Shown here in pieces: positions 1 to 64,000 of a stretch of DNA of 64,000 nucleotides. Origin of the DNA: Blautia sp. An81 (lineage in GTDB: Bacteria; Bacillota; Clostridia; Lachnospirales; Lachnospiraceae); assembly GCF_002161285.1 (NCBI RefSeq), contig NZ_NFHH01000011.1, forward strand, positions 1 through 64,000, in the 5' to 3' direction. Position numbers and translations under genes: made by a program. Every line of letters begins with the position of its first letter. The stretch's first letter is position 1. The notes under the pieces are model-generated. The model ran no database searches. It had not been told where the DNA came from and saw nothing but the letters and a program-made list of their open reading frames with translations.

Positions 1-109
1 CGAGATGGAATTTCAGTTTGATGATTGCGGCTAAACCGGTATAACTCTTGCGGAGATCCGTAACCCCGCACGCCAGATAGACCGTTGTGCTTCCTGAAAA
101 ATCAAGCAT
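1..109 (-). CDS. tnpB: IS66 family transposase accessory protein TnpB (partial)
   Basis: Reading the minus strand from the ATG at 109 gives a protein that opens MLDFSGSTTVYLACGVTDLR and continues KSYTGLAAII, the typical N-terminus of IS66 Orf2/TnpB proteins. Only about 36 codons are inside the window; the rest, and the expected DDE transposase TnpC, lie beyond the left edge. The start overlaps the end of tnpA by 8 bases (102-109), the coupled arrangement normal for IS66 elements. TnpB is needed for transposition in IS66 family elements but its biochemical role is not settled. The frame is intact as far as it can be seen. Confidence 0.85.
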   Translation of the reverse strand, partial: MLDFSGSTTVYLACGVTDLRKSYTGLAAIIKLKFHL

Positions 110-446
110 AGTTCTTCAAAGCCTGGAGCAGAGCAGTCATCAGCCTGGCAGGACAGTCGGCACCCACTTCAATCCGGATGTTTCCCGGAAGAAAGATCGT
201 AATAGAATGATTTCCTGCCGGAGCGTTAAACTGCAGCTCCTGTTCCGACGGGAGCTTTGCGAACACCGGATCAGAAAAAGATTCCGTTCCAGTAGTTCCT
301 GACTGGATCTTACGGATCCAATAGCCCAGAGTAGACTGTGGGATCTCATTCTGCTGACACCAGTCTTTGCGGGATAAGCCGCTTTCCTGGAAAGAATGGA
401 CTCGATCAGCCCAGAGATCAGTTTTTGAGATTTTATTGCCATCCAT
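102..446 (-). CDS. tnpA: IS66 family insertion element protein TnpA
   Basis: About 114 residues from the ATG at 446. A helix-turn-helix-like N-terminal half (WADRVHSFQESGLSRKDWCQ, then STLGYWIRKI) is characteristic of the small IS66 Orf1/TnpA protein, and the tail ends in an AGNHSITIFLPGNIRIEVGA stretch seen in this family. A Shine-Dalgarno GGAGGTG lies at 459-465, about 12 bases upstream, so the longer open frame (to 488) is not needed. It is co-oriented with and overlaps tnpB. The element probably ends shortly upstream, near 522, because the neighbouring gene stops there. Family assignment is firm, exact start less so. Confidence 0.8.
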   Translation of the reverse strand: MDGNKISKTDLWADRVHSFQESGLSRKDWCQQNEIPQSTLGYWIRKIQSGTTGTESFSDPVFAKLPSEQELQFNAPAGNHSITIFLPGNIRIEVGADCPARLMTALLQALKNYA

Positions 447-518
447 CTCTATTGGTATCACCTCCATCATTTGAGAACATCTTATCAAATGCAGGAAGGG
501 ATTTGAAGATACGGATGA

Positions 519-1694
519 TTACCTACTTACCTTTCCACAACAAAATTTATACTTTAATCCACTTCCACATGGGCACTTCTCGTTTCGAGATATTTTCTTT
601 TTTACAGATATATTTTTATCTTTACTATCTTCTAGCTCTTCTCTAACCAGCGGTGGAAAATCCATATCAATAATTCTATTTGTTAGAAGATGATATGGAT
701 TAAGTAAATCATCAACAACCATCATTGTAACTTTACTTGTATCTCCCATTTCACCATTAAAACTTGCTGAATACGACTGTATCACCCCAAATTCATGCAT
801 ATGATATTCAGGAGAAGGATCACAGTCAACCAACATAATATCTCCTACCGTATTTGATTTTCCAGTCAAAAAAATTCCAATGGCAGATAATTGTATAATC
901 TTTCTCAGAGAATTACTATAATTTTTATCAATGTTAAATATGTTGTCATTGTTAAATACGCGTAAATCATCTCCAATTAAAGCTGTATACAACAGACTAC
1001 AAGCATTTTCCAATGATTTTTGAAGAGCGAAAATCATCAATGTTTCAGCCAGTAATATTTCTTCTATTTTTTCAAATTTTGTTACCAAACATTTTTCTAG
1101 TGGTTTAATACTTTCTGGCACTACATCTAAAGGACACGCTACTATCTCCTTCTCAAAAACCATAAACATAGTATGTATGTCTTCAGGTTTAAGTTTTTCA
1201 ACGAAAGCATTAATCGATGAATTAATCAGTTTTTTGTATAGTTTGGATTCTCGAAACGCTTCCGCAGCTTTTTCATATTCCTTTTCAGCTAAGAAAGGTA
1301 CTCCTGCAGGTGCAGTTATAGGTCTATATTTACTATATGGGTCCAATGCCTTCGCAATCTTAGGATTTGAAATCTCTAACTCCTTAACACATTCTTTTAT
1401 AAGAGCGTAAATAGTGGCATGTGCTCTTGCAAATATCTGTATGTCCTTATCAGGTAATGGTGTAATCCCTTGTAATACCGTCTTATAATCATCCGTATGT
1501 TCATTAGCATAAAGATACCCATAAAACTGGTTATTTCCGTGTTTTGCCGCCTCATGAAACATTGAATATTGGGGTATCACATATTCTTCAGATTTGCAAG
1601 TAAAAAGCCTTAGATATGTATCGTTGACAATATTTGTTTCTGCTCTTTTCTGTATTGCTTTGCATAGTTTGAATACTTCAGATCTAAAATCCAC
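519..1694 (-). CDS. SEC-C motif protein of unknown function
   Basis: About 391 residues. The C-terminus carries a SEC-C zinc-binding motif (RNEKCPCGSGLKYKFCCGK; ligands in the CPCG...CC pattern), the same motif that ends many SecA proteins and many proteins of unknown role. I do not recognise the N-terminal 350 residues. GTG at 1694 is preferred over GTG at 1706 because AAGGTGG (1703-1709) sits 8 bases before it. The gene starts just after the stop of the YaaC-like gene, so the two are surely one transcript. The region is much more AT-rich than pcrA or carAB, suggesting horizontal acquisition. Its stop codon falls at the probable IS66 border, so the last residues may be altered. Confidence 0.65.
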   Translation of the reverse strand: MDFRSEVFKLCKAIQKRAETNIVNDTYLRLFTCKSEEYVIPQYSMFHEAAKHGNNQFYGYLYANEHTDDYKTVLQGITPLPDKDIQIFARAHATIYALIKECVKELEISNPKIAKALDPYSKYRPITAPAGVPFLAEKEYEKAAEAFRESKLYKKLINSSINAFVEKLKPEDIHTMFMVFEKEIVACPLDVVPESIKPLEKCLVTKFEKIEEILLAETLMIFALQKSLENACSLLYTALIGDDLRVFNNDNIFNIDKNYSNSLRKIIQLSAIGIFLTGKSNTVGDIMLVDCDPSPEYHMHEFGVIQSYSASFNGEMGDTSKVTMMVVDDLLNPYHLLTNRIIDMDFPPLVREELEDSKDKNISVKKKISRNEKCPCGSGLKYKFCCGKVSR

Positions 1695-1711
1695 TGTTAG
1701 CACCACCTTAA

Positions 1712-2812
1712 TTATCTTTTTAATCTGCGTTTTTCTTCTGCAGCATATAGTTCTTTCTGTATAAGTTCTTTTATCTCATGTTCACCCACATGCTTAATGG
1801 TTTCATTAATTGAGTATTTTTGAGTAACATAAACCACATTATCGTTATTTAATAGGTTAAGAACAATATTCGGTATAATTCTTCTTGATAAATACAAGAA
1901 TTTCTCAAACAGGAGTCGTTCGCCAGTTTCATCATTCAGTACAAATGGTCCCCATTTTTCTGGATGATAACGGCAAAGCGATCCCATAATAAAGAGCGCT
2001 GCATACATATTGAACAAAGGCGGCAAAGTAATCAACTGTCCATTCTTTATAATACCAGCTTGTAAGTAAGGCTGTCCGGAAAAAGAAATCATTTTAATGT
2101 CTTTTCCTGCCATCTTTTTCCTTAAGATAAGATAATCCCTGTCTGATTCACGTTCATGTCCTAGTTGCGGCGGGAGATAATTTTTATCAAAACCTTCAAC
2201 ATTATTTAGAACTGCACCAATAACTTCAATCTTATCTTTGTTTAAATATAATCGTTCGATTGTTCCCATTGGTGTATTAAAAAGGTCAAGAAGAAGCGTA
2301 TTACCATTTTCTTGTGCATAACATTTTCTATAATCCTGATCGATTTCAACAATAGATGATAAGAAATCCATCATCTTCCATTCACCACATTTTGTCAAAT
2401 CCTTTTCGAACCCCAATATTCTTGCAAATTGATGTATACCTCCAGTATTAGAATCTCCAAAAACAACATTAGCCTCTGCGATATATGTACTTATTGTAGA
2501 ATCTATTGCTGTCATGCCATGATTTTTTATTTCAGGTCTCTTACCTGTCATCAATGAAGTCAATCCCAATAGCAGATTAGTCGCTCCATAATACAAAAGT
2601 AGTGGCGATATCTGAAGATTTGCACTCTTACTTGCTTTAAAATATTCATTTGCCTGCAGGAAAGACCCAATAATTGTGTTTATTGTATCTTCATCCTCAT
2701 CCAAGGAATGTTCCTTTAAATATCTTGAAACATTCGCCCGGTATGAGTATTGCAGTAGTTCTCGCCACAAATCATCTTCTGGACTTTCTGTAAATATTTC
2801 TCTATTTACCAT
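1712..2812 (-). CDS. YaaC-like protein
   Basis: 366 residues. The segment SPLLLYYGATNLLLGLTSLM near residue 70 resembles the conserved core of the YaaC family (named for a Bacillus subtilis protein of unknown function), and the length fits. No catalytic motif is obvious. AGGAGGG lies about 13 bases before the ATG, a rather long spacing. It is first in a two-gene unit with the SEC-C gene downstream, and both are AT-rich and flanked by mobile-element debris. YaaC-like proteins paired with a variable second gene are often accessory, so a defence or stress role is possible, but nothing in the sequence proves it. Confidence 0.55.
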   Translation of the reverse strand: MVNREIFTESPEDDLWRELLQYSYRANVSRYLKEHSLDEDEDTINTIIGSFLQANEYFKASKSANLQISPLLLYYGATNLLLGLTSLMTGKRPEIKNHGMTAIDSTISTYIAEANVVFGDSNTGGIHQFARILGFEKDLTKCGEWKMMDFLSSIVEIDQDYRKCYAQENGNTLLLDLFNTPMGTIERLYLNKDKIEVIGAVLNNVEGFDKNYLPPQLGHERESDRDYLILRKKMAGKDIKMISFSGQPYLQAGIIKNGQLITLPPLFNMYAALFIMGSLCRYHPEKWGPFVLNDETGERLLFEKFLYLSRRIIPNIVLNLLNNDNVVYVTQKYSINETIKHVGEHEIKELIQKELYAAEEKRRLKR

Positions 2813-2842
2813 GGTTAGTATTTACCCTCCTACTAGATGTTT

Positions 2843-3179
2843 TTAGAATAATTTAATAGTACGTTCTTTATCTCTATTCTTCACAGACACTCTTGCACGC
2901 AAAACCATCAAACTAAACGGTTTCGTAATATAATCATTTGCCCCTGCTTCCAATCCTGTCACAATATCCACTTCCATGTTATTTACTGTAAGCAGAATAA
3001 TCGGCACCTGACTGTTTTTCCTTATTTCTCTTACAAAATCAATCCCATTCCCATCCGGCAAGTTCACATCTAATAAAACTAATGTGATGTCTTCCCTGTT
3101 TAGAATCGCTCTTTAAGGCAAGACGTATTCCATCATTTAATTTTTTATCATCTTCAACAATCAGTAACTTTTCACTCAT
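2843..3179 (-). pseudogene. Decayed response regulator (receiver domain remnant)
   Basis: From the ATG at 3179 the frame reads MSEKLLIVEDDKKLNDGIRL, a receiver-domain start with the acidic pair. The frame then shifts near 3100, and a second frame gives LVLLDVNLPDGNGIDFVREI (phospho-acceptor Asp) followed by IILLTVNN and ANDYITKPFS (conserved Lys). Segments between the first helix and the phosphorylation site are missing, so this is an internal out-of-frame deletion, and the open frame ends at 2843 without any DNA-binding domain. The full gene would have been an OmpR-type regulator. No sensor kinase is adjacent. It is non-functional as read. Confidence 0.8.
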
Positions 3180-3283
3180 ATTTTCTCTGCTTTCTTTCAA
3201 ATTACGCTAATTGTATCATTGCCAGTTTTATAAATCAAATCATTAAATCAAAATCTCCGACAGAAACTATCTTATAAACAGCA

Positions 3284-3305
3284 AAAAGCTCCCGAAGGAG
3301 CTTTC
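3284..3305 (-). terminator. Intrinsic terminator after the TnpV gene
   Basis: On the minus strand AAAGCTCC-TTCG-GGAGCTTT is a perfect hairpin with a UUCG tetraloop followed by a short T run. It lies directly after the stop of the TnpV gene. Confidence 0.8.
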
Positions 3306-3311
3306 CACACT

Positions 3312-3683
3312 TTAAATATAGACCAATTCTTTTAACATAATCTCTTCTGCCATATTACGAATACCATTTACAGCCCTGACCCATTCCATCTGATCACGAG
3401 CTTTCAATTCTTCCGTAATGCCCTGCCTCTCCATCATCTGACGCACCAGAATCTCCATTCTCTCCTGTGCTTCATCGTCCACAGCATTCAGATGTTCTGT
3501 CAGTCTGTCTTCCAACATATACAGTGAATACGTTGCCGGACGATGCTCTTTCAAATATGTTTTCCGCATCATTCCATATTTTCCATAATGCGGTTCTTCA
3601 TCTGTACTGATAAGATTCGGATAGTAAATTCCGTCTGCGCCAAGTGTGTAGGTTCCACCCATTTTTTCAAATGTGCTTTTCAT
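3312..3683 (-). CDS. tnpV: TnpV family transposon-encoded protein
   Basis: 123 residues with the typical TnpV pattern: an N-terminal GGTYTLGADGIYYPNL segment, then KYGMMRKTYLKEHRPATYSL and a helical tail. TnpV is a small protein carried by Tn4451/CTn-type transposons of clostridia; its function is not known. The start has a strong AAGGAGGA Shine-Dalgarno. No resolvase or integrase remains nearby, so this looks like a relic of a transposon that inserted just downstream of rlmD. It is closely followed by a terminator. Confidence 0.75.
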   Translation of the reverse strand: MKSTFEKMGGTYTLGADGIYYPNLISTDEEPHYGKYGMMRKTYLKEHRPATYSLYMLEDRLTEHLNAVDDEAQERMEILVRQMMERQGITEELKARDQMEWVRAVNGIRNMAEEIMLKELVYI

Positions 3684-3714
3684 GTGTTATTCCTCCTTGA
3701 AATCAGCGATGTCC

Positions 3715-5379
3715 TTAGATCATCGCAAAATATTTCAGGGCAGCCTTGATAGCTTCTTCCTTCTCTTTCGGGCATTGTGGAACTCTTGCATTTTCTGATT
3801 TTGGAAGATTATAGTTTTCTCCCACTTCAATTCCACATTTGCGTTTTACCTGAGAAATATATAAATTTGAAACCTTCAAGCCAAATTCTTTCAGCACATA
3901 ATCTTTGATTTCCTGATAGGTTGCTTTCAACTCGGCACTGGTGGCATCCAACTCATCCAGGTCTAAGTCGATCTCTATCGTGTCATCTGGCTTTTGTTGG
4001 GACAAAAGAACAACCGTCTCCACATGAACCGTCTGACAAAACTGATCCACGCAGCATGCCTTTTCCACCCTGTACCCATTTGCCAGAAACATCTCCAGAT
4101 CCCTGGCCAGGCTGGTAGGCTTACAGGAAATATACACCAGTTTGTCCACCCCATACTGAATGATCTTGGGCAAAGCTTTGGGATGGATTCCATCTCTTGG
4201 CGGGTCCAGGACAATGAAGTCCGGTTTTTCTTCCACCTGGTCCAGAACCTTCAGCACGTCCCCTGCAATAAATCTGCAGTTTGTGATCCCGTTGAGAGCA
4301 GCATTTTCTTTTGCGGCTTCCACCGCTTCTTCCACGATTTCCACTCCGATAACTTCTTTTGCCACTTCTGCCAGTATCTGAGAGATGGTGCCGGTTCCGC
4401 TGTACAGGTCAAAGACTGTCATGTCTCTGGTGTCGCCAATATATTCCCTTGCTGTATTGTAAAGGACCTGGGCGGCATAAGAGTTGGGCTGGAAGAAAGA
4501 AAAAGGTGTAATCTTAAACTTCAATCCCAGGATTTCCTCGTAGAAATAGTCCTTTCCGTAAAGAAGTCTGGTTTCGTCGCTTCGCACCGTATCAGAAAGG
4601 GCATCATTGATTATATGAAGGATTCCCACGATCTTACCTTCCAGGGGCAGATCCAACAGTCTTCTGGTCAGCTCTGAAAAATCCGGATTTTCCTGGCTGG
4701 TAGTAACCAGATTTACCAGAATCTCTCCGGTAGTATTTCCCCGGCGGAGGAGAAGGTGCCTGAGAAAACCGGTATGCTGCATTTTATGATAGTAAGTAAA
4801 GCCCTGTTCCCGGCAGTATTCCAGAACACAGCCAAGGATTTTGGTCATATCTTCATGGACCAGCTTACAGTCCAGGGCATTCAGTACGTCATAGGTGCTG
4901 CCTTTTTTGTGCAGGCCCAGGGACAGGGGACCGTCCTTGTACTCATCTCCAAAAGAGAATTCCATCTTATTTCGGTAGGCAAATTCCTGGGGACTTCCTT
5001 TTATCCCCTGGAATATGTAGTCCGGACAGCCCTTCTCGTCTGTCTGCCCGCCTTTGATCAGGGCATCATCCAGAAGCTCCTTTACCTGGTCCGCCTTCAT
5101 CTTTAACTGCTCTTCATAGGGCATGGTCTGGTACATACATCCGCCGCAGGCCGGAAAGATACTGCACATCGGATTTCTGGTCTCCAGAGGCGATTTTTCC
5201 AGCACTTCCAGCAGCCTTCCCTCTATTTTTTTCCCTTTTTTCTTATTGATCACAAACTGGACCTTCTGACCGGGAATCCCGTTTTTTACCGTAACCTTTC
5301 CTTCTTCCAGACAGACTCTTCCTTTGTTTGGAAAATCTACTTTCTCAATTATTCCCTGATAAATTTCGCCTTTCTTCAA
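3715..5379 (-). CDS. rlmD: 23S rRNA (uracil-C5)-methyltransferase, RlmD/RumA type, with C-terminal extension
   Basis: Methylates a uracil at C5 in 23S rRNA (position 1939 in E. coli numbering; some Firmicute enzymes also do 747). 554 residues: an N-terminal TRAM-like RNA-binding domain (GEIYQGIIEKVDFPNKGRVC), a cysteine set CSIFPACGGC that would bind an iron-sulfur cluster, the SAM site DLYSGTGTIS, the LDPPRDG motif and the catalytic-cysteine motif YISCKPTSLARD. Family members are usually about 450 residues. Here roughly 100 more follow the catalytic core, starting with an Asp/Glu-rich linker (EIDLDLDELD). The start is TTG at 5379. The gene ends about 30 bases upstream of the TnpV relic. Confidence 0.9.
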   Translation of the reverse strand: MKKGEIYQGIIEKVDFPNKGRVCLEEGKVTVKNGIPGQKVQFVINKKKGKKIEGRLLEVLEKSPLETRNPMCSIFPACGGCMYQTMPYEEQLKMKADQVKELLDDALIKGGQTDEKGCPDYIFQGIKGSPQEFAYRNKMEFSFGDEYKDGPLSLGLHKKGSTYDVLNALDCKLVHEDMTKILGCVLEYCREQGFTYYHKMQHTGFLRHLLLRRGNTTGEILVNLVTTSQENPDFSELTRRLLDLPLEGKIVGILHIINDALSDTVRSDETRLLYGKDYFYEEILGLKFKITPFSFFQPNSYAAQVLYNTAREYIGDTRDMTVFDLYSGTGTISQILAEVAKEVIGVEIVEEAVEAAKENAALNGITNCRFIAGDVLKVLDQVEEKPDFIVLDPPRDGIHPKALPKIIQYGVDKLVYISCKPTSLARDLEMFLANGYRVEKACCVDQFCQTVHVETVVLLSQQKPDDTIEIDLDLDELDATSAELKATYQEIKDYVLKEFGLKVSNLYISQVKRKCGIEVGENYNLPKSENARVPQCPKEKEEAIKAALKYFAMI

Positions 5380-5451
5380 ACCCTCTTTTCCTTTCTTTTA
5401 TTAATTCCTCTTATATCTGTACGAATAATACTTTCCTGATCTTGTACAGCT

Positions 5452-5496
5452 GTCCGGCAAAATCCGGGCTCTGAATATTACAGAGCTCTGCCGGAC
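5452..5496. repeat. Inverted repeat / stem-loop
   Basis: GTCCGGCA (5452-5459) pairs with TGCCGGAC (5489-5496), and inside it GCTCTG (5468-5473) pairs with CAGAGC (5481-5486). There is no T run on either side, so it is not a typical terminator. It lies between the small membrane protein gene and rlmD. It could be a small dispersed repeat or an RNA stability element. Confidence 0.5.
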
Positions 5497-5506
5497 TTGT
5501 CCCACA

Positions 5507-5534
5507 GAAAAAGAAGCCCCGGTCTCCCGAAGCT
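5507..5534 (-). terminator. Intrinsic terminator
   Basis: On the minus strand AGCTTCGG-GAGA-CCGGGGCT (two G-U pairs) is followed by a TCTTTTTC tract. It lies just after the stop of the 79-residue membrane protein gene. Confidence 0.65.
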
Positions 5535-5548
5535 CCTTATTGTCTTTC

Positions 5549-5788
5549 TTACTTTTCTTCTTTATCTTCGTCCTCATCCTCGTCCTCGAAGTAATCATCG
5601 AAGTCCTCATCGAAATCTTCTTCAAAGTCTTCCAGATAATCCGGGGTAAAGAAGCGGTAAACTGCGTATGCGATACCTGCAACCGCTGCTACTGCACCGA
5701 TAATTGCCAGGACCCATAATACCGTATTCTTGTTTCTTTCCTCTTCTCTTTTCTGTAAAGCTGTCATTAAATCCTCAATACGATTCAT
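5549..5788 (-). CDS. Small single-pass membrane protein with acidic tail
   Basis: 79 residues from the ATG at 5788; a longer start at 5800 would put GAGAGG directly against the ATG, so it is less likely. A charged N-terminal helix (NRIEDLMTALQKREEERNKN) is followed by one membrane span (VLWVLAIIGAVAAVAGIAYA) and a tail made almost only of Asp, Glu and Phe (EDFDEDFDDYFEDEDEDEDK). Similar small proteins are common in Lachnospiraceae but have no known function as far as I know. The tail suggests binding of cations or of a basic partner, which is inference only. It has its own terminator. Confidence 0.65.
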   Translation of the reverse strand: MNRIEDLMTALQKREEERNKNTVLWVLAIIGAVAAVAGIAYAVYRFFTPDYLEDFEEDFDEDFDDYFEDEDEDEDKEEK

Positions 5789-5954
5789 AGCCTGCACCAT
5801 CCTCTCTTTTTACAGCCTTGCTGCAAATGTATTGCTATCTGCTGTATCTGCCCTACAGCTTCTGTCTTTTAGATATTATACCACTCTAAAAGGAATTTTA
5901 CTATCCTTTCTTCGTTTTTTCCAAAAGGAATTTTTTCAATTCTCTGATTTTGCC

Positions 5955-8165
5955 TTAAACTTTCTTTAATTTTGCAAAAGAGGCAAACATCTTTTTAATT
6001 CCCACTTTATCGAAGTTTACCGTCACTTCATAGTCACGGCCTCCTTCTGCAATATCGGTGACCACCCCTGTTCCGAATTTTATGTGCTTCACCGTATCTC
6101 CCACTCCATAGTCCAGGCCTTCCGCATGTTTTACCTCGAATTTCTTCGGGATAAATGCCGGCTGCTTAAATGCCTGCTTCAGCTGCCGCATAGAGGTTGG
6201 AAGGGGGATGTCAATATTTTTCTTTTCCTGAACTTCTCTTCCCAGATCTACCAGTTCCCTTGGAATCTCACGGATAAAGCGGGAAGTCTTATTATACTGG
6301 GTCTCTCCCCGGATCATTCTCTGCTGGGCACAGGTAAGGGTCAGTTCCTTCATAGCCCTTGTGATCCCCACATAGCAGAGACGCCTTTCCTCTTCAAGCT
6401 CTGTAGGGTCATCTGCAGTTATGGTCATATAGCTGGGGAAGATGCCGTCTTCCATTCCAGCCAGAAATACATAGGGAAATTCCAGACCTTTGGCACTGTG
6501 CAGAGTCATCAGGAGAACCTGATTATTATCGCCTTCTACTGTGTCGATATCTGCGATCAGCGCAACCTCTTCCAGGAAGCCAGAAAGGGTAGGATCCTCA
6601 TTTTCCTCTTCATAAGATACAATCTTGGTGATCAACTCGTTAATGTTCTCAATACGGGCTTCTGCTTCTTCTGTGCCTTCTGCTTTCAGTTCTTCCACAT
6701 AGCCTGTATCCTCAAGGATATCTTCCAGGAGAGCAGAAGGTGACAGATATTCCGCCTTGCTCCGCAGAGTCTGGATAAAGGTAACAAAGGGCTGGATCTT
6801 TGATGCGGCCCTTCCCACCCGTTCCATACACTCTGGTTCTCTTAAAGCATCGTAAAAGCTCATGCCTCTTTCAGAAGCGTAATCCTGTACCTTTCCCAGG
6901 GTAGTGGCTCCGATTCCTCTCTTAGGCACATTAATGATCCTCCGGACAGCCAGATCGTCTCTCGCATTATCTACTGTTTTTAAGTAGGCCAGTAAATCTT
7001 TAATCTCCTTTCTGGCGTAGAAGTTTACTCCTCCCACCAGCTTATAAGGAATATTTGCCATAAGGAATTTTTCCTCGAAAAGGCGGGACTGGGCATTGGT
7101 CCTGTAAAGAATGGCAAAATCTCTATACTCTCCATCGTGCTCCCGGACCTTTCTGCTGATCTCGCCTCCGATATACTCTGCCTCTTCATAGGCGTTCATG
7201 AATTGGCGGAAATGGATCTTTTCTCCCTTTTCATTTTCTGTCCACAGGGTTTTGCTCTTTCTGCCCACATTGTTCTGTATTACCTGATTAGCGGCGTTGA
7301 GGATATTCTGAGTAGAACGATAATTCTGTTCCAGCTTAATGACCAGAGCCTGGGGGAATACTTTTTCATAGCCCAAAATATTGCCGATATTGGCCCCCCT
7401 GAATTTGTAGATGGACTGGTCGTCATCTCCCACTACGCAGAGATTCTTATATTTTTCCGCCAGAAGACTGACAAACTTAAACTGGGCGGTGTTAGTATCC
7501 TGATACTCGTCCACCATGATGTATTTAAAACGTTCCTGGTAATAATCCAGCACTTCCGGACAAGAGCGGAAAAGCTCCACCGTCTTAACGATCAGATCGT
7601 CAAAGTCCAGGGCGTTGTTTTTCTTCAGCTCTTTCTGATACTCCTTATAGGCCAGGGCGATTTTCTTTTTGGAAAAATCCCCCATTACATTGAGCTCATA
7701 CTCTTCCGGCCCGATAAGCTCATCCTTTGCAGAGGAAATTGCTGCCAGAATAGCTCTTTCCTTAGTAATCTTTGTGTCAATCTCCAGCCGCTTGCAGATT
7801 TCCTTCATAACCGTTTTCTGGTCGTCTGTATCATAGATGGTAAAGTTATTATCAAAGCCCAGACGGTCTATATATCTTCTCAGGATCCGCACACAGCTTG
7901 AGTGAAAAGTGGAAACCCAGATGCTTTCTGCCCCGAATCCTACCAGCTTGTCCACTCTTTCCCGCATTTCCCCTGCTGCCTTATTGGTAAAGGTAATCGC
8001 CATGATATTCCAGGGATTGACTCCCTTCTCTTCGATCAGATAGGCAATCCTGTGGGTCAGCACCCTGGTTTTCCCTGAACCGGCTCCCGCCAGGATCAGC
8101 ACAGGGCCTTCTGTATGAAAAACAGCTTCTCTCTGCTGTGTATTTAATGTATCATAGATACTCAT
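5955..8165 (-). CDS. pcrA: ATP-dependent DNA helicase PcrA/UvrD
   Basis: A 3'-5' superfamily 1 helicase for nucleotide excision repair, removal of RecA filaments and rolling-circle replication. 736 residues from the ATG at 8165, which has GGGAGGATTTCAGAT just upstream; a longer frame to 8228 adds 21 residues without a ribosome site. Q motif LNTQQREAV, Walker A AGAGSGKT (about 26-33), motif II VDEYQDTN, motif III GDDDQSIYKFRGAN, motif IV QNYRST and motif VI VGITRAM are all intact. The C-terminal VGDTVKHIKFGTGVV segment is the tudor-like end typical of PcrA. A single gene with its own promoter. Confidence 0.96.
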   Translation of the reverse strand: MSIYDTLNTQQREAVFHTEGPVLILAGAGSGKTRVLTHRIAYLIEEKGVNPWNIMAITFTNKAAGEMRERVDKLVGFGAESIWVSTFHSSCVRILRRYIDRLGFDNNFTIYDTDDQKTVMKEICKRLEIDTKITKERAILAAISSAKDELIGPEEYELNVMGDFSKKKIALAYKEYQKELKKNNALDFDDLIVKTVELFRSCPEVLDYYQERFKYIMVDEYQDTNTAQFKFVSLLAEKYKNLCVVGDDDQSIYKFRGANIGNILGYEKVFPQALVIKLEQNYRSTQNILNAANQVIQNNVGRKSKTLWTENEKGEKIHFRQFMNAYEEAEYIGGEISRKVREHDGEYRDFAILYRTNAQSRLFEEKFLMANIPYKLVGGVNFYARKEIKDLLAYLKTVDNARDDLAVRRIINVPKRGIGATTLGKVQDYASERGMSFYDALREPECMERVGRAASKIQPFVTFIQTLRSKAEYLSPSALLEDILEDTGYVEELKAEGTEEAEARIENINELITKIVSYEEENEDPTLSGFLEEVALIADIDTVEGDNNQVLLMTLHSAKGLEFPYVFLAGMEDGIFPSYMTITADDPTELEEERRLCYVGITRAMKELTLTCAQQRMIRGETQYNKTSRFIREIPRELVDLGREVQEKKNIDIPLPTSMRQLKQAFKQPAFIPKKFEVKHAEGLDYGVGDTVKHIKFGTGVVTDIAEGGRDYEVTVNFDKVGIKKMFASFAKLKKV

Positions 8166-8214
8166 ATCTGAAATCCTCCCTTTTATCTTCCCAAAAAAGG
8201 AAACGTTTGTTCCT

Positions 8215-8241
8215 ATAATATACCACAAAACAGCGGTCCAA
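8215..8241 (-). promoter_or_regulatory. Candidate promoter of pcrA
   Basis: On the minus strand TTGGAC (8236-8241) and TATTAT (8215-8220) are 15 bases apart, about 50 bases upstream of the pcrA start. The spacing is short, so this is tentative. Confidence 0.35.
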
Positions 8242-8401
8242 GTGAATATTTATTTGCCCACTAGTCATTGTTCGGCTAGTATATCATATTTGTCTGATCT
8301 CATGCAAGTCTGGGGAAAGACCCTCTGGAAGAAAACACGAATTCTCCAGCCTGAAGCCTTTGGAAATCCCACCCACCTGTTTACTGCAGCTGTGCTGTTA
8401 C

Positions 8402-8434
8402 AAAAAAATCCCCGCCCAAACAGCGAGGATTTTA
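8402..8434. terminator. Bidirectional-looking terminator after nhaC
   Basis: AAATCCCCGC pairs with GCGAGGATTT around a 7-base loop. On the minus strand the stem is followed by seven T residues, so it mainly serves nhaC, whose stop is at 8469. The remaining bases between 8242 and 8400 hold no gene that I can support. Confidence 0.8.
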
Positions 8435-8468
8435 TTATCTGAATTTCATAGCTTCCGTTTGTATTCTG

Positions 8469-10085
8469 TCAACCCGGAACTTTCTGGCTCTTTTTAATAA
8501 TAAACAGAACTGCCAGCAGAAGAAGGATTCCCATAGGAAGCGGAATCCAGGGCACTTTCACAAATCCGGCTATAATATAAGTAATAAAGCTGATGACCGC
8601 AGCCAAAACAGCATAGGGAAGCTGTGTTGACACATGATTTACATGGTCACACTGAGCTCCTGCAGAAGCCATGATGGTGGTATCCGAAATGGGCGAACAA
8701 TGGTCACCGCATACAGCCCCTGCCATACAGGCTGAGATAGAAATGATCATTAATGTAGGATCGGAATTTTCAAACACTTTTACTACAATAGGAATCAGAA
8801 TACCAAAGGTTCCCCAGGAAGTCCCTGTGGCAAAAGCTAGGAAACATCCGATCAGAAAGACGATGGCCGGCAGGAAATTCATAAGACTTCCTGCTGCAGA
8901 TTCTGTAGCCATCTCCACAAATTCTGCAGCTCCCAGACTGTCTGTCATAGCTTTTAAGGTCCAGGCAAAGGTAAGGATCAGGATAGCCGGAACCATAGCC
9001 TTAAATCCTTCCGGTATGCACTCCATACAGGAGCGGAATACCAGTACTCTTCTCGCACTGTAAAAAATTACCGTAATAATCAGGGCGATCAGACTGCCGA
9101 TAGACAAGGCTATAGATGCATCACTCTGAGAGAAGGATTCTACAAGACTGGTGCCGCTGAAAAATCCGCCGGTATAGATCATTCCCACAATACAGCAGAT
9201 TACCAAAACGATTACAGGGAAGACCAGGTCGATAACCTTTCCCTTAGGATTGGGTTTCAATGCAGAAGCGGCTTCATCCAAACGTTTCCCGGAAGTGTAG
9301 ATATCTCCCTTCATAGCATTGGCCTCATGAACAGCCATAGGTCCAAAATCTACTTTCATCAATACAATGGCAAACATCATCACAATGGTCAGCAAAGCAT
9401 AATAGTTGTAAGGGATCGCCCGGATAAAAATGGCAAATCCATCTTCCCCTTCTACAAACCCGCTGACTGCTGCTGCCCAGGAAGACACTGGGGCGATAAT
9501 ACATACCGGAGCCGCCGTAGCATCAATAAGATAGGAAAGCTTTGCCTTGGATACATTGTGCTTATCCGTGATGGGCCGCATAACGCTTCCCACTGTAAGG
9601 CAGTTGAAATAATCATCTACAAAAATCAGGATTCCCAGAATGATTGTTGCAATCTGGGCTCCTACTCTGGTCTTAATATGGACTCCGGCCCATCTTCCGA
9701 ATGCGGCAGAGCCTCCTGCGCTGTTCATCATGGAAACCATAGATCCCAGAATAACCAGGAAAATCAGGATTCCCACATTATAGGGATCTGAAAGAACACT
9801 GATAAATCCATCTTCCACCAAATGGACCACAGTTCCTTCAAATCCGAAATTGGAGTAAAACAGCGCTCCTACGAGAATTCCTACGAAAAGGGAGCTGTAC
9901 ACTTCCTTTGTGATAAGCGCCAGCACAATGGCCACTACAGGCGGCAGCAGAGACCAGATTGTGGCATATACCGCCGGCTCCTGCACTTGTTCCCCCTCAG
10001 CGGCAAATACCGTCACTGACCATAAAACTGTCAGGAACAGTGACAGGACCAGACCTGTTCCAAATAATCTCTTTCTGTTTTTCAT
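8469..10085 (-). CDS. nhaC: Na+/H+ antiporter, NhaC family
   Basis: A multi-pass inner-membrane transporter of the NhaC superfamily (538 residues, about 12 spans); members exchange Na+ for H+, and some carry amino acids or other solutes. Family motifs visible include IFVDDYFNCLTVGSVMRPI, DATAAPVCIIAPVSSWA, FATGTSWGTFGI and CGDHCSPISDTTIMAS. The start is ATG at 10085 with AAAGGATAAG; a longer open frame to 10175 would run through the leader. Residues 1-29 resemble a signal peptide ending AxA, followed by an EGEQVQEP spacer, so the N-terminus may be cleaved or be an extra span. It is monocistronic with a terminator at 8402-8434. The true substrate cannot be read from the sequence. Confidence 0.88.
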   Translation of the reverse strand: MKNRKRLFGTGLVLSLFLTVLWSVTVFAAEGEQVQEPAVYATIWSLLPPVVAIVLALITKEVYSSLFVGILVGALFYSNFGFEGTVVHLVEDGFISVLSDPYNVGILIFLVILGSMVSMMNSAGGSAAFGRWAGVHIKTRVGAQIATIILGILIFVDDYFNCLTVGSVMRPITDKHNVSKAKLSYLIDATAAPVCIIAPVSSWAAAVSGFVEGEDGFAIFIRAIPYNYYALLTIVMMFAIVLMKVDFGPMAVHEANAMKGDIYTSGKRLDEAASALKPNPKGKVIDLVFPVIVLVICCIVGMIYTGGFFSGTSLVESFSQSDASIALSIGSLIALIITVIFYSARRVLVFRSCMECIPEGFKAMVPAILILTFAWTLKAMTDSLGAAEFVEMATESAAGSLMNFLPAIVFLIGCFLAFATGTSWGTFGILIPIVVKVFENSDPTLMIISISACMAGAVCGDHCSPISDTTIMASAGAQCDHVNHVSTQLPYAVLAAVISFITYIIAGFVKVPWIPLPMGILLLLAVLFIIKKSQKVPG

Positions 10086-10329
10086 AATCTTATCCTTTCT
10101 GATTGTATAGTATCCCGTCTGTTTATTCCGGGACTTTCTCCTCGGCGTACAATGGGTCTTTCCTTTGTACTTCAAGAGTAAACGAAAAGAAAACCATGAG
10201 CCTTTTCCGAAATGGATGCGCCCATGGTCTTATAAATTCTTTTCCTGTATCCTTTGTCCTGCCTAAACAAAATTCAGAGAAAGAAACGGATAGCGCTCCA
10301 CTTTTCGTGACAGAATACGGTATATTATA
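10086..10329 (-). promoter_or_regulatory. Long structured 5' leader of nhaC (possible riboswitch, class not assigned)
   Basis: Before nhaC there are about 240 untranslated bases with several hairpins: TCCCG/CGGGA (10113-10133), GTACAA/TTGTAC (10147-10170) and CCATG/CATGG (10194-10227). A TATAAT-like -10 reads on the minus strand at 10324-10329. Short stretches such as GGAAAGACC and ACGCCGAGGAG recall glycine or lysine riboswitch cores, but the pairing I can draw does not fit either consensus. It is therefore a candidate cis-regulatory RNA without a class. Confidence 0.4.
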
Positions 10330-10587
10330 CAGTATTCCAGGAAGACCTCCCGGGCGGATAGTCTTCCTTCGGCAGCTTCCCCTTTCCTCTTCTGCGGCTG
10401 TCCCCGCCCTGTGCAGAAGGCTACTCTTGAAACCTGCGCCTCTATCGTCTCACTGGTTTTAACCAGATTTGATTTCCTTTTGTGTTATCATACCATTATT
10501 TATCTTGTATGCCAATACAAAAAGCGACAAATTTTACGATTTTCCCCCATCTCTTCCGGCATACCAGGAAATCCTTACGGAAAATCA

Positions 10588-10616
10588 TTTACAAATAGTT
10601 TTCAAAACTATATAAT
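10588..10616 (+). promoter_or_regulatory. Promoter of the DUF1836 gene with palindromic operator in the spacer
   Basis: TTTACA (10588-10593) and TATAAT (10611-10616) are separated by exactly 17 bases. The spacer and its edge hold a perfect palindrome, ATAGTTTTCAAAACTAT (10595-10611). A regulator bound there would cover the RNA polymerase site. Between 10330 and 10587 I see only a GGAAGAC/GTCTTCC inverted repeat (about 10340-10367) and no gene. Confidence 0.75.
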
Positions 10617-10635
10617 AAGGAGCAGAGGTGATAAA

Positions 10636-11235
10636 ATGACAATTGATACAAAAGACATATTAAACAGCATACTTTCCAGCATATCCAGAATTGATTATAT
10701 TAAGCCGGAAGAGATTCCCGGTATTGATCTATATATGGACCAGGTAACTACCTTTATGGAGGAACATCTCCGTTCTTCCAAACGCCACAGAGAGGACAAG
10801 ATCCTGACAAAAACCATGATCAACAACTATGCCAAAAACGACCTTCTTCCTCCTCCGGTAAAGAAAAAATATTCCAAAGAGCATATGCTGATGCTGATTT
10901 TCATCTATTATTTCAAAAATATACTGTCGATCAGTGATATCCAGAAGCTTCTGGAGCCTCTTGCTCAGAAATACTTTCCCGGGGAGGGCAGCATCGATCT
11001 TACAGCCCTTTATGAGGAAATTATGAAGCTGGAGGTGGAACAGATAGAACCCCTTGCTAAAGATGTGACCAGAAAATTTTCCCTGGCAAATGACTCTTTT
11101 CAAGATATTTCTGAGGAAGAAAAAGAATTTCTTCATAAATTTGCTTTTATCTGTATGTTAAGTTTTGATGTGTATGTAAAAAAACAGGTCATTGAAAATC
11201 TCATTGACCAGATGTCCGAAGAAGAAACTGATTAG
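10636..11235 (+). CDS. DUF1836 family protein (MerR-like DNA-binding fold)
   Basis: 199 residues, start ATG 10636 with AGAGGTGATAAA; the longer frame to 10411 crosses the promoter and is not used. It belongs to DUF1836. The stretch around residues 60-105 (MINNYAKNDLLPPPVKKKYS followed by a hydrophobic helix and a SISDIQKLL helix) resembles the winged-helix layout of MerR regulators: a Tyr-containing recognition segment, LLPPP wing, then the helix that leads to the dimer part. No effector domain is recognisable. A palindrome sits inside its own promoter, so autoregulation is plausible. It is transcribed alone, divergent from nhaC. Confidence 0.8.
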   Translation: MTIDTKDILNSILSSISRIDYIKPEEIPGIDLYMDQVTTFMEEHLRSSKRHREDKILTKTMINNYAKNDLLPPPVKKKYSKEHMLMLIFIYYFKNILSISDIQKLLEPLAQKYFPGEGSIDLTALYEEIMKLEVEQIEPLAKDVTRKFSLANDSFQDISEEEKEFLHKFAFICMLSFDVYVKKQVIENLIDQMSEEETD

Positions 11236-11256
11236 AATCTTTTCTATTCTTACAAA

Positions 11257-11336
11257 AGGACCGCCCTTAGGCCGCATATATCAGGGAATCTTTCAAGCTC
11301 CTATACGGCACAAAGGGCAGTCCCTCTGTATTTTTT
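11257..11336. terminator. Convergent terminator between the DUF1836 gene and the TetR gene
   Basis: GGAC.GCCCTT near 11258 pairs with AAGGGC.GTCC ending at 11323, with GCCG/CGGC nested inside, followed by six T residues at 11331-11336 on the plus strand. It lies between two convergent genes. Confidence 0.65.
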
Positions 11337-11991
11337 AAATTATATTCTTATGATTTTCCATAATTTTTTCTACAATCTCTCTGCCTTTCCTGCCGGCCTC
11401 TTCAATAACCTGGACATCCCCCTTAAAATGCCACATTCCAAGAGATGCTTTCAGAATGATTTCCGGGATTGTTCCCTCTATTAAAGGTTTCATTCCCTGA
11501 TAGAGCACTAAAGACCTTTCCATGCTGGCAGATACGTAATTTCCATACCACCCCATTTTCTCTGTTTCCTCATCGCTCATCCAGGGGCAGTACTTATCCC
11601 GTATGCATATATAGGTCTCTACCCCAGTCTCTATAAGCACATCCAGAAGAATGTCCTCTCTCAGGATATCCTCATAGAAAGAGCGGTAAGGCGTCTGAGA
11701 CAGTGCCGTATAATTCAGACAGATTAACGTAGCTGAATAGAGGACTGGCGTCTCATGTCTGTTTACATACATCTTCGTATAACCTGCCAGTCGGTGGAAA
11801 ATACGTCTTACAATCTCTACCGCCATCTCTCTTTTGCTTTTAAAATGGTAAGCAGTAAGCCCTACACTGATATGTACCTTAGATGCAATCTGCCGAATGC
11901 TGGTTTTAGTATAACCCTGGGTCAGAAATAATTCCCTGGCTATCTGAAGAATTTCCTCTTTTTTGCTGTCGATTTTTTTTTCTGTACTCAT
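11335..11991 (-). CDS. TetR/AcrR family transcriptional regulator
   Basis: 218 residues. The N-terminal DNA-binding domain is clear: ILQIARELFLTQGYTKTSIR then QIASKVHISVGLTAYHFKSK, the usual helix-turn-helix ending YxHFxxK. The C-terminal ligand domain is not recognisable. The ATG at 11991 has AAGGAAATA upstream. It follows the flavin/ferredoxin gene by about 20 bases on the same strand, so it is probably co-transcribed and regulates this unit. The ligand is unknown. Confidence 0.88.
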   Translation of the reverse strand: MSTEKKIDSKKEEILQIARELFLTQGYTKTSIRQIASKVHISVGLTAYHFKSKREMAVEIVRRIFHRLAGYTKMYVNRHETPVLYSATLICLNYTALSQTPYRSFYEDILREDILLDVLIETGVETYICIRDKYCPWMSDEETEKMGWYGNYVSASMERSLVLYQGMKPLIEGTIPEIILKASLGMWHFKGDVQVIEEAGRKGREIVEKIMENHKNII

Positions 11992-12013
11992 TTATAATAT
12001 TTCCTTAAGAGAA

Positions 12014-12718
12014 TTACGGCTGAAATCCTTTGGCTATGGCATCATTTGGGCAGTTCATAGCACATCTTCCGCACTCCAGACATCCAAAATGATGTATAAA
12101 ATATTTTCCCTCTTCGTTAGGGAATATTACATCCTCCATACAGACTTCTTCGCAAGTACCGCATCCAACACATTTTTCCTGATCGATTTCATAGGCCCAT
12201 GGACGTTTGGAAGCTCCTCCGAAAGAAAATCTCAGTCTGCACACTTCATCATCTTCCGGCAGATGGAAGATTTCTCCGTCACCCCTGTCCAGCACAAAGA
12301 TCCGGAACATATCTAAGTCCTTATGATAGAGAGCCTTTGTCCCCGGATTCAGCTCCCAATATCTTTTGTAGATTTCCTGGTTTTCCTCAGGGGGCAGCTC
12401 TCTGACATGAGCGCTGATCCGTACACTTGCAGAAAGACGCTTCACAGTTTCTCTCACAATAACGCCCACAATATACGGATTCTTTTGAAGTTCATAATAC
12501 ACAGGTTTTCCTTTTGCAAGACCAATGAAAAAATCCCCGCTGTCATCCAGGTGATGGACTTCCAGACCTCTGGCTGTAGGCGTCCTGCCATCCAAAGATG
12601 TGGTCCCTATGATCATATAGCCCACTTCTTTTACAAACTGAAAGGCCGCATTTTTAATCTCTTCATTTGTATTTTTTTCTGTAAGCCCAAGACAGGGCTT
12701 TGGATTAAACATACTCAT
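12014..12718 (-). CDS. PNPOx-like flavin-binding domain fused to a 2[4Fe-4S] ferredoxin
   Basis: 234 residues. Residues 1-150 have the split-barrel flavin-binding fold of pyridoxamine-phosphate-oxidase-like proteins (VGYMIIGTTSLDGRTPTARG, FFIGLAKGKPVYYELQKNPY). The C-terminal 60 residues hold two four-cysteine clusters, CVGCGTCEEVC and CLECGRCAMNC with a following Pro. This suggests an anaerobic electron-transfer or reductase role with FMN and iron-sulfur centres; the substrate is unknown. GGAGGAGG lies before the ATG at 12718, so that start is better than 12736. It sits between a broken amino-acid permease and a TetR gene in one direction. Confidence 0.85.
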   Translation of the reverse strand: MSMFNPKPCLGLTEKNTNEEIKNAAFQFVKEVGYMIIGTTSLDGRTPTARGLEVHHLDDSGDFFIGLAKGKPVYYELQKNPYIVGVIVRETVKRLSASVRISAHVRELPPEENQEIYKRYWELNPGTKALYHKDLDMFRIFVLDRGDGEIFHLPEDDEVCRLRFSFGGASKRPWAYEIDQEKCVGCGTCEEVCMEDVIFPNEEGKYFIHHFGCLECGRCAMNCPNDAIAKGFQP

Positions 12719-12732
12719 AACGGCCTCCTCCA

Positions 12733-13452
12733 TCACGCTTCTTCATAACTGATATTTATCTCAATCTTATGGAATTTTGCCCGTATAATCGGATAGATGC
12801 ACGCAATAGCCAGATAAACAAAAATTCCGATAATATGCCCTACCTGGATTTCCAGACATTCATAATATACAAAGGCCGCGCTGACCAGCGCTCCAAGAAT
12901 ACATAAAAATGTATAAGCGTTGTCATTAATATGGAACTGAGAGCGCTTCCATATTTCCGGGATTTTTTTAGGCATTGTGATAATGGCAAGGCAGAGGATA
13001 ACCTGCACACAGTTTGCAAGAGTATTCCCTATATTGGCAACATCGCCGATATTCATGCCGCTTAAAATGATAATAGAGCAAAGCACATAAATCGTCAAGA
13101 TAATAAAATGAGGAGTTCCACTGGTAGCCATAGAAAGCAAGGCTGCTGCAGACATCACACCGGTAAAACCTCCGGTAAAAAACTGTTCTTCAGAAAAATA
13201 CCCTGGCTCCAGATGGATAAAACCAAAGCCTGCAAAAACCAGGAGGGCTAAAATCAAAATGATCACCATAGCATACTGGACCTTTGCAGCTACCTGGATT
13301 CCCGTCAGATTTAGAACTACAAATACTGTGAGAATTGCAAAGGCAACCAGCTTTCCATTAATCTCAGGAAAAGCAGAAAGTACATAATCTGCAAAAGATA
13401 TAGAATATGTAGCTGCTCCAAAGAAATAGCTGACGAATACTACAGAATAATT
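12733..13452 (-). pseudogene. APC-family amino-acid permease, N-terminally truncated
   Basis: The minus-strand frame is open from 13452 to 12733 and reads as an APC transporter: YFFGAATYSISFADYVLSAF, LTGIQVAAKVQY, FTGVMSAAALLSMATSG and several later spans. A stop (TAA, 13453-13455) precedes it, there is no start codon with a ribosome site before the first family-typical segment, and the first two or so spans are missing. About 240 residues remain of an expected 430-500, so an internal deletion is also likely. A shorter product from the ATG at 13269 (178 residues) could still be made but would not be a whole permease. Confidence 0.75.
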
Positions 13453-13501
13453 TTACCTTATTAAAAAAATAAAGCAAAAGCCCAAAATATCTTCATAATG
13501 C

Positions 13502-13538
13502 AAAGAAGGACCGGCCACTCCAGGCTCGGTCCTTCTTT
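13502..13538 (-). terminator. Terminator after yerC
   Basis: AAAGAAGGACC and GGTCCTTCTTT are perfect arms around a GC-rich loop, downstream of the yerC stop at 13558. There is only a weak T tract. Confidence 0.7.
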
Positions 13539-13557
13539 GGTGAATCAACTTTATCCC

Positions 13558-13848
13558 TTATTCTTTTGAAATCCTGTCAAATACCATATCATAACCGTCG
13601 TTTCCATAATTCAGGCTTCTGTTCACGCGGCTGATGGTAGCTGTGGAAGCCCCTGTCTTCTCAGATATCTCCAGATAGGTCTTCTTCTCTTTTAACATCT
13701 TAGCTACTTCGAATCTCTGAGATAAAGATAAAATCTCATTTACTGTGCATACGTCCTCAAAAAACTGGTAGCATTCTTCTCTGCTCTTCAGGCTGAGTAC
13801 TGCGTCAAACAGTGAGTCAACTGCTTCTGTATGAATCTTTTTGCTCAT
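13558..13848 (-). CDS. yerC: YerC/YecD family TrpR-related DNA-binding protein
   Basis: 96 residues, full length for this family. It carries the TrpR-like helical fold: an N-terminal helix pair (LFDAVLSLKSREECYQFFED), then LSLSQRFEVAKMLKEKKTYL and the recognition segment EISEKTGASTATISRVNRSL. Such proteins are small, single-gene transcription factors in Firmicutes whose regulon is largely unknown. The upstream 190 bases (13849-14038) hold no gene. It has its own terminator. Confidence 0.9.
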   Translation of the reverse strand: MSKKIHTEAVDSLFDAVLSLKSREECYQFFEDVCTVNEILSLSQRFEVAKMLKEKKTYLEISEKTGASTATISRVNRSLNYGNDGYDMVFDRISKE

Positions 13849-14038
13849 ATCACATATCTCCTTATATCAATTTCGCACCCATGACAAGAGAATAACGTTC
13901 AAGTTTTTCACTGCTTTGCCGTACTGTTTCATTAACGCTTTAGCAGTTATATCTCCTATCACTTTCATATATATTAGCACAGTAAATTCTTAAAGTAAAG
14001 AACAGACTTCGACTTTCTCCACATTATTTATGAAAATT

Positions 14039-14761
14039 CTATAAAATTTTGTCTTTATTGACATATTTCTTAAATTCATCAACGTTTCTATTGACAATAA
14101 GCTCTTCTGGAAATCCCATTTCATCTAAAATCCTCTGGACATAGTCATGACATCCTACCAAAGTATCCGTGTGGGCATCACTGTTTACGATTACTGGAGC
14201 CTGGTATTCTCTGCAGTATTTCAGCATAATCCTGATGTTTTCTTCCCCACCCTGTCTGCCGCACCGGGGGTCCAGAGAATTATTATTTACTTCCAGCAGA
14301 ACTCTATGTTCCTTAGCGCTCTGGACTAAGGCAAGATAGTCTACTTCATATCTGGCATCGTCAGGATGTCCGATAATGTGCAGATAGGGGTTCTTCATAA
14401 CTTCCAGATAAGCATTGGTATTCTCTTCCCTGGTTCCGGGCTTTATACAGGGCACATGCATGCTGGCAATAACGATATCCATTTTTTCCAGGGTTTTTTC
14501 TCCCATGTCCACACGGCCCTCATAATCCATAATATTCAGCTCAGTACCCATATAAAGTTCTACTCCATACATTTCCCGGTCCACCATTTTCAGATTTTCA
14601 AAATAAAAAAGCTGACAGGTTCCAGGCATTTTCATAGAGTGTTCTGTAATCCCCAGAAGTTCCAGGCCTTTCTCAGAAGCTGCTTTTGCCATTTCCCGGA
14701 TAGTGCTGTAGGCGTGGCCGCTGGCAATGGTATGGGTGTGTGCATCTAAAACATATTTCAT
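14039..14761 (-). CDS. PHP-domain phosphatase (YcdX-like)
   Basis: 240 residues of the PHP metal-dependent hydrolase fold. Metal ligands are visible in DAHTHT at the start, GITEHS, the Glu in MGTELNIMD, ASMHVP, IIGHPDD and VNSDAH near the end. Family members related to E. coli YcdX are zinc-dependent phosphatases of broad specificity, but the natural substrate is not known. ATG 14761 has AAGGAGAATAAT. The next gene upstream (acyltransferase) ends about 24 bases before it, so the two may be co-transcribed. Confidence 0.88.
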   Translation of the reverse strand: MKYVLDAHTHTIASGHAYSTIREMAKAASEKGLELLGITEHSMKMPGTCQLFYFENLKMVDREMYGVELYMGTELNIMDYEGRVDMGEKTLEKMDIVIASMHVPCIKPGTREENTNAYLEVMKNPYLHIIGHPDDARYEVDYLALVQSAKEHRVLLEVNNNSLDPRCGRQGGEENIRIMLKYCREYQAPVIVNSDAHTDTLVGCHDYVQRILDEMGFPEELIVNRNVDEFKKYVNKDKIL

Positions 14762-14785
14762 ATTATTCTCCTTCCTTTCCTAACA

Positions 14786-15790
14786 TCAAACTACATATTT
14801 TCTCAAAGGCGGAATCATGATCATAATCTGTGCCGCCACACAGGACAAAATAAAGGTCAGAATCCAAAAGATCAGGATCCCTGCATACCCGATTCTTAAA
14901 GGAGTTATATGCAGAAATTTATAGAAGAAATTCAGAAATACCGGATGTATCAAATAGATACCAAAACATAGACCTCTGTGGACAGAAAACCAGGATCCAG
15001 AAACATTTGCTCTGGATACAGCCAGGAAGATCCCCATAGACATCAGGACGATCCAGGGTGAATCGTATGAGACCGGAAAAAGTTGTAAGCAAAAACCATT
15101 AACGATCAGTATTACTCCCATCACAGCGGCTACTGCTCCTCCGATTTTCCAGCTCCATTCCACACAATCCCTAAGATAATACCCTGCCACATAATAGAAC
15201 AAATATATTCCGGCAAAAGGATAGGTAAATCCCAGATAGAATCCTGTTAGCTGTTCTGCAAAAGGCAGTATGCTGCTAAAGCAAAAGCCCAGCAGTAAAC
15301 CATATTCTAAAAGCCGTTTTCCCCCATAGGCAATAACCACCTTTAAAAGAGGAGTAATGAGATAAAGACCAATCAATTCATATAAATACCACATATGGGC
15401 CCAAGTATTTCCCGACAGCGTCATGAGGAATCCTTTTCCTACCATGGTCAGGGAAAAGGTCCGTTCAGTCATGACCAGTTCCATAACAGCGAACACTGTT
15501 CCGAAAATAAGAAGAGCCAACAGGATTCTCCGCACATAATGCTTCAGCAATCTTTCAATGGTAATCTTCTTTTCCGGAGTCAAAAATAATGCTCCTGAGA
15601 TCATAAGGAAAATAGGAACACCTGCTGTCATCAGATTTTTTACGGTTTCATACACGATTTTCTGCCCCTGATTCATCTCTACGGCTATGGTATCGGACAC
15701 CCCTGAAACCACATGGAGCATTACTACCATGGCTATCGCCGTCCATCTGAGGATATCCAAATACCCCAGTTGTTTTTTTTTCTCGTCCAT
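14786..15790 (-). CDS. Membrane acyltransferase, acyltransferase-3 family
   Basis: 334 residues, about ten membrane spans, start ATG 15790 with AAGGAGACAATT. The N-terminus YLDILRWTAIAMVVMLHVVS has the Arg and the His near the end of the first span typical of acyltransferase-3 proteins, which move acetyl or other acyl groups onto carbohydrates such as wall polymers and exopolysaccharides at the membrane. The C-terminal spans match too (GICFGIYLIHPVF-like, here LCFGIYLIHPVFLNFF). The target sugar cannot be inferred. It is far from the polysaccharide locus at 37-56 kb. Confidence 0.85.
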   Translation of the reverse strand: MDEKKKQLGYLDILRWTAIAMVVMLHVVSGVSDTIAVEMNQGQKIVYETVKNLMTAGVPIFLMISGALFLTPEKKITIERLLKHYVRRILLALLIFGTVFAVMELVMTERTFSLTMVGKGFLMTLSGNTWAHMWYLYELIGLYLITPLLKVVIAYGGKRLLEYGLLLGFCFSSILPFAEQLTGFYLGFTYPFAGIYLFYYVAGYYLRDCVEWSWKIGGAVAAVMGVILIVNGFCLQLFPVSYDSPWIVLMSMGIFLAVSRANVSGSWFSVHRGLCFGIYLIHPVFLNFFYKFLHITPLRIGYAGILIFWILTFILSCVAAQIMIMIPPLRKYVV

Positions 15791-15980
15791 AATTGTCTCC
15801 TTCTTGTTCATCAGACATCCTTTTTCTTCTGATGAAGCATTTTTAATAGCCTTCCCTCCCCGGCTTTACAGCTATTTTAATACATTTTTCCCGCCGCCAC
15901 AAGGAGCCAAATATAAAGTCCGTTATCTGGCAATTATCTGCCGGCACAGGCACAGCAGCCATTTGCCCGATGTATTGCGC

Positions 15981-16026
15981 AAAAAAACAGCAGAGCTGTT
16001 CCTCCTGAAAGGATACAGTTCTGCTG
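15981..16026 (-). terminator. Terminator of the sugar operon
   Basis: On the minus strand GCAGCAGAACTGT pairs with ACAGCTCTGCTG and is followed by seven T residues. It comes right after the stop of the xylulokinase gene. The 250 bases from 15791 to 16042 hold nothing else that I recognise. Confidence 0.85.
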
Positions 16027-16042
16027 CTTCTTTTTACCTGTA

Positions 16043-17512
16043 TCAGATAATCTCGTTAAACAGTTCTTTTACCGTAGGATAGATTTTTACAAATTTCTGA
16101 TATCTCTCCTCGTATTTTGCAGCCAGTTCCGGTTCAGGCTCTACTGTATCAATAACCTTCACGATTTTTTCAGCTGCTTCTTCTACTGATGCAAACTCTC
16201 CGTTGGCTACTGATGCCAGCATGGCTCCCCCTAAGGCCGGGCCTTCCTCAGATTCGATAACATCCACTTTAATGTTCAGGATATTGGCGATCATCTTTTT
16301 CCACAGAGGGCTTTTGGCCCCGCCGCCGCAGATCTTGGTCCGCTCAATCTGGATACCCAGAGATTTGGCAACCTCAAAAGAGTCCCTGATAGCGAAGGCT
16401 ACGCCTTCCAGAACTGCCTGAGTCATATCTGCTCTGGTGCTGTCCATGGTCAGTCCGATAAAGGTTCCTCTGGCATTAGGATTATTGTGAGGAGACCGCT
16501 CTCCCATGAGATAAGGCAGGAAGAAGACGTTATTCTCTCCCAGCTTCTCAATCTTTGCCTGTTCTCCGCTGTAGTCCTTTGTGCCGATGATCTCGTCCAT
16601 CCACCATTTATTGCAGGAAGCTGCACTCAGCATACAGCCCATCAGATGATAGTGACCGTCTGCGTGAGCAAAGGCATGAAGGGCATTATTGGGGTCTACG
16701 CCGAATTCTTTGCTGGAAATAAAGATGGTTCCGCTGGTTCCCAGGGAAATGTTGCACATTCCGTCACCAACTGTACCGGTTCCTACTGCAGCCGCAGCAT
16801 TGTCTCCGGCTCCTGCCACAATCTTGCAGGTCTCCGGGATGCCCAGCTCTTTCGCCAGCTCAGGTTTTAATGTGCCTACTGTTTCATAGCTTTCGAAAAG
16901 CTTCGGCATCTGTTCCTCTGTAACTCCGCAGATATCCAGCATCTCTTTGGACCAGCAGCGGTTCTTCACATCCAGAAGAAGCATTCCAGATGCGTCGGAC
17001 ATATCACAGCTGTGGGTTCCGGATAATTTATAAGCCAGATAATCCTTTGGCAGCATGATTTTTTTAATCCGTTTAAAGTTCTCCGGTTCGTTTTCCTTTA
17101 CCCAGAGGATTTTTGGCGCGGTAAAGCCGGCAAAAGCAATATTGGCTGTATACTGGGACAGTTTATCCTTGCCGATCACATTATTTAAATAATCTGTCTC
17201 TTTTCCTGTTCTTCCATCATTCCAGAGAATTGCAGGACGGATTACCTGGTCCTTTTCGTCCAGGATCACCAGGCCGTGCATCTGTCCGCCAAAGCTGATG
17301 CCGGCTACCTGACTCTTATCGCAGTCAGCAGTAAGCTCTTTGATTCCTTCCAGGCTCTGCTCCCACCAGTCTTCCGGATTCTGTTCAGACCATCCCGGAT
17401 GAGGGAAAGAAAGGGGATATTCTCTGGAAACGATCTTCTGGATCTTTCCTTCTCCATCCATGAGCAGCAGCTTCACGGCGGAAGTTCCTAAATCTACTCC
17501 AATGTATAACAT
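16043..17512 (-). CDS. xylB: Xylulokinase
   Basis: Phosphorylates D-xylulose to xylulose 5-phosphate with ATP, feeding the pentose phosphate pathway. 489 residues, normal for the family. FGGY-kinase signs: YIGVDLGTSAVKLLLMD at the N-terminus, ISFGGQMHGLV (substrate contact typical of xylulokinases), GAGDNAAAAVGTG and the ATP-side motif KICGGGAKSPLWKKMIANIL. Start ATG 17512 with GGAGAGAAAAT. Third in an operon after a FucI-like isomerase; no xylose isomerase is present, so the kinase may act on the product of that isomerase. Confidence 0.92.
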   Translation of the reverse strand: MLYIGVDLGTSAVKLLLMDGEGKIQKIVSREYPLSFPHPGWSEQNPEDWWEQSLEGIKELTADCDKSQVAGISFGGQMHGLVILDEKDQVIRPAILWNDGRTGKETDYLNNVIGKDKLSQYTANIAFAGFTAPKILWVKENEPENFKRIKKIMLPKDYLAYKLSGTHSCDMSDASGMLLLDVKNRCWSKEMLDICGVTEEQMPKLFESYETVGTLKPELAKELGIPETCKIVAGAGDNAAAAVGTGTVGDGMCNISLGTSGTIFISSKEFGVDPNNALHAFAHADGHYHLMGCMLSAASCNKWWMDEIIGTKDYSGEQAKIEKLGENNVFFLPYLMGERSPHNNPNARGTFIGLTMDSTRADMTQAVLEGVAFAIRDSFEVAKSLGIQIERTKICGGGAKSPLWKKMIANILNIKVDVIESEEGPALGGAMLASVANGEFASVEEAAEKIVKVIDTVEPEPELAAKYEERYQKFVKIYPTVKELFNEII

Positions 17513-17585
17513 ATTTTCTCTCCTTTACTGAATGGGGACTGCCGCAAGATACGACAGCCCCTGTGATTCATGTCCTTTTCAACTT

Positions 17586-19052
17586 TTATGCAAATGGATT
17601 TTCTGTTGGATACAGAACGCCCTTCGGCTGATTGTAGTTAATTTCTTCTACATCAACACCGAGATACTTGAATACCTCATACAGAGCTTTTCCATAGTGT
17701 CCAAAAGCAACAGCTCCGTGATGCGGGTAATTCTTTTCTACCAGAACATGACGGTAGAAACGTCCCATCTCAGGAATAGCAAAAATACCGATGCCGCCAA
17801 AGCTCTGTGTTGCCACAGGAAGAACTTCACCATGAGCAATGTAAGCCCGAAGCTTGCAGTCAGAAGTGCTCTGAAGACGGTAGAAGGTAACGTCACCTGG
17901 AATAATATCTCCTTCCAGAGTACCCTGTGTAACTTCTTCCGGAAGATTTCTTGCCATGATCATCTGATATTTCATAGTGCAGGAAGTCAGTTTTCCGGAA
18001 GTTGTATTTCCGCAGTGGAATCCCATAAAGGTATCTTTCAGTGTATAGTCATATTTTCCTTTGATCTCGCTGTCATAGATAGATGCAGGAACCGTATTGT
18101 TAATATCCAGAAGAGTAACGGCATCCTGGCTGATCACAGTACCGATGTACTCGCTTACAGTACCCCAGATATCTACTTCACAGGATACAGGGATTCCTCT
18201 TCCTGTAAGACGGCTGTTTACATAGCAGGGAACGAATCCAAACTGAGTCTGGAATGCAGGCCAGCATTTTGTAGTCAGAGTCACATATTTTCTGGAACCT
18301 TTGTGAGCTTCTACCCAATCCAGCAGAGTAATCTCATACTGAGCCAGTTTTGGCAGGATTTCCGGTTTCATATTGCCTTCTCCCAGTTCCTTCTCCATGT
18401 CTTTGGCAACTTCCGGAATACGTGGATCTCCTTCATGATTCTTGAAGGCTTCAAAAAGATCCAGCTCAGAGTTTTCTTCAATCTCGATTCCCAGGTCGTA
18501 GAGTCTCTTAATAGGAGCGTTGCAGGCCAGGAAGTCCTGAGGACGTGGTCCAAAGCTGATTACTTTCAGGTTCTTTAATGCTACTATAGCTCTTGCGATA
18601 GGAATAAATTCCTCGATCATATCTGCTACTTCTGCAGCGGTTCCTACAGGATACTCAGGAATGTACGCTTTTAAGTTACGCAGCTTCAGGTTATAGCTGG
18701 CATTTAACATACCGCAGTAAGCATCGCCTCTTCCCTGTACAAGGTCTCCTTCTTCAGCTGCTGCCACTACCATACATGGTCCATGGAAATATTTTACTAA
18801 CAGAGTCTCTGCTGTCTCCGGTCCGAAGTTTCCAAGATATACTACTAAAGCGTTGCATCCGGCTTCTCTCAGTTCTTTCAGAGCTTTCTGCATGTCCACT
18901 TCACTTTCTACAACGGTTGGACATTCGTAAATTTCTCCTTTGTAAGCAGCTACTACTGCTTTTCTTCTGTTCTCAGACAGTGTCATCGGGAAACAGTCAC
19001 GGCTTACGGCCACGATACCCATTTTTACTTCTGGCATGTTCTGTAAATTCAT
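17586..19052 (-). CDS. L-fucose/L-arabinose-type sugar isomerase family protein
   Basis: 488 residues of the FucI/AraA-like fold, which converts an aldose to a ketose with a bound metal ion. Visible family features are the N-terminal Rossmann-like domain (ALVVYLGNFGPETAETLL, CMVVAAAEEG), the metal-site region SCEVDIWGTVSEYIG with its acidic residues, TFMGFHCGNTTSG, and HHGAVAFGHYG near the end. It is shorter than E. coli FucI (about 590) and of a distinct subfamily, so I do not name the sugar. ATG 19052 has AGGAGGTAAAGAAGA. It lies between the DUF4867 gene and xylB in one operon, which suggests a pentose or 6-deoxyhexose converted to a ketose and then phosphorylated. Confidence 0.82.
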   Translation of the reverse strand: MNLQNMPEVKMGIVAVSRDCFPMTLSENRRKAVVAAYKGEIYECPTVVESEVDMQKALKELREAGCNALVVYLGNFGPETAETLLVKYFHGPCMVVAAAEEGDLVQGRGDAYCGMLNASYNLKLRNLKAYIPEYPVGTAAEVADMIEEFIPIARAIVALKNLKVISFGPRPQDFLACNAPIKRLYDLGIEIEENSELDLFEAFKNHEGDPRIPEVAKDMEKELGEGNMKPEILPKLAQYEITLLDWVEAHKGSRKYVTLTTKCWPAFQTQFGFVPCYVNSRLTGRGIPVSCEVDIWGTVSEYIGTVISQDAVTLLDINNTVPASIYDSEIKGKYDYTLKDTFMGFHCGNTTSGKLTSCTMKYQMIMARNLPEEVTQGTLEGDIIPGDVTFYRLQSTSDCKLRAYIAHGEVLPVATQSFGGIGIFAIPEMGRFYRHVLVEKNYPHHGAVAFGHYGKALYEVFKYLGVDVEEINYNQPKGVLYPTENPFA

Positions 19053-19091
19053 TCTTCTTTACCTCCTGATTAAATTTGTATATTTTTCTGT

Positions 19092-19709
19092 CTATCCTAC
19101 AGACAGATTTGCACCTTTTAATCCCACAAAAGCACCTTCGATACCGGCTTCTTCATGGGCAATGAGCCATTTGTTTCTTGCAAACAGCAGCTTGTCCTCC
19201 TTTGTATTGTTCTGAGCCGCTGGTGCATCTGTGTTAGTTCCCTTTGGAAGGATCACTGCTGCCCGGAATTTATTTCCGTTTACATTGCAGGGCGCATAGT
19301 GAAGCGTTGTGGCATACACTTCGATGACAGTTCCTGCCGGAATCAGGAAGGCTTCCATCTTTCCAGTGTCATATGTACCGTCTTCCTCAATATCCTGCTC
19401 TTTTCCCAGGATCAGGATCATATCTGTCTGGGCCACGTTCACCTCAGAATCTCTGTGGTACTCTACTGCATTTAAAAGTACATTATTTCCATTGCAGTAG
19501 CCCACCTGGACAGGCATTCCTCCATAAAGGCTGTAGCCAATCTTCTCCACGCAGGGACAGGCTTCCAGTTTCTCATCAGAGGCCACATATACCACATCAT
19601 CTGGCTGAGGGGTCTCTTTCAGAGCTTCCAGCAGATCGGAAACATCGATTCCCTGAATTACTTTTCCGTAGGTCTGAAAGGCTTTATCTGTTACCTTCAA
19701 AATTTCCAT
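19092..19709 (-). CDS. DUF4867 family protein (possible cupin-like sugar-pathway protein)
   Basis: 205 residues matching DUF4867. The middle is rich in short beta strands with turns (VGYCNGNNVLLNAVEYHRDS, AFLIPAGTVIEVYATTLHYA), with His and Glu residues placed as in metal-binding cupin barrels. No enzyme activity is established that I know of. It is first in the operon DUF4867 - isomerase - xylB, with GGAGG about ten bases before the ATG and a palindromic operator at 19731-19747. It may be an epimerase, mutarotase or lyase acting before the isomerase, which is inference. Confidence 0.8.
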   Translation of the reverse strand: MEILKVTDKAFQTYGKVIQGIDVSDLLEALKETPQPDDVVYVASDEKLEACPCVEKIGYSLYGGMPVQVGYCNGNNVLLNAVEYHRDSEVNVAQTDMILILGKEQDIEEDGTYDTGKMEAFLIPAGTVIEVYATTLHYAPCNVNGNKFRAAVILPKGTNTDAPAAQNNTKEDKLLFARNKWLIAHEEAGIEGAFVGLKGANLSVG

Positions 19710-19730
19710 CTGGGACTTACCTCCTTAATT

Positions 19731-19747
19731 AGTTTAGTCATTAAACT
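19731..19747. promoter_or_regulatory. Palindromic operator of the DUF4867-isomerase-xylB operon
   Basis: AGTTTAGTCATTAAACT has perfect six-base arms (AGTTTA/TAAACT) around five bases. It extends to a near-match of the AGTTT-AAACT operators of XylR-type ROK repressors. It lies 22 bases before the DUF4867 start and would overlap the promoter or transcription start. No ROK gene is in the window. Confidence 0.65.
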
Positions 19748-19850
19748 ATATCTTTATGCTACCATCTCTATAGAAAAAAAGCAAGTTATTTTTTCGGAAA
19801 ATCTCTTCTTTTTGCTGTTATTCAATCATGCAGCTGACCCCTGTACAAAA

Positions 19851-19905
19851 AGAAAGCAGACCTGTCATGCCAGAACATTTGATTCTCTGACTATAACAGG
19901 TCTGC
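19851..19905 (-). terminator. Terminator after the solute-binding protein gene
   Basis: GCAGACCTGT (19856-19865) pairs perfectly with ACAGGTCTGC (19896-19905). On the minus strand the stem is followed by TTTCTTTTTG. Confidence 0.75.
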
Positions 19906-19936
19906 GCTTTCAGGCAGCTCCAAAGCTCTCTTTAAA

Positions 19937-20479
19937 TTATATCGTAATATCTTTTCCAAAATATTTATTGGAAAGCTCTGAAAGAGTTCCGTCTTCTTTC
20001 AGTTCTTCCAGATTTTCTTCCAATGTATCTGCCAGAGAGTTTCCCTTTCTGGTAAATGCCGCAATCTGGTTTTCTTCCTCTTCTGCCCCAATCTGGTCCT
20101 GCACAGAAGAAAGATCCAGATAGGGCTTTGTATGTCCGTAATGTATGGTATTCCACTGACTGATGCCCACGGAAGACAGTACACAGTCATAGACCTCCCC
20201 ATCCAGAGATTTCAGCAGATTTTCTTCTGATGTGTCTACGATTTCCAGTTCCATATTCATTTTATCCGCCAAAAGCCCTGCCAGTTCTACCTCAAAGCCT
20301 TCCGGCTGATTATTTTCCGAAGAAAGATAGCACATTTCTTCAATGCCAAGATGCATCCCCACCCGCAGCACGTCATTTTCCAGGGTTTCCCTGTTTCCAG
20401 CTAGAAAGCATCCAGACAAAGACGGAAGAAGCAGCGTGAGCAGAAGTAAAAAAATTCCTCTATTAAATACTCTTTTCAT
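19937..20479 (-). CDS. Short orphan solute-binding lipoprotein (family 3-like)
   Basis: 180 residues. The N-terminus is a lipoprotein signal (hydrophobic run then LSGC). It then follows amino-acid-binding family 3 proteins: LRVGMHLGIEEMC, GFEVELAGLLADKMNMELEI, YDCVLSSVGIS. At about residue 125 the normal chain would cross into the second lobe, but here PYLDLSS jumps to AAFTRKGNSLADTLEENLEE and the family's C-terminal helix (LKEDGTLSELSNKYFG). About 60-70 residues of a usual 250 are absent without a frame break. No ABC permease or ATPase is adjacent. It could be a degenerate protein or a sensor-type binder. Confidence 0.7.
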   Translation of the reverse strand: MKRVFNRGIFLLLLTLLLPSLSGCFLAGNRETLENDVLRVGMHLGIEEMCYLSSENNQPEGFEVELAGLLADKMNMELEIVDTSEENLLKSLDGEVYDCVLSSVGISQWNTIHYGHTKPYLDLSSVQDQIGAEEEENQIAAFTRKGNSLADTLEENLEELKEDGTLSELSNKYFGKDITI

Positions 20480-20565
20480 ACAGTTTTCTCCAATTATTTC
20501 AACCTGTCATGAAAACAATATCATGTAACCTCCCCTTTGTCAATGCGCCGAAGAATACCCGGCAC

Positions 20566-20594
20566 TTGTAAAAGATTTTTTCAGATGGTATGAT
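20566..20594 (+). promoter_or_regulatory. Promoter of the radical SAM operon
   Basis: TTGTAA (20566-20571) and TATGAT (20589-20594) have a 17-base spacer, about 30 bases before the ATG at 20625. Confidence 0.7.
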
Positions 20595-20624
20595 AAAGGA
20601 AATATTTCAGGGGAGAATGAAACT

Positions 20625-21554
20625 ATGGAAAGCTGGAATGGAAAACCTTATCACTCTTTTGATTACATGCTGAAGGAACGCTTTTCCTGCAAGATATATA
20701 AGACAGCTCTCAACGGAGGCATGACCTGTCCCAACCGGGACGGCACCCTTGGAGAACGGGGCTGCATCTTCTGCAGTCAGGGAGGCTCGGGAGACTTTGC
20801 AGGAGACCGCCGGGACTCTATCACAGAACAGATCAACAAGCAGGCGGAAAAACTGGCTCAGAAAAGAAATGCATCTGCTTTTATTGCTTATTTTCAGGCC
20901 TACACCAATACCTACGCCCCTGTGGAATATCTGAGAAAAATCTATACAGAGGCCATAAATCATCCTCAGGTAGCGGCTGTTTCTATTGGCACCCGCCCGG
21001 ACTGTCTGGGTCCAGATGTACTGGCTCTTCTGGAAGAGCTGAATCAGATAAAACCGGTATGGATAGAGCTGGGGCTTCAGACCATTCATGAAAGGACTGC
21101 AGCATATATCCGCAGAGGATATCCTCTCTCCTGTTTTGAAGAGGCTGTGAAAGCTCTTCGGCAGCGGGATCTGGATGTCATAGTCCATACCATTCTGGGA
21201 CTTCCCGGTGAAAGCCGCCAGGATATATTGGAAACTATGGAATATCTGAACCGTCGGGATATCCAGGGGATAAAGCTCCAGCTTCTTCATGTACTGAAAG
21301 GGACTGATCTGGCACAGGACTATCTGGAAGGCAGATTTTCCGTCTATACCATGGAAGAATATCTGGACATCCTTATTGATTGTCTGGAACACCTTTCCCC
21401 TGATATCGTAATCCACCGTCTCACAGGAGACGGACCAAAAGATCTGCTTATGGCACCTCTGTGGAGCAGTAAAAAACGAACCGTCTTAAATACCCTGCAT
21501 CATGAATGTAAAATCCGTCATGCTTATCAGGGAAGATTATATAAGGAGGACTAA
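20625..21554 (+). CDS. TIGR01212 family radical SAM protein
   Basis: 309 residues. The radical SAM cysteines are in the form used by this family: CPNRDGTLGERGCIFCSQGG, where a longer gap separates the first Cys from the CxxC pair. Further family marks are YFQAYTNTYAP, SIGTRPDCL and VWIELGLQTIHERT. Relatives include E. coli YhcC; the reaction is not known, though a role in RNA or cofactor modification is often suggested. GGGGAGAATGAAACT precedes the ATG. It overlaps closely with the DUF4364 gene (3-base gap), so they form one operon. Confidence 0.92.
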   Translation: MESWNGKPYHSFDYMLKERFSCKIYKTALNGGMTCPNRDGTLGERGCIFCSQGGSGDFAGDRRDSITEQINKQAEKLAQKRNASAFIAYFQAYTNTYAPVEYLRKIYTEAINHPQVAAVSIGTRPDCLGPDVLALLEELNQIKPVWIELGLQTIHERTAAYIRRGYPLSCFEEAVKALRQRDLDVIVHTILGLPGESRQDILETMEYLNRRDIQGIKLQLLHVLKGTDLAQDYLEGRFSVYTMEEYLDILIDCLEHLSPDIVIHRLTGDGPKDLLMAPLWSSKKRTVLNTLHHECKIRHAYQGRLYKED

Positions 21555-21557
21555 ACT

Positions 21558-22070
21558 ATGGCAGAACCTCTCACACTGTATAAACTGATGATCCTTTATA
21601 TGCTGGAAAAATCGGAATTTCCTCTGACAAATGCTCAGATTTCTGATTTCATACTGGATAAGGGCTATACCACTTACTTTCATCTCCAGCAGGCCCTCTC
21701 GGAGCTCACAGACTCAGAACTTATCAAATCCACAACCGTCCGGAACTCTTCTTATTTCCGTATTACGCCCCAGGGCAGGCAGACACTGTCTTACTTTGAA
21801 GACCAGATTTCCGACGGCATTAAATCAGACATTACTGATTTCTTTAAGGAAAATATTATTAAAATACGGGAGGAGCTTTCTGCTGTGGCTGATTATTATA
21901 AAGGCCAGAAGGAAGGCTATCAGGTCCGCTGCCGTCTCAGTCAGGACAAGCTCTCCCTGGTAGACCTGACCATTGCCGTACCTACTGAGGAAGCTGCCAA
22001 AGCTATATGTATCAACTGGAAAGAGAAAAGCCAGAGTATCTATGAAAACCTCATTGAGTTTCTTCTGTAA
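21558..22070 (+). CDS. DUF4364 family winged-helix protein
   Basis: 170 residues, DUF4364. The N-terminal 75 residues form a winged helix like those of PadR/MarR regulators (LYKLMILYMLEKSEFPLTNA, HLQQALSELTDSELIKST, RITPQGRQTLSYFE), followed by an alpha-beta domain of unknown role. It is conserved in clostridia, probably as a transcription factor. It starts 3 bases after the radical SAM gene with AAGGAGGAC, and is followed by a strong terminator. Confidence 0.85.
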   Translation: MAEPLTLYKLMILYMLEKSEFPLTNAQISDFILDKGYTTYFHLQQALSELTDSELIKSTTVRNSSYFRITPQGRQTLSYFEDQISDGIKSDITDFFKENIIKIREELSAVADYYKGQKEGYQVRCRLSQDKLSLVDLTIAVPTEEAAKAICINWKEKSQSIYENLIEFLL

Positions 22071-22119
22071 AAAAGCAGCCGGCTGTCCTTTTCTACCCAT
22101 GACAGCCGGCTGCTTTTTT
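22071..22119. terminator. Bidirectional terminator between convergent genes
   Basis: GCAGCCGGCTGTC (22075-22087) and GACAGCCGGCTGC (22101-22113) are perfect arms. A-runs on the left and T-runs on the right make it work on both strands, for the DUF4364 gene and for nrdR. Confidence 0.92.
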
Positions 22120-22567
22120 ATTTCATTACTTTTTTCAGTTCATCCATAAAGGTATCGATATCCTTGAATTCCCGGTAAACAGAAGCAAATCTTACATAGG
22201 CCACTGCATCCAGTTCCTTCAGCTTTTCCATAACGATCTCGCCGATCACAGTGCTGGGGACCTCCCGTTCCTCTTTATTGAAAACTTCCGTTTCAATCTC
22301 ATCAATAAGCTCTTCTATTCTCTTCACGGGAATAGGCCTCTTATAGCAGGCACGCATAACTCCATTCTGCAGCTTTCCCCTGTCAAACTCTTCTCTGCTC
22401 TGATCTTTCTTGATCACAGTCAGGGGAATGGTCTCAATTTTTTCATAGGTAGTAAAACGCCTGCCGCACTCGTCGCACTGACGCCGTCTCCGGATAGAAT
22501 TATTGTCCGGTACAGGTCTGGAATCAATGACCCTGGTATTATCCTGATTACAAAACGGGCACTTCAT
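22118..22567 (-). CDS. nrdR: Transcriptional repressor NrdR
   Basis: Represses ribonucleotide reductase genes by binding NrdR boxes and senses ATP/dATP. 149 residues, standard length. Zinc ribbon at the N-terminus (CPFCNQ...[12 protein letters not shown]), then the ATP-cone domain ([20 protein letters not shown]) and the typical end [17 protein letters not shown] 22567 with AAGGAGGAACAGT. It lies 11 bases after the flavodiiron gene on the same strand, so the two are likely co-transcribed; no nrd gene is in the window. Confidence 0.97.
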
Positions 22568-22578
22568 ACTGTTCCTCC

Positions 22579-23742
22579 TTATGCAAGAACCGCCTTTGCC
22601 AGTGTTTTCATATTTTCTTCGTCTGCATCCTTCATCACAGACTTAATCGTAACTACAGGCTCGCAGATCTCTATATCTTTCATACCTTCAAAGTATGCCT
22701 TCATCAATTTTCCTGCCATAGGCGCCCAGGAACCATTTTCCACGATTCCCACTTTTCTCTTCTTATAAGTTTTAATCTTCAGATGATACAGGAAATCCTC
22801 CATGCAGGGGAACAGGTTTCCATCATAAGTCACGCCCATAACAATCAGACGGCTGTAACGGAATGCGCTGGAAATGGCTTCTGCCATGTCATCTCTTGCC
22901 AGGTCAAATACCTTTACATTTTCAGCTCCGTTCTCTTTAAGGATTTCTGCCATTCTGGCTGCAGCTTTTCCGGTATTTCCGTGAATAGACGCATATGCCA
23001 CTACCACGCCTTCTTCTTCCGGTTCGTAGCTGCTCCAGGTGAGATACTTGCCGATATAGTATCCCAGGTTTTCTTTCAGAACAGGTCCGTGAAGAGGGCA
23101 GATTGTCTGGATATCCAGAGTAGCGGCTTTCTTCAGAAGGGCCTGAACCTGGCTGCCATATTTTCCTACAATATTGATAAAGTATCTTCTGGCCTCATCG
23201 TCCCAGTCTTCTTCCACATCAGAAGCGCCAAACTTTCCAAAGCCGTCTGCAGAGAATAAAATCTTTTCTGTCTGCTCATATTCCACCATAACTTCCGGCC
23301 AGTGGACCATAGGAGCCATGAAGAACTGCAGGGTATGATTTCCAAGACTAAGGGTGTCTCCTTCCTTTACCACTACACTTCTGGGAGCAAAATCCAGAGT
23401 AAAGAACTGGGGAAGCATGGAAAATACTTTGGCATTTGAGACTACCTGCATATTTGGGTATTTCTCTGCCAGAAGCTGGATATTTGAAGCATGGTCCGGC
23501 TCCAGATGGGATACCACCAGATAATCTGGTTCTCTTCCGTCCAATACTTTCTCCAGGTTGTCCAGCCACTGCTGGGTCCTTCTTTTATCTACTGTATCCA
23601 TAATCGCAATCTTCTCATCTAAGATCACGTAGGAATTATAGGTAACGCCATTTGGTACCTTGTACTGGCTCTCAAACAGATCAATATCTTTATCATCTAC
23701 GCCAATATACACAACAGAATCTGAAATTTTCATATCATACAT
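22579..23742 (-). CDS. fprA: A-type flavoprotein (flavodiiron protein, FprA)
   Basis: Reduces O2 and/or NO to protect anaerobes. 387 residues: a metallo-beta-lactamase-like di-iron domain with ligand pattern HLEPDHAS (H-x-E-x-D-H), a further His in PMVHWPEV, Asp in [10 protein letters not shown] and CPLHGP, then a flavodoxin domain from about residue 250 ([15 protein letters not shown] binding FMN). No rubredoxin domain is fused. ATG 23742 has AAGGAGGAACAG. It is followed by nrdR. Confidence 0.94.
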
Positions 23743-23955
23743 AAATCTGTTCCTCCTTGGGGCTGCAAATTCATCAATCTCGCTGCAGACCGCAGAATTA
23801 CGGCCTTTTGCGGAAATAATTTCATACCGCCTCTATTATATATGGGTTGAAAGAAATTTTCCACTGGTTTTTATAGAAAATTTCTGTTCCAGAGGAAAAT
23901 CTTGACGGAATCAGCCGGGAAGAATAAAATGTATCCTGAGACAGGAGGTATCAAA

Positions 23956-24987
23956 ATGGAAGAAATCATAAAATATATTTTAGAACAGGTTCAGAATCTT
24001 CTGGCTATTGACAGTCCCACAGGTTACACTACAAATGTGACGGACTATCTTATGACAGAATATAAAAGGTTAGGCTATACTCCTCAGAAAACCGTAAAAG
24101 GCGGCGTTCTCACAGATCTTGGGGGAAAGGAAACAGACAATGCTGTGCTCCTGGAGGCCCATGTGGATACTCTTGGGGCTATGGTCTCTCAGATAAAATC
24201 CAACGGACATCTGGCGGTTTCTCCTCTGGGAGGAATGAACGCCAACAATGCCGAGGCTGAGAACTGCCGGATCATCACCCGGTTCAACGGCATCTACGAA
24301 GGCACCTGTCAGCTGACAGACGCTTCTATCCATGTAAATGGAAAATACGATGAGACTTCAAGAAGCTTTGATGTCATGGAAATCCTTCTGGACGAAAAAG
24401 TTTCCTCCAGGGAAGATGTTCTTGCCCTTGGCATCATGGAAGGGGATATCGTGGCTTTCGAACCCAGAAGCCGCATTACGAAAAGCGGTTATATCAAAAG
24501 CCGTTTCCTGGATGACAAACTCAGTGCTTCTATTCTGCTGGGTTATGCAAAGTATCTGAAAGAAAACCAGATTACCCCTGAAAGAAAAATCTATCAGCAT
24601 CTGACCGTATATGAAGAAGTGGGACATGGAGGAGCCGCTTCTGTTCCTCAGGGTGTCACAGAACTTCTGGCTGTGGACATGGGCTGTGTGGGAGAAGGTT
24701 TAAACTGCCATGAACATCAGGTATCCATCTGTGCCAAAGACAGCGGAGGTCCTTACAGCTATGATCTGGTATCTCAGTTAATTGCCGTGGCCAAAAAAGA
24801 GAACCTGGATTTTGCTGTGGATGTATATCCTCACTACGGTTCCGACGCAGAGGCAGGACTGAGGGCAGGATATGACGTCCGTCACGGACTGATCGGTCCT
24901 GGAGTCTATGCATCCCATGGATACGAAAGAAGCCATGTGGAAGGCGTAAAAAATACCTTTCTTCTGTTAAAAGGATATTTAGGGTAA
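23956..24987 (+). CDS. M42 family metallopeptidase
   Basis: 343 residues from ATG 23956 (GGAGGTATCAAA just before it; the frame could open further upstream, but without a ribosome site). Co-catalytic metal ligands are visible in LLEAHVDTLGAMV (His and Asp), SRFLDDKLS, the YEEVGHGG pair of Glu residues, LAVDMGCVG and ASHGYERSHVEG. M42 enzymes are large dodecameric aminopeptidases or related deacylases that trim peptides in the cytoplasm. The divergent fprA promoter region lies in 23743-23955, which holds no other gene. Confidence 0.9.
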   Translation: MEEIIKYILEQVQNLLAIDSPTGYTTNVTDYLMTEYKRLGYTPQKTVKGGVLTDLGGKETDNAVLLEAHVDTLGAMVSQIKSNGHLAVSPLGGMNANNAEAENCRIITRFNGIYEGTCQLTDASIHVNGKYDETSRSFDVMEILLDEKVSSREDVLALGIMEGDIVAFEPRSRITKSGYIKSRFLDDKLSASILLGYAKYLKENQITPERKIYQHLTVYEEVGHGGAASVPQGVTELLAVDMGCVGEGLNCHEHQVSICAKDSGGPYSYDLVSQLIAVAKKENLDFAVDVYPHYGSDAEAGLRAGYDVRHGLIGPGVYASHGYERSHVEGVKNTFLLLKGYLG

Positions 24988-25062
24988 GTATAATTTAATT
25001 TTTATTAAGAGAATTTCTAATTATTTTATAAAAGGGACATAATTTACTCATATTTTTTCCCT

Positions 25063-25150
25063 ATAATAAATCTTGGATAGTTGATAAACCACTCACTATC
25101 TCCCCCCTCAAGTTGAAAAAGCCCGGTACATTATGTATCGGGTTTTTTTC
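25063..25150 (+). ncRNA. Candidate C-rich small RNA
   Basis: A TATAAT box (25063-25068) is followed some 80 bases later by a good terminator with no open frame between them. The would-be transcript carries a CTCCCCCCTC stretch in an unpaired region, complementary to Shine-Dalgarno sequences, as in C-rich regulatory RNAs of Gram-positive bacteria. The -35 is poor. It might instead be the tail of the M42 gene transcript. Confidence 0.3.
25119..25149 (+). terminator. Intrinsic terminator
   Basis: GCCCGGTACA pairs with TGTATCGGGT (one G-U) around a short loop and is followed by seven T residues. It ends either the M42 gene transcript or the candidate small RNA. Confidence 0.88.
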
Positions 25151-25152
25151 TG

Positions 25153-25181
25153 TTGCTTTTCTTACTTTCAGCAGATATAAT
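25153..25181 (+). promoter_or_regulatory. Promoter of the carbamate kinase gene
   Basis: TTGCTT (25153-25158) and TATAAT (25176-25181) with a 17-base spacer, directly after the preceding terminator. This leaves an untranslated leader of about 100 bases before the ATG at 25291. Confidence 0.7.
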
Positions 25182-25290
25182 GTTCTTATCTGCTTCTTTT
25201 GACCGGAACAGGCTGTCATAAGAAGAAACAGGGTGCATAGGTTTCAAGGAATGCGAGCAACACTATCATAGAAGAAAGAGGTATGACACT

Positions 25291-26223
25291 ATGACAAGAA
25301 AAAAAGTAGTAGTGGCTTTAGGCCATAGAGCGCTGGGCACTACCCTGCCGGAACAGAAGACCGCTTTGAAGGCTTCCGCAAAAATCCTGGTTGATCTGGT
25401 AGAAGCCGGAGCTGATATTATCATTACCCACAGCAATGCTCCTCAGGTAGGCATGATCCATACTGCCATGAATGAATTTGGAAAGGTACACCCCGACTAT
25501 ACTGCGGTTCCCATGTCTGTATGTTCCGCTATGAGCCAGGGTTACATTGGTTATGATATCCAGAACACTCTTCGTGCAGAACTTCTCCGCAGAGGTATCT
25601 ACAAGCCAGTGAGCACCGTTCTCACTCAGGTAACTGTAGATCCATATGACGATGCCTTCCATGAACCGGTGAAGATCATCGGACGGACTCTGACAGAAGA
25701 AGAAGCTGAAGCTGAAGAGCACAAAGGAAATTATGTAGTGAAAACAGCAGAGGGATACAGAAGGATCGTAGCTGCTCCCCAGCCGGAAAAAATCGTGGAA
25801 ATCGATGCCATCAAAGCTCTTTCTGATGCAGGACAGATTGTTATCGCCTGCGGCGGCGGCGGAATCCCTGTGCTGGAAAGAGACGAGGAGCTTATCGGCG
25901 CCAGCGCAGTTATTGAAAAAGACCTTGCCAGCGGCAGACTGGCCCAGGAACTAAACGCCGATGAACTGCTGATCCTTACCAGTGTAGAAAAAGTTTCTGT
26001 AAACTACCGTTCTGACTCTGAAGAATATCTTTCTCAGATTACTGTCCAGGAAGCAAAGACTTATATGGAAGAAGGTCATTTCGGAGACAACACTATGCTG
26101 CCAAAGATTCAGGCATCTGTTGAATTTGTAGAAGGCCATCCGGACAGACGAGCCGTGATCACTTCTATCGGAAAGGCTAAAGAAGGCTATCTGGGTAAGA
26201 CCGGAACTATTATTACAGCATAA
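25291..26223 (+). CDS. arcC: Carbamate kinase
   Basis: Makes ATP from ADP and carbamoyl phosphate (the reverse reaction also possible), usually the last step of arginine deiminase or other carbamoyl-phosphate-yielding catabolism. 310 residues, full length. Typical sequence: VVALGHRAL in place of the usual GGNAL, VDLVEAGADIIITHSNAPQVG, QGYIGYDIQN, VIACGGGGIPV, DLASGRLAQELNADELLILT and GDNTMLPKIQASVEFV. No arcA or arcB is adjacent, so it is an orphan; the carbamoyl phosphate may come from another pathway such as purine or allantoin breakdown. ATG with AGAGGTATGACACT. Confidence 0.93.
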   Translation: MTRKKVVVALGHRALGTTLPEQKTALKASAKILVDLVEAGADIIITHSNAPQVGMIHTAMNEFGKVHPDYTAVPMSVCSAMSQGYIGYDIQNTLRAELLRRGIYKPVSTVLTQVTVDPYDDAFHEPVKIIGRTLTEEEAEAEEHKGNYVVKTAEGYRRIVAAPQPEKIVEIDAIKALSDAGQIVIACGGGGIPVLERDEELIGASAVIEKDLASGRLAQELNADELLILTSVEKVSVNYRSDSEEYLSQITVQEAKTYMEEGHFGDNTMLPKIQASVEFVEGHPDRRAVITSIGKAKEGYLGKTGTIITA

Positions 26224-26234
26224 ATATTTCTGTA

Positions 26235-26282
26235 AAAAGCCAGGAGAGCAGGTATAAAAAATACCGAATCTCCTGGCTTTTC
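26235..26282. terminator. Terminator between arcC and the ThrE-like genes
   Basis: AAAAGCCAGGAGA and TCTCCTGGCTTTT are perfect arms around a 21-base loop. It is symmetrical and so can serve both convergent units. Confidence 0.88.
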
Positions 26283-26309
26283 TATGGAATAGATATCATA
26301 TCTGATATT

Positions 26310-26780
26310 TCATCTGTCATTGATTTTGTTCTTATTTTTCTGAAAAATCCCATTAATGGTCTTCTGGGGAATCTCAAAGACAAGGATAATTCCCAGGACC
26401 ATGGCAATCGCAACTCCCAAAGTCTCCCTTCCGTAGTGGAGGCTCAGTTTATTATTTTCCAGAAGGCTGTAGTAAATTGTTCTGTAAATGCCGATTCCCG
26501 GCACCTCTGGAAAAATTCCTGCTATAAGAAATAAAGTAACCGGACATTTTCTCACCGTACTCCCGATTCTGGAAGCAAGCGTAATAAATACAGTAGCGAC
26601 AAAATTTCCCACTATGGCCCCTGCACCCAGTCCATGGACAAAAATCCAGCAGATAAGCCAGCCTGTCCCTCCGATAAATCCGCAGAGAGGATAGTGCTCT
26701 CTTGGAACGGAAAATAACACCGAAAAGGCTACAGTCCCGATTCCTGCCGCCAGGAACTGCAAAACTCCTTCTGCGATCAT
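26310..26780 (-). CDS. Threonine/serine exporter, ThrE C-terminal half (DUF3815-like)
   Basis: 156 residues with four to five spans (FLAAGIGTVAFSVLFSVPRE, CGFIGGTGWLICWIFVHGLG, VGNFVATVFITLASRI, FLIAGIFPEVPGIGIYRTIY). It corresponds to the C-terminal domain of the ThrE exporter, which is split into two genes in many Firmicutes. Its start overlaps the end of the next gene upstream by 4 bases (26777-26780), so the two products probably form one transporter for threonine/serine or similar small solutes. The C-terminus is Lys/Asn-rich. Confidence 0.85.
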   Translation of the reverse strand: MIAEGVLQFLAAGIGTVAFSVLFSVPREHYPLCGFIGGTGWLICWIFVHGLGAGAIVGNFVATVFITLASRIGSTVRKCPVTLFLIAGIFPEVPGIGIYRTIYYSLLENNKLSLHYGRETLGVAIAMVLGIILVFEIPQKTINGIFQKNKNKINDR

Positions 26781-27562
26781 AAAAGTATCCCTCCCGTCAG
26801 ATTATAGTAAAGAAAATACATGATTCCCACACCCATAGCCACTCCAAGAGCCACCATAAGGGCATCCAGGAACCGGACCCCGCCGCCGATATAGTCACCG
26901 TCAGCAAAATCCCGAATTGCATTTACCAGGGAGACTCCAGGAACAAGAGGCATAATAGAACCTACCAGAATACTCCCTGGCGTTTTTCCCAAGCCCAGGC
27001 GGTAAAAAAGCACGGCAAAAAAGGAGACACAGAATCCTCCTGCCAGATTCTTCACGATCTTAGAAGTTTTTTTCTCCCTTTTCTCAAAGATAAGGAGAAG
27101 GCCGTAAAGGATAAAGCCTGACAAAAAGGCCGCAGCCATATCTTCCAGCCCTCCTCCGAGAAGATAGCAGAAAGAACCGGAGCCGATCCCAGATGCTGCC
27201 GTCCGAACAATTCCCCGTTTTCCCGGCATGTGCTTGATAACCTCCAGCCGTTCTTTAGCTTCCTGCAGAGAATATTTTTTCTCTTCAATCTCTCTGGAAA
27301 GCTGGTTTACTGCCGCTATCCGATGAAGTTTTGCTCCGCTGATGGGAATATGTTTTACACTGGCATATATCTGCCCCTCCTGATTCTCCGCCGTAATAAA
27401 GATTCCTGTGCTCAGCACAAAGGTGCTGCATTTTTCAATGCCAAAAGCTCTGGATATTCTCTGTATGGTCTCCTCTACCCGGAAAATCTCTGCTCCGGCA
27501 TCCAGAAGGATCCTGCCGGCTTCCATAGCCAGGTCCAGCACTTCTTTGTCATAGTTTTCCAC
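26777..27562 (-). CDS. Threonine/serine exporter, ThrE N-terminal half (DUF1212-like)
   Basis: 261 residues. The soluble N-terminal part shows the family pattern LAMEAGRILLDAGAEIFRVE and CSTFVLSTGIFITAENQEGQ, and five or so spans follow in the C-terminal half, including LVGSIMPLVPGVSLVNAIRD and the FADGDYIGGG loop. The first part has been proposed to be a protease-like or sensory domain in ThrE proteins. GTG at 27562 with AGGAGGCGGGACT is the start. It is coupled with the downstream half by a 4-base overlap. Confidence 0.87.
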   Translation of the reverse strand: MENYDKEVLDLAMEAGRILLDAGAEIFRVEETIQRISRAFGIEKCSTFVLSTGIFITAENQEGQIYASVKHIPISGAKLHRIAAVNQLSREIEEKKYSLQEAKERLEVIKHMPGKRGIVRTAASGIGSGSFCYLLGGGLEDMAAAFLSGFILYGLLLIFEKREKKTSKIVKNLAGGFCVSFFAVLFYRLGLGKTPGSILVGSIMPLVPGVSLVNAIRDFADGDYIGGGVRFLDALMVALGVAMGVGIMYFLYYNLTGGILL

Positions 27563-27605
27563 AGTCCCGCCTCCTATCCTCTAATCTTTACTAAAAATCT
27601 GAAAA

Positions 27606-27659
27606 GGAAAAAGCGGAACCGCCTCTGCAGTCCCAAAAGACTTTTTGAAACGATTCCGC
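27606..27659 (-). terminator. Terminator after uppP
   Basis: GCGGAA (27613-27618) pairs with TTCCGC (27654-27659), with further pairing inside, and on the minus strand is followed by TTTTTCC. It lies just after the uppP stop at 27669. Confidence 0.6.
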
Positions 27660-27668
27660 ATATTCAGC

Positions 27669-28544
27669 TTACCTGAAAATTGTAAAAAACAAGATTACGA
27701 TAATACCTAGTACAATCCTGTACCAGCCGAACACTTTAAAATTGTGTTTTTTAATATATCCCATAAGGAATTTAATAGCCAGAATAGATACCACAAAGGA
27801 AACCACCATACCTACCAGCAGGATCACAACTTCCCAGGAAGTAAAGTTCATGCCGAATTTTACGATTTTCAGAAGACTGGCGCCAAACATTACAGGAATG
27901 GCAAGGAAAAAGGTATATTCCGCTGCCACTGTCCTGGAGGCTCCTACCAGGATACCACCGATAATAGTAGCTCCTGACCGGGACGTTCCCGGAATCAGAG
28001 ACAGGACCTGGAAGATGCCGATAAACAAAGCGGTCTTCCATGCGATTTCGCTGATAGAATTATATTTTGCCTGGCGTTTCTCATTGTAGTCTTCCACGAT
28101 CAGGAACATAACACCATATACGATCAGCATTACGGAAACCACAAACCAGTTATTGAATTTTTCCTCAATAAAATCGTTAAATGGCAGGCCGATAATAATT
28201 GCAGGGAGACAGGATACCAGTATTTTAAACCACATGATCATCTTATCGATTTTTACAAACCGGCACAGGACTCCCGCCGCCTTTTCTACCTTGGTCACAT
28301 TCTCATGTTTCGGTTTTTTATTCCGGAAAGGCCACAGATCTTTCCAGTATAGGACCACTACTGCAAAAATAGCGCCTAGCTGGATGACTACCATAAACAT
28401 ATCCCAGAATTCCTGAGACACATTCAGCTTTACAAATTCTTCCACCAGGATCAGATGGCCCGTGCTGCTTATGGGAAGCCATTCTGTAATACCTTCCACA
28501 ATGCCCAGGAAAATGACCTTTAATATCTCAATAAAGCTCTCCAT
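27669..28544 (-). CDS. uppP: Undecaprenyl-diphosphatase UppP (BacA)
   Basis: Removes a phosphate from undecaprenyl diphosphate outside the membrane, recycling the lipid carrier for peptidoglycan and surface polymers. 291 residues, about eight spans. Signatures: [20 protein letters not shown] near the N-terminus and [19 protein letters not shown] in the middle, with the catalytic Glu, Ser and Arg. ATG 28544 with AAGGAGTAAAA. It lies 10 bases downstream of carB and in the same direction, so read-through is possible, though the functions differ. Confidence 0.96.
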
Positions 28545-28554
28545 TTTTTACTCC

Positions 28555-31500
28555 TTAGATTTCGGCAATATCCACCAGTTTCAGTTTCTGAATATCTGTG
28601 TTTTCCAGACTGGTTACCAAAGCCTCCGCTGTATCCAGGGCGGTGAGGACATTTACTCCGGTCTCGATAGCGTTTCTCCGGATAATAAAGCCGTCCTTAG
28701 CCTTCTCCACGCCCTGAGAAGGAGTATCGATAACCAGATCAATCTTATGAGCCAGAATCAGGTCCATAAGGTTTGGTGAAGGCTGCTCGATCTTATTGGT
28801 ACGGATGGCCTTTACGCCATTTTCATTAAGAACCTTAGCTGTGCTTCTTGTGGCATAGATTTTATATCCCAGATTCTGGAATCTCCGGGCAATGGGGATG
28901 ATATCCTGTTTATCTTCATCCCTTACTGTAATGATCATATTCTTATGCTTTGGCAGGTTCACGCCGGCTCCCAGGAATGCCTTATACAGAGCCTCATTAA
29001 AGCTCTCGGAAATACCCAGGCACTCTCCTGTAGACTTCATCTCCGGTCCCAGGCTTACATCTGCTCCCCGGATTTTTTCAAAGGAGAATACCGGCATCTT
29101 AATTGCATAGTGTTTTGCTTCAGGCTGAAGTCCCGGAGTATAACCCAGATCCTTCAATTTATGACCCAGGATTACCTGTGTGGCAAGAGGAACAATGGGG
29201 ATTCCCGTTACCTTACTGATATATGGTACAGTACGGCTGGAACGGGGATTTACCTCGATAACATACACGTCTTCTCCGCAGACAATGAACTGAATATTGA
29301 TCATTCCCAATACGTGAAGGGATTTTGCCAGTTTCCAGGTATAGTCCTCAATTGTGCGTTTAGCGCTGTCGCTGATTGTACGGGCAGGATATACGGAGAT
29401 ACTGTCTCCGGAGTGGATACCGGCTCTCTCAATATGCTCCATGATTCCCGGAATCAGGATATCTTCTCCGTCACATACAGCGTCTACTTCTATTTCTTTT
29501 CCCTGGAGATATTTATCTACCAGAATAGGATGTTCCTGAGCAATCCGGTTAATAATACCAATATACTGGTCTACATCCTCGTCGTTAATTGCAATCTGCA
29601 TGCCCTGTCCACCCAGAACATAGGAAGGGCGAACCAGCACCGGATAGCCCAGCTCGTTGGCTGCACGGATAGCTTCGTCTGCAGTATATACTGTATGTCC
29701 CTTGGGTCTTGGAATATGACACTCTTCCAAAATCCCATCAAAAAGCTCCCGGTCTTCTGCCGCATCTACATTTTCTGCAGAGGTTCCCAGAATCTTCACA
29801 CCCATTTTAATAAGGGCTTCTGTAAGCTTGATGGCTGTCTGTCCGCCAAACTGAACCACGGCACCGTCTGGTTTCTCTATATCTACCACATTTTCCACAT
29901 CTTCCGGTGTAAGGGGCTCGAAATACAGCTTATCTGCAATATCGAAGTCTGTACTTACCGTCTCCGGATTGTTGTTGATGATAATGGTCTCATATCCTTC
30001 TTTTTCAAAGGCCCAGGTACAATGTACGGAACAGAAGTCAAACTCAATTCCCTGTCCGATACGGATAGGTCCAGAGCCAAGAATCAGGACTTTCTTCTTA
30101 TCTGTAGTTCCGTCTGCCTCATTTTCTCCTCCGTATACAGAGTAATAATACGGGGTAGTTGCAGCAAATTCTGCTGCACAGGTATCTACCATTTTATAAG
30201 AAGCGGTAATTCCCCATTCTTTTCTCAGTTTATGAATTTCCTCTGCCGTCCTGCCAGTAAGCTGTCCGATCACATTATCCGGGAACTCGATTCTTTTTGC
30301 CTCTCTCAGCAATTCTTCTGTCAGCTCCTGGTCTTTTAAAGCATTTTCCATTTCTACCAGGATAGCCAGCTTATCAATAAACCAGATATCAATTTTGGTG
30401 ATATCATGAATAGCCTCGTAAGAAATGTTTCTTCTGATTGCTTCTGCAATCCTCCAGATACGCATGTCATCTACAATATGAAGTTCTTCCAGCAGTTCTT
30501 CCTCTGTGAGACCAGTAAAATCATAGGACATCAGAGAGTCCACATGCTGTTCCAGAGAACGGATGGCTTTCATCAGAGCGCCTTCAAAATTATTGCAGAT
30601 ACTCATAACCTCGCCAGTAGCTTTCATCTGGGTGGTAAGAGTTCTCTTGGCGCTGATAAATTTATCAAAAGGCAGTCTCGGGATCTTCACCACACAGTAG
30701 TCCAGCATAGGCTCAAAACTTGCATAGGTCTTTCCTGTGATGGCATTCTTAATCTCATCCAGGGTATATCCCAGAGCAATCTTTGCAGCTACTTTCGCAA
30801 TTGGATATCCAGTAGCTTTGGAAGCCAGCGCAGAAGAACGGGATACACGTGGGTTTACTTCGATTACGCAATACTCAAAGCTTTCAGGGTTCAGGGCATA
30901 CTGTACATTACAGCCTCCTGTGATCCCCAGCTCTGTAATGATATTCAGGGCAGAAGTTCTCAGCATCTGGTATTCTTTATCTCCCAGAGTCTGAGAAGGA
31001 GCTACGACGATACTGTCTCCTGTATGAACACCTACAGGGTCAATGTTTTCCATGTTGCAGACTGTAATACAGTTTCCTGCACTGTCCCGCATTACCTCAT
31101 ATTCGATTTCTTTCCAGCCGGCAATGCAGCGCTCCACCAGAACCTCTCCTACACGGGAAAGACGGAGACCGTTCTCCAGGATCTCAATAAGCTCTTCCTC
31201 ATTGTTAGCAATACCGCCGCCGCTTCCTCCCAGAGTATAAGCAGGACGCAGCACCACCGGATAACCAATCTTATTACTGAAAGCAACACCGTCTTCCACA
31301 TTTCGTACTACCAGAGAAGCAGCAATGGGCTCTCCGATTTTTTCCATGGTGTCTTTGAATTCCTGACGGTCCTCTGCTTTTTTAATGGTCTCGGAAGTAG
31401 TTCCGATCAGGCGGACATTGTGCTCTTTTAAGAAGCCTCTCTCCTCCAGCTCCATGGCAAGATTCAGTCCTGCCTGTCCTCCCAGAGTAGGAAGCACGCT

Positions 31501-31752
31501 GTCCGGTTTTTCTTTCAGGATCAGCTGCTCTACAACTTCTACCGTAAGAGGCTCGATATAAACTTTATCTGCAATATCTTTATCTGTCATAATGGTGGCA
31601 GGGTTGGAGTTCAGCAGAACAACCTCGACTCCCTCTTCCTTGAGAGAACGGCATGCCTGGGTTCCTGCATAGTCAAACTCTGCTGCCTGTCCGATTACAA
31701 TAGGGCCGGAACCGATCATCAATACTTTTTTAATATCCGGATTTCTTGGCAT
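28555..31752 (-). CDS. carB: Carbamoyl-phosphate synthase, large subunit
   Basis: Forms carbamoyl phosphate from bicarbonate, ammonia (delivered by CarA) and two ATP, for pyrimidines and arginine. 1065 residues with the expected internal duplication: each half has a pre-ATP-grasp segment (VLMIGSGPIVIGQAAEFDYA and VLILGSGPIRIGQGIEFDFC) and an ATP-grasp domain, and the last 130 residues form the allosteric MGS-like domain (IDLVIDTPSQG). The start overlaps the stop of carA by one base (TAATG), coupling the subunits. Confidence 0.98.
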   Translation of the reverse strand: MPRNPDIKKVLMIGSGPIVIGQAAEFDYAGTQACRSLKEEGVEVVLLNSNPATIMTDKDIADKVYIEPLTVEVVEQLILKEKPDSVLPTLGGQAGLNLAMELEERGFLKEHNVRLIGTTSETIKKAEDRQEFKDTMEKIGEPIAASLVVRNVEDGVAFSNKIGYPVVLRPAYTLGGSGGGIANNEEELIEILENGLRLSRVGEVLVERCIAGWKEIEYEVMRDSAGNCITVCNMENIDPVGVHTGDSIVVAPSQTLGDKEYQMLRTSALNIITELGITGGCNVQYALNPESFEYCVIEVNPRVSRSSALASKATGYPIAKVAAKIALGYTLDEIKNAITGKTYASFEPMLDYCVVKIPRLPFDKFISAKRTLTTQMKATGEVMSICNNFEGALMKAIRSLEQHVDSLMSYDFTGLTEEELLEELHIVDDMRIWRIAEAIRRNISYEAIHDITKIDIWFIDKLAILVEMENALKDQELTEELLREAKRIEFPDNVIGQLTGRTAEEIHKLRKEWGITASYKMVDTCAAEFAATTPYYYSVYGGENEADGTTDKKKVLILGSGPIRIGQGIEFDFCSVHCTWAFEKEGYETIIINNNPETVSTDFDIADKLYFEPLTPEDVENVVDIEKPDGAVVQFGGQTAIKLTEALIKMGVKILGTSAENVDAAEDRELFDGILEECHIPRPKGHTVYTADEAIRAANELGYPVLVRPSYVLGGQGMQIAINDEDVDQYIGIINRIAQEHPILVDKYLQGKEIEVDAVCDGEDILIPGIMEHIERAGIHSGDSISVYPARTISDSAKRTIEDYTWKLAKSLHVLGMINIQFIVCGEDVYVIEVNPRSSRTVPYISKVTGIPIVPLATQVILGHKLKDLGYTPGLQPEAKHYAIKMPVFSFEKIRGADVSLGPEMKSTGECLGISESFNEALYKAFLGAGVNLPKHKNMIITVRDEDKQDIIPIARRFQNLGYKIYATRSTAKVLNENGVKAIRTNKIEQPSPNLMDLILAHKIDLVIDTPSQGVEKAKDGFIIRRNAIETGVNVLTALDTAEALVTSLENTDIQKLKLVDIAEI

Positions 31753-32825
31753 TACTCTGTCACCTCCATCATTTTAATGAAACGGTCAAATAAGTAGCCG
31801 GAGTCCTGAGGACCAGGGCAGGCTTCTGGATGAAACTGTACAGTAAAAATATTTTTTCCTACATATTTCAATCCTTCATTCGTCTTGTCATTTACATTTT
31901 CAAAAGCCGGAACTGCGATTTCCGGATTCAGAGTTTCTGTATCTACTACATAACCATGGTTCTGGGAGGAAATATACACTCTTCCCGTTTCCAGGTCTTT
32001 TACCGGGTGGTTTCCGCCTCTGTGGCCGTATTTCATTTTCTTAGTATCTGCACCTGTGGCCAGAGCCATAAGCTGATGTCCAAGGCAGATAGCAAAAATC
32101 GGCACCTGAGAGTCATACAGTTTTTTGATTTCTTTAATGATCTCTGTACATTCCTTGGGATCTCCAGGTCCGTTGGAAAGCATAATGCCGTCGGGCTGAT
32201 CCTTCAGGATTTCCTCTGCCTTTGTAAAGGCCGGATAAATAGTAACCTGGCATCCTCTCTTATTTAAGGACTCTGCAATATTCTCCTTTGCGCCAAAGTC
32301 CATAAGAGCTACCTTAGGTCCCTTGCCTTTGAGAACGGATTTTTCCTCGCAGGTAACTTTCTCCACTACTTTTCCTGTAGTGTATGCATGAAGCCTTGGT
32401 ATTACTTCCTCCAGTTTAAAGTCCGGATCCGTAGTGATCATACCATTCATGGTCCCCTTCTCCCTGAGGATTTTCGTAAGGGCCCTGGTATCGATTCCTG
32501 CAATACCTGGTATGTCATATCGTTTCAAAAAGTTCTGAATTGTATCTTCACAGCGGAAGTTGCTTGGAATACGGGATAATTCTCTTACAATATATCCGTC
32601 GGGCCATGGTCTCAAAGATTCCTGGTCCTCATAGCAGATGCCATAATTGCCAATTAAAGGATATGTCATGCAGACTGCCTGTCCGGCATAAGAAGGGTCT
32701 GTAAGTACTTCCAGATAACCAGTCATAGATGTGTTAAAAACAATCTCACTGATGACTTCTTTTCTGGAGCCAATGCTGGTACCTGTAAAGACAGTTCCGT
32801 CTTCCAGTATCAAAAATGCTTTCAT
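31752..32825 (-). CDS. carA: Carbamoyl-phosphate synthase, small (glutaminase) subunit
   Basis: Hydrolyses glutamine and passes ammonia to CarB. 357 residues: N-terminal CPSase domain (FNTSMTGYLEVLTDPSYAGQ), C-terminal class I amidotransferase with the nucleophile in PIFAICLGHQLMAL and the His/Glu pair in VQFHPEACPGP. ATG 32825. First gene of carAB. The 305 bases upstream (32826-33130) contain the divergent tRNA promoter and some short hairpins, but no recognisable attenuator or PyrR site. Confidence 0.98.
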   Translation of the reverse strand: MKAFLILEDGTVFTGTSIGSRKEVISEIVFNTSMTGYLEVLTDPSYAGQAVCMTYPLIGNYGICYEDQESLRPWPDGYIVRELSRIPSNFRCEDTIQNFLKRYDIPGIAGIDTRALTKILREKGTMNGMITTDPDFKLEEVIPRLHAYTTGKVVEKVTCEEKSVLKGKGPKVALMDFGAKENIAESLNKRGCQVTIYPAFTKAEEILKDQPDGIMLSNGPGDPKECTEIIKEIKKLYDSQVPIFAICLGHQLMALATGADTKKMKYGHRGGNHPVKDLETGRVYISSQNHGYVVDTETLNPEIAVPAFENVNDKTNEGLKYVGKNIFTVQFHPEACPGPQDSGYLFDRFIKMMEVTE

Positions 32826-33062
32826 TCTCTCACCTGTCTCCCTTTCTGTTTTTATTTATGTTTTCATAATGCCAGGTAAAAAGGTCATGTATTTCAGACT
32901 TTCATGAAAATCCATGAATCCGGGGCCTCAAAAACGTCCCTGACACTGCTGCTTCCTAAAAAGCCCTAAAATTCCCCAAATTGTAAAAAGTGTATCATAA
33001 TGCACTATTTTTTTCAACCTTTTTTGCAGAATCAATTTCGTAAAACTTTTTTCATTTTTTTC

Positions 33063-33091
33063 TTGACAATTTAGTACAAATCGTATAATAT
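33063..33091 (+). promoter_or_regulatory. Promoter of the first tRNA-Leu
   Basis: TTGACA (33063-33068) followed by an AT-rich -10 region: TAATAT at 33086-33091 gives a 17-base spacer, and the better-matching TATAAT at 33084-33089 a 15-base one. Confidence 0.75.
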
Positions 33092-33130
33092 ATATTTTGC
33101 GCTTACGAAAACGCAAAAATTCATAAAAAT

Positions 33131-33214
33131 GCAGGAGTGGCGGAATTGGCAGACGCGCAGGCTTCAGGTGCCTGTGGTAGCAATATCGTGTGGGTTCAAG
33201 TCCCATCTCCTGCA
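33131..33214 (+). tRNA. tRNA-Leu (CAG)
   Basis: 84 bases with acceptor arms GCAGGAG / CTCCTGC and discriminator A, a D-arm region, anticodon stem CAGGC/GCCTG with loop TTCAGGT (anticodon CAG, reads CUG), a long class II variable arm and a T-loop GGGTTCAAGTCCC. CCA is not encoded. A copy with the same 84 bases lies at 33467. Confidence 0.97.
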
Positions 33215-33222
33215 CGCTTTGA

Positions 33223-33255
33223 GAATCTCAGTTATCAGATACTGAGATTCTTTTT
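33223..33255 (+). terminator. Terminator of the first tRNA-Leu
   Basis: GAATCTCAG (33223-33231) pairs with CTGAGATTC (33242-33250) and is followed by five T residues. Confidence 0.9.
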
Positions 33256-33397
33256 CGTTCCACAGAAAATTCCCCGGACTACCCTATAAAAAACCTCCGA
33301 GCTATCCTTAAAATCCCAGATATTCCTATAAGCTTTCACTTTTTTCAAACTTTCAAAAACCTTTGGTTAATTCTGAAAATAAATTTCAAATTTTCTG

Positions 33398-33426
33398 TTG
33401 ACATTTATCTCTTTATCGTGTATTAT
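33398..33426 (+). promoter_or_regulatory. Promoter of the second tRNA-Leu
   Basis: TTGACA (33398-33403) and TATTAT (33421-33426) with a 17-base spacer. The second tRNA therefore has its own promoter. Confidence 0.8.
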
Positions 33427-33466
33427 ATGTTTTGTGCTCAGGAGCACACAATAAAATATCAGAAAT

Positions 33467-33550
33467 GCAGGAGTGGCGGAATTGGCAGACGCGCAGGCTT
33501 CAGGTGCCTGTGGTAGCAATATCGTGTGGGTTCAAGTCCCATCTCCTGCA
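33467..33550 (+). tRNA. tRNA-Leu (CAG), second identical copy
   Basis: Base-for-base the same as the tRNA at 33131-33214, including the class II variable arm and anticodon CAG. It is followed by a run of eight T residues. Upstream flanks differ from those of the first copy. Confidence 0.97.
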
Positions 33551-33583
33551 TCTTTTTTTTGCTACGATTTAGCTCAGCACAGA

Positions 33584-33637
33584 GAATATAAAAATAGCTT
33601 CAGGGAAGTTTACTTGCCTGGAGCTATTTCTATATTC
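33584..33637. terminator. Terminator of the ClpX gene
   Basis: GAATATA..ATAGCT.CAGG pairs with CCTG.AGCTAT..TATATTC, a long nearly perfect hairpin placed just after the stop of the ClpX gene (33674). Confidence 0.75.
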
Positions 33638-33673
33638 TCGTATTGAGCGTTTCGCTCAAGCTATCCGCTTCTT

Positions 33674-35104
33674 TTAATGCATCTCCAGCTGAGGCATCTC
33701 CTGTCCTCTCAGAAGGATCTTAGGTCCTCCTGTGTGCTGGATATATTCTTTTGTAATGATTACTTCTCCGATGCTGTCATCCTTGGGGATTTCATACATG
33801 ATATCCAGCATATATTCCTCCAGGATTGCTCTCAGTGCTCTTGCGCCTGTGTGTTTCTCCATGGCTTTATCTGCAATGGCCTCTAATGCTCCCTGTTCAA
33901 ACTCCAGCTTTACCTCATCCATAGCCAGAAGCTTCTGATACTGTTTCAGGATAGCATTTTTTGGCTCCCTAAGGATTTCTACCAGCATATCCCGGGTAAG
34001 TCCCTTTAATGCGAAGATAACAGGAAGACGGCCTAAAAATTCCGGGATCATTCCGAATTTTCTCAGATCATCTACCGTTACCTTCTCTAAAAGGCTGTCA
34101 TCATGGTCATATTTATCCTTCAGATCCGCCTGAAATCCAATGGATGCAGTCTTATTCAGACGTTCTTTTATGATTTCTTCCAAATCCGGAAATGCACCGC
34201 CGCAGATAAATAAAATATTTTTTGTATCTACTGTTGTAAGAGGAACCATAGCATTTTTACTGTTTGCGCCCACCGGTACCTCTATCTCGCTTCCTTCCAA
34301 AAGCTTCAGCATTCCCTGCTGAACGGCTTCGCCGCTGACATCTCTCTGGTTAGTATTTTTCTTCTTGGCAATCTTATCAATCTCATCAATAAAGATAATT
34401 CCGTGCTCTGCTTTCTCTACATCATTATCGGCGGCAGCCAGAAGCTTGCTGACTACGCTTTCGATATCGTCACCGATATAACCAGCCTCTGTAAGTGAGG
34501 TTGCATCTGTAATGGCAAGGGGCACGTCCAGAAGGCGGGCCAGGGTCTTCACCATGTAGGTCTTCCCGCTTCCTGTAGGCCCTATCATCAGCATATTTGA
34601 CTTTTCAATCTCTATATCATCATTGCTTTCTGCGAAGACTCTCTTATAATGATTATAGACAGCTACAGACATTACCTTCTTAGCATGTTCCTGTCCGATC
34701 ACATATTCATCCAGGCTTGCTTTTATCTTATGCGGCGCAGGAATGCTCTGAATATCAAATACCTTCGGTGCTACCTTCTCTTTGGGCTGTTCCTGTCTTT
34801 TTTTCACTTTCTGCCTGTTGGGAATCTGGTTCTGAAGGGAACTTAAATCGATCATGCTGATATTCGGCATGTTGGGAATATTTTTCATCAGCTCATCATA
34901 GTTAATGGTGCTGTTATTCATAGTGTCAAAACTGCGCTGCATGCAATCTGTACAGATGTGGATATTATTGGGCAGATCGATCATTTTTCCTGCCTTGCTC
35001 TCCGGACGTCTGCACATAAAACATATTTTTTCGTAAGTATCCTTTTTTCCTTTATCTTCTTTATCAGAAGAAGTGGTTTCTAAATACTCTTTATCATCTG
35101 ACAT
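33674..35104 (-). CDS. clpX: ClpX-type ATP-dependent unfoldase subunit
   Basis: AAA+ unfoldase that feeds proteins to ClpP. 476 residues, about 50 more than usual ClpX. Zinc finger at residues 28-54 (CFMCRRPE and CTDCM), then an unusual linker, Walker A GPTGSGKT (about 170), Walker B IIFIDEIDKIAKK, the IGF loop for ClpP docking (ASIGFQADL), and the sensor GARALRAILEE. The pore-loop motif is GYIG instead of the common GYVG. There is no clpP, tig or lon beside it. A possible second ClpX paralogue; whether the genome has a standard one cannot be seen from here. Confidence 0.85.
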   Translation of the reverse strand: MSDDKEYLETTSSDKEDKGKKDTYEKICFMCRRPESKAGKMIDLPNNIHICTDCMQRSFDTMNNSTINYDELMKNIPNMPNISMIDLSSLQNQIPNRQKVKKRQEQPKEKVAPKVFDIQSIPAPHKIKASLDEYVIGQEHAKKVMSVAVYNHYKRVFAESNDDIEIEKSNMLMIGPTGSGKTYMVKTLARLLDVPLAITDATSLTEAGYIGDDIESVVSKLLAAADNDVEKAEHGIIFIDEIDKIAKKKNTNQRDVSGEAVQQGMLKLLEGSEIEVPVGANSKNAMVPLTTVDTKNILFICGGAFPDLEEIIKERLNKTASIGFQADLKDKYDHDDSLLEKVTVDDLRKFGMIPEFLGRLPVIFALKGLTRDMLVEILREPKNAILKQYQKLLAMDEVKLEFEQGALEAIADKAMEKHTGARALRAILEEYMLDIMYEIPKDDSIGEVIITKEYIQHTGGPKILLRGQEMPQLEMH

Positions 35105-35167
35105 AACTGTTCTCGCTCTCTTTCCATTATAAAAACTATTCTGAGATTTAAACTATTTGGCTCCAGT

Positions 35168-35196
35168 ATCTTATCATAAATCCCTGTATCTAACAA
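35168..35196 (-). promoter_or_regulatory. Promoter of the ClpX gene
   Basis: On the minus strand TTGTTA (35191-35196) and TAAGAT (35168-35173) are spaced by 17 bases, about 65 bases before the ATG at 35104. Confidence 0.6.
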
Positions 35197-35218
35197 GTAA
35201 ACTTTTTATAAATAGACA

Positions 35219-35262
35219 CAGACGGCAGCCCGAAACCTGCGTCTGTTCCCGGCTGCCGTCTG
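35219..35262. terminator. Terminator after the HtrA-like gene
   Basis: AGACGGCAGCC and GGCTGCCGTCT are perfect arms (about 35220-35230 and 35251-35261). It lies between the htrA stop (35296) and the clpX promoter. Confidence 0.75.
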
Positions 35263-35295
35263 TCTGCTTTCTTTAATTTTCCCCATTAAATATGA

Positions 35296-36981
35296 TTACT
35301 GTCCGTTCTGGCTATCCTGAGCAGAACTCTGGGCATCACTTTTTGCTCCTAATGTTACCGTAACTGTCTGTTCCTGGTACTGTCCGCCTTCAGCCCGGGA
35401 TATGACTATCTCTACCTGCTCTCCTGCCTGATAGTAGGACAGCTGATTGGTCAGATTATCATAAGTCTGTACCGTAGTTCCGTCAAACTTCTGGATGATA
35501 TCACCCTGCTGGATTCCAGCCTCTGCCGCTGGTCCGCCTTCCTCAACACTGCTGACAAACACACCAACCGGCATATTATACATCTCCTCGGTATTGCTGG
35601 TCACATTGATACATGTGATTCCCAGATATGCTGCCTGGCTTTCATCTTCAACTTTCTGCCTTGTTTCTCTGTTCATCAGTTCATCCAGGATTGGCTCTGC
35701 ACGGCTGATCGGAATGGCAAATCCCATACCTTCTACTGAGCTGGATGCGATTTTAGAAGAGTTGATACCTACTACTTCTCCATTCATATTCAGAAGAGCT
35801 CCACCGCTGTTTCCAGGGTTAATAGCCGCATCTGTCTGGATAAAGGTCCCATCTACATCATCAGAACTTACCTGTTTATTCAAAGCGCTTACATAACCGG
35901 AAGTAACCGACTGTCCATATCCTAAAGCATTTCCAATAGCCACTACCTGCTCACCTACTACCAGGTCATCTGAGCTTCCCAGATTAGCTATTGCGATTTC
36001 ATTAAGGACATCTTCCGGAATGTCTGATAGGTTTACAGAAACTACTGCCAGGTCGTTATCCACATCTGTACCCTTCACCTGTGCAGTTACTGCTGTGCCG
36101 CCTTCCAGGTCTGTGCTGCTTCCTGAATCAGAGCTGGTATTTTCCACATCACTCTGAGAGCTGGCTGCTGTTCCATCCTGGTTTGTAAAGCATACACTCA
36201 GGCTGGTGGCACCTTCTACCACATGATTATTCGTTGCAATCAATAACTCTGTATCATTCTGCCCTACGATGATGCCGGAACCACTGCTTTCAGTTTCCTG
36301 TTCCTGGGTTCCTCCGCCATAATTAAAGAAGTATCCGTAGTAATTTGGAATCTCCTGTACGCTGATACTGGTAATTGCTACAATAGAAGGCATAACATTG
36401 GCAGCCACCTGAGCAACACTTCCCTGAGAGGAAGAATCAGAAGATGCTGTACTGCTATTTGTCAGCTGAGCCTGGGCAATCTGTGTATTTTCTTCCGGTG
36501 TCAGCTGATTGCCTACATAATTTACTCCCTGGAAAACAACTCCTGCTACCAGTCCGAACACTGCTGCACAGGCTGCTGCAAATCCAAGCTTTCTGGCAGC
36601 TCCTGAAGTATTCTTTTTCTTTTTCGCTTCCTTTTCTGGCGGGACAGGGGTAGCAAACTGATAAGAAGAATAACTGTTTTTCTTTTCTCCTGCTGGTTCC
36701 CTGGCAGTGTTATCTGCTGTTTCCTCTGTACTTCTGTTTTCCGTTCTTGGCTCAGAAACTTTCCTGTAAGTACGGGCATAATAAGGATTTTCCTCACTAG
36801 GCGCTTCCTGGGGTTCCTGCATATTCTGCTGTTGGGAATCTGTTTCACTTTCCTGAGAATTTCTCATAACAAAGGATTCTCCTTTTGTATAAGATTCTTC
36901 ATTTTGATTTTCCACAGGTTTTTCCGTTCTGTTATCGGGCTCTGTACCTGTGCCATTTATATTTTTAAATTCGTCACTCAT
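35296..36981 (-). CDS. htrA: S1C serine protease, HtrA/DegP type, membrane-anchored
   Basis: Surface quality-control protease. 561 residues: a hydrophilic cytoplasmic N-terminus of about 130 residues rich in Gln, Glu and Ser; one membrane span (about 131-151); a trypsin-like domain with the triad His253 (TNNHVVEG), Asp310 (DNDLAVV) and Ser392 (INPGNSGGAL); one PDZ domain (about 460-545, including GVFVSSVEEGGPAAEAGIQQ). Between His and Asp there is a Ser/Asp/Thr-rich insert (about 270-297). ATG 36981. Monocistronic. Confidence 0.93.
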   Translation of the reverse strand: MSDEFKNINGTGTEPDNRTEKPVENQNEESYTKGESFVMRNSQESETDSQQQNMQEPQEAPSEENPYYARTYRKVSEPRTENRSTEETADNTAREPAGEKKNSYSSYQFATPVPPEKEAKKKKNTSGAARKLGFAAACAAVFGLVAGVVFQGVNYVGNQLTPEENTQIAQAQLTNSSTASSDSSSQGSVAQVAANVMPSIVAITSISVQEIPNYYGYFFNYGGGTQEQETESSGSGIIVGQNDTELLIATNNHVVEGATSLSVCFTNQDGTAASSQSDVENTSSDSGSSTDLEGGTAVTAQVKGTDVDNDLAVVSVNLSDIPEDVLNEIAIANLGSSDDLVVGEQVVAIGNALGYGQSVTSGYVSALNKQVSSDDVDGTFIQTDAAINPGNSGGALLNMNGEVVGINSSKIASSSVEGMGFAIPISRAEPILDELMNRETRQKVEDESQAAYLGITCINVTSNTEEMYNMPVGVFVSSVEEGGPAAEAGIQQGDIIQKFDGTTVQTYDNLTNQLSYYQAGEQVEIVISRAEGGQYQEQTVTVTLGAKSDAQSSAQDSQNGQ

Positions 36982-37087
36982 AATTTATGCTTCCTTTCCT
37001 CAGATTATCTCTTTTTCTTTTTACATGACTAAGTCTATCAGTCAATTGTGTTCAAATTGTGATAAAAAAAACAAGAAAAAGTGAAAT

Positions 37088-38005
37088 TTAATTCTTTTTT
37101 TTCCAGTAATCCGGGTTCATGGTAAACTTCATCACCAGTCGCCTGGGTAATTTTCGATAGTTTTTTCCCATTCTGTATCCCAGAAATTTAAAGGCGCTGC
37201 TGAAGACCAGCTGAGGGAAGAGCCAGGGTCTGCCTTTCTTTATAAGATAGAAGCAGGTACTTTTTACCAGGCGGATTCCCTCCCCCTCCGAAGGAACATC
37301 CTTGAATATCTCCGGATGATCTGCCTGGGATACTGCAAGGTCAAAGTTCCGCTTAAACTGCTGTATCCAGGTATAATTGTGTGAGTGGATCACCTGGGCA
37401 TCTGCGGCATAGAACACAGCATATCCTGCCTTTATCAGATTTCCGGCCATGATCATATCCTCGTTAAAAATCGTGGGAAATGTAAAACCACCCATTTTTT
37501 CATAAGCCTCTTTACGATATGCAGCGCACACATTAGAACAGAAAAAAGTTTTAATTCCCAGTATGGGAATGTCTTTTCTGGTCTTTCTCCTGCTTTTCTC
37601 AGGATAATTAAAAGAACGGGTATATCGCTCAATAAGCCTGCAGTCCTTATCTGGAAGCTGTCTGCCATAGACCGCCCCCACCTCAGGGTCTCTGAAAGGT
37701 TTGAGAAGATTCTCTATGGTACATGTATCTGCTGGTACCGCATCTTGCGTAAAATATATCAGAAATTCACTGTCTGCCATTTCCGCCGCCTGGGCTCTGG
37801 TTCTACCATGATCAAATTCTTCTTTAGAAATATGGATGACTTCTGCCTGCTCCATTCCTCGGAGCACAGAATCTTTCCAGAATTTCTTCTCTGTATTCAT
37901 AATAAGGATTTTATCCGGGGGGAGCGTCTGCTTCTTCAGACCTTCCATAAGTCTGAGAAATTTATCTCCCGGTTTATAGGTAGGGATAATTACTGTAACG
38001 CTCAT
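37088..38005 (-). CDS. GT2 glycosyltransferase (rhamnosyltransferase-like)
   Basis: 305 residues from ATG 38005, which has GAGGAGAAAAGAT; the frame runs on to 38092 without a better start. GT-A fold: SVTVIIPTYKPGDKFLRLME, the stretch DHGRTRAQAAEMADSEFLIY and the metal-binding region FTQDAVPADT, then FPTIFNEDMIMAGNLIKAGY. The HGRTRA...TQDA pattern is typical of the rhamnosyl-transferase-like branch of GT2. Last gene of the polysaccharide locus in the direction of transcription. Confidence 0.85.
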   Translation of the reverse strand: MSVTVIIPTYKPGDKFLRLMEGLKKQTLPPDKILIMNTEKKFWKDSVLRGMEQAEVIHISKEEFDHGRTRAQAAEMADSEFLIYFTQDAVPADTCTIENLLKPFRDPEVGAVYGRQLPDKDCRLIERYTRSFNYPEKSRRKTRKDIPILGIKTFFCSNVCAAYRKEAYEKMGGFTFPTIFNEDMIMAGNLIKAGYAVFYAADAQVIHSHNYTWIQQFKRNFDLAVSQADHPEIFKDVPSEGEGIRLVKSTCFYLIKKGRPWLFPQLVFSSAFKFLGYRMGKNYRKLPRRLVMKFTMNPDYWKKKN

Positions 38006-38103
38006 ATCTTTTCTCCTCTTTGTAGATTTCAGTAGCTTTTTGTGTACGAAAGAAAAGGAAGGGCCTTCCAGCACCTCCCTTTTCTCTCCCAAAAACTTAT
38101 TCC

Positions 38104-39384
38104 TTAATAGTATTCTTCTTCAATATCATAACTGCTGTCATCCTCTGTATTATAGCTGTAGCTTTCTACAGAGGAATCCTCATAACTGCCGGTATCTTCT
38201 GAGCTGTCGCTGCTGTCTTCAGAGGATTCTCCATCATCCAAGAGATACTTTCTCTCATCTGCAACATAACTCTCCCCGAATCCGGTGCGGTCTACCACAA
38301 AATCACTGCGGATAGTTACTGTCTCAGAGGGCTGATAATCCTCATCGGAAAACAGAAATTCATGGAGATATTTTACATTTGTTTCCAGAGTAGTAGGAAT
38401 AATGCAGTCCAGTCCTGTAACTGGCACTGTAAGGTCTCCTCCCATTACATAATCTACAGGAAATCCGGTATTTTCTCCCATACTATAAGTCAGGATACTG
38501 GTTCCCAGACGGATCAGCTGTGACTTGGAGAAATTTGTCTGTATAAGGGGAAATACCTGATCCACAATGTCATTCAGGGTAGTCAGACTGGCTGATTTTG
38601 CCTTTTCTGCCAGAAGGTCCAGTACCAGACGCTGCCTTTCTGTCCTGCCCTGGTCTCCCGAAGCAGTCTGACGGATACGGCAGTAGGCTGTAACCTGAAC
38701 TCCGTTGAGATGATAGGTTCCCAAAATCTGTGACTGGTCCTCCGGTGCAGGATCCGGTTTTTCAATTGGGGTATAATCCATCCCTGTCTGTTGGGAAGTT
38801 TCTACACAGTGATTGTTCATATGTTCAATTTCTTCATAGGACATTGGAATATCCAATCCGCCCAGGCAGTCTACCACTGTAGCCATAGCGCTGAAATCCA
38901 CAGCTACATAGTTCTCAATGTCCAGATCCATGTTAGTATTTATCATATTCACCGCCTGCATGGGGCCACCCCGGAGATAGGCAGAATTGCATTTATTATA
39001 AATACCATTACCGTATTCATCCTCATCTACCCGCATATAGGTGTCCCTGTACAGAGATACCAGGCGCACTTCCTTGGTATCATTATTGATGCTGGCTATG
39101 ATGGCCGTATCACTGTTTCCATAGGCTCCCTCGTCCTCTGCACGCTTATCCACTCCAAACAGGGCAATGTTCGTATAGCCGCTGAGCACTTCGCTTCCCG
39201 CTACAGACTCATTAATCTGCACTTCCTGTTCATCTGCCGCCTGAGTAAAGTTCAGTCTGTCCATTCTTTTATTAATCTGAGTATATAAAAATAGAACTCC
39301 AACCAGCAGAATCAGTACAAGAATCTCAACTCCGAAAAGGATTTTTCTACCTATGTGTCTCTTCTTTTTTTTCATCTTAGACAT
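38104..39384 (-). CDS. LCP family protein (LytR-CpsA-Psr) with acidic tail
   Basis: LCP enzymes transfer undecaprenyl-linked polymers onto peptidoglycan. 426 residues: a cytoplasmic basic N-terminus, a span (about 14-34), then the LCP domain with YTNIALFGVDKRA, SDTAIIASINNDTKEVRLVS, SLYRDTYMRV, the acidic and Arg residues that bind the lipid pyrophosphate (LRGGPMQAVNMINT) and CRIRQTASGDQGRTERQRLV. The last 50 residues are almost only Asp, Glu, Ser and Tyr and would lie outside the membrane. It sits between the sugar transferase and a GT2 gene, which fits ligation of this locus's product. Confidence 0.92.
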   Translation of the reverse strand: MSKMKKKKRHIGRKILFGVEILVLILLVGVLFLYTQINKRMDRLNFTQAADEQEVQINESVAGSEVLSGYTNIALFGVDKRAEDEGAYGNSDTAIIASINNDTKEVRLVSLYRDTYMRVDEDEYGNGIYNKCNSAYLRGGPMQAVNMINTNMDLDIENYVAVDFSAMATVVDCLGGLDIPMSYEEIEHMNNHCVETSQQTGMDYTPIEKPDPAPEDQSQILGTYHLNGVQVTAYCRIRQTASGDQGRTERQRLVLDLLAEKAKSASLTTLNDIVDQVFPLIQTNFSKSQLIRLGTSILTYSMGENTGFPVDYVMGGDLTVPVTGLDCIIPTTLETNVKYLHEFLFSDEDYQPSETVTIRSDFVVDRTGFGESYVADERKYLLDDGESSEDSSDSSEDTGSYEDSSVESYSYNTEDDSSYDIEEEYY

Positions 39385-39402
39385 CTTCGTTCCCCTTTAT
39401 CA

Positions 39403-40800
39403 CTAATACGCATTTTTATTTACAAATCCTTTAAAAAAGGTCAAAAATAAAATCTTTACATCCAGTCCCAGTGTCCAGTTTTCAATATAGTAAAGATCAT
39501 ATTCTATTCTTTTTCGGATAGAAGTATTTCCTCTGTATCCGTTTACCTGAGCCCAGCCAGTAATTCCCGGACGTACCTGATGCTTGATCATATATCTGGG
39601 AATCTCTTCTTTGAATTTTTCGACAAAAAAAGGCCTTTCCGGTCTGGGGCCAACCAGACTCATCTCCCCTTTTAATACATTAAAAAACTGAGGCAGCTCA
39701 TCAATGCTGGTCTTCCTCATAAATTTACCGAATCCGGTTACCCTGGGGTCATTCTTTACTGTCCATCGGGTTTTTTCCTTCTCCGGTGCCTGAACTTCCA
39801 TAGAACGAAACTTGTACATCATAAAAGGCTGATTATGAAGTCCTACTCTCTCTTGCTTAAAAATCAGAGGTCCCGGAGACGTAAGCTTGATCATAATTGC
39901 AGAAAAAAGCATCACCGGTGAAAAAATCACAATAGCAACCAGAGCGCCTACAATGTCCATGACCCGTTTTAAAAACGCATAATAAGTATTTGTCAGCGGA
40001 ACATGTCTTATATTGATCACCGGAAGTCCCAATATATCCTCTGTATATGGCTTAGTCGGTATAACTCTATTATAATCAGGAATAAACTTTGTATGCACTC
40101 CTGACTTTTCACACAAAGCTACGATTTCTTCCAGACGGCTGTATTCATTCAGTCCCAGAGTAATTGCAATCTCATCCAGGCGGCTCTGAGGCAGGATTAC
40201 CGTCAGATTTGCAATCCTTCCCAGCACCTTTACTCCTTTATACTCTGTTCCCGCTTCAATATGGTCGTCCAGGATTCCTCGTATCTTATATCCCCACTGT
40301 GGATTTGCAATGATCCTGTCTATATATTCTTCTGCCGCATGGCTGTATCCAACGAGAAGGATATGCTTAAGATTATAGCCTTTCTTCCGCATACTCATCA
40401 GAAAGTACCGGATCAGATTTCTGAGTCCTGTCTCCATCAGGATATTCACACAGTAGAAAATTGCCAGGAGTTCTCTGGAAAAGTGCATCATCTTAATAAG
40501 ATACAGCACTCCAAGGATCAGGGCGATCCCAACAGTATTGGCTTTGACAATATTCCACATTTCCAGTCTTCTGCCCTGGACCCTCTTAGGAGTATACAAG
40601 TTGAATATATAGTATAAGAGCAGATATACCGGCACGATAGGCAGTATAGCCACAGCATAAGTCCTGAAGGGAAGCCCTCCTACTTCCTGGTCCATAAACA
40701 AAAATTTAATCACCCAGGCAATAAAGTAGGCTGCTACAATAACAAAAGCATCCAGCACCACGTGGAGGCGGTTAAAATGCTTTTGATTTTCTTTTATCAA
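39403..40800 (-). CDS. Undecaprenyl-phosphate sugar-1-phosphate transferase (polyprenyl glycosylphosphotransferase)
   Basis: Starts the polymer by moving a sugar-1-phosphate (glucose in WcaJ, galactose in WbaP) onto undecaprenyl phosphate. 465 residues: four N-terminal spans, a soluble nucleotide-binding-like domain (HILLVGYSHAAEEYIDRIIA), a fifth membrane helix (VMDIVGALVAIVIFSPVMLF) and the catalytic C-terminus: TSPGPLIFKQERVG, MYKFRSM, KTSIDELPQFFNVLKGEMSL, VGPRP, RPGITGWAQVNG. It has its own promoter at 40852-40880. The sugar is not predictable. Confidence 0.93.
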   Translation of the reverse strand: MIKENQKHFNRLHVVLDAFVIVAAYFIAWVIKFLFMDQEVGGLPFRTYAVAILPIVPVYLLLYYIFNLYTPKRVQGRRLEMWNIVKANTVGIALILGVLYLIKMMHFSRELLAIFYCVNILMETGLRNLIRYFLMSMRKKGYNLKHILLVGYSHAAEEYIDRIIANPQWGYKIRGILDDHIEAGTEYKGVKVLGRIANLTVILPQSRLDEIAITLGLNEYSRLEEIVALCEKSGVHTKFIPDYNRVIPTKPYTEDILGLPVINIRHVPLTNTYYAFLKRVMDIVGALVAIVIFSPVMLFSAIMIKLTSPGPLIFKQERVGLHNQPFMMYKFRSMEVQAPEKEKTRWTVKNDPRVTGFGKFMRKTSIDELPQFFNVLKGEMSLVGPRPERPFFVEKFKEEIPRYMIKHQVRPGITGWAQVNGYRGNTSIRKRIEYDLYYIENWTLGLDVKILFLTFFKGFVNKNAY

Positions 40801-40851
40801 GGTATTATCACCCTCTACTTAATCATGTAACACATGTAATATTTTCTTAAT

Positions 40852-40880
40852 AATATATCACACTTCTACTAAGAACGCAA
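40852..40880 (-). promoter_or_regulatory. Promoter of the sugar transferase - LCP - GT2 genes
   Basis: On the minus strand TTGCGT (40875-40880) and TATATT (40852-40857) have a 17-base spacer, about 50 bases before the ATG at 40800. A small palindrome CATGTAACACATG follows at about 40824-40836. Confidence 0.65.
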
Positions 40881-40904
40881 TAATTGATTAAATCCACACA
40901 TTTG

Positions 40905-42773
40905 TTATTTATTTGTGGTGATCACGTAGGTCGGGACAACCTTCTGTACAGCTTCCTTAATCCGGGGGCTGTCCTCCCTGCTAAGCTTATCCAGAATTGC
41001 CAGCTGTTTCTTAAACTCTTCCTCATCAAATTCAATGGGCTTTCCGATATGAATGAGCTTGTTGTCTGTATCCTGGAGTCCCTCTTCGCTCATAAGCAGT
41101 TCTTCATACAGCTTTTCTCCCGGACGGAGACCTGTAAATTCAATTTTAATATCTTCCCCTACCTTATAGCCGGAAAGTTTGATCAGATTTGTGGCCAGAT
41201 CCAAAATTTTTACCGGTTTTCCCATATCCAGAACAAAGATTTCTCCTCCCTTGGCATAAGCACCTGCCTGCAGCACCAGGGAAACAGCTTCCGGAATGGT
41301 CATGAAATACCGGATGATATCCGGATGAGTAACCGTTACCGGCCCTCCTGCTGCTATCTGTTTTTTAAACAGAGGAATTACACTGCCGTTGCTTCCCAGC
41401 ACATTTCCAAAGCGTACCGCCACAAAATTGGTTTTTGAATGTCTCGCAAACATCTGAACGATCATCTCACACATCCGCTTAGAAGCACCCATGATGTTTG
41501 TGGGGTTCACAGCCTTGTCTGTAGAAATCAACACAAATTTCTCTGCCCCGTATTTGTCTGCCGCCTCTGCTGTCTTAAAGGTTCCGAACACATTGTTTTT
41601 GATTGCTTCATTGGGGCTGTCTTCCATAAGGGGAACATGTTTATGGGCTGCCGCATGATAGACAATGTTTGGCCGGTATTTATCAAAAATGTTATTCATT
41701 CTGTGGGTGTTTCTCACAGAACCGATCAGCACCTCCAGATTCAGCTCAGGAAATTTTCTTTTTAATTCCTGCTGAATCTCATAGGCATTATTTTCATAGA
41801 TGTCCAGGATGATCAGCTGTTTTGGATTATGAGCTGCAATCTGTCTGCACAGCTCGCTGCCGATAGAGCCGCCTCCTCCAGTTACCATTACGGTTTTATT
41901 CTGTACATATCCCATGATCTCATCCAGATTTACCTGAATGGGTTCCCTTCCAAGAAGATCCTCGATCTGGACTTCCCTCAGCTTAGATACGCTTACATCT
42001 CCATTGATGAATTGATAAATGCCTGGAATAATCCTTGTCTTACACCTGGTCTCTTTACAGATATCCAGTATCTCTTTCATCTTCACATTCCCGAGAGAAG
42101 GAATGGCCACAATAATCTCCTGAATATTATATTCCTCAACTTTATCGGGAATATCCTCTCTGGTACCTACGATAGGAACTCCTCTGAGATATTTTCCCTG
42201 TTTTGCCGGATTATCGTCAATGATACATTTTACTTTCAGGTTCAGATATCTGCTTTCCTCTGTTTCCTTTAAAATTGAACTTCCTGCAGCTCCTGCACCG
42301 ATAAGCATAACATTGACTCTTTTCTTTCCGCCCCCGGTAATGTCCGTCATCTTTTCGCTAAGGATATTTAAAATAACATAAGAAAAACGCACACAGCTGG
42401 TACCGATGACCATAGCAAAATAGTAAATCAGGTAGGAGGATCTGGGCAGTGTCAGTTTCAGCAGACATGCGCAGGTTACCTGTATTGCAGATGCTGCTGC
42501 ATTACCCAAGATAATATTGACCAGCTCACTGGAGCTGGCGTGTCGCCACACACTCCTGTACATTTTTGCGACAGCAAACACAATCAGGGTTATCATTGTA
42601 TTTGGCACTGTATAACGCAGAACCTGCTCCATATCCGAAACCGGAATACTGTTGAAGCTGAACTCATACCGGATAAAAAGCCCCAGAAAAGAAGCAATCT
42701 GTATAGTAAGAATGTCCAAAAGCATAAGGAGAAAAACCTTGCTTGACATAATTTGACCCTTTTTCCATTTCAT
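40905..42773 (-). CDS. Polysaccharide biosynthesis dehydratase, CapD/PglF type
   Basis: Membrane-bound nucleotide-sugar 4,6-dehydratase, probably acting on UDP-GlcNAc. 622 residues: four N-terminal spans, a first Rossmann domain (VMLIGAGAAGSSILKETEES), a second SDR-type domain with VMVTGGGGSIGSELCRQIAA, HAAAHKHVPLMEDSPNEAIK, STDKAVNPTNIMGASKR (the Tyr of classic SDR enzymes is replaced by Met, as usual in this subfamily) and FTGLRPGEKLYEELL. ATG 42773 with AAGGAAGGAATT. Its product would feed the glycosyltransferases of the locus. Confidence 0.93.
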   Translation of the reverse strand: MKWKKGQIMSSKVFLLMLLDILTIQIASFLGLFIRYEFSFNSIPVSDMEQVLRYTVPNTMITLIVFAVAKMYRSVWRHASSSELVNIILGNAAASAIQVTCACLLKLTLPRSSYLIYYFAMVIGTSCVRFSYVILNILSEKMTDITGGGKKRVNVMLIGAGAAGSSILKETEESRYLNLKVKCIIDDNPAKQGKYLRGVPIVGTREDIPDKVEEYNIQEIIVAIPSLGNVKMKEILDICKETRCKTRIIPGIYQFINGDVSVSKLREVQIEDLLGREPIQVNLDEIMGYVQNKTVMVTGGGGSIGSELCRQIAAHNPKQLIILDIYENNAYEIQQELKRKFPELNLEVLIGSVRNTHRMNNIFDKYRPNIVYHAAAHKHVPLMEDSPNEAIKNNVFGTFKTAEAADKYGAEKFVLISTDKAVNPTNIMGASKRMCEMIVQMFARHSKTNFVAVRFGNVLGSNGSVIPLFKKQIAAGGPVTVTHPDIIRYFMTIPEAVSLVLQAGAYAKGGEIFVLDMGKPVKILDLATNLIKLSGYKVGEDIKIEFTGLRPGEKLYEELLMSEEGLQDTDNKLIHIGKPIEFDEEEFKKQLAILDKLSREDSPRIKEAVQKVVPTYVITTNK

Positions 42774-42794
42774 AGTAAATTCCTTCCTTTGTAC

Positions 42795-43751
42795 TTACTT
42801 CATAAGAAATTTTCCCAGATTTCTGTATAGCTCCATCTGTATTTTCAGATACTGCAAAGGCGAATCCGCCCGGAATTTTTTTCTTCTGTTTTTTAAAGAA
42901 ATCGTGACCCCGTTTTTCAGCCCCGCCACATACTCTCTCCCAAAGCCCTTTACGGTAAAAAAAGCAGTTTTAACAGCAAAGCCCAGAAGGAGCAGCGGAG
43001 AATTCCAGATGATCTGGAGAAGGGGCATATTTTTATAAATAAGATACACATTGTTTCTGGAAGAGTACCTGACCTTAAACAGATTATATCTGGATCCAGT
43101 GGTTCCGCTTCCTACATGAAGGACTTTTGCTTTGGGACAGAACCAGTTTTCATAGCCCAGGAGTTTTCCTCTGTATCCTATATCCATATCTTCCAGATAG
43201 GCAAAATGCTCTTCGTCAAACAGCCCAGTCTTATCTAAAAGTTCCCGGCGGTAGACAGCCGCCCCTGCACAGGATGCAAAAATTTTCTTTTCCCTCTCAT
43301 AGGCTTTTTCCTGCTTACCTTTTCCATCTGCAAAAGCCCAGCCCAGGGCGCAGTAATAGTTTCCCGCATCATCAATCTTATCCTTATTCTTCATCTGGAG
43401 CAGTTTTCCCTGGCAGGAAAAAGCTCTGGGTTTTTCTTCGATTGCCCGGATCAGTTCCCCTACAAAGTCTTTATCTGCAATGGTGTCATTATTGAGGAGT
43501 ATCACATAGGGACTGGAGGAATTTCTGATCCCCTCATTCACTGCTCCACAAAATCCTGTATTTTCCTTCAAGGCTATCAGTCTCACCCAAGGATATGCTT
43601 TCTCCACATACTCCTGGCTTCCATCCTGGGAACCGTTGTCTATCAGCAGTACCTCAAAATCCCGGAAGCTCTGTACTTTCATAGCTTCCAGGCAGTCTTT
43701 TAAATATCTTTTCCCATTATAATTAGGGATTATCACCGAAACCTTACACAT
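42795..43751 (-). CDS. GT2 glycosyltransferase, single domain
   Basis: 318 residues from ATG 43751, with AAAGGTAGGAAC upstream; the frame extends to 43793 but would overlap the preceding gene. N-terminus CKVSVIIPNYNGKRYLKDCL, then LLIDNGSQDGSQEYV, the metal motif VILLNNDTIAD and the acceptor-side FDEEHFAYLEDMDIGYRGKL, the pattern of dTDP-rhamnose and related wall-polymer transferases. The C-terminus has an amphipathic or membrane helix region (LLQIIWNSPLLLLGFAVKTA). It follows the 608-residue GT2 with an 11-base gap. Confidence 0.88.
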   Translation of the reverse strand: MCKVSVIIPNYNGKRYLKDCLEAMKVQSFRDFEVLLIDNGSQDGSQEYVEKAYPWVRLIALKENTGFCGAVNEGIRNSSSPYVILLNNDTIADKDFVGELIRAIEEKPRAFSCQGKLLQMKNKDKIDDAGNYYCALGWAFADGKGKQEKAYEREKKIFASCAGAAVYRRELLDKTGLFDEEHFAYLEDMDIGYRGKLLGYENWFCPKAKVLHVGSGTTGSRYNLFKVRYSSRNNVYLIYKNMPLLQIIWNSPLLLLGFAVKTAFFTVKGFGREYVAGLKNGVTISLKNRRKKFRADSPLQYLKIQMELYRNLGKFLMK

Positions 43752-43762
43752 GTTCCTACCTT

Positions 43763-45589
43763 TCAGTCTTTTGGGCGCAGAGAGTAATTCCACTTGGCAA
43801 GAGAAAGATTTTTATTGTAATAAGGATCTCCCTCCTTTAAAAGTTTCTCCCATCTGCAGCGCATAAATTCTATTTCTGTCTGAAATCTGCGTATTTTCTC
43901 TTTATTGTCTTCTGCCCCCCGGCTTTTTGATTCGTAATGATATAATTCTACATAGGGGTCATATACTACCAGATATCCCAGTTCCCTTACCCGCAGACAA
44001 AGGTCTACATCATTAAAAGCCACACTCAGAGTTTCCTCAAATCCCTGAACTGCTTCAAACACCTGTCTTTTCATCATCATACAGGCTGCCGTCACTGCAC
44101 TGAGGTCTTGTATGATGGAGGCTTTATGCATATAGCCAGACCTCTCTCTTGGCATATCCACAAACATATGGCCGGCAATTCCTCCAATGCCTATTACTGT
44201 TCCGGCATGCTGAATAGTGTTATTTCCATAATACAGCTTTGCACCTACAACTCCGGTGTCTTCTCTCTGGCAGAATCCCAGCATTTCCTCTATCCAGTCG
44301 GAAGTAATCACCTCTGTGTCATTATTAAGGAAAAGAAGATATTCCCCTTTTGCCTTCGAAGCCGCATAATTATTGATAGCAGAATAATTAAATTCTTTCT
44401 TCCATCTGAGAAGCCGTATTTTGGGATTCTCAGACAGCTGTCTGTAATAATCAAAAATTTCCTGAGAGGTACTGTTATTCTCCACAATGAGAATTTCGTA
44501 ATTACTGTATATGCTCCTTCCTAATATAGAAGTTATACACTTTTCCAGATCCTCTCTGGCATCTTTATTGGGAATGATAATGGAAACAAGGGGAGTGCCG
44601 ATAACCGGATACTTCACTCTGTAAAATCCATAGTCCTTTGTCTGTGTCACAGTTCCTGTAAGGCCGCTTCTTTTTAAATTGTCTTCTATTGCCCTTTTTC
44701 CAGCCTCAAAAGCATATAGCTTACTCTCCGGATTATCCGCAGTGGAGGACTCATGAGTCCTCCAGTGATAAAGGATTTCCGGTATATGGCAGATTTTCTC
44801 TGCTTTCTCTGTACAGCGGAAAATAAAGTCGTAATCCTGAGCACCGTCGTAGTCTCGGCGGAATCCTCCTGTTTTCTCCAGAATACTCTTTTTTACGACA
44901 AAAAAATGACAAATATAATTATTGGATCTTAACAGATCAGGGCTGAAATCCGGCTTCAGGTGGGGCTGAAAATGCTCCAGTTCCTCTCCTCTTACCTTAT
45001 CCTCATCTGTATAGATAACCTCTGTATCCGGCTCTCTCTCCAGAGCGCTGGCAACTTCATACAAAGCGTTGGGTGCCAGCAGGTCATCATGATCCAGCAG
45101 TCCTACATAGTCCCCTGTAGTCATTGCCAGAGCTTCATTGGTATTTTCTGCAATCCCCTTATTCTCCTCCAGTTTTTTCCACCGGATTCTTTCATCTTTC
45201 CTGGAATATTCCCTTAAAATATATTCCATTGAGGCATCCTTGGGACTGGCATTTACAATACAAAGTTCCCAATTTTCATAGGTCTGTTCCAATACTGAGT
45301 CCATCATCTGACGCAGAAACTTTTCCGGAGTCTGATAAGCCGGTACAGCTATACTAATCTTAGGCGGATTTTTCCATTTTCTTTTTCTCTGTTTTTCCAG
45401 TTCTTCCGGGTCCGGTCTGTATTCCTCATACCAGGGACCATAGGGTATCTCCTCAGGCTCAAAACGTTCATGAAGTCTTATCCAGAATTCTTTAAAACCA
45501 AAATGTTTCAGATAACGAAACCCCTTCTGAATGGTATATGGCGAAAGCCTCCCTAAAATTCTCCCCCATTCTAATTTTCCAGTAGGCAT
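43763..45589 (-). CDS. Two-domain GT2 glycosyltransferase (608 residues)
   Basis: Two GT-A domains in one chain. Domain 1 (about 75-310): KISIAVPAYQTPEKFLRQMM, GLLDHDDLLAPNALYEVASA, VIYTDEDKV, and RRDYDGAQDYDFIFRCTEKA with YHWRTHESST. Domain 2 (about 330-600): LVSIIIPNKDAREDLEKCIT, LLFLNNDTEVI, GAKLYYGNNTIQHAGTVIGI and VAFNDVDLCLRVRELGY. The tail GDPYYNKNLSLAKWNYSLR nearly matches those of the 802- and 827-residue enzymes, so the three are paralogues. This one lacks the N-terminal beta modules. Related bifunctional proteins extend polymers with two linkages. Confidence 0.9.
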   Translation of the reverse strand: MPTGKLEWGRILGRLSPYTIQKGFRYLKHFGFKEFWIRLHERFEPEEIPYGPWYEEYRPDPEELEKQRKRKWKNPPKISIAVPAYQTPEKFLRQMMDSVLEQTYENWELCIVNASPKDASMEYILREYSRKDERIRWKKLEENKGIAENTNEALAMTTGDYVGLLDHDDLLAPNALYEVASALEREPDTEVIYTDEDKVRGEELEHFQPHLKPDFSPDLLRSNNYICHFFVVKKSILEKTGGFRRDYDGAQDYDFIFRCTEKAEKICHIPEILYHWRTHESSTADNPESKLYAFEAGKRAIEDNLKRSGLTGTVTQTKDYGFYRVKYPVIGTPLVSIIIPNKDAREDLEKCITSILGRSIYSNYEILIVENNSTSQEIFDYYRQLSENPKIRLLRWKKEFNYSAINNYAASKAKGEYLLFLNNDTEVITSDWIEEMLGFCQREDTGVVGAKLYYGNNTIQHAGTVIGIGGIAGHMFVDMPRERSGYMHKASIIQDLSAVTAACMMMKRQVFEAVQGFEETLSVAFNDVDLCLRVRELGYLVVYDPYVELYHYESKSRGAEDNKEKIRRFQTEIEFMRCRWEKLLKEGDPYYNKNLSLAKWNYSLRPKD

Positions 45590-45646
45590 TACCCTTCACC
45601 TGCCTTTCCTGTTCTCATTCATCTGCTTATTCTAACACATTTTCTG

Positions 45647-45675
45647 TTTAAAGAAAACCTTTATTGTGCTATAAT
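45647..45675 (+). promoter_or_regulatory. Promoter of the D,D-carboxypeptidase gene
   Basis: TTTAAA (45647-45652) and TATAAT (45670-45675) with a 17-base spacer. The region 45590-45739 is a divergent promoter region shared with the GT2 gene on the other strand, and it holds no other gene. Confidence 0.7.
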
Positions 45676-45739
45676 GAGCGGGAACTGCCCTGACTGGGCC
45701 GCCTTTTCATATTTCATTTTATATAAAGGAGGAACTTTT

Positions 45740-46966
45740 GTGAAGAAAAATATATTGCTGAAGCCTCTTTGCTGTGTTCTGTCGGCTTTTATCCTTATGC
45801 TGAGCTCCTATTCTCCGGTGGAAGCAGCAGAATTTCCCGCAAGCTGGCCCCAATCCCCTGAAATCGCCGAAGAAACCGGTGTTCTGATGGAAGCCTCTAC
45901 AGGACAGATTCTATTTGATAAAGGAATGGACGAAATCCGTTATCCTGCCAGTACCACCAAGATCATGACGACTCTGCTGATCCTTGAAAATATAGAAGAC
46001 CTTAGCCAGACCGTAACCTTTACTGATGTGATCACTCCTGATCTGGAGCCCGGAAACTCTACGATAAACGCCCAGGTCGGAGAACAGCTTACAGTAGAGC
46101 AATGTCTCTACGCCATTATGCTGGCCTCTGCTAACGAGGTTTGCACCCAAATGGCCGTTTATGTGGCCGGATCTGTTGAAAATTTTGTAAGCATGATGAA
46201 CCAGCGAGCTTCTCAGCTGGGCTGTCAGAATACCCACTTTGTAAATGCCAATGGCCTGCCTGACCCCAATCACTATACTACTGCCCATGACTTAGCCTTG
46301 ATCCTGGCTGCAGCAATCCAAAACGAAGATTTCTGCCGTATCTCTGGCTCTGCCACTTACACGATTCCTGCCACCAACATGACTTCATCTCCCAGGAATC
46401 TTGAAAATTCAAATGCCCTTATCAACGATAGCGAATATCATTACGACGGTGTCATAGCGGGCAAAACAGGTCATACAGAGGCAGCCAAAAATACTCTGGT
46501 CACCGCCGCCGCCCGTGACGGCATGACTCTTGTATGTGTAGTTCTCCGTTCCGATGGTGAAAACCGTTTTATAGATACTGTCAGTCTTTTCAACTATGGA
46601 TTTGAAAATTTCCACCTTTCTCCAGTTTACTGGCTGAACAGCGAGGAACCTGCAGGATATGTGGTCCTGCCTAAAGGAGTGGAGAGCAATGTGCTCACTG
46701 TCAAAGACAGCGACAGTGGAGATACAAGGACACGTACTTATTCCTATCAGGGGGTAGATCTGTACAGTGCTCAGATCAGCCTTCCGGTAAGTTTTGAGCA
46801 GGAAGCAGATATCCCGTCCTCCTCCTTCTATCAAATCCGTGGATGGGATTATGTTCTGCCTGGCATGGGGGTAATTTTACTTATTCTATGTATATCAGAA
46901 ATTATAATTCTTATTTCCTTCGCTTCTAGGAAAAAGCCAAAAATTAAGAAAAAAAGAAGCGCATAA
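45740..46966 (+). CDS. dacF: D-alanyl-D-alanine carboxypeptidase (PBP5/DacF type)
   Basis: Trims the terminal D-Ala of peptidoglycan stem peptides outside the cell. 408 residues from GTG 45740, with AAGGAGGAACTTTT directly upstream. Signal peptide (about 1-30, ending VEAA), S11 peptidase motifs: Ser71-x-x-Lys74 in PASTTKIM, SAN in MLASANEVC and KTG in IAGKTGHTEAAK. A beta domain follows, and a C-terminal membrane anchor (VLPGMGVILLILCISEIIIL) with a basic end. It is on the opposite strand to the polysaccharide genes on both sides. Confidence 0.94.
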   Translation: MKKNILLKPLCCVLSAFILMLSSYSPVEAAEFPASWPQSPEIAEETGVLMEASTGQILFDKGMDEIRYPASTTKIMTTLLILENIEDLSQTVTFTDVITPDLEPGNSTINAQVGEQLTVEQCLYAIMLASANEVCTQMAVYVAGSVENFVSMMNQRASQLGCQNTHFVNANGLPDPNHYTTAHDLALILAAAIQNEDFCRISGSATYTIPATNMTSSPRNLENSNALINDSEYHYDGVIAGKTGHTEAAKNTLVTAAARDGMTLVCVVLRSDGENRFIDTVSLFNYGFENFHLSPVYWLNSEEPAGYVVLPKGVESNVLTVKDSDSGDTRTRTYSYQGVDLYSAQISLPVSFEQEADIPSSSFYQIRGWDYVLPGMGVILLILCISEIIILISFASRKKPKIKKKRSA

Positions 46967-46971
46967 CATAC

Positions 46972-47046
46972 AAAACAGGACCCTCTTTCACATTGGCTCC
47001 CGCCTGGCTTATTGCCTGCGTATATGGGAAAGAGTGGTCCTGTTTT
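46972..47046. terminator. Bidirectional terminator between dacF and the GT2 operon
   Basis: AAAACAGGACC and GGTCCTGTTTT are perfect outer arms, with CTCTTTC/GAAAGAG-type pairing inside. It lies between convergent stops at 46966 and 47053 and can stop both transcripts. Confidence 0.88.
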
Positions 47047-47052
47047 CTTTTT

Positions 47053-49461
47053 CTATTCATTTCTTTTTCTCAGAGAGCAGTCACTTCTGGCCAGACTCAG
47101 ATTTGGATTGTAATACGGATCTCCGTTTTTCAAGATTTTTCCCCAGCGTTTTTTGAATAGTTTTACCTCTTCTGAAAATCGCTTCTTATTTTCCGCATTT
47201 TTGTCAGAACCTCTGGTCAGCGATTCATAGTGATACATTTCCACGTAGGCATTATACACTACCAGCTTTCCAAGTTCTCTCATCCTCAGACAGTAATCAA
47301 TATCGTTAAAGGCAACCTGGAAATTCTCATCTAGCCCTTGAAGTCTAAAATACAGAGATTTCTTCGTCATCATACAGGCTGCTGTCACTGCACTTAAATC
47401 CTGAGTCGTTTGTGTACGCCCTGCATACACAAACTGGTCCTTTGGAAAATTATAAAAGATATGTCCTGCTGTCCTTGACGGGCCCATACCTATGATAACA
47501 CCGGCATGCTGGATTTTATCATTAGGATATAAAAGTTTTGCTCCTACAATACCTACATCCTCTCTCTGGCAATAACTGAGCATTTCTTCCATCCAGTTCT
47601 CTGTTATCACTTCTATGTCATTATTCAAAAGCAGCAAATATTCTCCTCTGGCTGATTCTGCTGCAAAGTTATTAATTCCTGAGTAGTTGAATTCTCCTTT
47701 CCATTCCAGAACTCTGATATTTTCATATTGTTCCTCTATCTGACGGTAATAATGGAAAATTTCTTCGCTTGTACTGTTATTCTCTACTATAATAATTTCA
47801 AAATTCCTGTATGTGGATTTCTTATAAATAGAAGAAACACATCTCTCCAAATCTTCCTTATGATCTTTGTTAGGAATAATAATAGAGATCAGGGGAGTTC
47901 CTTTAACAGTCAGTTCTGTTCTGTATCTTCCCCAATTTTCTGTCATACTCACCTTCCCGGGGATTCCCACCCGGTCATAATGAGCCTGTACAGCTGCTCT
48001 CCCCGCTTCATAAGCATACATCTTACTTTCTGGATTGCCAGCAGTAGAAGCCGGATGGTTTCTCCAATGGTACAGTATTTTGGGAACATGTCGAATATTA
48101 CGGGCCTGCTCACAACAGCGCAAGATAAAATCATAATCCTGAGCGCCATCATATTCTTTACGAAGCATTCCCACTTGCTCCAGTATCTCTCTTTTCACAA
48201 CAAAAATGTGGCAAATGTAATTATTACACCTAAGCATATCCAGATTAAAGTCCGGCTTAAAATGAGGATCAAAATAACGTTTCCCATCCATAGTCACCTT
48301 ATCTTCATCTGTATATACCACATCAGTCCCCGGATTCTCATTAATCTCTTTCACAATTTCATATAATGCATTCGGTGCTAAAGTATCATCATGGTCTGAA
48401 AACATGATGAAGTCTCCCTCTGCCAGTTCTATAGCTCTATTCGTATTTTCAGAGATCCCATCATTTTTCTCCAAAAGCCTATAGCATATGCGGCTGTCTT
48501 CCTTATAATTTTCTCGAATATAAGTGCCGACCTTTTCGTTGTCACTTCCATCAGCCAGACAAAGTTGAAAATTTTTGTAGGTCTGCGCCTGAACAGACTC
48601 TATCAGTTCTTTCAGATACTGAGTAGGCGTATTATAAAGCGGAATCACAATACTGATCAATGGCTCATAGGCAAAAACTTTTTTCCTTTGCTTTTCCAGC
48701 TCTTCTTCTCCTGCCATATTTTCCGGATACCATTTTGTATATGGATACGGACGATTCTTATATTCCTCTGCTTTTTTTACCAGTTTAAGAGCAAACCCAC
48801 CGGCGCCATGAAGTCTGAAATAACGAATTCCTTTTTGGTAGTAGGTTCCTATTCGTTCTCCCACCATTTTTCGCTTTAACAGGCTGATATAGCGGATAGC
48901 TCTGCAGCCCTGGGAAGAAAAGACCAGTCGTACTCCGCTTTCCTTTTCAAATGAAAACTCTAAAAAGAATCCGCTTTCTTTCCCTATATCAATCTCCTGA
49001 TACTGCTGCTGCACATCAGAACGGTTCACTCTCTCAATAGAAAATTCTATCCTCTCCCTGTTCTGGTTCTCAACATAGATCTCCAAAGGATGATGGTAAA
49101 CTGCCCACCCACTGATCATACATTTATGATTTTCAAAATCCACATCTACATAATCAATAAAATATTGGGGCATATTTTGTTTTTTCGCAATCTTCTCTGC
49201 TTTTTCTGAGAACCAGAGAACTCTTTTTTCCTCTTTTTTCCCATAAACATAAAGCTTTTTATACTCTTTTATATTCACGGGAATCTTTATATAGATTTCA
49301 GCCTTTCCATCTGCTTCTGTAAACTCTACTTCACTTACCCTTTGACGGTCCAGAAAAACCTCCGGTCTGTATTCCTGATTCCATGTTCCCTGGAGCAGAT
49401 ATTTATCTTTCTCTTTAAGGCTGAAACGTTCCTTTTCTACTTCCATTAACTCACGTTTCAT
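47053..49461 (-). CDS. Two-domain GT2 glycosyltransferase with N-terminal beta module (802 residues)
   Basis: Residues 1-230 are a beta-rich region holding one copy of a module (CMISGWAVYHHPLEIYVENQ, then RVNRSDVQQQY and KESGFFLEFSF). Two GT-A domains follow: LISIVIPLYNTPTQYLKELI with FSDHDDTLAPNALYE and VVYTDEDKV; then LISIIIPNKDHKEDLERCVS with LLLLNNDIEVI and VAFNDIDYCLRMRELGKL. The tail GDPYYNPNLSLARSDCSLR is nearly shared with the neighbours. It is the last gene of the wzm-started operon and ends at a bidirectional terminator. Confidence 0.9.
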   Translation of the reverse strand: MKRELMEVEKERFSLKEKDKYLLQGTWNQEYRPEVFLDRQRVSEVEFTEADGKAEIYIKIPVNIKEYKKLYVYGKKEEKRVLWFSEKAEKIAKKQNMPQYFIDYVDVDFENHKCMISGWAVYHHPLEIYVENQNRERIEFSIERVNRSDVQQQYQEIDIGKESGFFLEFSFEKESGVRLVFSSQGCRAIRYISLLKRKMVGERIGTYYQKGIRYFRLHGAGGFALKLVKKAEEYKNRPYPYTKWYPENMAGEEELEKQRKKVFAYEPLISIVIPLYNTPTQYLKELIESVQAQTYKNFQLCLADGSDNEKVGTYIRENYKEDSRICYRLLEKNDGISENTNRAIELAEGDFIMFSDHDDTLAPNALYEIVKEINENPGTDVVYTDEDKVTMDGKRYFDPHFKPDFNLDMLRCNNYICHIFVVKREILEQVGMLRKEYDGAQDYDFILRCCEQARNIRHVPKILYHWRNHPASTAGNPESKMYAYEAGRAAVQAHYDRVGIPGKVSMTENWGRYRTELTVKGTPLISIIIPNKDHKEDLERCVSSIYKKSTYRNFEIIIVENNSTSEEIFHYYRQIEEQYENIRVLEWKGEFNYSGINNFAAESARGEYLLLLNNDIEVITENWMEEMLSYCQREDVGIVGAKLLYPNDKIQHAGVIIGMGPSRTAGHIFYNFPKDQFVYAGRTQTTQDLSAVTAACMMTKKSLYFRLQGLDENFQVAFNDIDYCLRMRELGKLVVYNAYVEMYHYESLTRGSDKNAENKKRFSEEVKLFKKRWGKILKNGDPYYNPNLSLARSDCSLRKRNE

Positions 49462-49478
49462 TCTCTTCTCCCTTTATC

Positions 49479-51962
49479 TTACCACTTTAAAGTACAGTTG
49501 GAGTCTTCCAGAGTCAGATTTGGATTATAATAGGGATCTCCCTTATCCAAAATAGATTTCCAGCGTTTTCTAAACAGTCCTGCTTCGCGATTAAATCTTT
49601 CTTTCTTCTCCGGAGTATCTTCCAGTCCTCTGGATCTGGATTCATAGTGATATAGCTCTACAAACCCATGAAATACGATTGTTTTTCCCAGTTCTCGGAC
49701 TCTCAGACAATAATCCACATCATTAAACGCCACTTCAAAATTTTCATCAAAACCGCCGATATCCTCATGGACGCTGCGTTTTACCATCATACAGGCTGCA
49801 GTTACCGCACTTATATCCTGGGTAGAGTTTGCTCTTCCTCCATAAGTAAACTGCTTTCTGTCTACTCCGTAGAAAACATGACCTGCCGCATGATCTGCAC
49901 CCATTCCGATTACAACGCCGGCATGCTGTACCGTATCATTGGGATAATATAGTTTTGCACCTACAATCCCCACCTCTTCTCTCTGGCAATATCCCAGCAT
50001 CTCTTCCATCCACTCCGGCGTGATCACTTCAATATCATTATTCAAAAATATGAAAAAATCTCCTTGGGCATATTTCACACCGAAATTATTTATGGCAGCA
50101 TAATTAAAATGCTCTTTCCAATATAATACTTTTAGATTTTTTCTCGTCTGCTGTATCTGCTCATAGTATGCAAAAGTTTCCTGTTGGCTGCTGTTATTTT
50201 CCACTATAAGAATCTCGAAATTTTTATACGTACTTATTTCATAAATGGACTTTATACATCTGTCCAGGTCATCAATGTGATCCTTATTTGGTATGATAAT
50301 AGAAACCAGAGGCGTCCCTTTATGTTTGAGTTTGGAGCGGTACCTTCCCCAATAAGGAGTCATAGTCACTTCTGCATCCTGCTGGATTCTCTTATAATGG
50401 GCCTCCACTGCCTTTCTTCCATTTTCATAGGCATACATTTTACTGGCGGGATTTCCAGCCGTAGAATTAGGATGTGATCTCCAATGGTACAAAACTTTCG
50501 GAATATGATAAATACAGTTTGCCTTCTCGCAACATCTTAGAATAAAATCAAAATCCTGTGCTCCATCATACTCTTTCCTGAATTCGCCTATCTGATCCAC
50601 TATTTTTTTTGAAACTACAAAAATATGACAGATATAATTATTGCTCCTCAATAAATTCCAGTTAAAGTCCGGCTTAAAATGTGGATCAAAATATTCCTTT
50701 CCATCCATCGTCACCTTGTCTTCATCTGTATAAACGATATCGGGATGGCCGCCAGTATTTAAGGCCTTTACGATCTCATATAATGCGTTTACTTCCAGCA
50801 CATCATCATGGTCGCTGAGCATAATATATTCACCATCTGCCAATTTCAGAGCTGCATTGGTATTCTCCGAAATCCCTTCATTTTTTTCTAATCTTTTATA
50901 GACAATTCTTTTCTCTTTTTTGTACTTTTCCTGCAAAAATTTTTCAATCCGGTCATTTGGGCTTCCATCTGCAAAACAAAGCTGCCAGTTTGAATAGGTC
51001 TGTCCCACCACAGAACGTAATAGGTCGTCAAAGTAATTTAAAGGGGTGTTGTAAAGAGGTATCACAATACTGATTAAAGGTTCATAAGGAAAGCGAGTCT
51101 GTCTCTGCCTTTTTAACTCCTGCTTACTGGTCTTGTGCAGTTTTGCCCAATATCCATAACCCTGATTATTGGGATTCAGATTAATAGAAAGCTGTTTTTT
51201 AAATTCTTTCATTCCATGGGCACGTATAAACTGGTAATTACTCCTTAATTTCTTTGGCCCCAGCTGCTCGTAATATTTTCCCACCTTACTGTTACTGAAA
51301 TATAGCTTTTTGGCTGAAAGCACATATCTTGCTCTGGAGTCTTTACTTTTAAATGTCACCGCCACATTTCCATTTTCTAGACACTTTTTAGGAAATTTTA
51401 TAGTAAAACCGCTTTCCAATTCTGAATCTACAGAAAAGATGTCGTTAACGTCCGGTCTTATTTCTCTTTCACATGTAAATTCAATCTCATTGTCCTGGCT
51501 ATCCAGCACAAAAACAGGGCAGCGCTCTTTCTTGTAAAAGGCCCAGCCTTTTATTAGGACATAATCTTCCAGGATACATGCACTGTCTACATGATACTTT
51601 ATAAGATTTTTTATATACCTCTGCTTAATATCCTTCCATTCTCGCTGGAATACTTTTACGGTCTCCACAGAATCTGAAAATTTCACTTCTATTTCGCCCT
51701 TTTTTTCCCACAGCTTAGAAATATCGTCTATATAAATAATAAAGCCTAATTTTAATTCACTGTCTTCTATTTTTAAATATTTCTGAACATCTGGACGGTT
51801 TATCCAGGAGATTCTGTATGGAATATCCTGTCCACTGCTATCCTTAACCTCCGCAGTAATGGCGTTTCCCTTCTTGCTCCATATCCATCCTTTAATTTCA
51901 AATCTATTTTTTCCAGAACGGTTTACATCAGCTTCGTCGATGCACCAGCGCATAGTACTCAT
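49479..51962 (-). CDS. Two-domain GT2 glycosyltransferase with two N-terminal beta modules (827 residues)
   Basis: Residues 1-240 hold two copies of the beta module: FEIKGWIWSKKGNAITAEVK with NRPDVQKYL and LKLGFIIYI, then VLIKGWAFYKKERCPVFVLD with IRPDVNDIF and LESGFTIKF. The two GT-A domains are like those of the 802-residue neighbour (LSDHDDVLEVNALYEIVKAL, IVYTDEDKV; FIFLNNDIEVI, VAFNDVDYCLRVRELGK). Many stretches are identical between the two, so they arose by tandem duplication. It follows the kinase-like gene by 8 bases in the same operon. Confidence 0.9.
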   Translation of the reverse strand: MSTMRWCIDEADVNRSGKNRFEIKGWIWSKKGNAITAEVKDSSGQDIPYRISWINRPDVQKYLKIEDSELKLGFIIYIDDISKLWEKKGEIEVKFSDSVETVKVFQREWKDIKQRYIKNLIKYHVDSACILEDYVLIKGWAFYKKERCPVFVLDSQDNEIEFTCEREIRPDVNDIFSVDSELESGFTIKFPKKCLENGNVAVTFKSKDSRARYVLSAKKLYFSNSKVGKYYEQLGPKKLRSNYQFIRAHGMKEFKKQLSINLNPNNQGYGYWAKLHKTSKQELKRQRQTRFPYEPLISIVIPLYNTPLNYFDDLLRSVVGQTYSNWQLCFADGSPNDRIEKFLQEKYKKEKRIVYKRLEKNEGISENTNAALKLADGEYIMLSDHDDVLEVNALYEIVKALNTGGHPDIVYTDEDKVTMDGKEYFDPHFKPDFNWNLLRSNNYICHIFVVSKKIVDQIGEFRKEYDGAQDFDFILRCCEKANCIYHIPKVLYHWRSHPNSTAGNPASKMYAYENGRKAVEAHYKRIQQDAEVTMTPYWGRYRSKLKHKGTPLVSIIIPNKDHIDDLDRCIKSIYEISTYKNFEILIVENNSSQQETFAYYEQIQQTRKNLKVLYWKEHFNYAAINNFGVKYAQGDFFIFLNNDIEVITPEWMEEMLGYCQREEVGIVGAKLYYPNDTVQHAGVVIGMGADHAAGHVFYGVDRKQFTYGGRANSTQDISAVTAACMMVKRSVHEDIGGFDENFEVAFNDVDYCLRVRELGKTIVFHGFVELYHYESRSRGLEDTPEKKERFNREAGLFRKRWKSILDKGDPYYNPNLTLEDSNCTLKW

Positions 51963-51970
51963 TATAATTT

Positions 51971-53251
51971 CTAGTCCCCTTTTACCATCTTTTTATATTT
52001 CTTGTACGTTTTCCAGACCTTAGTATTTTCCATATCCTGAATTTTCTGTTCTTTTTCTTTCAGTTGATATGTCAGTTCCAATATTTCTTTCTTCTGGCGG
52101 AGAATTTGTTCTTTTTCTTTTATGATTTCCTGTGCATAGCTCTCCAGTCCATAGTTCTTATAAACCTCAATAAGTAACTTTTCTGTATCTTTAGGTACCA
52201 CTTCTATATATATCTGAGGATCCTGGTTAATAAATAGCCATTCATTTTCAGATTTTTGAATTCCATTGGTTTTTATCACACATTTTTCTCCGGATTTCCA
52301 CTCCAGCTTTTTGATAATAACGACTCCCAGGGCTTCACCTGGGTCCAGCCTGATAAAAACTGTCCCAGTTTCTATTTTCAGCTCTGCTCTTACTCTTCCC
52401 TGCTCCATTGGAAAATAAAAAGACTCTTCTTCTCTGGCAATCCCATCCTTTGACATAAATATCTGGAGCTTTTCCTCTGGTATCTGACTGTTTAAAAGCT
52501 GCGGCAGTGTTACCACACCCGGAGTGATCCTAGGATATAAGGCACGAAGGGGTACATAGTTTCCCAATATATATTTCTGGAAGTTCTCTTCCATACCCTG
52601 AAACATTTCCTGCTCTTTTTTTCCAATTCTCATTGTTTCATATAGATTCCAAGATGCTATCTGATTCCTAAAAGCATTACTTTTTTCATAATAATGCAAA
52701 ATCCGATATATCACATACTGTATAGGAATCGGAAAAGAAAAAGTCCATTCAAAATCAATCAGCGTCCATTTATCTCCCTGGACGATTACATTTCCTAAAA
52801 CCATATCGATATCTGTCACTTCAGCGGAGAAAAATTCTTTCGACTCCTGGATTTTTCCAAACACCTGCTGAAATTCTTCTGTGATCACAAATTTCGTCTG
52901 AGCTGTTTTCTCAATGATACTAATATATTCTTGTAATATCGTTTTAAACTCTTCTATTTTCCTTTGTTTCAAAAGGCCATCTAAAATTTCCTGGAGAGTA
53001 TTTCCACTCAGATATTCTAAAATCAGCTGTTCCTCTTCCAGATTACACTGGTTTATCTGAATCTTCGTGTTTTGAAAAGTATTCTCTAATTTTTGAAATA
53101 TATTAAATATGCTCTCTACATGTTTCTTGCCTTGGGGATAGCATGCCTTTTTACTGACACCTTTTTTTCCAGATTCCTCCCATATATCCGTTCTGATCGC
53201 AAATCTGGGATCTCTTTCATTTGAATATTTGGTAAACAAGATTTTTCTCAT
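51971..53251 (-). CDS. Kinase-like protein with C-terminal coiled coil (WbdD kinase/ruler-like)
   Basis: 426 residues, no annotated family that I can name with certainty. Residues 145-170 read TDIDMVLGNVIVQGDKWTLI then DFEW: the layout of APH-type kinases, with Asp149 as catalytic base, Asn154 and Asp166 as metal ligands, though the usual His two before the Asp is Asp147. The N-terminus FTKYSNERDPRFAIRTDI is typical of the segment that follows the methyltransferase in fused proteins. Residues about 372-415 are a charged heptad-like helix (IIKEKEQILRQKKEILELTY, LKEKEQKIQDMEN), a likely coiled coil, and a basic end. It starts 1 base after the methyltransferase stop. Confidence 0.65.
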   Translation of the reverse strand: MRKILFTKYSNERDPRFAIRTDIWEESGKKGVSKKACYPQGKKHVESIFNIFQKLENTFQNTKIQINQCNLEEEQLILEYLSGNTLQEILDGLLKQRKIEEFKTILQEYISIIEKTAQTKFVITEEFQQVFGKIQESKEFFSAEVTDIDMVLGNVIVQGDKWTLIDFEWTFSFPIPIQYVIYRILHYYEKSNAFRNQIASWNLYETMRIGKKEQEMFQGMEENFQKYILGNYVPLRALYPRITPGVVTLPQLLNSQIPEEKLQIFMSKDGIAREEESFYFPMEQGRVRAELKIETGTVFIRLDPGEALGVVIIKKLEWKSGEKCVIKTNGIQKSENEWLFINQDPQIYIEVVPKDTEKLLIEVYKNYGLESYAQEIIKEKEQILRQKKEILELTYQLKEKEQKIQDMENTKVWKTYKKYKKMVKGD

Positions 53252-53252
53252 A

Positions 53253-54167
53253 TTATCCCCTCTCCAACAATATCAAAAATGAATTAGAATATACAGGAAA
53301 CATTTCATCCTCAATCAGGCTGTCATATACTTTTCCCTCATCAAACAGTTCTATTTTTTTTCTATCAAAATTATAAGAATTTAAATTCAACTCGCCTTTT
53401 CTGGGTAAATATTTATCAGAATATATAGACAGCGGAAACTTATAATCTGGATATGGATAATAAAATTCTGCTTTCAAACCAGTCTCTTGGATCATCTTTT
53501 CCCATTCTTTTTTAGAAAAAGTCCTGACACCTTTCGTAGTATGATATCCCTCGAGTCCTTCAAAATATCTTCCCACATGGTCCTCTGTGCAGCCCGCCCA
53601 GTATTTTAGTCCCAGACGGTTCTCAATCGCTACCACAATTTTCCCTGTTGGCACCAAATGTCCCTTTATACTCTCCAACATACGGATATAGGGATTTTCT
53701 CCCTGTATATATCCCTGAGAATATTCAAAGACTCCGATTAACGTAATATAATCATATGTTGAATCTAAGTTCGGCTCGATATCCTGAAAGTTCCCCATAA
53801 TTATTTTTATATTATCATGCTCTTTATTTCTATATGCATTGATCAGGCTTCTCTTTCTGGACAGTTCTATACAGTCCACCTCACCTGCTTTTCTTGCTAA
53901 AGCTCCTGTTATAGCTCCACACCCTGCCCCCACTTCTAAGACTTTCTCTTCCTTTGTGATCGGTAGCCAATCTATAATGTTCTGTCTTATATTAGAAAAG
54001 TGGTACATAACAGGCCAGCTGTTTTCTCTGGCAATAACCTGATTCAATTCCTCTTCTGTATGTTTCTGGGCAATCGTTAATAGTTTCTCTTCAATCTCCC
54101 CGTCACTATATAAATCTTTACCGCTATAATAGGTATCATCTAATTTCACTTTTCCTATTTTTTCCAC
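53253..54167 (-). CDS. SAM-dependent methyltransferase of the polysaccharide locus (WbdD methyltransferase-like)
   Basis: 304 residues from GTG 54167, with GGAGATATAAG before it. Class I methyltransferase: motif I KVLEVGAGCGAITGALARKA (about 76-95), acidic motif II in VDCIELSRKR, then ITLIGVFEYSQ and VAIENRLGLKYWAGCTEDHV. The end (EDEMFPVYSNSFLILLERG) is the usual hinge to the kinase part in fused homologues. It lies between wzt and the kinase-like gene with gaps of 12 and 1 bases. It probably methylates the non-reducing end sugar or a phosphate on it. Confidence 0.8.
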   Translation of the reverse strand: MEKIGKVKLDDTYYSGKDLYSDGEIEEKLLTIAQKHTEEELNQVIARENSWPVMYHFSNIRQNIIDWLPITKEEKVLEVGAGCGAITGALARKAGEVDCIELSRKRSLINAYRNKEHDNIKIIMGNFQDIEPNLDSTYDYITLIGVFEYSQGYIQGENPYIRMLESIKGHLVPTGKIVVAIENRLGLKYWAGCTEDHVGRYFEGLEGYHTTKGVRTFSKKEWEKMIQETGLKAEFYYPYPDYKFPLSIYSDKYLPRKGELNLNSYNFDRKKIELFDEGKVYDSLIEDEMFPVYSNSFLILLERG

Positions 54168-54179
54168 CTTATATCTCCT

Positions 54180-55445
54180 TCAGCTTACAGTTATCTTAGA
54201 ATTCATATCATAAAATCCAACCGTATTTTTTGATGATATAACTGTAATTCCACACACGTCATATAGACGATGAAACACTTCAAATTCTCCATTTACATAC
54301 CCAGTGCACCCCAGGGAAAGCAAGTACTCTCCCCCCTGCAGATTCATTTCCTGTGTAAAGGTAATCTCACAAACTTGTCCCTTCTCTTTTGGACTGATAT
54401 CTGCTTTTTCAAAAAGTGTGTTTGTTCCTGTTATTTCTGTTCCCTGGAGATTTTTTATACTATATGCAAAAATAGGTTCTTGGATAGTTTCCTGAAATTT
54501 CACCTTCATTTTTATTGAAAATCCAGTTCCCTTCTCTATGCTATTTGCAGGAATCCCTTTTTGGTCCATAATAATAAAGTCTATTATATTAGCACGCCCA
54601 TTTCCATATTCTAGCACATTGGGATTTGTTTCAAAAGGCCGGTCCCATTTACCGTCTGTGGGAACAGATTCTAAAGGATTTTCATCTTTCGATGCATCTT
54701 CCGCATCCTCTAATCCTACCAGAACTTTTTTATAAAGGTTCACCATTTCCTTAGGTTTTCCCTCTGCCATCTTCTCCCCTTTGTTCAGCAGAACAACCCT
54801 GTCGCAATATTTACTGATGCTCCCCAGGTCATGGCTGACAAAAAGAATCGTCTTTCCCTGTTTTTTAAATTCTTCAAATTTTCTATAGCATTTAGCCTGA
54901 AAAAAGACATCCCCAACCGACAGTGCCTCGTCCACGATCAGGATTTCCGGTTCTATGTTTATTGCCACAGCAAAAGCAAGACGCACAAACATACCGCTGG
55001 AATAAGTTTTCACGGGCTGGTATACAAAATCTCCAATATCTGCAAATTTCAGGATATCATCCATTTTCCTGTCTATTTCTTCCCTGGAAAAGCCTATCAT
55101 GGTTCCATTCAGATAAATATTTTCTATACCCGAATATTCCATGTTGAAGCCAGCCCCTAATTCTAACAGAGCAGAAATCCTTCCATTCACCTGCACTTCT
55201 CCTCCACTGGGATTCAATACTCCGGTGATAATCTTTAATATAGTAGATTTTCCGGAGCCATTTGTTCCGATAATCCCTACGGTTTCTCCTCTGCTCACAG
55301 TAAAAGAAACATCTCGAAGAGCATAATGCTCTTTATATCTTTTTTTTCTGGACAAACCAAGTGATTCTTTTAACCGGTCTATAGGTTTATCATATAATCG
55401 ATATATTTTGTTTAAATGATTCACTGCTATTGCAACTTCTGACAT
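54180..55445 (-). CDS. wzt: Polysaccharide ABC exporter ATPase Wzt with carbohydrate-binding C-terminal domain
   Basis: ATPase of an ABC-2 exporter for undecaprenyl-linked polysaccharide or teichoic acid. 421 residues. Residues 1-245 are the ATPase: Walker A IIGTNGSGKST, Q-loop, signature VKTYSSGMFVRLAFA, Walker B EILIVDEALSVGD and the switch LFVSHDLGSI. Residues about 265-421 are a Wzt-type beta-sandwich domain (YGNGRANIIDFIIMDQKGIP, FSIKMKVKF, EYLLSLGCTGY), which in E. coli O8/O9a binds the capped end of the chain. ATG 55445 with AAGGAGATAAGAT. Confidence 0.92.
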   Translation of the reverse strand: MSEVAIAVNHLNKIYRLYDKPIDRLKESLGLSRKKRYKEHYALRDVSFTVSRGETVGIIGTNGSGKSTILKIITGVLNPSGGEVQVNGRISALLELGAGFNMEYSGIENIYLNGTMIGFSREEIDRKMDDILKFADIGDFVYQPVKTYSSGMFVRLAFAVAINIEPEILIVDEALSVGDVFFQAKCYRKFEEFKKQGKTILFVSHDLGSISKYCDRVVLLNKGEKMAEGKPKEMVNLYKKVLVGLEDAEDASKDENPLESVPTDGKWDRPFETNPNVLEYGNGRANIIDFIIMDQKGIPANSIEKGTGFSIKMKVKFQETIQEPIFAYSIKNLQGTEITGTNTLFEKADISPKEKGQVCEITFTQEMNLQGGEYLLSLGCTGYVNGEFEVFHRLYDVCGITVISSKNTVGFYDMNSKITVS

Positions 55446-55456
55446 ATCTTATCTCC

Positions 55457-56272
55457 TTAAAGTACATCTGCGAAATGCGGCTTAAGCCTTTTAAAAATAA
55501 CTGTTCCTAATATAAAAATAATAATTGTCAGGCACCAGAAATAAATCCCCCATTTCCAATGGGCAGTCAGCCAGATTCTACCCAGCATAGAATCTCTGTA
55601 TCCAGATACAATATAATACATTGGATTTAATTTGAACACTTTCATCAATATAGGATATCCGTTCAGCATATTTAAATCCCACATAATAGGCGTCATCCAC
55701 ACTCCCACCTGAAGAATAATACTGATAATCTGAGTCAAATCCCTGAAAAAAACTACCACAGCACTGGTAATATAAACAAGTGCCAGAGAAAAGACAAATG
55801 TACAGAATGAATAGTATATCAGCTGTATCGTATGCACTGATGGGGTATAACCATAGAAAGAGCTGAGCAGCAATGCAAATACCACAAAAAAGCAATGTAC
55901 AAACATTGCCGAAATCACCTTGACCATAGGTAATATGCTAATCTTAAATACTACTTTTTTCACTAGGTAATTGTATTCTAAAAGAGCATTTGTGCCCCCA
56001 TTTAATGCATCCTGAAAGAAAAACCATGGCACAATTCCCGATACCAGATACAGCACAAAGGGGTAGTCATCTGCATTTCCGGCCCTTAAGCCTACACTAA
56101 ATACAAACCAGTAAACTAAAATTGTAACAATTGGCTGAACGAAGGCCCAAACAATTCCCAGATAAGAACCGGCATACTTTGTTTTAAAATCATTTTTTGC
56201 CAGATTAAATATCAAGTGTCTGCTATGGTAAAGCTCTACTGGAAGTTCAAATACTTTTTTTAGCTTAGTCAT
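55457..56272 (-). CDS. wzm: Polysaccharide ABC exporter permease Wzm
   Basis: Membrane half of the exporter. 271 residues, six spans: FKTKYAGSYLGIVWAFVQPI is the family's signature near the N-terminus, followed by YLVSGIVPWFFFQDALNGGT, FSLALVYITSAVVVFFRDLT and PIMWDLNMLNGYP, with LNPMYYIVSGYRD near the end. First gene of the operon wzm-wzt-methyltransferase-kinase-GT2-GT2. AGAGGTAGAATAA precedes the ATG. Confidence 0.93.
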   Translation of the reverse strand: MTKLKKVFELPVELYHSRHLIFNLAKNDFKTKYAGSYLGIVWAFVQPIVTILVYWFVFSVGLRAGNADDYPFVLYLVSGIVPWFFFQDALNGGTNALLEYNYLVKKVVFKISILPMVKVISAMFVHCFFVVFALLLSSFYGYTPSVHTIQLIYYSFCTFVFSLALVYITSAVVVFFRDLTQIISIILQVGVWMTPIMWDLNMLNGYPILMKVFKLNPMYYIVSGYRDSMLGRIWLTAHWKWGIYFWCLTIIIFILGTVIFKRLKPHFADVL

Positions 56273-56318
56273 TTATTCTACCTCTGCTTTTATTTTAATT
56301 CCTTAATAGTATTAGTTT

Positions 56319-56347
56319 AGTTTACACTATTTATCTACATAAATCAA
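56319..56347 (-). promoter_or_regulatory. Promoter of the wzm-led operon
   Basis: On the minus strand TTGATT (56342-56347) and TAAACT (56319-56324) with a 17-base spacer, about 45 bases before the wzm ATG. Confidence 0.55.
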
Positions 56348-56367
56348 CTAACCCGCTTCATATTTTC

Positions 56368-56682
56368 TTAACACATTGGTAATATCTCCAGGATTCTCTC
56401 CGCAAGAAATACTCCTGCACAGGCAAAGCCTGCCACAAAAATCAGGCTTTTCTTTCTAATTGCCAGAAATACAGCCACCGCAAGCCCTACAAATCCTGAG
56501 AAAGGTGATTCTGTAGCATAAAGAATTGCCGGAAAAGTCATAGCGGTAAGACATGCGTAAGGAATATAATATAAAAAAGAACGTATATAAATATTCGAAA
56601 TTTTTCTCTGGATCAATGTCAAGGGCAGCATACGAATCAGATAAGTCACCCCTGCCATAACAAATATATATGCATATATCAT
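56368..56682 (-). CDS. azlD: Branched-chain amino-acid exporter small subunit AzlD
   Basis: 104 residues, three to four spans (VMAGVTYLIRMLPLTLIQRK, FLYYIPYACLTAMTFPAILY, SGFVGLAVAVFLAIRKKSLI), the pattern of the AzlD family. With AzlC it exports branched-chain amino acids or analogues such as azaleucine. It overlaps azlC by 4 bases (56679-56682), so expression is coupled. Confidence 0.9.
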   Translation of the reverse strand: MIYAYIFVMAGVTYLIRMLPLTLIQRKISNIYIRSFLYYIPYACLTAMTFPAILYATESPFSGFVGLAVAVFLAIRKKSLIFVAGFACAGVFLAERILEILPMC

Positions 56683-57383
56683 GCCTGTTCCTCCTTGATT
56701 GGAAATAGTACTGCTCCGATTCCGGCAGCAGCCACAGTACAGATAATGATAGTAAATCCGGAGGAAATATTCCGAAGGACCGGAAGGTAATAAAAAGCAC
56801 TGCTAAATACCAATGATACTGCCACTACCAGAAGCACTTCTTTGCTCTCTTTCGCTACAGGAACCACAATCGCTATAAACATACCGTAAAGGGCTACTCC
56901 CAAGGCACTGATCACAGCGGCAGGAAGAATCGTGCTGGCAACAGCTCCTGTCAGGGTTCCTCCCACCCATCCGATTACAGGCAGAAGGATCAATCCATAC
57001 ATATACTTACTTCCCACAGTTCCCGGTTTGGAACTTGCCACTGCAAAAATTTCATCTGTATTTCCATAGGCGATCAACATGCGTTGGAATGTCTTTACTG
57101 AACTGTCCAATTTCTGAGAAAGAGAAACTGACATCAGAGCATATCTGATATTGATTACCAGCTGGGTAAGGGCCATCTCCACTAAAGACGCTCCTGAAAC
57201 TATAACTGTCAGGCCTGCAAACTGTCCTGCAGACGTAAGGTTCATCAGAGAAATCAATACTGCATGGAAAGGTGAAATCCCATCCTGCACCGCCAGCATT
57301 CCAAAAGAAAAGCTCACAGAAAAATATCCAAGAGCAATGGGAATGCCGTCACGCAGCCCAGCTCTTATCTTATTATGTACCAT
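56679..57383 (-). CDS. azlC: Branched-chain amino-acid exporter large subunit AzlC
   Basis: 234 residues with about seven spans. Family marks: IALGYFSVSFSFGMLAVQDG, LMNLTSAGQFAGLTVIVSG, ALTQLVINIRYALMSVSLSQ and AYGNTDEIFAV. The start is ATG 57383 with GGAGGTAAAAGACG. It forms a two-gene unit with azlD. Confidence 0.92.
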   Translation of the reverse strand: MVHNKIRAGLRDGIPIALGYFSVSFSFGMLAVQDGISPFHAVLISLMNLTSAGQFAGLTVIVSGASLVEMALTQLVINIRYALMSVSLSQKLDSSVKTFQRMLIAYGNTDEIFAVASSKPGTVGSKYMYGLILLPVIGWVGGTLTGAVASTILPAAVISALGVALYGMFIAIVVPVAKESKEVLLVVAVSLVFSSAFYYLPVLRNISSGFTIIICTVAAAGIGAVLFPIKEEQA

Positions 57384-57429
57384 AACACGTCTTTTACCTC
57401 CAATTTTCCTTTGTAATCCTTATTACGAG

Positions 57430-57479
57430 AAAAGCTGCCATATTAAACGAGCTTTGCACTCTTTGTTTAATACAGCAGC
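57430..57479 (-). terminator. Terminator after the HPr-like gene
   Basis: GCTGC..TATTAAAC pairs with GTTTAATA..GCAGC (two mismatches inside), about 10 bases after the HPr gene, followed on the minus strand by TTTTC. Confidence 0.6.
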
Positions 57480-57486
57480 CTGCATC

Positions 57487-57750
57487 TTATTCTCCTAATC
57501 CACTCTCTATAGCAGCGACCAGAGTTTCTAAAGCAGTTTCCTCGTCTTCTCCCTGGCAGACCAGTTCAATTTCATCTCCACATTTTACACAGGCCCCCAA
57601 AACACTGAGGACGCTTTTAGCGTTTGCAGAGCCCCCCGCAAAACGGAAAGTGATCAGAGATTTAAACTTCATAGCTTCTTTGCAGAGTATTCCTGCCGGA
57701 CGCAGATGCAGCCCGGTAGGGTTCTTTATCGTTACCTTCTGACTGACCAT
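57487..57750 (-). CDS. HPr family phosphocarrier protein
   Basis: 87 residues, full HPr length. The phosphorylated His15 is in TGLHLRPA, and Ser46, the HPr-kinase site, is in NAKSVLSVLG. It therefore could work both in PTS phosphotransfer and in catabolite control. It is not next to ptsI, and it lies 21 bases after the cdaR stop, so it is probably co-transcribed with cdaA-cdaR. Confidence 0.92.
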   Translation of the reverse strand: MVSQKVTIKNPTGLHLRPAGILCKEAMKFKSLITFRFAGGSANAKSVLSVLGACVKCGDEIELVCQGEDEETALETLVAAIESGLGE

Positions 57751-57771
57751 TGTCTCACTTCCTATCTTCTC

Positions 57772-59070
57772 TTATTCTTCTGACTGTCTCTCAGCAGATG
57801 GAGTCAGGTTGACTCTTACTGTGACCTCATCTACCAATTCATAGCCCTCAGGAAGTGTTACATTTACAGGAACCTCCTGCTCTCCCTCTTTGGTATACTT
57901 TGAGGTGTCTATGGACAGCTTTATATCATCTTCCTTTAGATTTTCCAAGTCTTCATCAGAACCTCTTACACGGACAGTCACGCTGTCATCCATGATAACT
58001 GCTGTCATATTTTCTGGCTGTTTGCTTCTATCAATTTTAGTAGATGGTATCACATATTCCTTACTGTCATAAGGCAGAATCGTCACTGAAACGATTACGG
58101 AACTGCTGATATCTCTGGCAAGCATAATGTCATTTGGAAGCAGATCCTCAATATCCACAGTCTGCTCAAAATCCGCATTTTTACCAGAAACATCTACCTC
58201 AGAGGCAGGAATGGTTATTGTGTTACCGTTATCCTCCAGCTCTTTCAAAGCCTCCTCTGTCCCTGCCACACTCAGCGTATTTGGGACTGTAGTAATATCA
58301 GATACCTGATATCCATCTTCCGGAGTTCCTGATGATTCTACCTGAATGTTAATATCTGTCTTCACTCTCCACAGATCTACATCCACACTTACCGTATTAT
58401 TTTCAGCTCCCTGGAGATTCAGATAAGACATCTGAGTATCTGTCAGTTCGTCACCGTTTTTGTCATATATATGCAGAGGAGCAGAAATACTGCCGCTTTG
58501 GTTCATACTCGAAACATCTACATCAGCTACCACCCGGTCCAGCTTGCTGATCAAATCTTCCGGTCCTGAAATTGTCACTTTTTCCGGATTTACTGTAAGC
58601 TTTCCAACTTCATATCCTGATTCAGGCCTGGTGTTTCCTACGGAAGCAGATATGGTCATAGCCTGGGTTGTAAGATCATCGGTTTCTATAGGAATATTTG
58701 CCGGCGTAACAGTAATATTTTCATCAGAGACTCCTGGACAGATTACCCGCACAGGTACCATATAAGGAGTTGTATCCATTGATATGATCTGGGTCATGTC
58801 TGCTTCTGCAGTAATACTGTCTCTGTCAATTTCTCTGAGCACAGAGCTTTCGGCCTGAATCCTGACCGTTACTGTATCACTGCCTTCTACCAGAAGAGGT
58901 ATCCGCAGGTCACTGGTAAGATAGGATTCATTCACTATTGTAACCGGCACCTCCCAGTAAGTTTCTGACCTTACAGGATCTTCGATGTTTACTACCAAAA
59001 GCCACAACAGAATAGCAACTGCCAGAGAAAGGATTTTCAGAGTAAATTTATTCATCAGATTTCTTTTCAT
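57772..59070 (-). CDS. cdaR: CdaR, YbbR-domain regulator of diadenylate cyclase
   Basis: 432 residues. One N-terminal membrane span (LKILSLAVAILLWLLVVNIE) followed by about four extracytoplasmic YbbR repeats, each with a DVSS/VTV and PxxVTISGPEDLI-like pattern (for example NPEKVTISGPEDLISKLDRV and PNTLSVAGTEEALKELEDNG). It binds and controls CdaA. Its start lies inside the end of cdaA (23-base overlap). Confidence 0.92.
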   Translation of the reverse strand: MKRNLMNKFTLKILSLAVAILLWLLVVNIEDPVRSETYWEVPVTIVNESYLTSDLRIPLLVEGSDTVTVRIQAESSVLREIDRDSITAEADMTQIISMDTTPYMVPVRVICPGVSDENITVTPANIPIETDDLTTQAMTISASVGNTRPESGYEVGKLTVNPEKVTISGPEDLISKLDRVVADVDVSSMNQSGSISAPLHIYDKNGDELTDTQMSYLNLQGAENNTVSVDVDLWRVKTDINIQVESSGTPEDGYQVSDITTVPNTLSVAGTEEALKELEDNGNTITIPASEVDVSGKNADFEQTVDIEDLLPNDIMLARDISSSVIVSVTILPYDSKEYVIPSTKIDRSKQPENMTAVIMDDSVTVRVRGSDEDLENLKEDDIKLSIDTSKYTKEGEQEVPVNVTLPEGYELVDEVTVRVNLTPSAERQSEE

Positions 59071-59938
59071 TTTTCACCAAACCCTTCCACAGTCTGCGCT
59101 TTACTTTTTCCTGCTTTGTCTTATTCTGTTCTTCTTCCAGAATCTGTCTCAGCTCCTCCTTATTCAGTCCCACATGGATTTCTCCGTTTTTAGTTACAGA
59201 GACTCTTCCTGTTTCCTCGGAAACAATGATTGTCAGAGCATCGCTGACCTCACTGATACCCACACCTGCACGGTGTCTGGTTCCCAAATTTTTGTTCAGC
59301 TCCAGATTATCCGACAAAGGGAGATAACAGGTGGCCGATACGATCCTGTCTCCCCGTATGATCACTGCTCCATCATGGAGAGGGGTATTATGTTCAAAAA
59401 TATTGATCAGCAACTGACTGCTCACAAGAGAGTCCAGTGCAATTCCTGTTCGAATATACTCATTGAGCACTGTTTCTTCTTCAATAACGATCAGCGCCCC
59501 TGTCTTTACAGCTCCCATTTCAAAGCTTGCTCTTACAATCTCGTTAGCTGTTCTGTCACTGAATCGTCCTTCTGTCTCTTTTTTGCTGGTATCAAAGGGG
59601 ATAAGATTGCTGACAATTTTCTTATGTCCTAATTCTTCCAGGGCTTTACGCAGTTCTGGCTGAAAAATAACAAGAATCGCTGTAATTGCATAACCGCCGG
59701 CATTGTAAACCAACCATAAAATCGTATTCATTTCCAGCAGAGATGCTATCAATATGAATACTAACACAGTTAAAATACCCTTCAGCAGCGAATATGCCCT
59801 GGTATTTCGAATCCACAGCATAAACTGATAGACAAAAAAGGCAATCAGCAGGATTTCCACAATATCATTCCATTGTATATTGTTCGGCAACGTCCACTGC
59901 CCTAAATAGTCATGGATAGACTTTAAAAAGCCACTCAC
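59048..59938 (-). CDS. cdaA: Diadenylate cyclase CdaA
   Basis: Makes cyclic di-AMP from two ATP, a signal for potassium and wall homeostasis. 296 residues: three N-terminal spans, then the DAC domain with the catalytic pair of motifs LHDGAVIIRGDRI (DGA) and GTRHRAGVGISE (RHR). GTG 59938 with GGGAGAAGTGAT is the start. It is followed by cdaR; glmM, the usual third gene, is not here. Confidence 0.96.
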   Translation of the reverse strand: MSGFLKSIHDYLGQWTLPNNIQWNDIVEILLIAFFVYQFMLWIRNTRAYSLLKGILTVLVFILIASLLEMNTILWLVYNAGGYAITAILVIFQPELRKALEELGHKKIVSNLIPFDTSKKETEGRFSDRTANEIVRASFEMGAVKTGALIVIEEETVLNEYIRTGIALDSLVSSQLLINIFEHNTPLHDGAVIIRGDRIVSATCYLPLSDNLELNKNLGTRHRAGVGISEVSDALTIIVSEETGRVSVTKNGEIHVGLNKEELRQILEEEQNKTKQEKVKRRLWKGLVKNEKKSDE

Positions 59939-60021
59939 ATCACTTCTCCCCCTTTCCTGCCGGAGTTCTCAGAACTACAAGGCCAAAAACATCCAGCATT
60001 CTCAATCTCAGAATCTATACT

Positions 60022-61047
60022 CTATAAGTCTTTTAATGACTCCTCCAACTGTTTTTCGAAGTCAAAAGACTCTCCCTCAACTCTCTCCACAGGAGCGGTT
60101 TCCTCATCGTCACTCTTTTCTCCAGGCTCTGAAGAAATATTTTTAATACTCTTTTCTGCTCTGGTTATAAAGGACTTGGGAACAGCTTTTACATAATATA
60201 CATATTCATCATCTTCAAACTGTGTAATCTCGCTTCTGGAATAATCCACACCCAGAGCTGCAAACTCAATAATGAGTCCCACTACTGCTGCCAAAACTCC
60301 TGACAGGATCACACCGCCTATATTAATATTGACATTTAAAAACATTCCGCCCAGAATCATGATCAAAATATATACCACTGCGCCTGCGGCAACACCTATC
60401 CTCCAGGAATAATCTGCTGACGTTCTGGAAATCAGGTATACCACCATCAGCACCACAACAAAGGCCAGAATATTCAGCCACATCTCCTGGTTGTTAATAA
60501 GGGCATCCAGAAGGATCTGAAATTTCTGGACGGATTCCGTTTCTTTGCCCTGAAGAACTGTACTTCTGTCACTGACTGTTTCCATAAAGTAGTATAAAAT
60601 CACACCACAACAGGCAGGAACCGCACAGGAAGGGCCTCTCAACAGACCGCTTCCTACTGGAACTGCTGCCGGCATATGGAGTGTAAATGCCGCCGGTGTT
60701 AAGATCAGCGCTACATTGTCCTTAGATGTGAATCTTAGGAACAGGATCATAAGGAGCAGAAGGAGCAAAGCTGAAAAAGCCGCTACTTCAACACCTATAC
60801 CATAACAGTGAGCAATTATCATAATGCACCCCAGAATAGTCATTCCGTTCAAAGGCAGCACAGCACATATCAGTGATAAAATCAAAGTTATAAAAATATT
60901 ATCTAGAGCCTCTAAAAACCCAAGCGTGGAGTTTATACCCTGAAATACAACAAAAGCAAGAAGGAACTTCAGAAGAGGAAGAATCCAGGTTTCATGCTCC
61001 CCGTAAAAATTTTTTATTTTTTGTTTAGTCTCCAATAATGTTGTCAC
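60022..61047 (-). CDS. Multi-pass membrane protein of unknown function
   Basis: About 341 residues, around nine to ten spans (for example LPLLKFLLAFVVFQGINSTL, MTILGCIMIIAHCYGIGVEV, NILAFVVVLMVVYLISRTSA), then a cytoplasmic tail of about 75 residues rich in Glu and Asp (YYVKAVPKSF, then EPGEKSDDEETAPVE). I do not recognise the family. GTG 61047 has the better ribosome spacing; GTG 61053 would overlap the upstream gene by 4 bases. It is located between the 141-residue membrane protein and cdaA, perhaps in one transcript. Confidence 0.75.
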   Translation of the reverse strand: MTTLLETKQKIKNFYGEHETWILPLLKFLLAFVVFQGINSTLGFLEALDNIFITLILSLICAVLPLNGMTILGCIMIIAHCYGIGVEVAAFSALLLLLLMILFLRFTSKDNVALILTPAAFTLHMPAAVPVGSGLLRGPSCAVPACCGVILYYFMETVSDRSTVLQGKETESVQKFQILLDALINNQEMWLNILAFVVVLMVVYLISRTSADYSWRIGVAAGAVVYILIMILGGMFLNVNINIGGVILSGVLAAVVGLIIEFAALGVDYSRSEITQFEDDEYVYYVKAVPKSFITRAEKSIKNISSEPGEKSDDEETAPVERVEGESFDFEKQLEESLKDL

Positions 61048-61049
61048 GG

Positions 61050-61475
61050 TCACCTTCTCCTTCCTGTAATCCTATCATTTCTTTTCTCTTCTCTGTCATA
61101 TATCTTTTTTATCTGTCCCAGTCCTTTATAATATTCCTGTATTCCTTTCTGAGCTTTTGCATATTTTACTGTACAATAAATATACGTAAGCACACTGTAA
61201 ACCACCAGCAGGATAATATACCCGCCCAGTGCACCCACTACCAGAAGCGTAAGGTTCATCCGATGTATATTGTTCATCAGATATTCACTTTTATATCCGG
61301 CCCATCCTAACAGGAGCAGTCCATAGGCCATGGTGGTAAGAAAAAAATTCTTGATCAAAGCCAAGCCTATGTAATCGCTTCTATAATAATTGCTGATAGC
61401 CAGATGCTGCTTTCCCTCACCTGATTCATATGCAGCCAGTTTATGCATTTTCTTTATTTTCTGGACGTCAAGCAT
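61050..61475 (-). CDS. Small membrane protein of unknown function
   Basis: 141 residues with two spans (NFFLTTMAYGLLLLGWAGYK and LTLLVVGALGGYIILLVVYS), a charged N-terminus with EGKQHLAISNYYRSD and a basic tail (LGQIKKIYDREEKRNDRITG). No family recognised. ATG 61475 with AAAGAGGAAA. It overlaps or abuts the next membrane protein gene, so the two products probably interact. Confidence 0.75.
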   Translation of the reverse strand: MLDVQKIKKMHKLAAYESGEGKQHLAISNYYRSDYIGLALIKNFFLTTMAYGLLLLGWAGYKSEYLMNNIHRMNLTLLVVGALGGYIILLVVYSVLTYIYCTVKYAKAQKGIQEYYKGLGQIKKIYDREEKRNDRITGRRR

Positions 61476-61522
61476 AAAATTTCCTCTTTCCTTATATTCT
61501 GATACATACTCATACTTACTGC

Positions 61523-61552
61523 ATTATAACATACCCCTGGGAAGTGAATCAA
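61523..61552 (-). promoter_or_regulatory. Promoter of the membrane protein pair
   Basis: On the minus strand TTGATT (61547-61552) and TATAAT (61523-61528), 18-base spacer, about 50 bases before the ATG at 61475. Confidence 0.65.
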
Positions 61553-61557
61553 GAGTT

Positions 61558-62280
61558 TTAGGCCCCAGAGCCGATAGCAATTACCAGAAAATAGACTCTG
61601 TCCGCCCCTGCCTTTTTCAGTATTCTTGCAGCCTCGTCCACAGTGGCTCCAGTAGTATAAATATCGTCTACAAGCAATACATTCCCACCCTCCAGTCTGC
61701 CTTTGGAAATAAAGGCATTATTCAGATTCGCCTTCCGTTCTGCCGGTCCCAGATCCTTTTGAGGACGGGTATTTACTTTTCGTTTTAATAATTTTTTATC
61801 CACAGGCAGAGCCAGTCTTTTTCCCAAAGCTTCTGCTATGAGTTCTGCCTGGTTATACCCTCTCTTTTCCAAGCGTTTTCTGTGAAGGGGTACAGGTACT
61901 ATAATATCTATTTTCCAACGGCTTATCTGCTCTTTTGCCCAAAGAGCTCCCAGCTCTCCGTAAAATGTTCCATATTCCTGTCGTTTTTCATATTTTAATT
62001 TGTATAGGGATTCCTGAAGAAGTGTACTATAGGGAAAAATTCCTATTCCCTGTTCAAAGAAATGTCTTCGGCTGCTACAGTCCCTGCAGTATTCCTGTCC
62101 GGGATCACTCAGTGGTCTGGAACACTTATAGCACCTTGGTCCTGTTACAGGTTGCAATTTTTCCCTGCAGCTGTCACAGATTTTCTGTCCCCGGAAGCCG
62201 ATTATGTTATGACACACTGGGCAGTGCCGGGGATACAGAATATCCAGAAATGTATTCATTATTATTTTTTTATTTTTCAC
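61558..62280 (-). CDS. comF: ComF family protein (phosphoribosyltransferase-like)
   Basis: 240 residues. N-terminal zinc-finger part with paired cysteines (CPVCHN, ICDSC, CYKCSRP, YCRDC), then a PRTase domain with PVPLHRKRLEKRGYNQAELI and the PRPP loop VLLVDDIYTTGAT. ComF helps import single-stranded DNA in competent cells and exists also in many non-competent bacteria. The start is GTG 62280, which has AGGGAGATTCA and overlaps the recD2 stop by 4 bases (GTGA), so the two are coupled. Confidence 0.92.
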   Translation of the reverse strand: MKNKKIIMNTFLDILYPRHCPVCHNIIGFRGQKICDSCREKLQPVTGPRCYKCSRPLSDPGQEYCRDCSSRRHFFEQGIGIFPYSTLLQESLYKLKYEKRQEYGTFYGELGALWAKEQISRWKIDIIVPVPLHRKRLEKRGYNQAELIAEALGKRLALPVDKKLLKRKVNTRPQKDLGPAERKANLNNAFISKGRLEGGNVLLVDDIYTTGATVDEAARILKKAGADRVYFLVIAIGSGA

Positions 62281-64000
62281 TGAATCTCCCTGATTCTTAC
62301 GTCCAAAGCTGTATATCGATTTTGTTCCATCTGATTGCTTTCCATATCAAAAAAGGTTCTTTCATCTCCCACAAGAGTCACGCATTTTCTGGCTCTCGTA
62401 ACAGCGGTGTAAAGGAGATTTCGGTTCATCAGCATCTTAGGACCCTGAAGAAGGGGAATCACTACTGCAGGATACTCACTTCCCTGGGCTTTATGTATGG
62501 TAATGGCATAGGCCAGCTCCAGTTCTTCCAGCTGCTTAAAAGAGTATTCCACGAATCTTTTCTCTTCAAATTCAACGGTTACTGTTTCTGCAAACAGGTT
62601 AATCTCCCGGATGATTCCAGTATCTCCGTTAAAAACTCCTACTCCCTTTTCAACAGGTATACCGTAATTTCCCCTGATTTCCCACTCCAGCTGATAATTA
62701 TTCTTTATCTGCATTACCTTATCACCTTCCCGAAAGAGCCCCTGTCCATGCTCTTTTTCCTTTTTCTCCGCCTCCGGAGGGTTCAAATACTGCTGCAGTA
62801 TCACATTTAAGCGCTCCACTCCCAGCAGACCCTTTTTCATAGGGGTAAGGACCTGAATCTCATATGGAGAGGCTTCTACATACTTAGGAAGTTTCTTCTG
62901 GATCAGAGTTATGACAATACTGATGATCACATTTGCATCATAGCGTTTCAGAAAGAAAAAATCCCTGCTCTTATTGTCAAGTATCACCGGTATTCCCTGG
63001 TTGATCTTATGAGCGTTCACCACAATATCGCTCTGGGATGCCTGCCGGAAGATTTTCACCAGTTCTACCACTGGAAACTGCCCTGAAGAGATAATATCTT
63101 TCAGTACGCTTCCTGGTCCTACACTTGGGAGCTGGTTTACGTCTCCCACCAGGATCAGGCGGGTTCCGGAAACAATTGCAGAAAGAAGGGCATGCATCAG
63201 AAATATATCTACCATAGACATTTCATCAATGATGATCACATCTGCCTCCAGAGGATTCTGGGCATTTCTCTCAAATCGGATGCTCTCCTGAGCCTGTTCA
63301 GGACCGCCGCTCAGTTCAAGAAGCCGATGTATGGTCTTTGCCTCATACCCGGTGGCCTCCGTCATCCTCTTAGCGGCCCTGCCTGTAGGCGCCGCCAGAC
63401 ATATATCCAGTTCTTCCATTTCAAAGTATCGGATAATGGCATTGATCGTAGTAGTCTTACCAGTCCCCGGACCTCCTGTGACAACCAAAAGTCCATTTTT
63501 CACTGCTTCCCGTACTGCCTCCTGCTGTTTTTCATCCAGCTCTATTCTGGCAGCTCTCTGTATCCTCTGAATCTTTTCATCCAGGATGTCCTCCTGCACA
63601 GTATCCTGAAGGTTTAATGTATGGAGCATCTGGGCTACATGAAGCTCTATCTGATAATAGGAAGAAGCATACACTGCCAGTTCTGCCGGCTTTCCTTCTC
63701 TGCATATCTCCCGGATCACTATCTTTCTGTCAATGGAAAGATCCGTCAGATGTTTCTCCATATATTCTTGTTCTACTCCCAGCAGCTCTTTGGCCCGGCC
63801 AAGCAGTACTTCTTTTGGCAGATAAACATGGCCTTCTCCTGATGCCTGAAGTAATATGTATAGAATACCGCTTCTGATGCGGTAATCTGAATCTGTATGG
63901 ATTCCAATCCTGGCGGCAATCTCATCTGCGATCTTAAAACCTACCCCGGGAATGTCCTCTGCCATTTTATAGGGATTCTCTTTCAGTATTCCGTACATCT
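62277..64000 (-). CDS. recD2: RecD2-type ATP-dependent DNA helicase (partial)
   Basis: Superfamily 1B 5'-3' helicase. At least 573 residues are visible; the N-terminal 160 or so are beyond the right edge. Helix-hairpin-helix segment EDIPGVGFKIADEIAARIGI, Walker A VVTGGPGTGKTTTINAII, Walker B-like DVIIIDEMSMVDIFL, GDVNQLPSVGPGSVL, an SH3-like insert (GDTGIIREINLFAETVTVEF) and motif VI YAITIHKAQGSEYPAVVIPL. Downstream it overlaps comF by 4 bases. Confidence 0.94.
   Translation of the reverse strand, partial: MYGILKENPYKMAEDIPGVGFKIADEIAARIGIHTDSDYRIRSGILYILLQASGEGHVYLPKEVLLGRAKELLGVEQEYMEKHLTDLSIDRKIVIREICREGKPAELAVYASSYYQIELHVAQMLHTLNLQDTVQEDILDEKIQRIQRAARIELDEKQQEAVREAVKNGLLVVTGGPGTGKTTTINAIIRYFEMEELDICLAAPTGRAAKRMTEATGYEAKTIHRLLELSGGPEQAQESIRFERNAQNPLEADVIIIDEMSMVDIFLMHALLSAIVSGTRLILVGDVNQLPSVGPGSVLKDIISSGQFPVVELVKIFRQASQSDIVVNAHKINQGIPVILDNKSRDFFFLKRYDANVIISIVITLIQKKLPKYVEASPYEIQVLTPMKKGLLGVERLNVILQQYLNPPEAEKKEKEHGQGLFREGDKVMQIKNNYQLEWEIRGNYGIPVEKGVGVFNGDTGIIREINLFAETVTVEFEEKRFVEYSFKQLEELELAYAITIHKAQGSEYPAVVIPLLQGPKMLMNRNLLYTAVTRARKCVTLVGDERTFFDMESNQMEQNRYTALDVRIREIQ

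Follow-up and report, generated by a model that had tools for sequence, protein, structure and literature searches.

Two adjacent genes of Blautia sp. An81, encoding a methyltransferase (MT) and a kinase-like protein (KIN), probably make up a two-gene chain terminator of the kind known from Klebsiella O7 (ORF6). The most likely role of the pair is to cap a rhamnose-containing wall polysaccharide prior to export, where we infer the activity, the cap and the sugar. The evidence lies in the gene order, in conserved kinase and SAM-site residues, in kinship with a protein of the ORF6-O7 layout, and in coupling to exporters with a C-terminal Wzt domain (Wzt_C) across genomes.

The exporter operon and its methyltransferase

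The window, by which we mean the whole 64,000-nucleotide stretch of DNA analysed, carries the following features on its reverse strand.

55457..56272, − strand: wzm, ABC-2 permease (PF01061, 8.4e-16)
54180..55445, − strand: wzt, ATPase with C-terminal carbohydrate-binding domain (PF00005, 9.8e-24; PF14524, 1.4e-42)
54204..54614, − strand: Wzt_C domain, residues 278-414 of Wzt (PF14524; best PDB match 2r5o, E 8.3e-7)
53253..54167, − strand: MT, putative SAM-dependent methyltransferase of O7 terminator type (class I SAM fold; match to a Pseudomonas asturiensis protein)
51971..53251, − strand: KIN, 426 residues, putative sugar kinase, beta-sandwich and helix protein (profiles, invariant residues, model)

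By ORF coordinates the order is wzm, wzt, MT, KIN; the intervals are 11, 12 and 1 base in turn, and a glycosyltransferase gene (GT1) follows KIN after 8 bases. The ORFs and Pfam matches agree with the first-pass annotation, which had described wzm, wzt with an extended C-terminal domain, a methyltransferase and a kinase-like protein in a tight operon, the last two as genes one base apart. It had also placed the operon in a Firmicute lacking an outer membrane, and no Omp85 match was found in the host genome (0 of 1; the control search was positive in 7 of 14 genomes). A split caused by assembly error was considered and thought unlikely: in other split loci MT and KIN lie −16 to 20 bases apart, on a rough measure that starts at the MT stop, ends at the first kinase residue matched and gives 2 for the window. 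Reading the capped end of the chain is the task expected of the Wzt_C domain.

By sequence, the nearest known enzyme to MT and KIN appears to be ORF6 of K. pneumoniae O7 and not WbdD. ORF6-O7 combines a methyltransferase-kinase terminator with two GT2 rhamnosyltransferases in one fused protein; it phosphorylates and methylates O3 of the terminal rhamnose, and its D441A variant gave no product (PMC11231755). The link is indirect, running via an uncharacterised P. asturiensis protein of the same layout (MT-KIN-GT-GT). MT is 33% identical to the P. asturiensis protein over 293 columns (E 7e-45 in a 12-protein set) and retains the YSDG, YH, ExGxGCG and GVFEY motifs and the acidic loop. Residues Y28, Y66, G91, G93, E112 and Y158 of the P. 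asturiensis protein are exactly the published SAM-site positions of ORF6-O7 (PMC11231755), and by this route MT is predicted to be a methyltransferase of the ORF6-O7 kind.

KIN as a probable APH-like kinase

The following parts of KIN were distinguished.

52547..53251, − strand: kinase domain, residues 1-235, with K34, D149, N154 and D166 (invariant residues; hhalign to APH)
52205..52573, − strand: beta-sandwich-like stretch, residues about 227-349 (in 49 of 62 KIN ORFs)
52028..52144, − strand: C-terminal helix, residues 370-408, candidate short coiled coil (heptad window; model)
51980..52021, − strand: basic C-terminal helix, residues 411-424, net charge +7 (model)

The 62 aligned sequences, window included, agree without exception at nine residues (R13, T21, K34, D149, N154, D166, E168, W169 and R183); the APH-like residues Asp149, Asn154 and Asp166 picked out earlier from the sequence are therefore real. 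Compared with 24 APH sequences, chosen partly for having the kinase motif, KIN gave an hhalign probability of 91% (E 1.3e-7, 11% identity), and reversed and 8 column-shuffled controls reached 0.4% at most. K34, D149, N154 and D166 aligned with the APH sequences in the order N-lobe lysine, catalytic aspartate, asparagine, metal aspartate. Profile comparison thus points to an APH-like kinase. Searched alone, the window KIN matched nothing meaningful in Pfam and nothing in NCBIfam, Pfam APH matches were weak and confined to 3 of the 62 KIN rows, and PDB sequence searches with the protein and both profiles returned no kinase at a significant E-value (best, JAK1, 0.037).

The KIN kinase aligned with the P. 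asturiensis protein at an hhalign probability of 94.9% (E 4.6e-8) with the catalytic D, N and D in register, and its profile reached that protein with an hmmsearch best-domain E of 5e-8 (12-protein set); there was no blastp match, the matches being by profile only. D149 aligns with P. asturiensis D443, the counterpart of ORF6-O7 D441. The ORF6-O7 kinase was called quite different from that of WbdD by its authors (PMC11231755), and KIN appears to contain a kinase of this sort, roughly 220 residues long, APH-like, unlike that of WbdD and with the catalytic aspartate in place.

A structure model built from a two-row alignment had a mean pLDDT of 48.7, with the C-lobe below 50. Its N-lobe followed the order E-E-E-H-E-E-H-H, at block pLDDT 62-74 for residues 21-110. 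Foldseek with this low-confidence model placed APH(2'')-IIa in the top row (prob 0.97, E 0.025); the best 50 rows comprised 45 kinases and 5 entries for ribosome recycling factor, none at E 0.001. For the kinase fold proposed earlier at residues 1-200, the support comes from the sequence profiles.

Between kinase and helix lies a beta-sandwich-like stretch, a feature unmentioned in the first-pass annotation. Strands are predicted there at block pLDDT 50 or less, and its profile reached residues 556-636 of the P. asturiensis protein at E 6e-4 prior to adding that row. The stretch is a candidate Ig-like carbohydrate-binding module.

The best 28-residue heptad window in KIN is 380-407, a score reached by about 2.7% of 300 same-tail shuffles, and the low-confidence model has one helix at 370-408 (block pLDDT 47 at its start, 59-78 from residue 381). 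For the coiled coil claimed at 370-415, the helix and heptad window agree, and the coil itself stays a candidate. Of the 62 loci, no more than 22 scored as coil-like at the tail. Since many KIN relatives lack a convincing coil, the accompanying idea of a length ruler is weak for the KIN family, and any length measuring by the short C-terminal helix would be conjectural. The basic C-terminal helix possibly contacts the membrane or a partner.

Comparison with WbdD

A true split WbdD would be an enzyme of the O9a WbdD family, with like chemistry on its own sugar and the coil as a ruler. As a functional analogue, the WbdD known from E. coli O9a and K. pneumoniae O3 (PMC3482155) parallels the window in having a methyltransferase and a kinase beside wzm and a Wzt with a C-terminal domain, and its coiled coil would correspond to the candidate coil of KIN; the order methyltransferase, kinase, helix beside wzm/wzt is the same. 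The window Wzt is 39% identical to E. coli O9 Wzt (430 columns), and Wzm 30% to O9 Wzm. The D-x4-N-x(11-12)-D spacing is similar, D149/N154/D166 in KIN corresponding to D351/N356/D369 in WbdD (PMC3482155), and the MT profile scored WbdD at E 0.009 (12-protein set), a match at SAM-fold level. Against this reading, the KIN profile gave an hhalign probability of 1% with E. coli HS O9 WbdD (single-sequence template) and an hmmsearch best-domain E of 4 (12-protein set), and kinship of KIN with WbdD was rejected, though a remote relation inside the kinase fold might escape such a template. The MT-KIN profile yielded only a weak 80-column SAM-fold match of MT (prob 75%), neither MT nor KIN matched WbdD by blastp at E 0.01, and WbdD was not among the PDB matches of either profile at the thresholds used. 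Matches of the window glycosyltransferases lie with the GT portion of the O7-type protein, and none to WbdA appeared at E 0.01. In WbdD the methyltransferase, kinase and coiled coil form a single chain; the window has two genes. We consider a split WbdD very unlikely. What stands of the earlier WbdD reading is a methyltransferase and kinase beside a Wzt of cap-reading type; sequence kinship does not stand, as the kinase is unrelated by sequence and the methyltransferase alike only at SAM-fold level, leaving a functional analogy. A WbdD-like terminator is also described in Citrobacter youngae, in the available part of PMC11127046.

The polysaccharide cluster and the O7 layout

Downstream of KIN the cluster continues as follows, with identities to the GT part of the P. 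asturiensis protein.

49479..51962, − strand: GT1, double GT2-type glycosyltransferase, candidate polymerase (PF00535, 1.4e-47, two stretches; 39% identity)
47053..49461, − strand: GT2, double GT2-type glycosyltransferase (PF00535, 3.2e-46, two stretches; 41% identity)
43763..45589, − strand: GT3, double GT2-type glycosyltransferase (PF00535, 2.3e-50, two stretches; 44% identity, E 7e-146)
42795..43793, − strand: single GT2 glycosyltransferase (PF00535, 9.9e-30)
40905..42773, − strand: nucleotide-sugar epimerase/dehydratase (PF02719, 8.4e-125)
39403..40800, − strand: initiating lipid-linked sugar transferase (PF02397, 2.4e-74)
38104..39384, − strand: LytR-CpsA-Psr (LCP) protein (PF03816, 2.7e-30)
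37088..38092, − strand: single GT2 glycosyltransferase (PF00535, 7.7e-16)

MT, the three double glycosyltransferases and Wzt of the window are 33-44% identical to the P. asturiensis set. Attachment of the polymer to the wall is the likely task of the LCP protein, and rmlB is present in the same genome. The window repeats the ORF6-O7 order of methyltransferase, APH-like kinase of non-WbdD type, candidate sandwich or Ig-like module, helix and double GT2, next to a Wzm/Wzt exporter with a C-terminal carbohydrate-binding domain, and retains the SAM-site motifs and catalytic aspartate (via the P. asturiensis protein). It differs in that MT, KIN and GT are separate genes, the host is without an Omp85 match, and the cluster includes the LCP wall-attachment gene; the helix at 370-408 is short where the O7 type has an extended coiled coil between terminator and polymerase, and the likeness of the kinases is by profile only.

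Gene arrangements and coupling to Wzt_C

Across 62 loci the arrangements were MT-KIN fusion (27), KIN-GT fusion (13), MT-KIN-GT fusion (6) and split (16, two of them long enough for a GT fusion). The split noted in the first-pass annotation is one state among four and nothing special, the remainder being fused in three ways. Every one of the 62 loci has MT together with KIN, and in 33 the two are fused, which argues that they act on one chain end. These counts weigh against a reading in which MT acts elsewhere, or the phosphate stays unmethylated or cyclises, giving a phosphate or cyclic phosphate cap like that of the C. difficile Ox247 S-layer glycan. For that clostridial, ABC-exported glycan a 2,3-cyclophospho-rhamnose at the end is reported, with speculation on a role like that of the O9a phosphate, in the available part of PMC6254364, and phosphorylation alone terminates the O9a chain (PMC3482155). 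We regard such a reading as unlikely.

A Wzt_C transporter was present in 60 of the 62 loci, window included, so that homologues do lie mainly near wzm/wzt, as the first-pass reading requires. With both KIN and Wzt_C taken at E 0.001, 299 genomes divided into 147 with both, 7 with KIN only, 32 with Wzt_C only and 113 with neither; these genomes belong to one family, and the Fisher p value is inflated by their being related. A KIN relative occurs in roughly half of the family genomes sampled, and a same-genus genome in the sample (G028) has neither KIN nor Wzt_C. In the stretches examined, no Wzt_C was seen near MT-KIN pairs at L126 (capsule-type), L115, L117 and L122, and the pair at L125 lies near a Wzt-like ATPase without that domain. 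Because some pairs occur without Wzt_C, the MT-KIN pair is not tied to the Wzt_C export route.

The pairs at L126, L115 and L122, together with the several relatives that have no coil, would fit enzymes that modify sugars within the polymer, adding methyl phosphate or separate groups, and that take no part in termination. The tight Wzt_C coupling, the fusion to a GT at 19 of the 62 loci and what has been published on ORF6-O7 function (PMC11231755) speak against this, and we hold it to be improbable.

A tree of the 62 kinase regions and the P. asturiensis row was made by a quick method, with L092 and L048 counted by length as KIN-GT instead of split. Parsimony gave 18 changes for MT fused or separate, 14 for GT and 29 for all four states; since 38 of 60 inner branches are open, the counts can do no more than hint at repeated fusion. 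There was hardly any clustering of the four states: shuffling gave a mean of 31.1 changes, and 39 of 200 shuffles needed as few as the 29 found. The minimum imposed by starred branches is 2 changes for MT-KIN, 4 for KIN-GT and 5 for MT-KIN-GT. No KIN relative was among 94 pattern matches in viral contigs, plasmid tblastn with KIN alone gave no match, and a scan of genome contigs for KIN relatives found one, L036.

Discussion

In the O7-type reading that we prefer, the double GT2 enzymes would extend a lipid-linked chain, which probably contains rhamnose, on the inner face of the membrane. KIN, as an APH-like sugar kinase, would phosphorylate the last sugar, and MT would methylate this phosphate, so that no more sugar could join. 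The Wzt C-terminal domain would recognise the methyl phosphate cap, Wzm/Wzt would export the chain, and the LCP protein of the same cluster may then join it to the wall.

Two other systems were compared by description. WsaE of Geobacillus stearothermophilus is likewise from a Gram-positive with Wzm/Wzt export, and its product is a rhamnan; it too involves a methyltransferase and rhamnosyltransferases, one fused to two, and the methylated chain end is proposed to halt growth. Unlike the window enzymes it has three domains with no kinase and makes a 2-O-methyl cap (available part of PMC2943079). The C. difficile SLCT-11 (Ox247) locus is also clostridial with ABC export, and its glycan is rhamnose-rich with a phosphorylated terminal rhamnose; it differs in being an S-layer glycan with a cyclic phosphate, and in the main text of that paper the words kinase and methyltransferase are absent and no such enzyme is assigned (PMC6254364). 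The literature matches listed, with subscription journals and preprints mostly outside coverage, held no report of an O7-type enzyme in Gram-positives.

KIN and MT suggest what type of enzyme might make the phosphate cap described for the C. difficile S-layer glycan, and the reading gives a likely function to proteins of a kind barely recognised by Pfam, whose window member has no NCBIfam match. End caps are described as easily overlooked in complex NMR spectra (available part of PMC11127046). Rhamnose-rich polymers of related gut bacteria, such as the R. gnavus glucorhamnan, are reported to be immune-active (available part of PMC12413058).

We lean, by a little, towards the view that a sizeable fraction of a single Gram-positive family (probably Lachnospiraceae) seals the non-reducing end of a wall polysaccharide with methyl phosphate by O7-type enzymes, and that Wzt reads this end before export. 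If so, chain capping of the O-antigen kind would be standard in the assembly of cell-wall polymers without an outer membrane, and terminator modules would have been freely fused and split in evolution. The enzyme pair is a testable candidate for how the wall polysaccharides of such Firmicutes stop growing and are chosen for export.

The kinase-like gene lies in an exporter operon

The wzm, wzt, methyltransferase (MT) and kinase-like (KIN) genes have the order and place claimed for them in the first-pass annotation, as open reading frames on the minus strand. A further gene, on the opposite strand, interrupts the cluster.

55457-56272, minus strand, wzm
54180-55445, minus strand, wzt
53253-54167, minus strand, methyltransferase (MT)
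51971-53251, minus strand, KIN, 426 residues
45674-46966, plus strand, D,D-carboxypeptidase (PF00768)

The gaps between wzm, wzt, MT and KIN are 11, 12 and 1 base, and KIN is separated by 8 bases from a gene for a double GT2-family glycosyltransferase. Beyond it lie two further double GT2 genes (the three double enzymes are called GT1 to GT3; the carboxypeptidase gene falls between GT2 and GT3 of this series), a single GT2 gene and a nucleotide-sugar epimerase/dehydratase gene, followed by genes for an initiating transferase (Bac_transf), an LCP protein and another GT2. The dTDP-rhamnose synthesis gene rmlB is present in the genome above the curated cut-off. Omp85 gave no match in this genome (0/1), the same search being positive in 7 of 14 control genomes.

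KIN is a predicted kinase

Single-sequence searches with KIN against Pfam, NCBIfam and PDB gave nothing useful. A protein search of 299 genomes (298 genera) of the same family found matches in 154, its own genome counted. We aligned 62 kinase regions: that of the window, that of L036 (a relative found in a genome contig scan), and one from each of 60 of the 153 other matching genomes. As 40 of these 60 loci came from near the top of the match list and 20 from further down, the set is biased to strong matches. The proposed kinase residues D149, N154 and D166 proved real, being invariant across all 62 sequences together with R13, T21, K34, E168, W169 and R183. The KIN profile matched 24 APH-family sequences from related genomes over 198 columns (11% identity, probability 91%, E 1.3e-7), with K34, D149, N154 and D166 coinciding with APH positions; the reversed profile and eight column shuffles gave 0.4% or less. 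Individually, 3 of the 62 rows matched Pfam APH (best E 0.0019). The sequence thus predicts that KIN is a kinase.

An AlphaFold model from two-sequence input was poor (mean pLDDT 48.7). Its N-lobe has strands at 3-10, 19-26 and 29-36, a helix at 39-58 and strands at 68-72 and 75-80, an element order that is kinase-like, with block pLDDT 62-74 over residues 21-110; this lobe and a helix at 370-408 are the more reliable regions of the model. Foldseek placed APH(2'')-IIa first (prob 0.97, E 0.025), and kinases filled 45 of the 50 rows shown, none at E 0.001. Model and search are no more than suggestive of a kinase fold.

The O7 terminator is a better precedent than WbdD

The kinship with WbdD that had been proposed was not supported for KIN, whose profile gave a probability of 1% against WbdD of E. 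coli HS (O9). Neither MT nor KIN matched WbdD by blastp; the MT profile reached it at E 0.009 (12-protein set), and a fused MT-KIN profile aligned over a SAM-fold stretch of 80 columns only.

Klebsiella pneumoniae O7 ORF6 is a better precedent. It comprises an N-terminal methyltransferase, a 223-residue kinase, an Ig-like module, a coiled coil and two GT2 rhamnosyltransferases; the 223-residue domain carried no annotation, its kinase function was demonstrated (D441A is dead), and the terminal rhamnose is phosphorylated on O3 and then methylated (PMC11231755). The authors regard this kinase as quite different from that of WbdD, and the orthologues they list are from alpha- and gammaproteobacteria, cyanobacteria and a methanogen (PMC11231755); their main text never uses the word Gram-positive.

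A plasmid tblastn search with a fused relative as query matched two records, from Pseudomonas asturiensis and Citrobacter braakii. The P. asturiensis protein, P0002 (1457 residues), has the ORF6 layout, carries Y28, Y66, G91, G93, E112 and Y158 at the numbers published for ORF6, and has its catalytic Asp at 443 (441 in ORF6). We therefore took P0002 as an ORF6-O7 orthologue, and the comparison was made through this uncharacterised protein rather than the ORF6 sequence itself. Within the 12-protein set, the window MT was 33% identical to P0002 over 293 columns, the three double glycosyltransferases were 39 to 44% identical to it, and Wzt was 39% identical to its P. asturiensis counterpart. Blastp of KIN gave no match to P0002 in this set; the KIN profile matched it at 94.9% (E 4.6e-8), bringing the catalytic D, N and D into register, and a profile of the post-kinase stretch reached it at E 6e-4 before P0002 had joined that profile. 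These part-by-part matches indicate that the window carries an O7-type machine. Whereas ORF6 is one chain, its counterpart here is divided among three kinds of gene, which encode MT, kinase-sandwich-helix and GT-GT.

The Citrobacter record (L098, 7923-9872 of plasmid pF217-3, typed as conjugative) encodes a 649-residue MT-kinase-like protein next to wzm, wzt and rfbABCD. Relatives read IDxEW at the place where it has FEREW, which may mean an altered kinase.

Arrangements and association with the exporter

The 62 loci surveyed (the window, L036 and the 60 fetched) showed fused MT-KIN in 27, KIN-GT in 13, MT-KIN-GT in 6 and split genes in 16, two of the latter (L092 and L048) being long enough for KIN-GT. 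MT was present in 62/62, the Wzt C-terminal domain (Wzt_C) in 60/62, and Wzm was detected in 55/62. Of the two loci lacking Wzt_C, L094 is at a contig end; L069 has no transporter gene in 8.5 kb upstream, and its genome carries Wzt_C on another contig.

Among the 299 family genomes, with both searched at E 0.001, 147 had KIN and Wzt_C, 7 KIN only, 32 Wzt_C only and 113 neither (Fisher p 6e-43, relatedness of genomes ignored). G028, of the same genus as the window, had neither, so the genus is not uniform for this locus. Five of the seven KIN-only genomes, all but G010 and G271, were inspected (four fetched, plus G279). In one locus (L125) wzm is accompanied by an ATPase that lacks the Wzt_C domain, another (L126) is of capsule type, two are on contigs too short to tell, and that of G279 is the contig-end locus L094.

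In a wider phylum sample the KIN profile matched 12 of 398 genomes, 8 of them outside the family. In three of these eight (L114, L118, L119) wzm and Wzt_C adjoin MT and KIN; L116 has an exporter with no C domain detected, and L115 and L117 have no Wzt_C within the stretch. The L121 contig is short and carries MT and KIN, and L120 matches weakly and lacks MT. One family genome has a second locus (L122), with MT-KIN but no wzt. Three MT-KIN pairs or fusions had no Wzt_C exporter in about 20 kb:

L126, 9210-10898 (G188), among WbsX, Caps_synth and NKWYS genes
L115, 8604-10351 (G496)
L122, 8302-10695 (G207)

Because MT and KIN occur together in loci without a Wzt_C exporter, their association with each other is stricter than that of either with the exporter. 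The pair may modify glycans from other routes.

At L117 (9237-10901, G613) a 555-residue MT-KIN protein has SUF iron-sulfur genes and a TonB-dependent receptor as neighbours. This unusual context suggests an outer-membrane genome in the same phylum.

A model for chain termination

In O9a and O7, the chain stops growing once its last sugar is phosphorylated, the methyl group goes onto the phosphate, and export needs the modified end, which is recognised by the carbohydrate-binding part of the transporter (PMC3482155, PMC11231755). The loci described here have the parts, their order, kinship with a characterised terminator type through an uncharacterised orthologue, and coupling to Wzt_C. By analogy, GT1 to GT3 would build a lipid-linked, rhamnose-containing polymer; KIN would phosphorylate its last sugar, stopping growth, and MT would methylate that phosphate. 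Wzt would recognise the capped end, Wzm/Wzt would export the polymer, and the LCP protein would join it to the wall.

The weakest part of the proposal is a length-ruler role for the KIN helix. The model places this helix at 370-408, and its 39 residues, if extended, would measure about 6 nm by our arithmetic; a crude heptad score rated 22 of 62 KIN tails coil-like, 35 weak and 5 none. A C-terminal motif of the type ENTKxWKxY follows the helix in 7 of the 62 (window residues 409-426; also L037, L050, L052, L077, L078 and L087), and this basic tail may contact the membrane or a partner.

The idea that Gram-positives cap an ABC-exported glycan is not new. WsaE of Geobacillus stearothermophilus adds a 2-O-methyl cap (PMC2943079), and an S-layer glycan of Clostridioides difficile carries a terminal 2,3-cyclophospho-rhamnose, which its authors speculated may act like the O9a phosphate (PMC6254364). 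Among the papers listed by our searches of the open-licence literature, none described a methyltransferase-kinase terminator from a Gram-positive organism. What is new is that the O7-type terminator is common, in rearranged form, in ABC-exported polysaccharide loci of a probably Gram-positive family: the mechanism is already known, and the novelty lies in the host, the wall setting and the way the genes are laid out.
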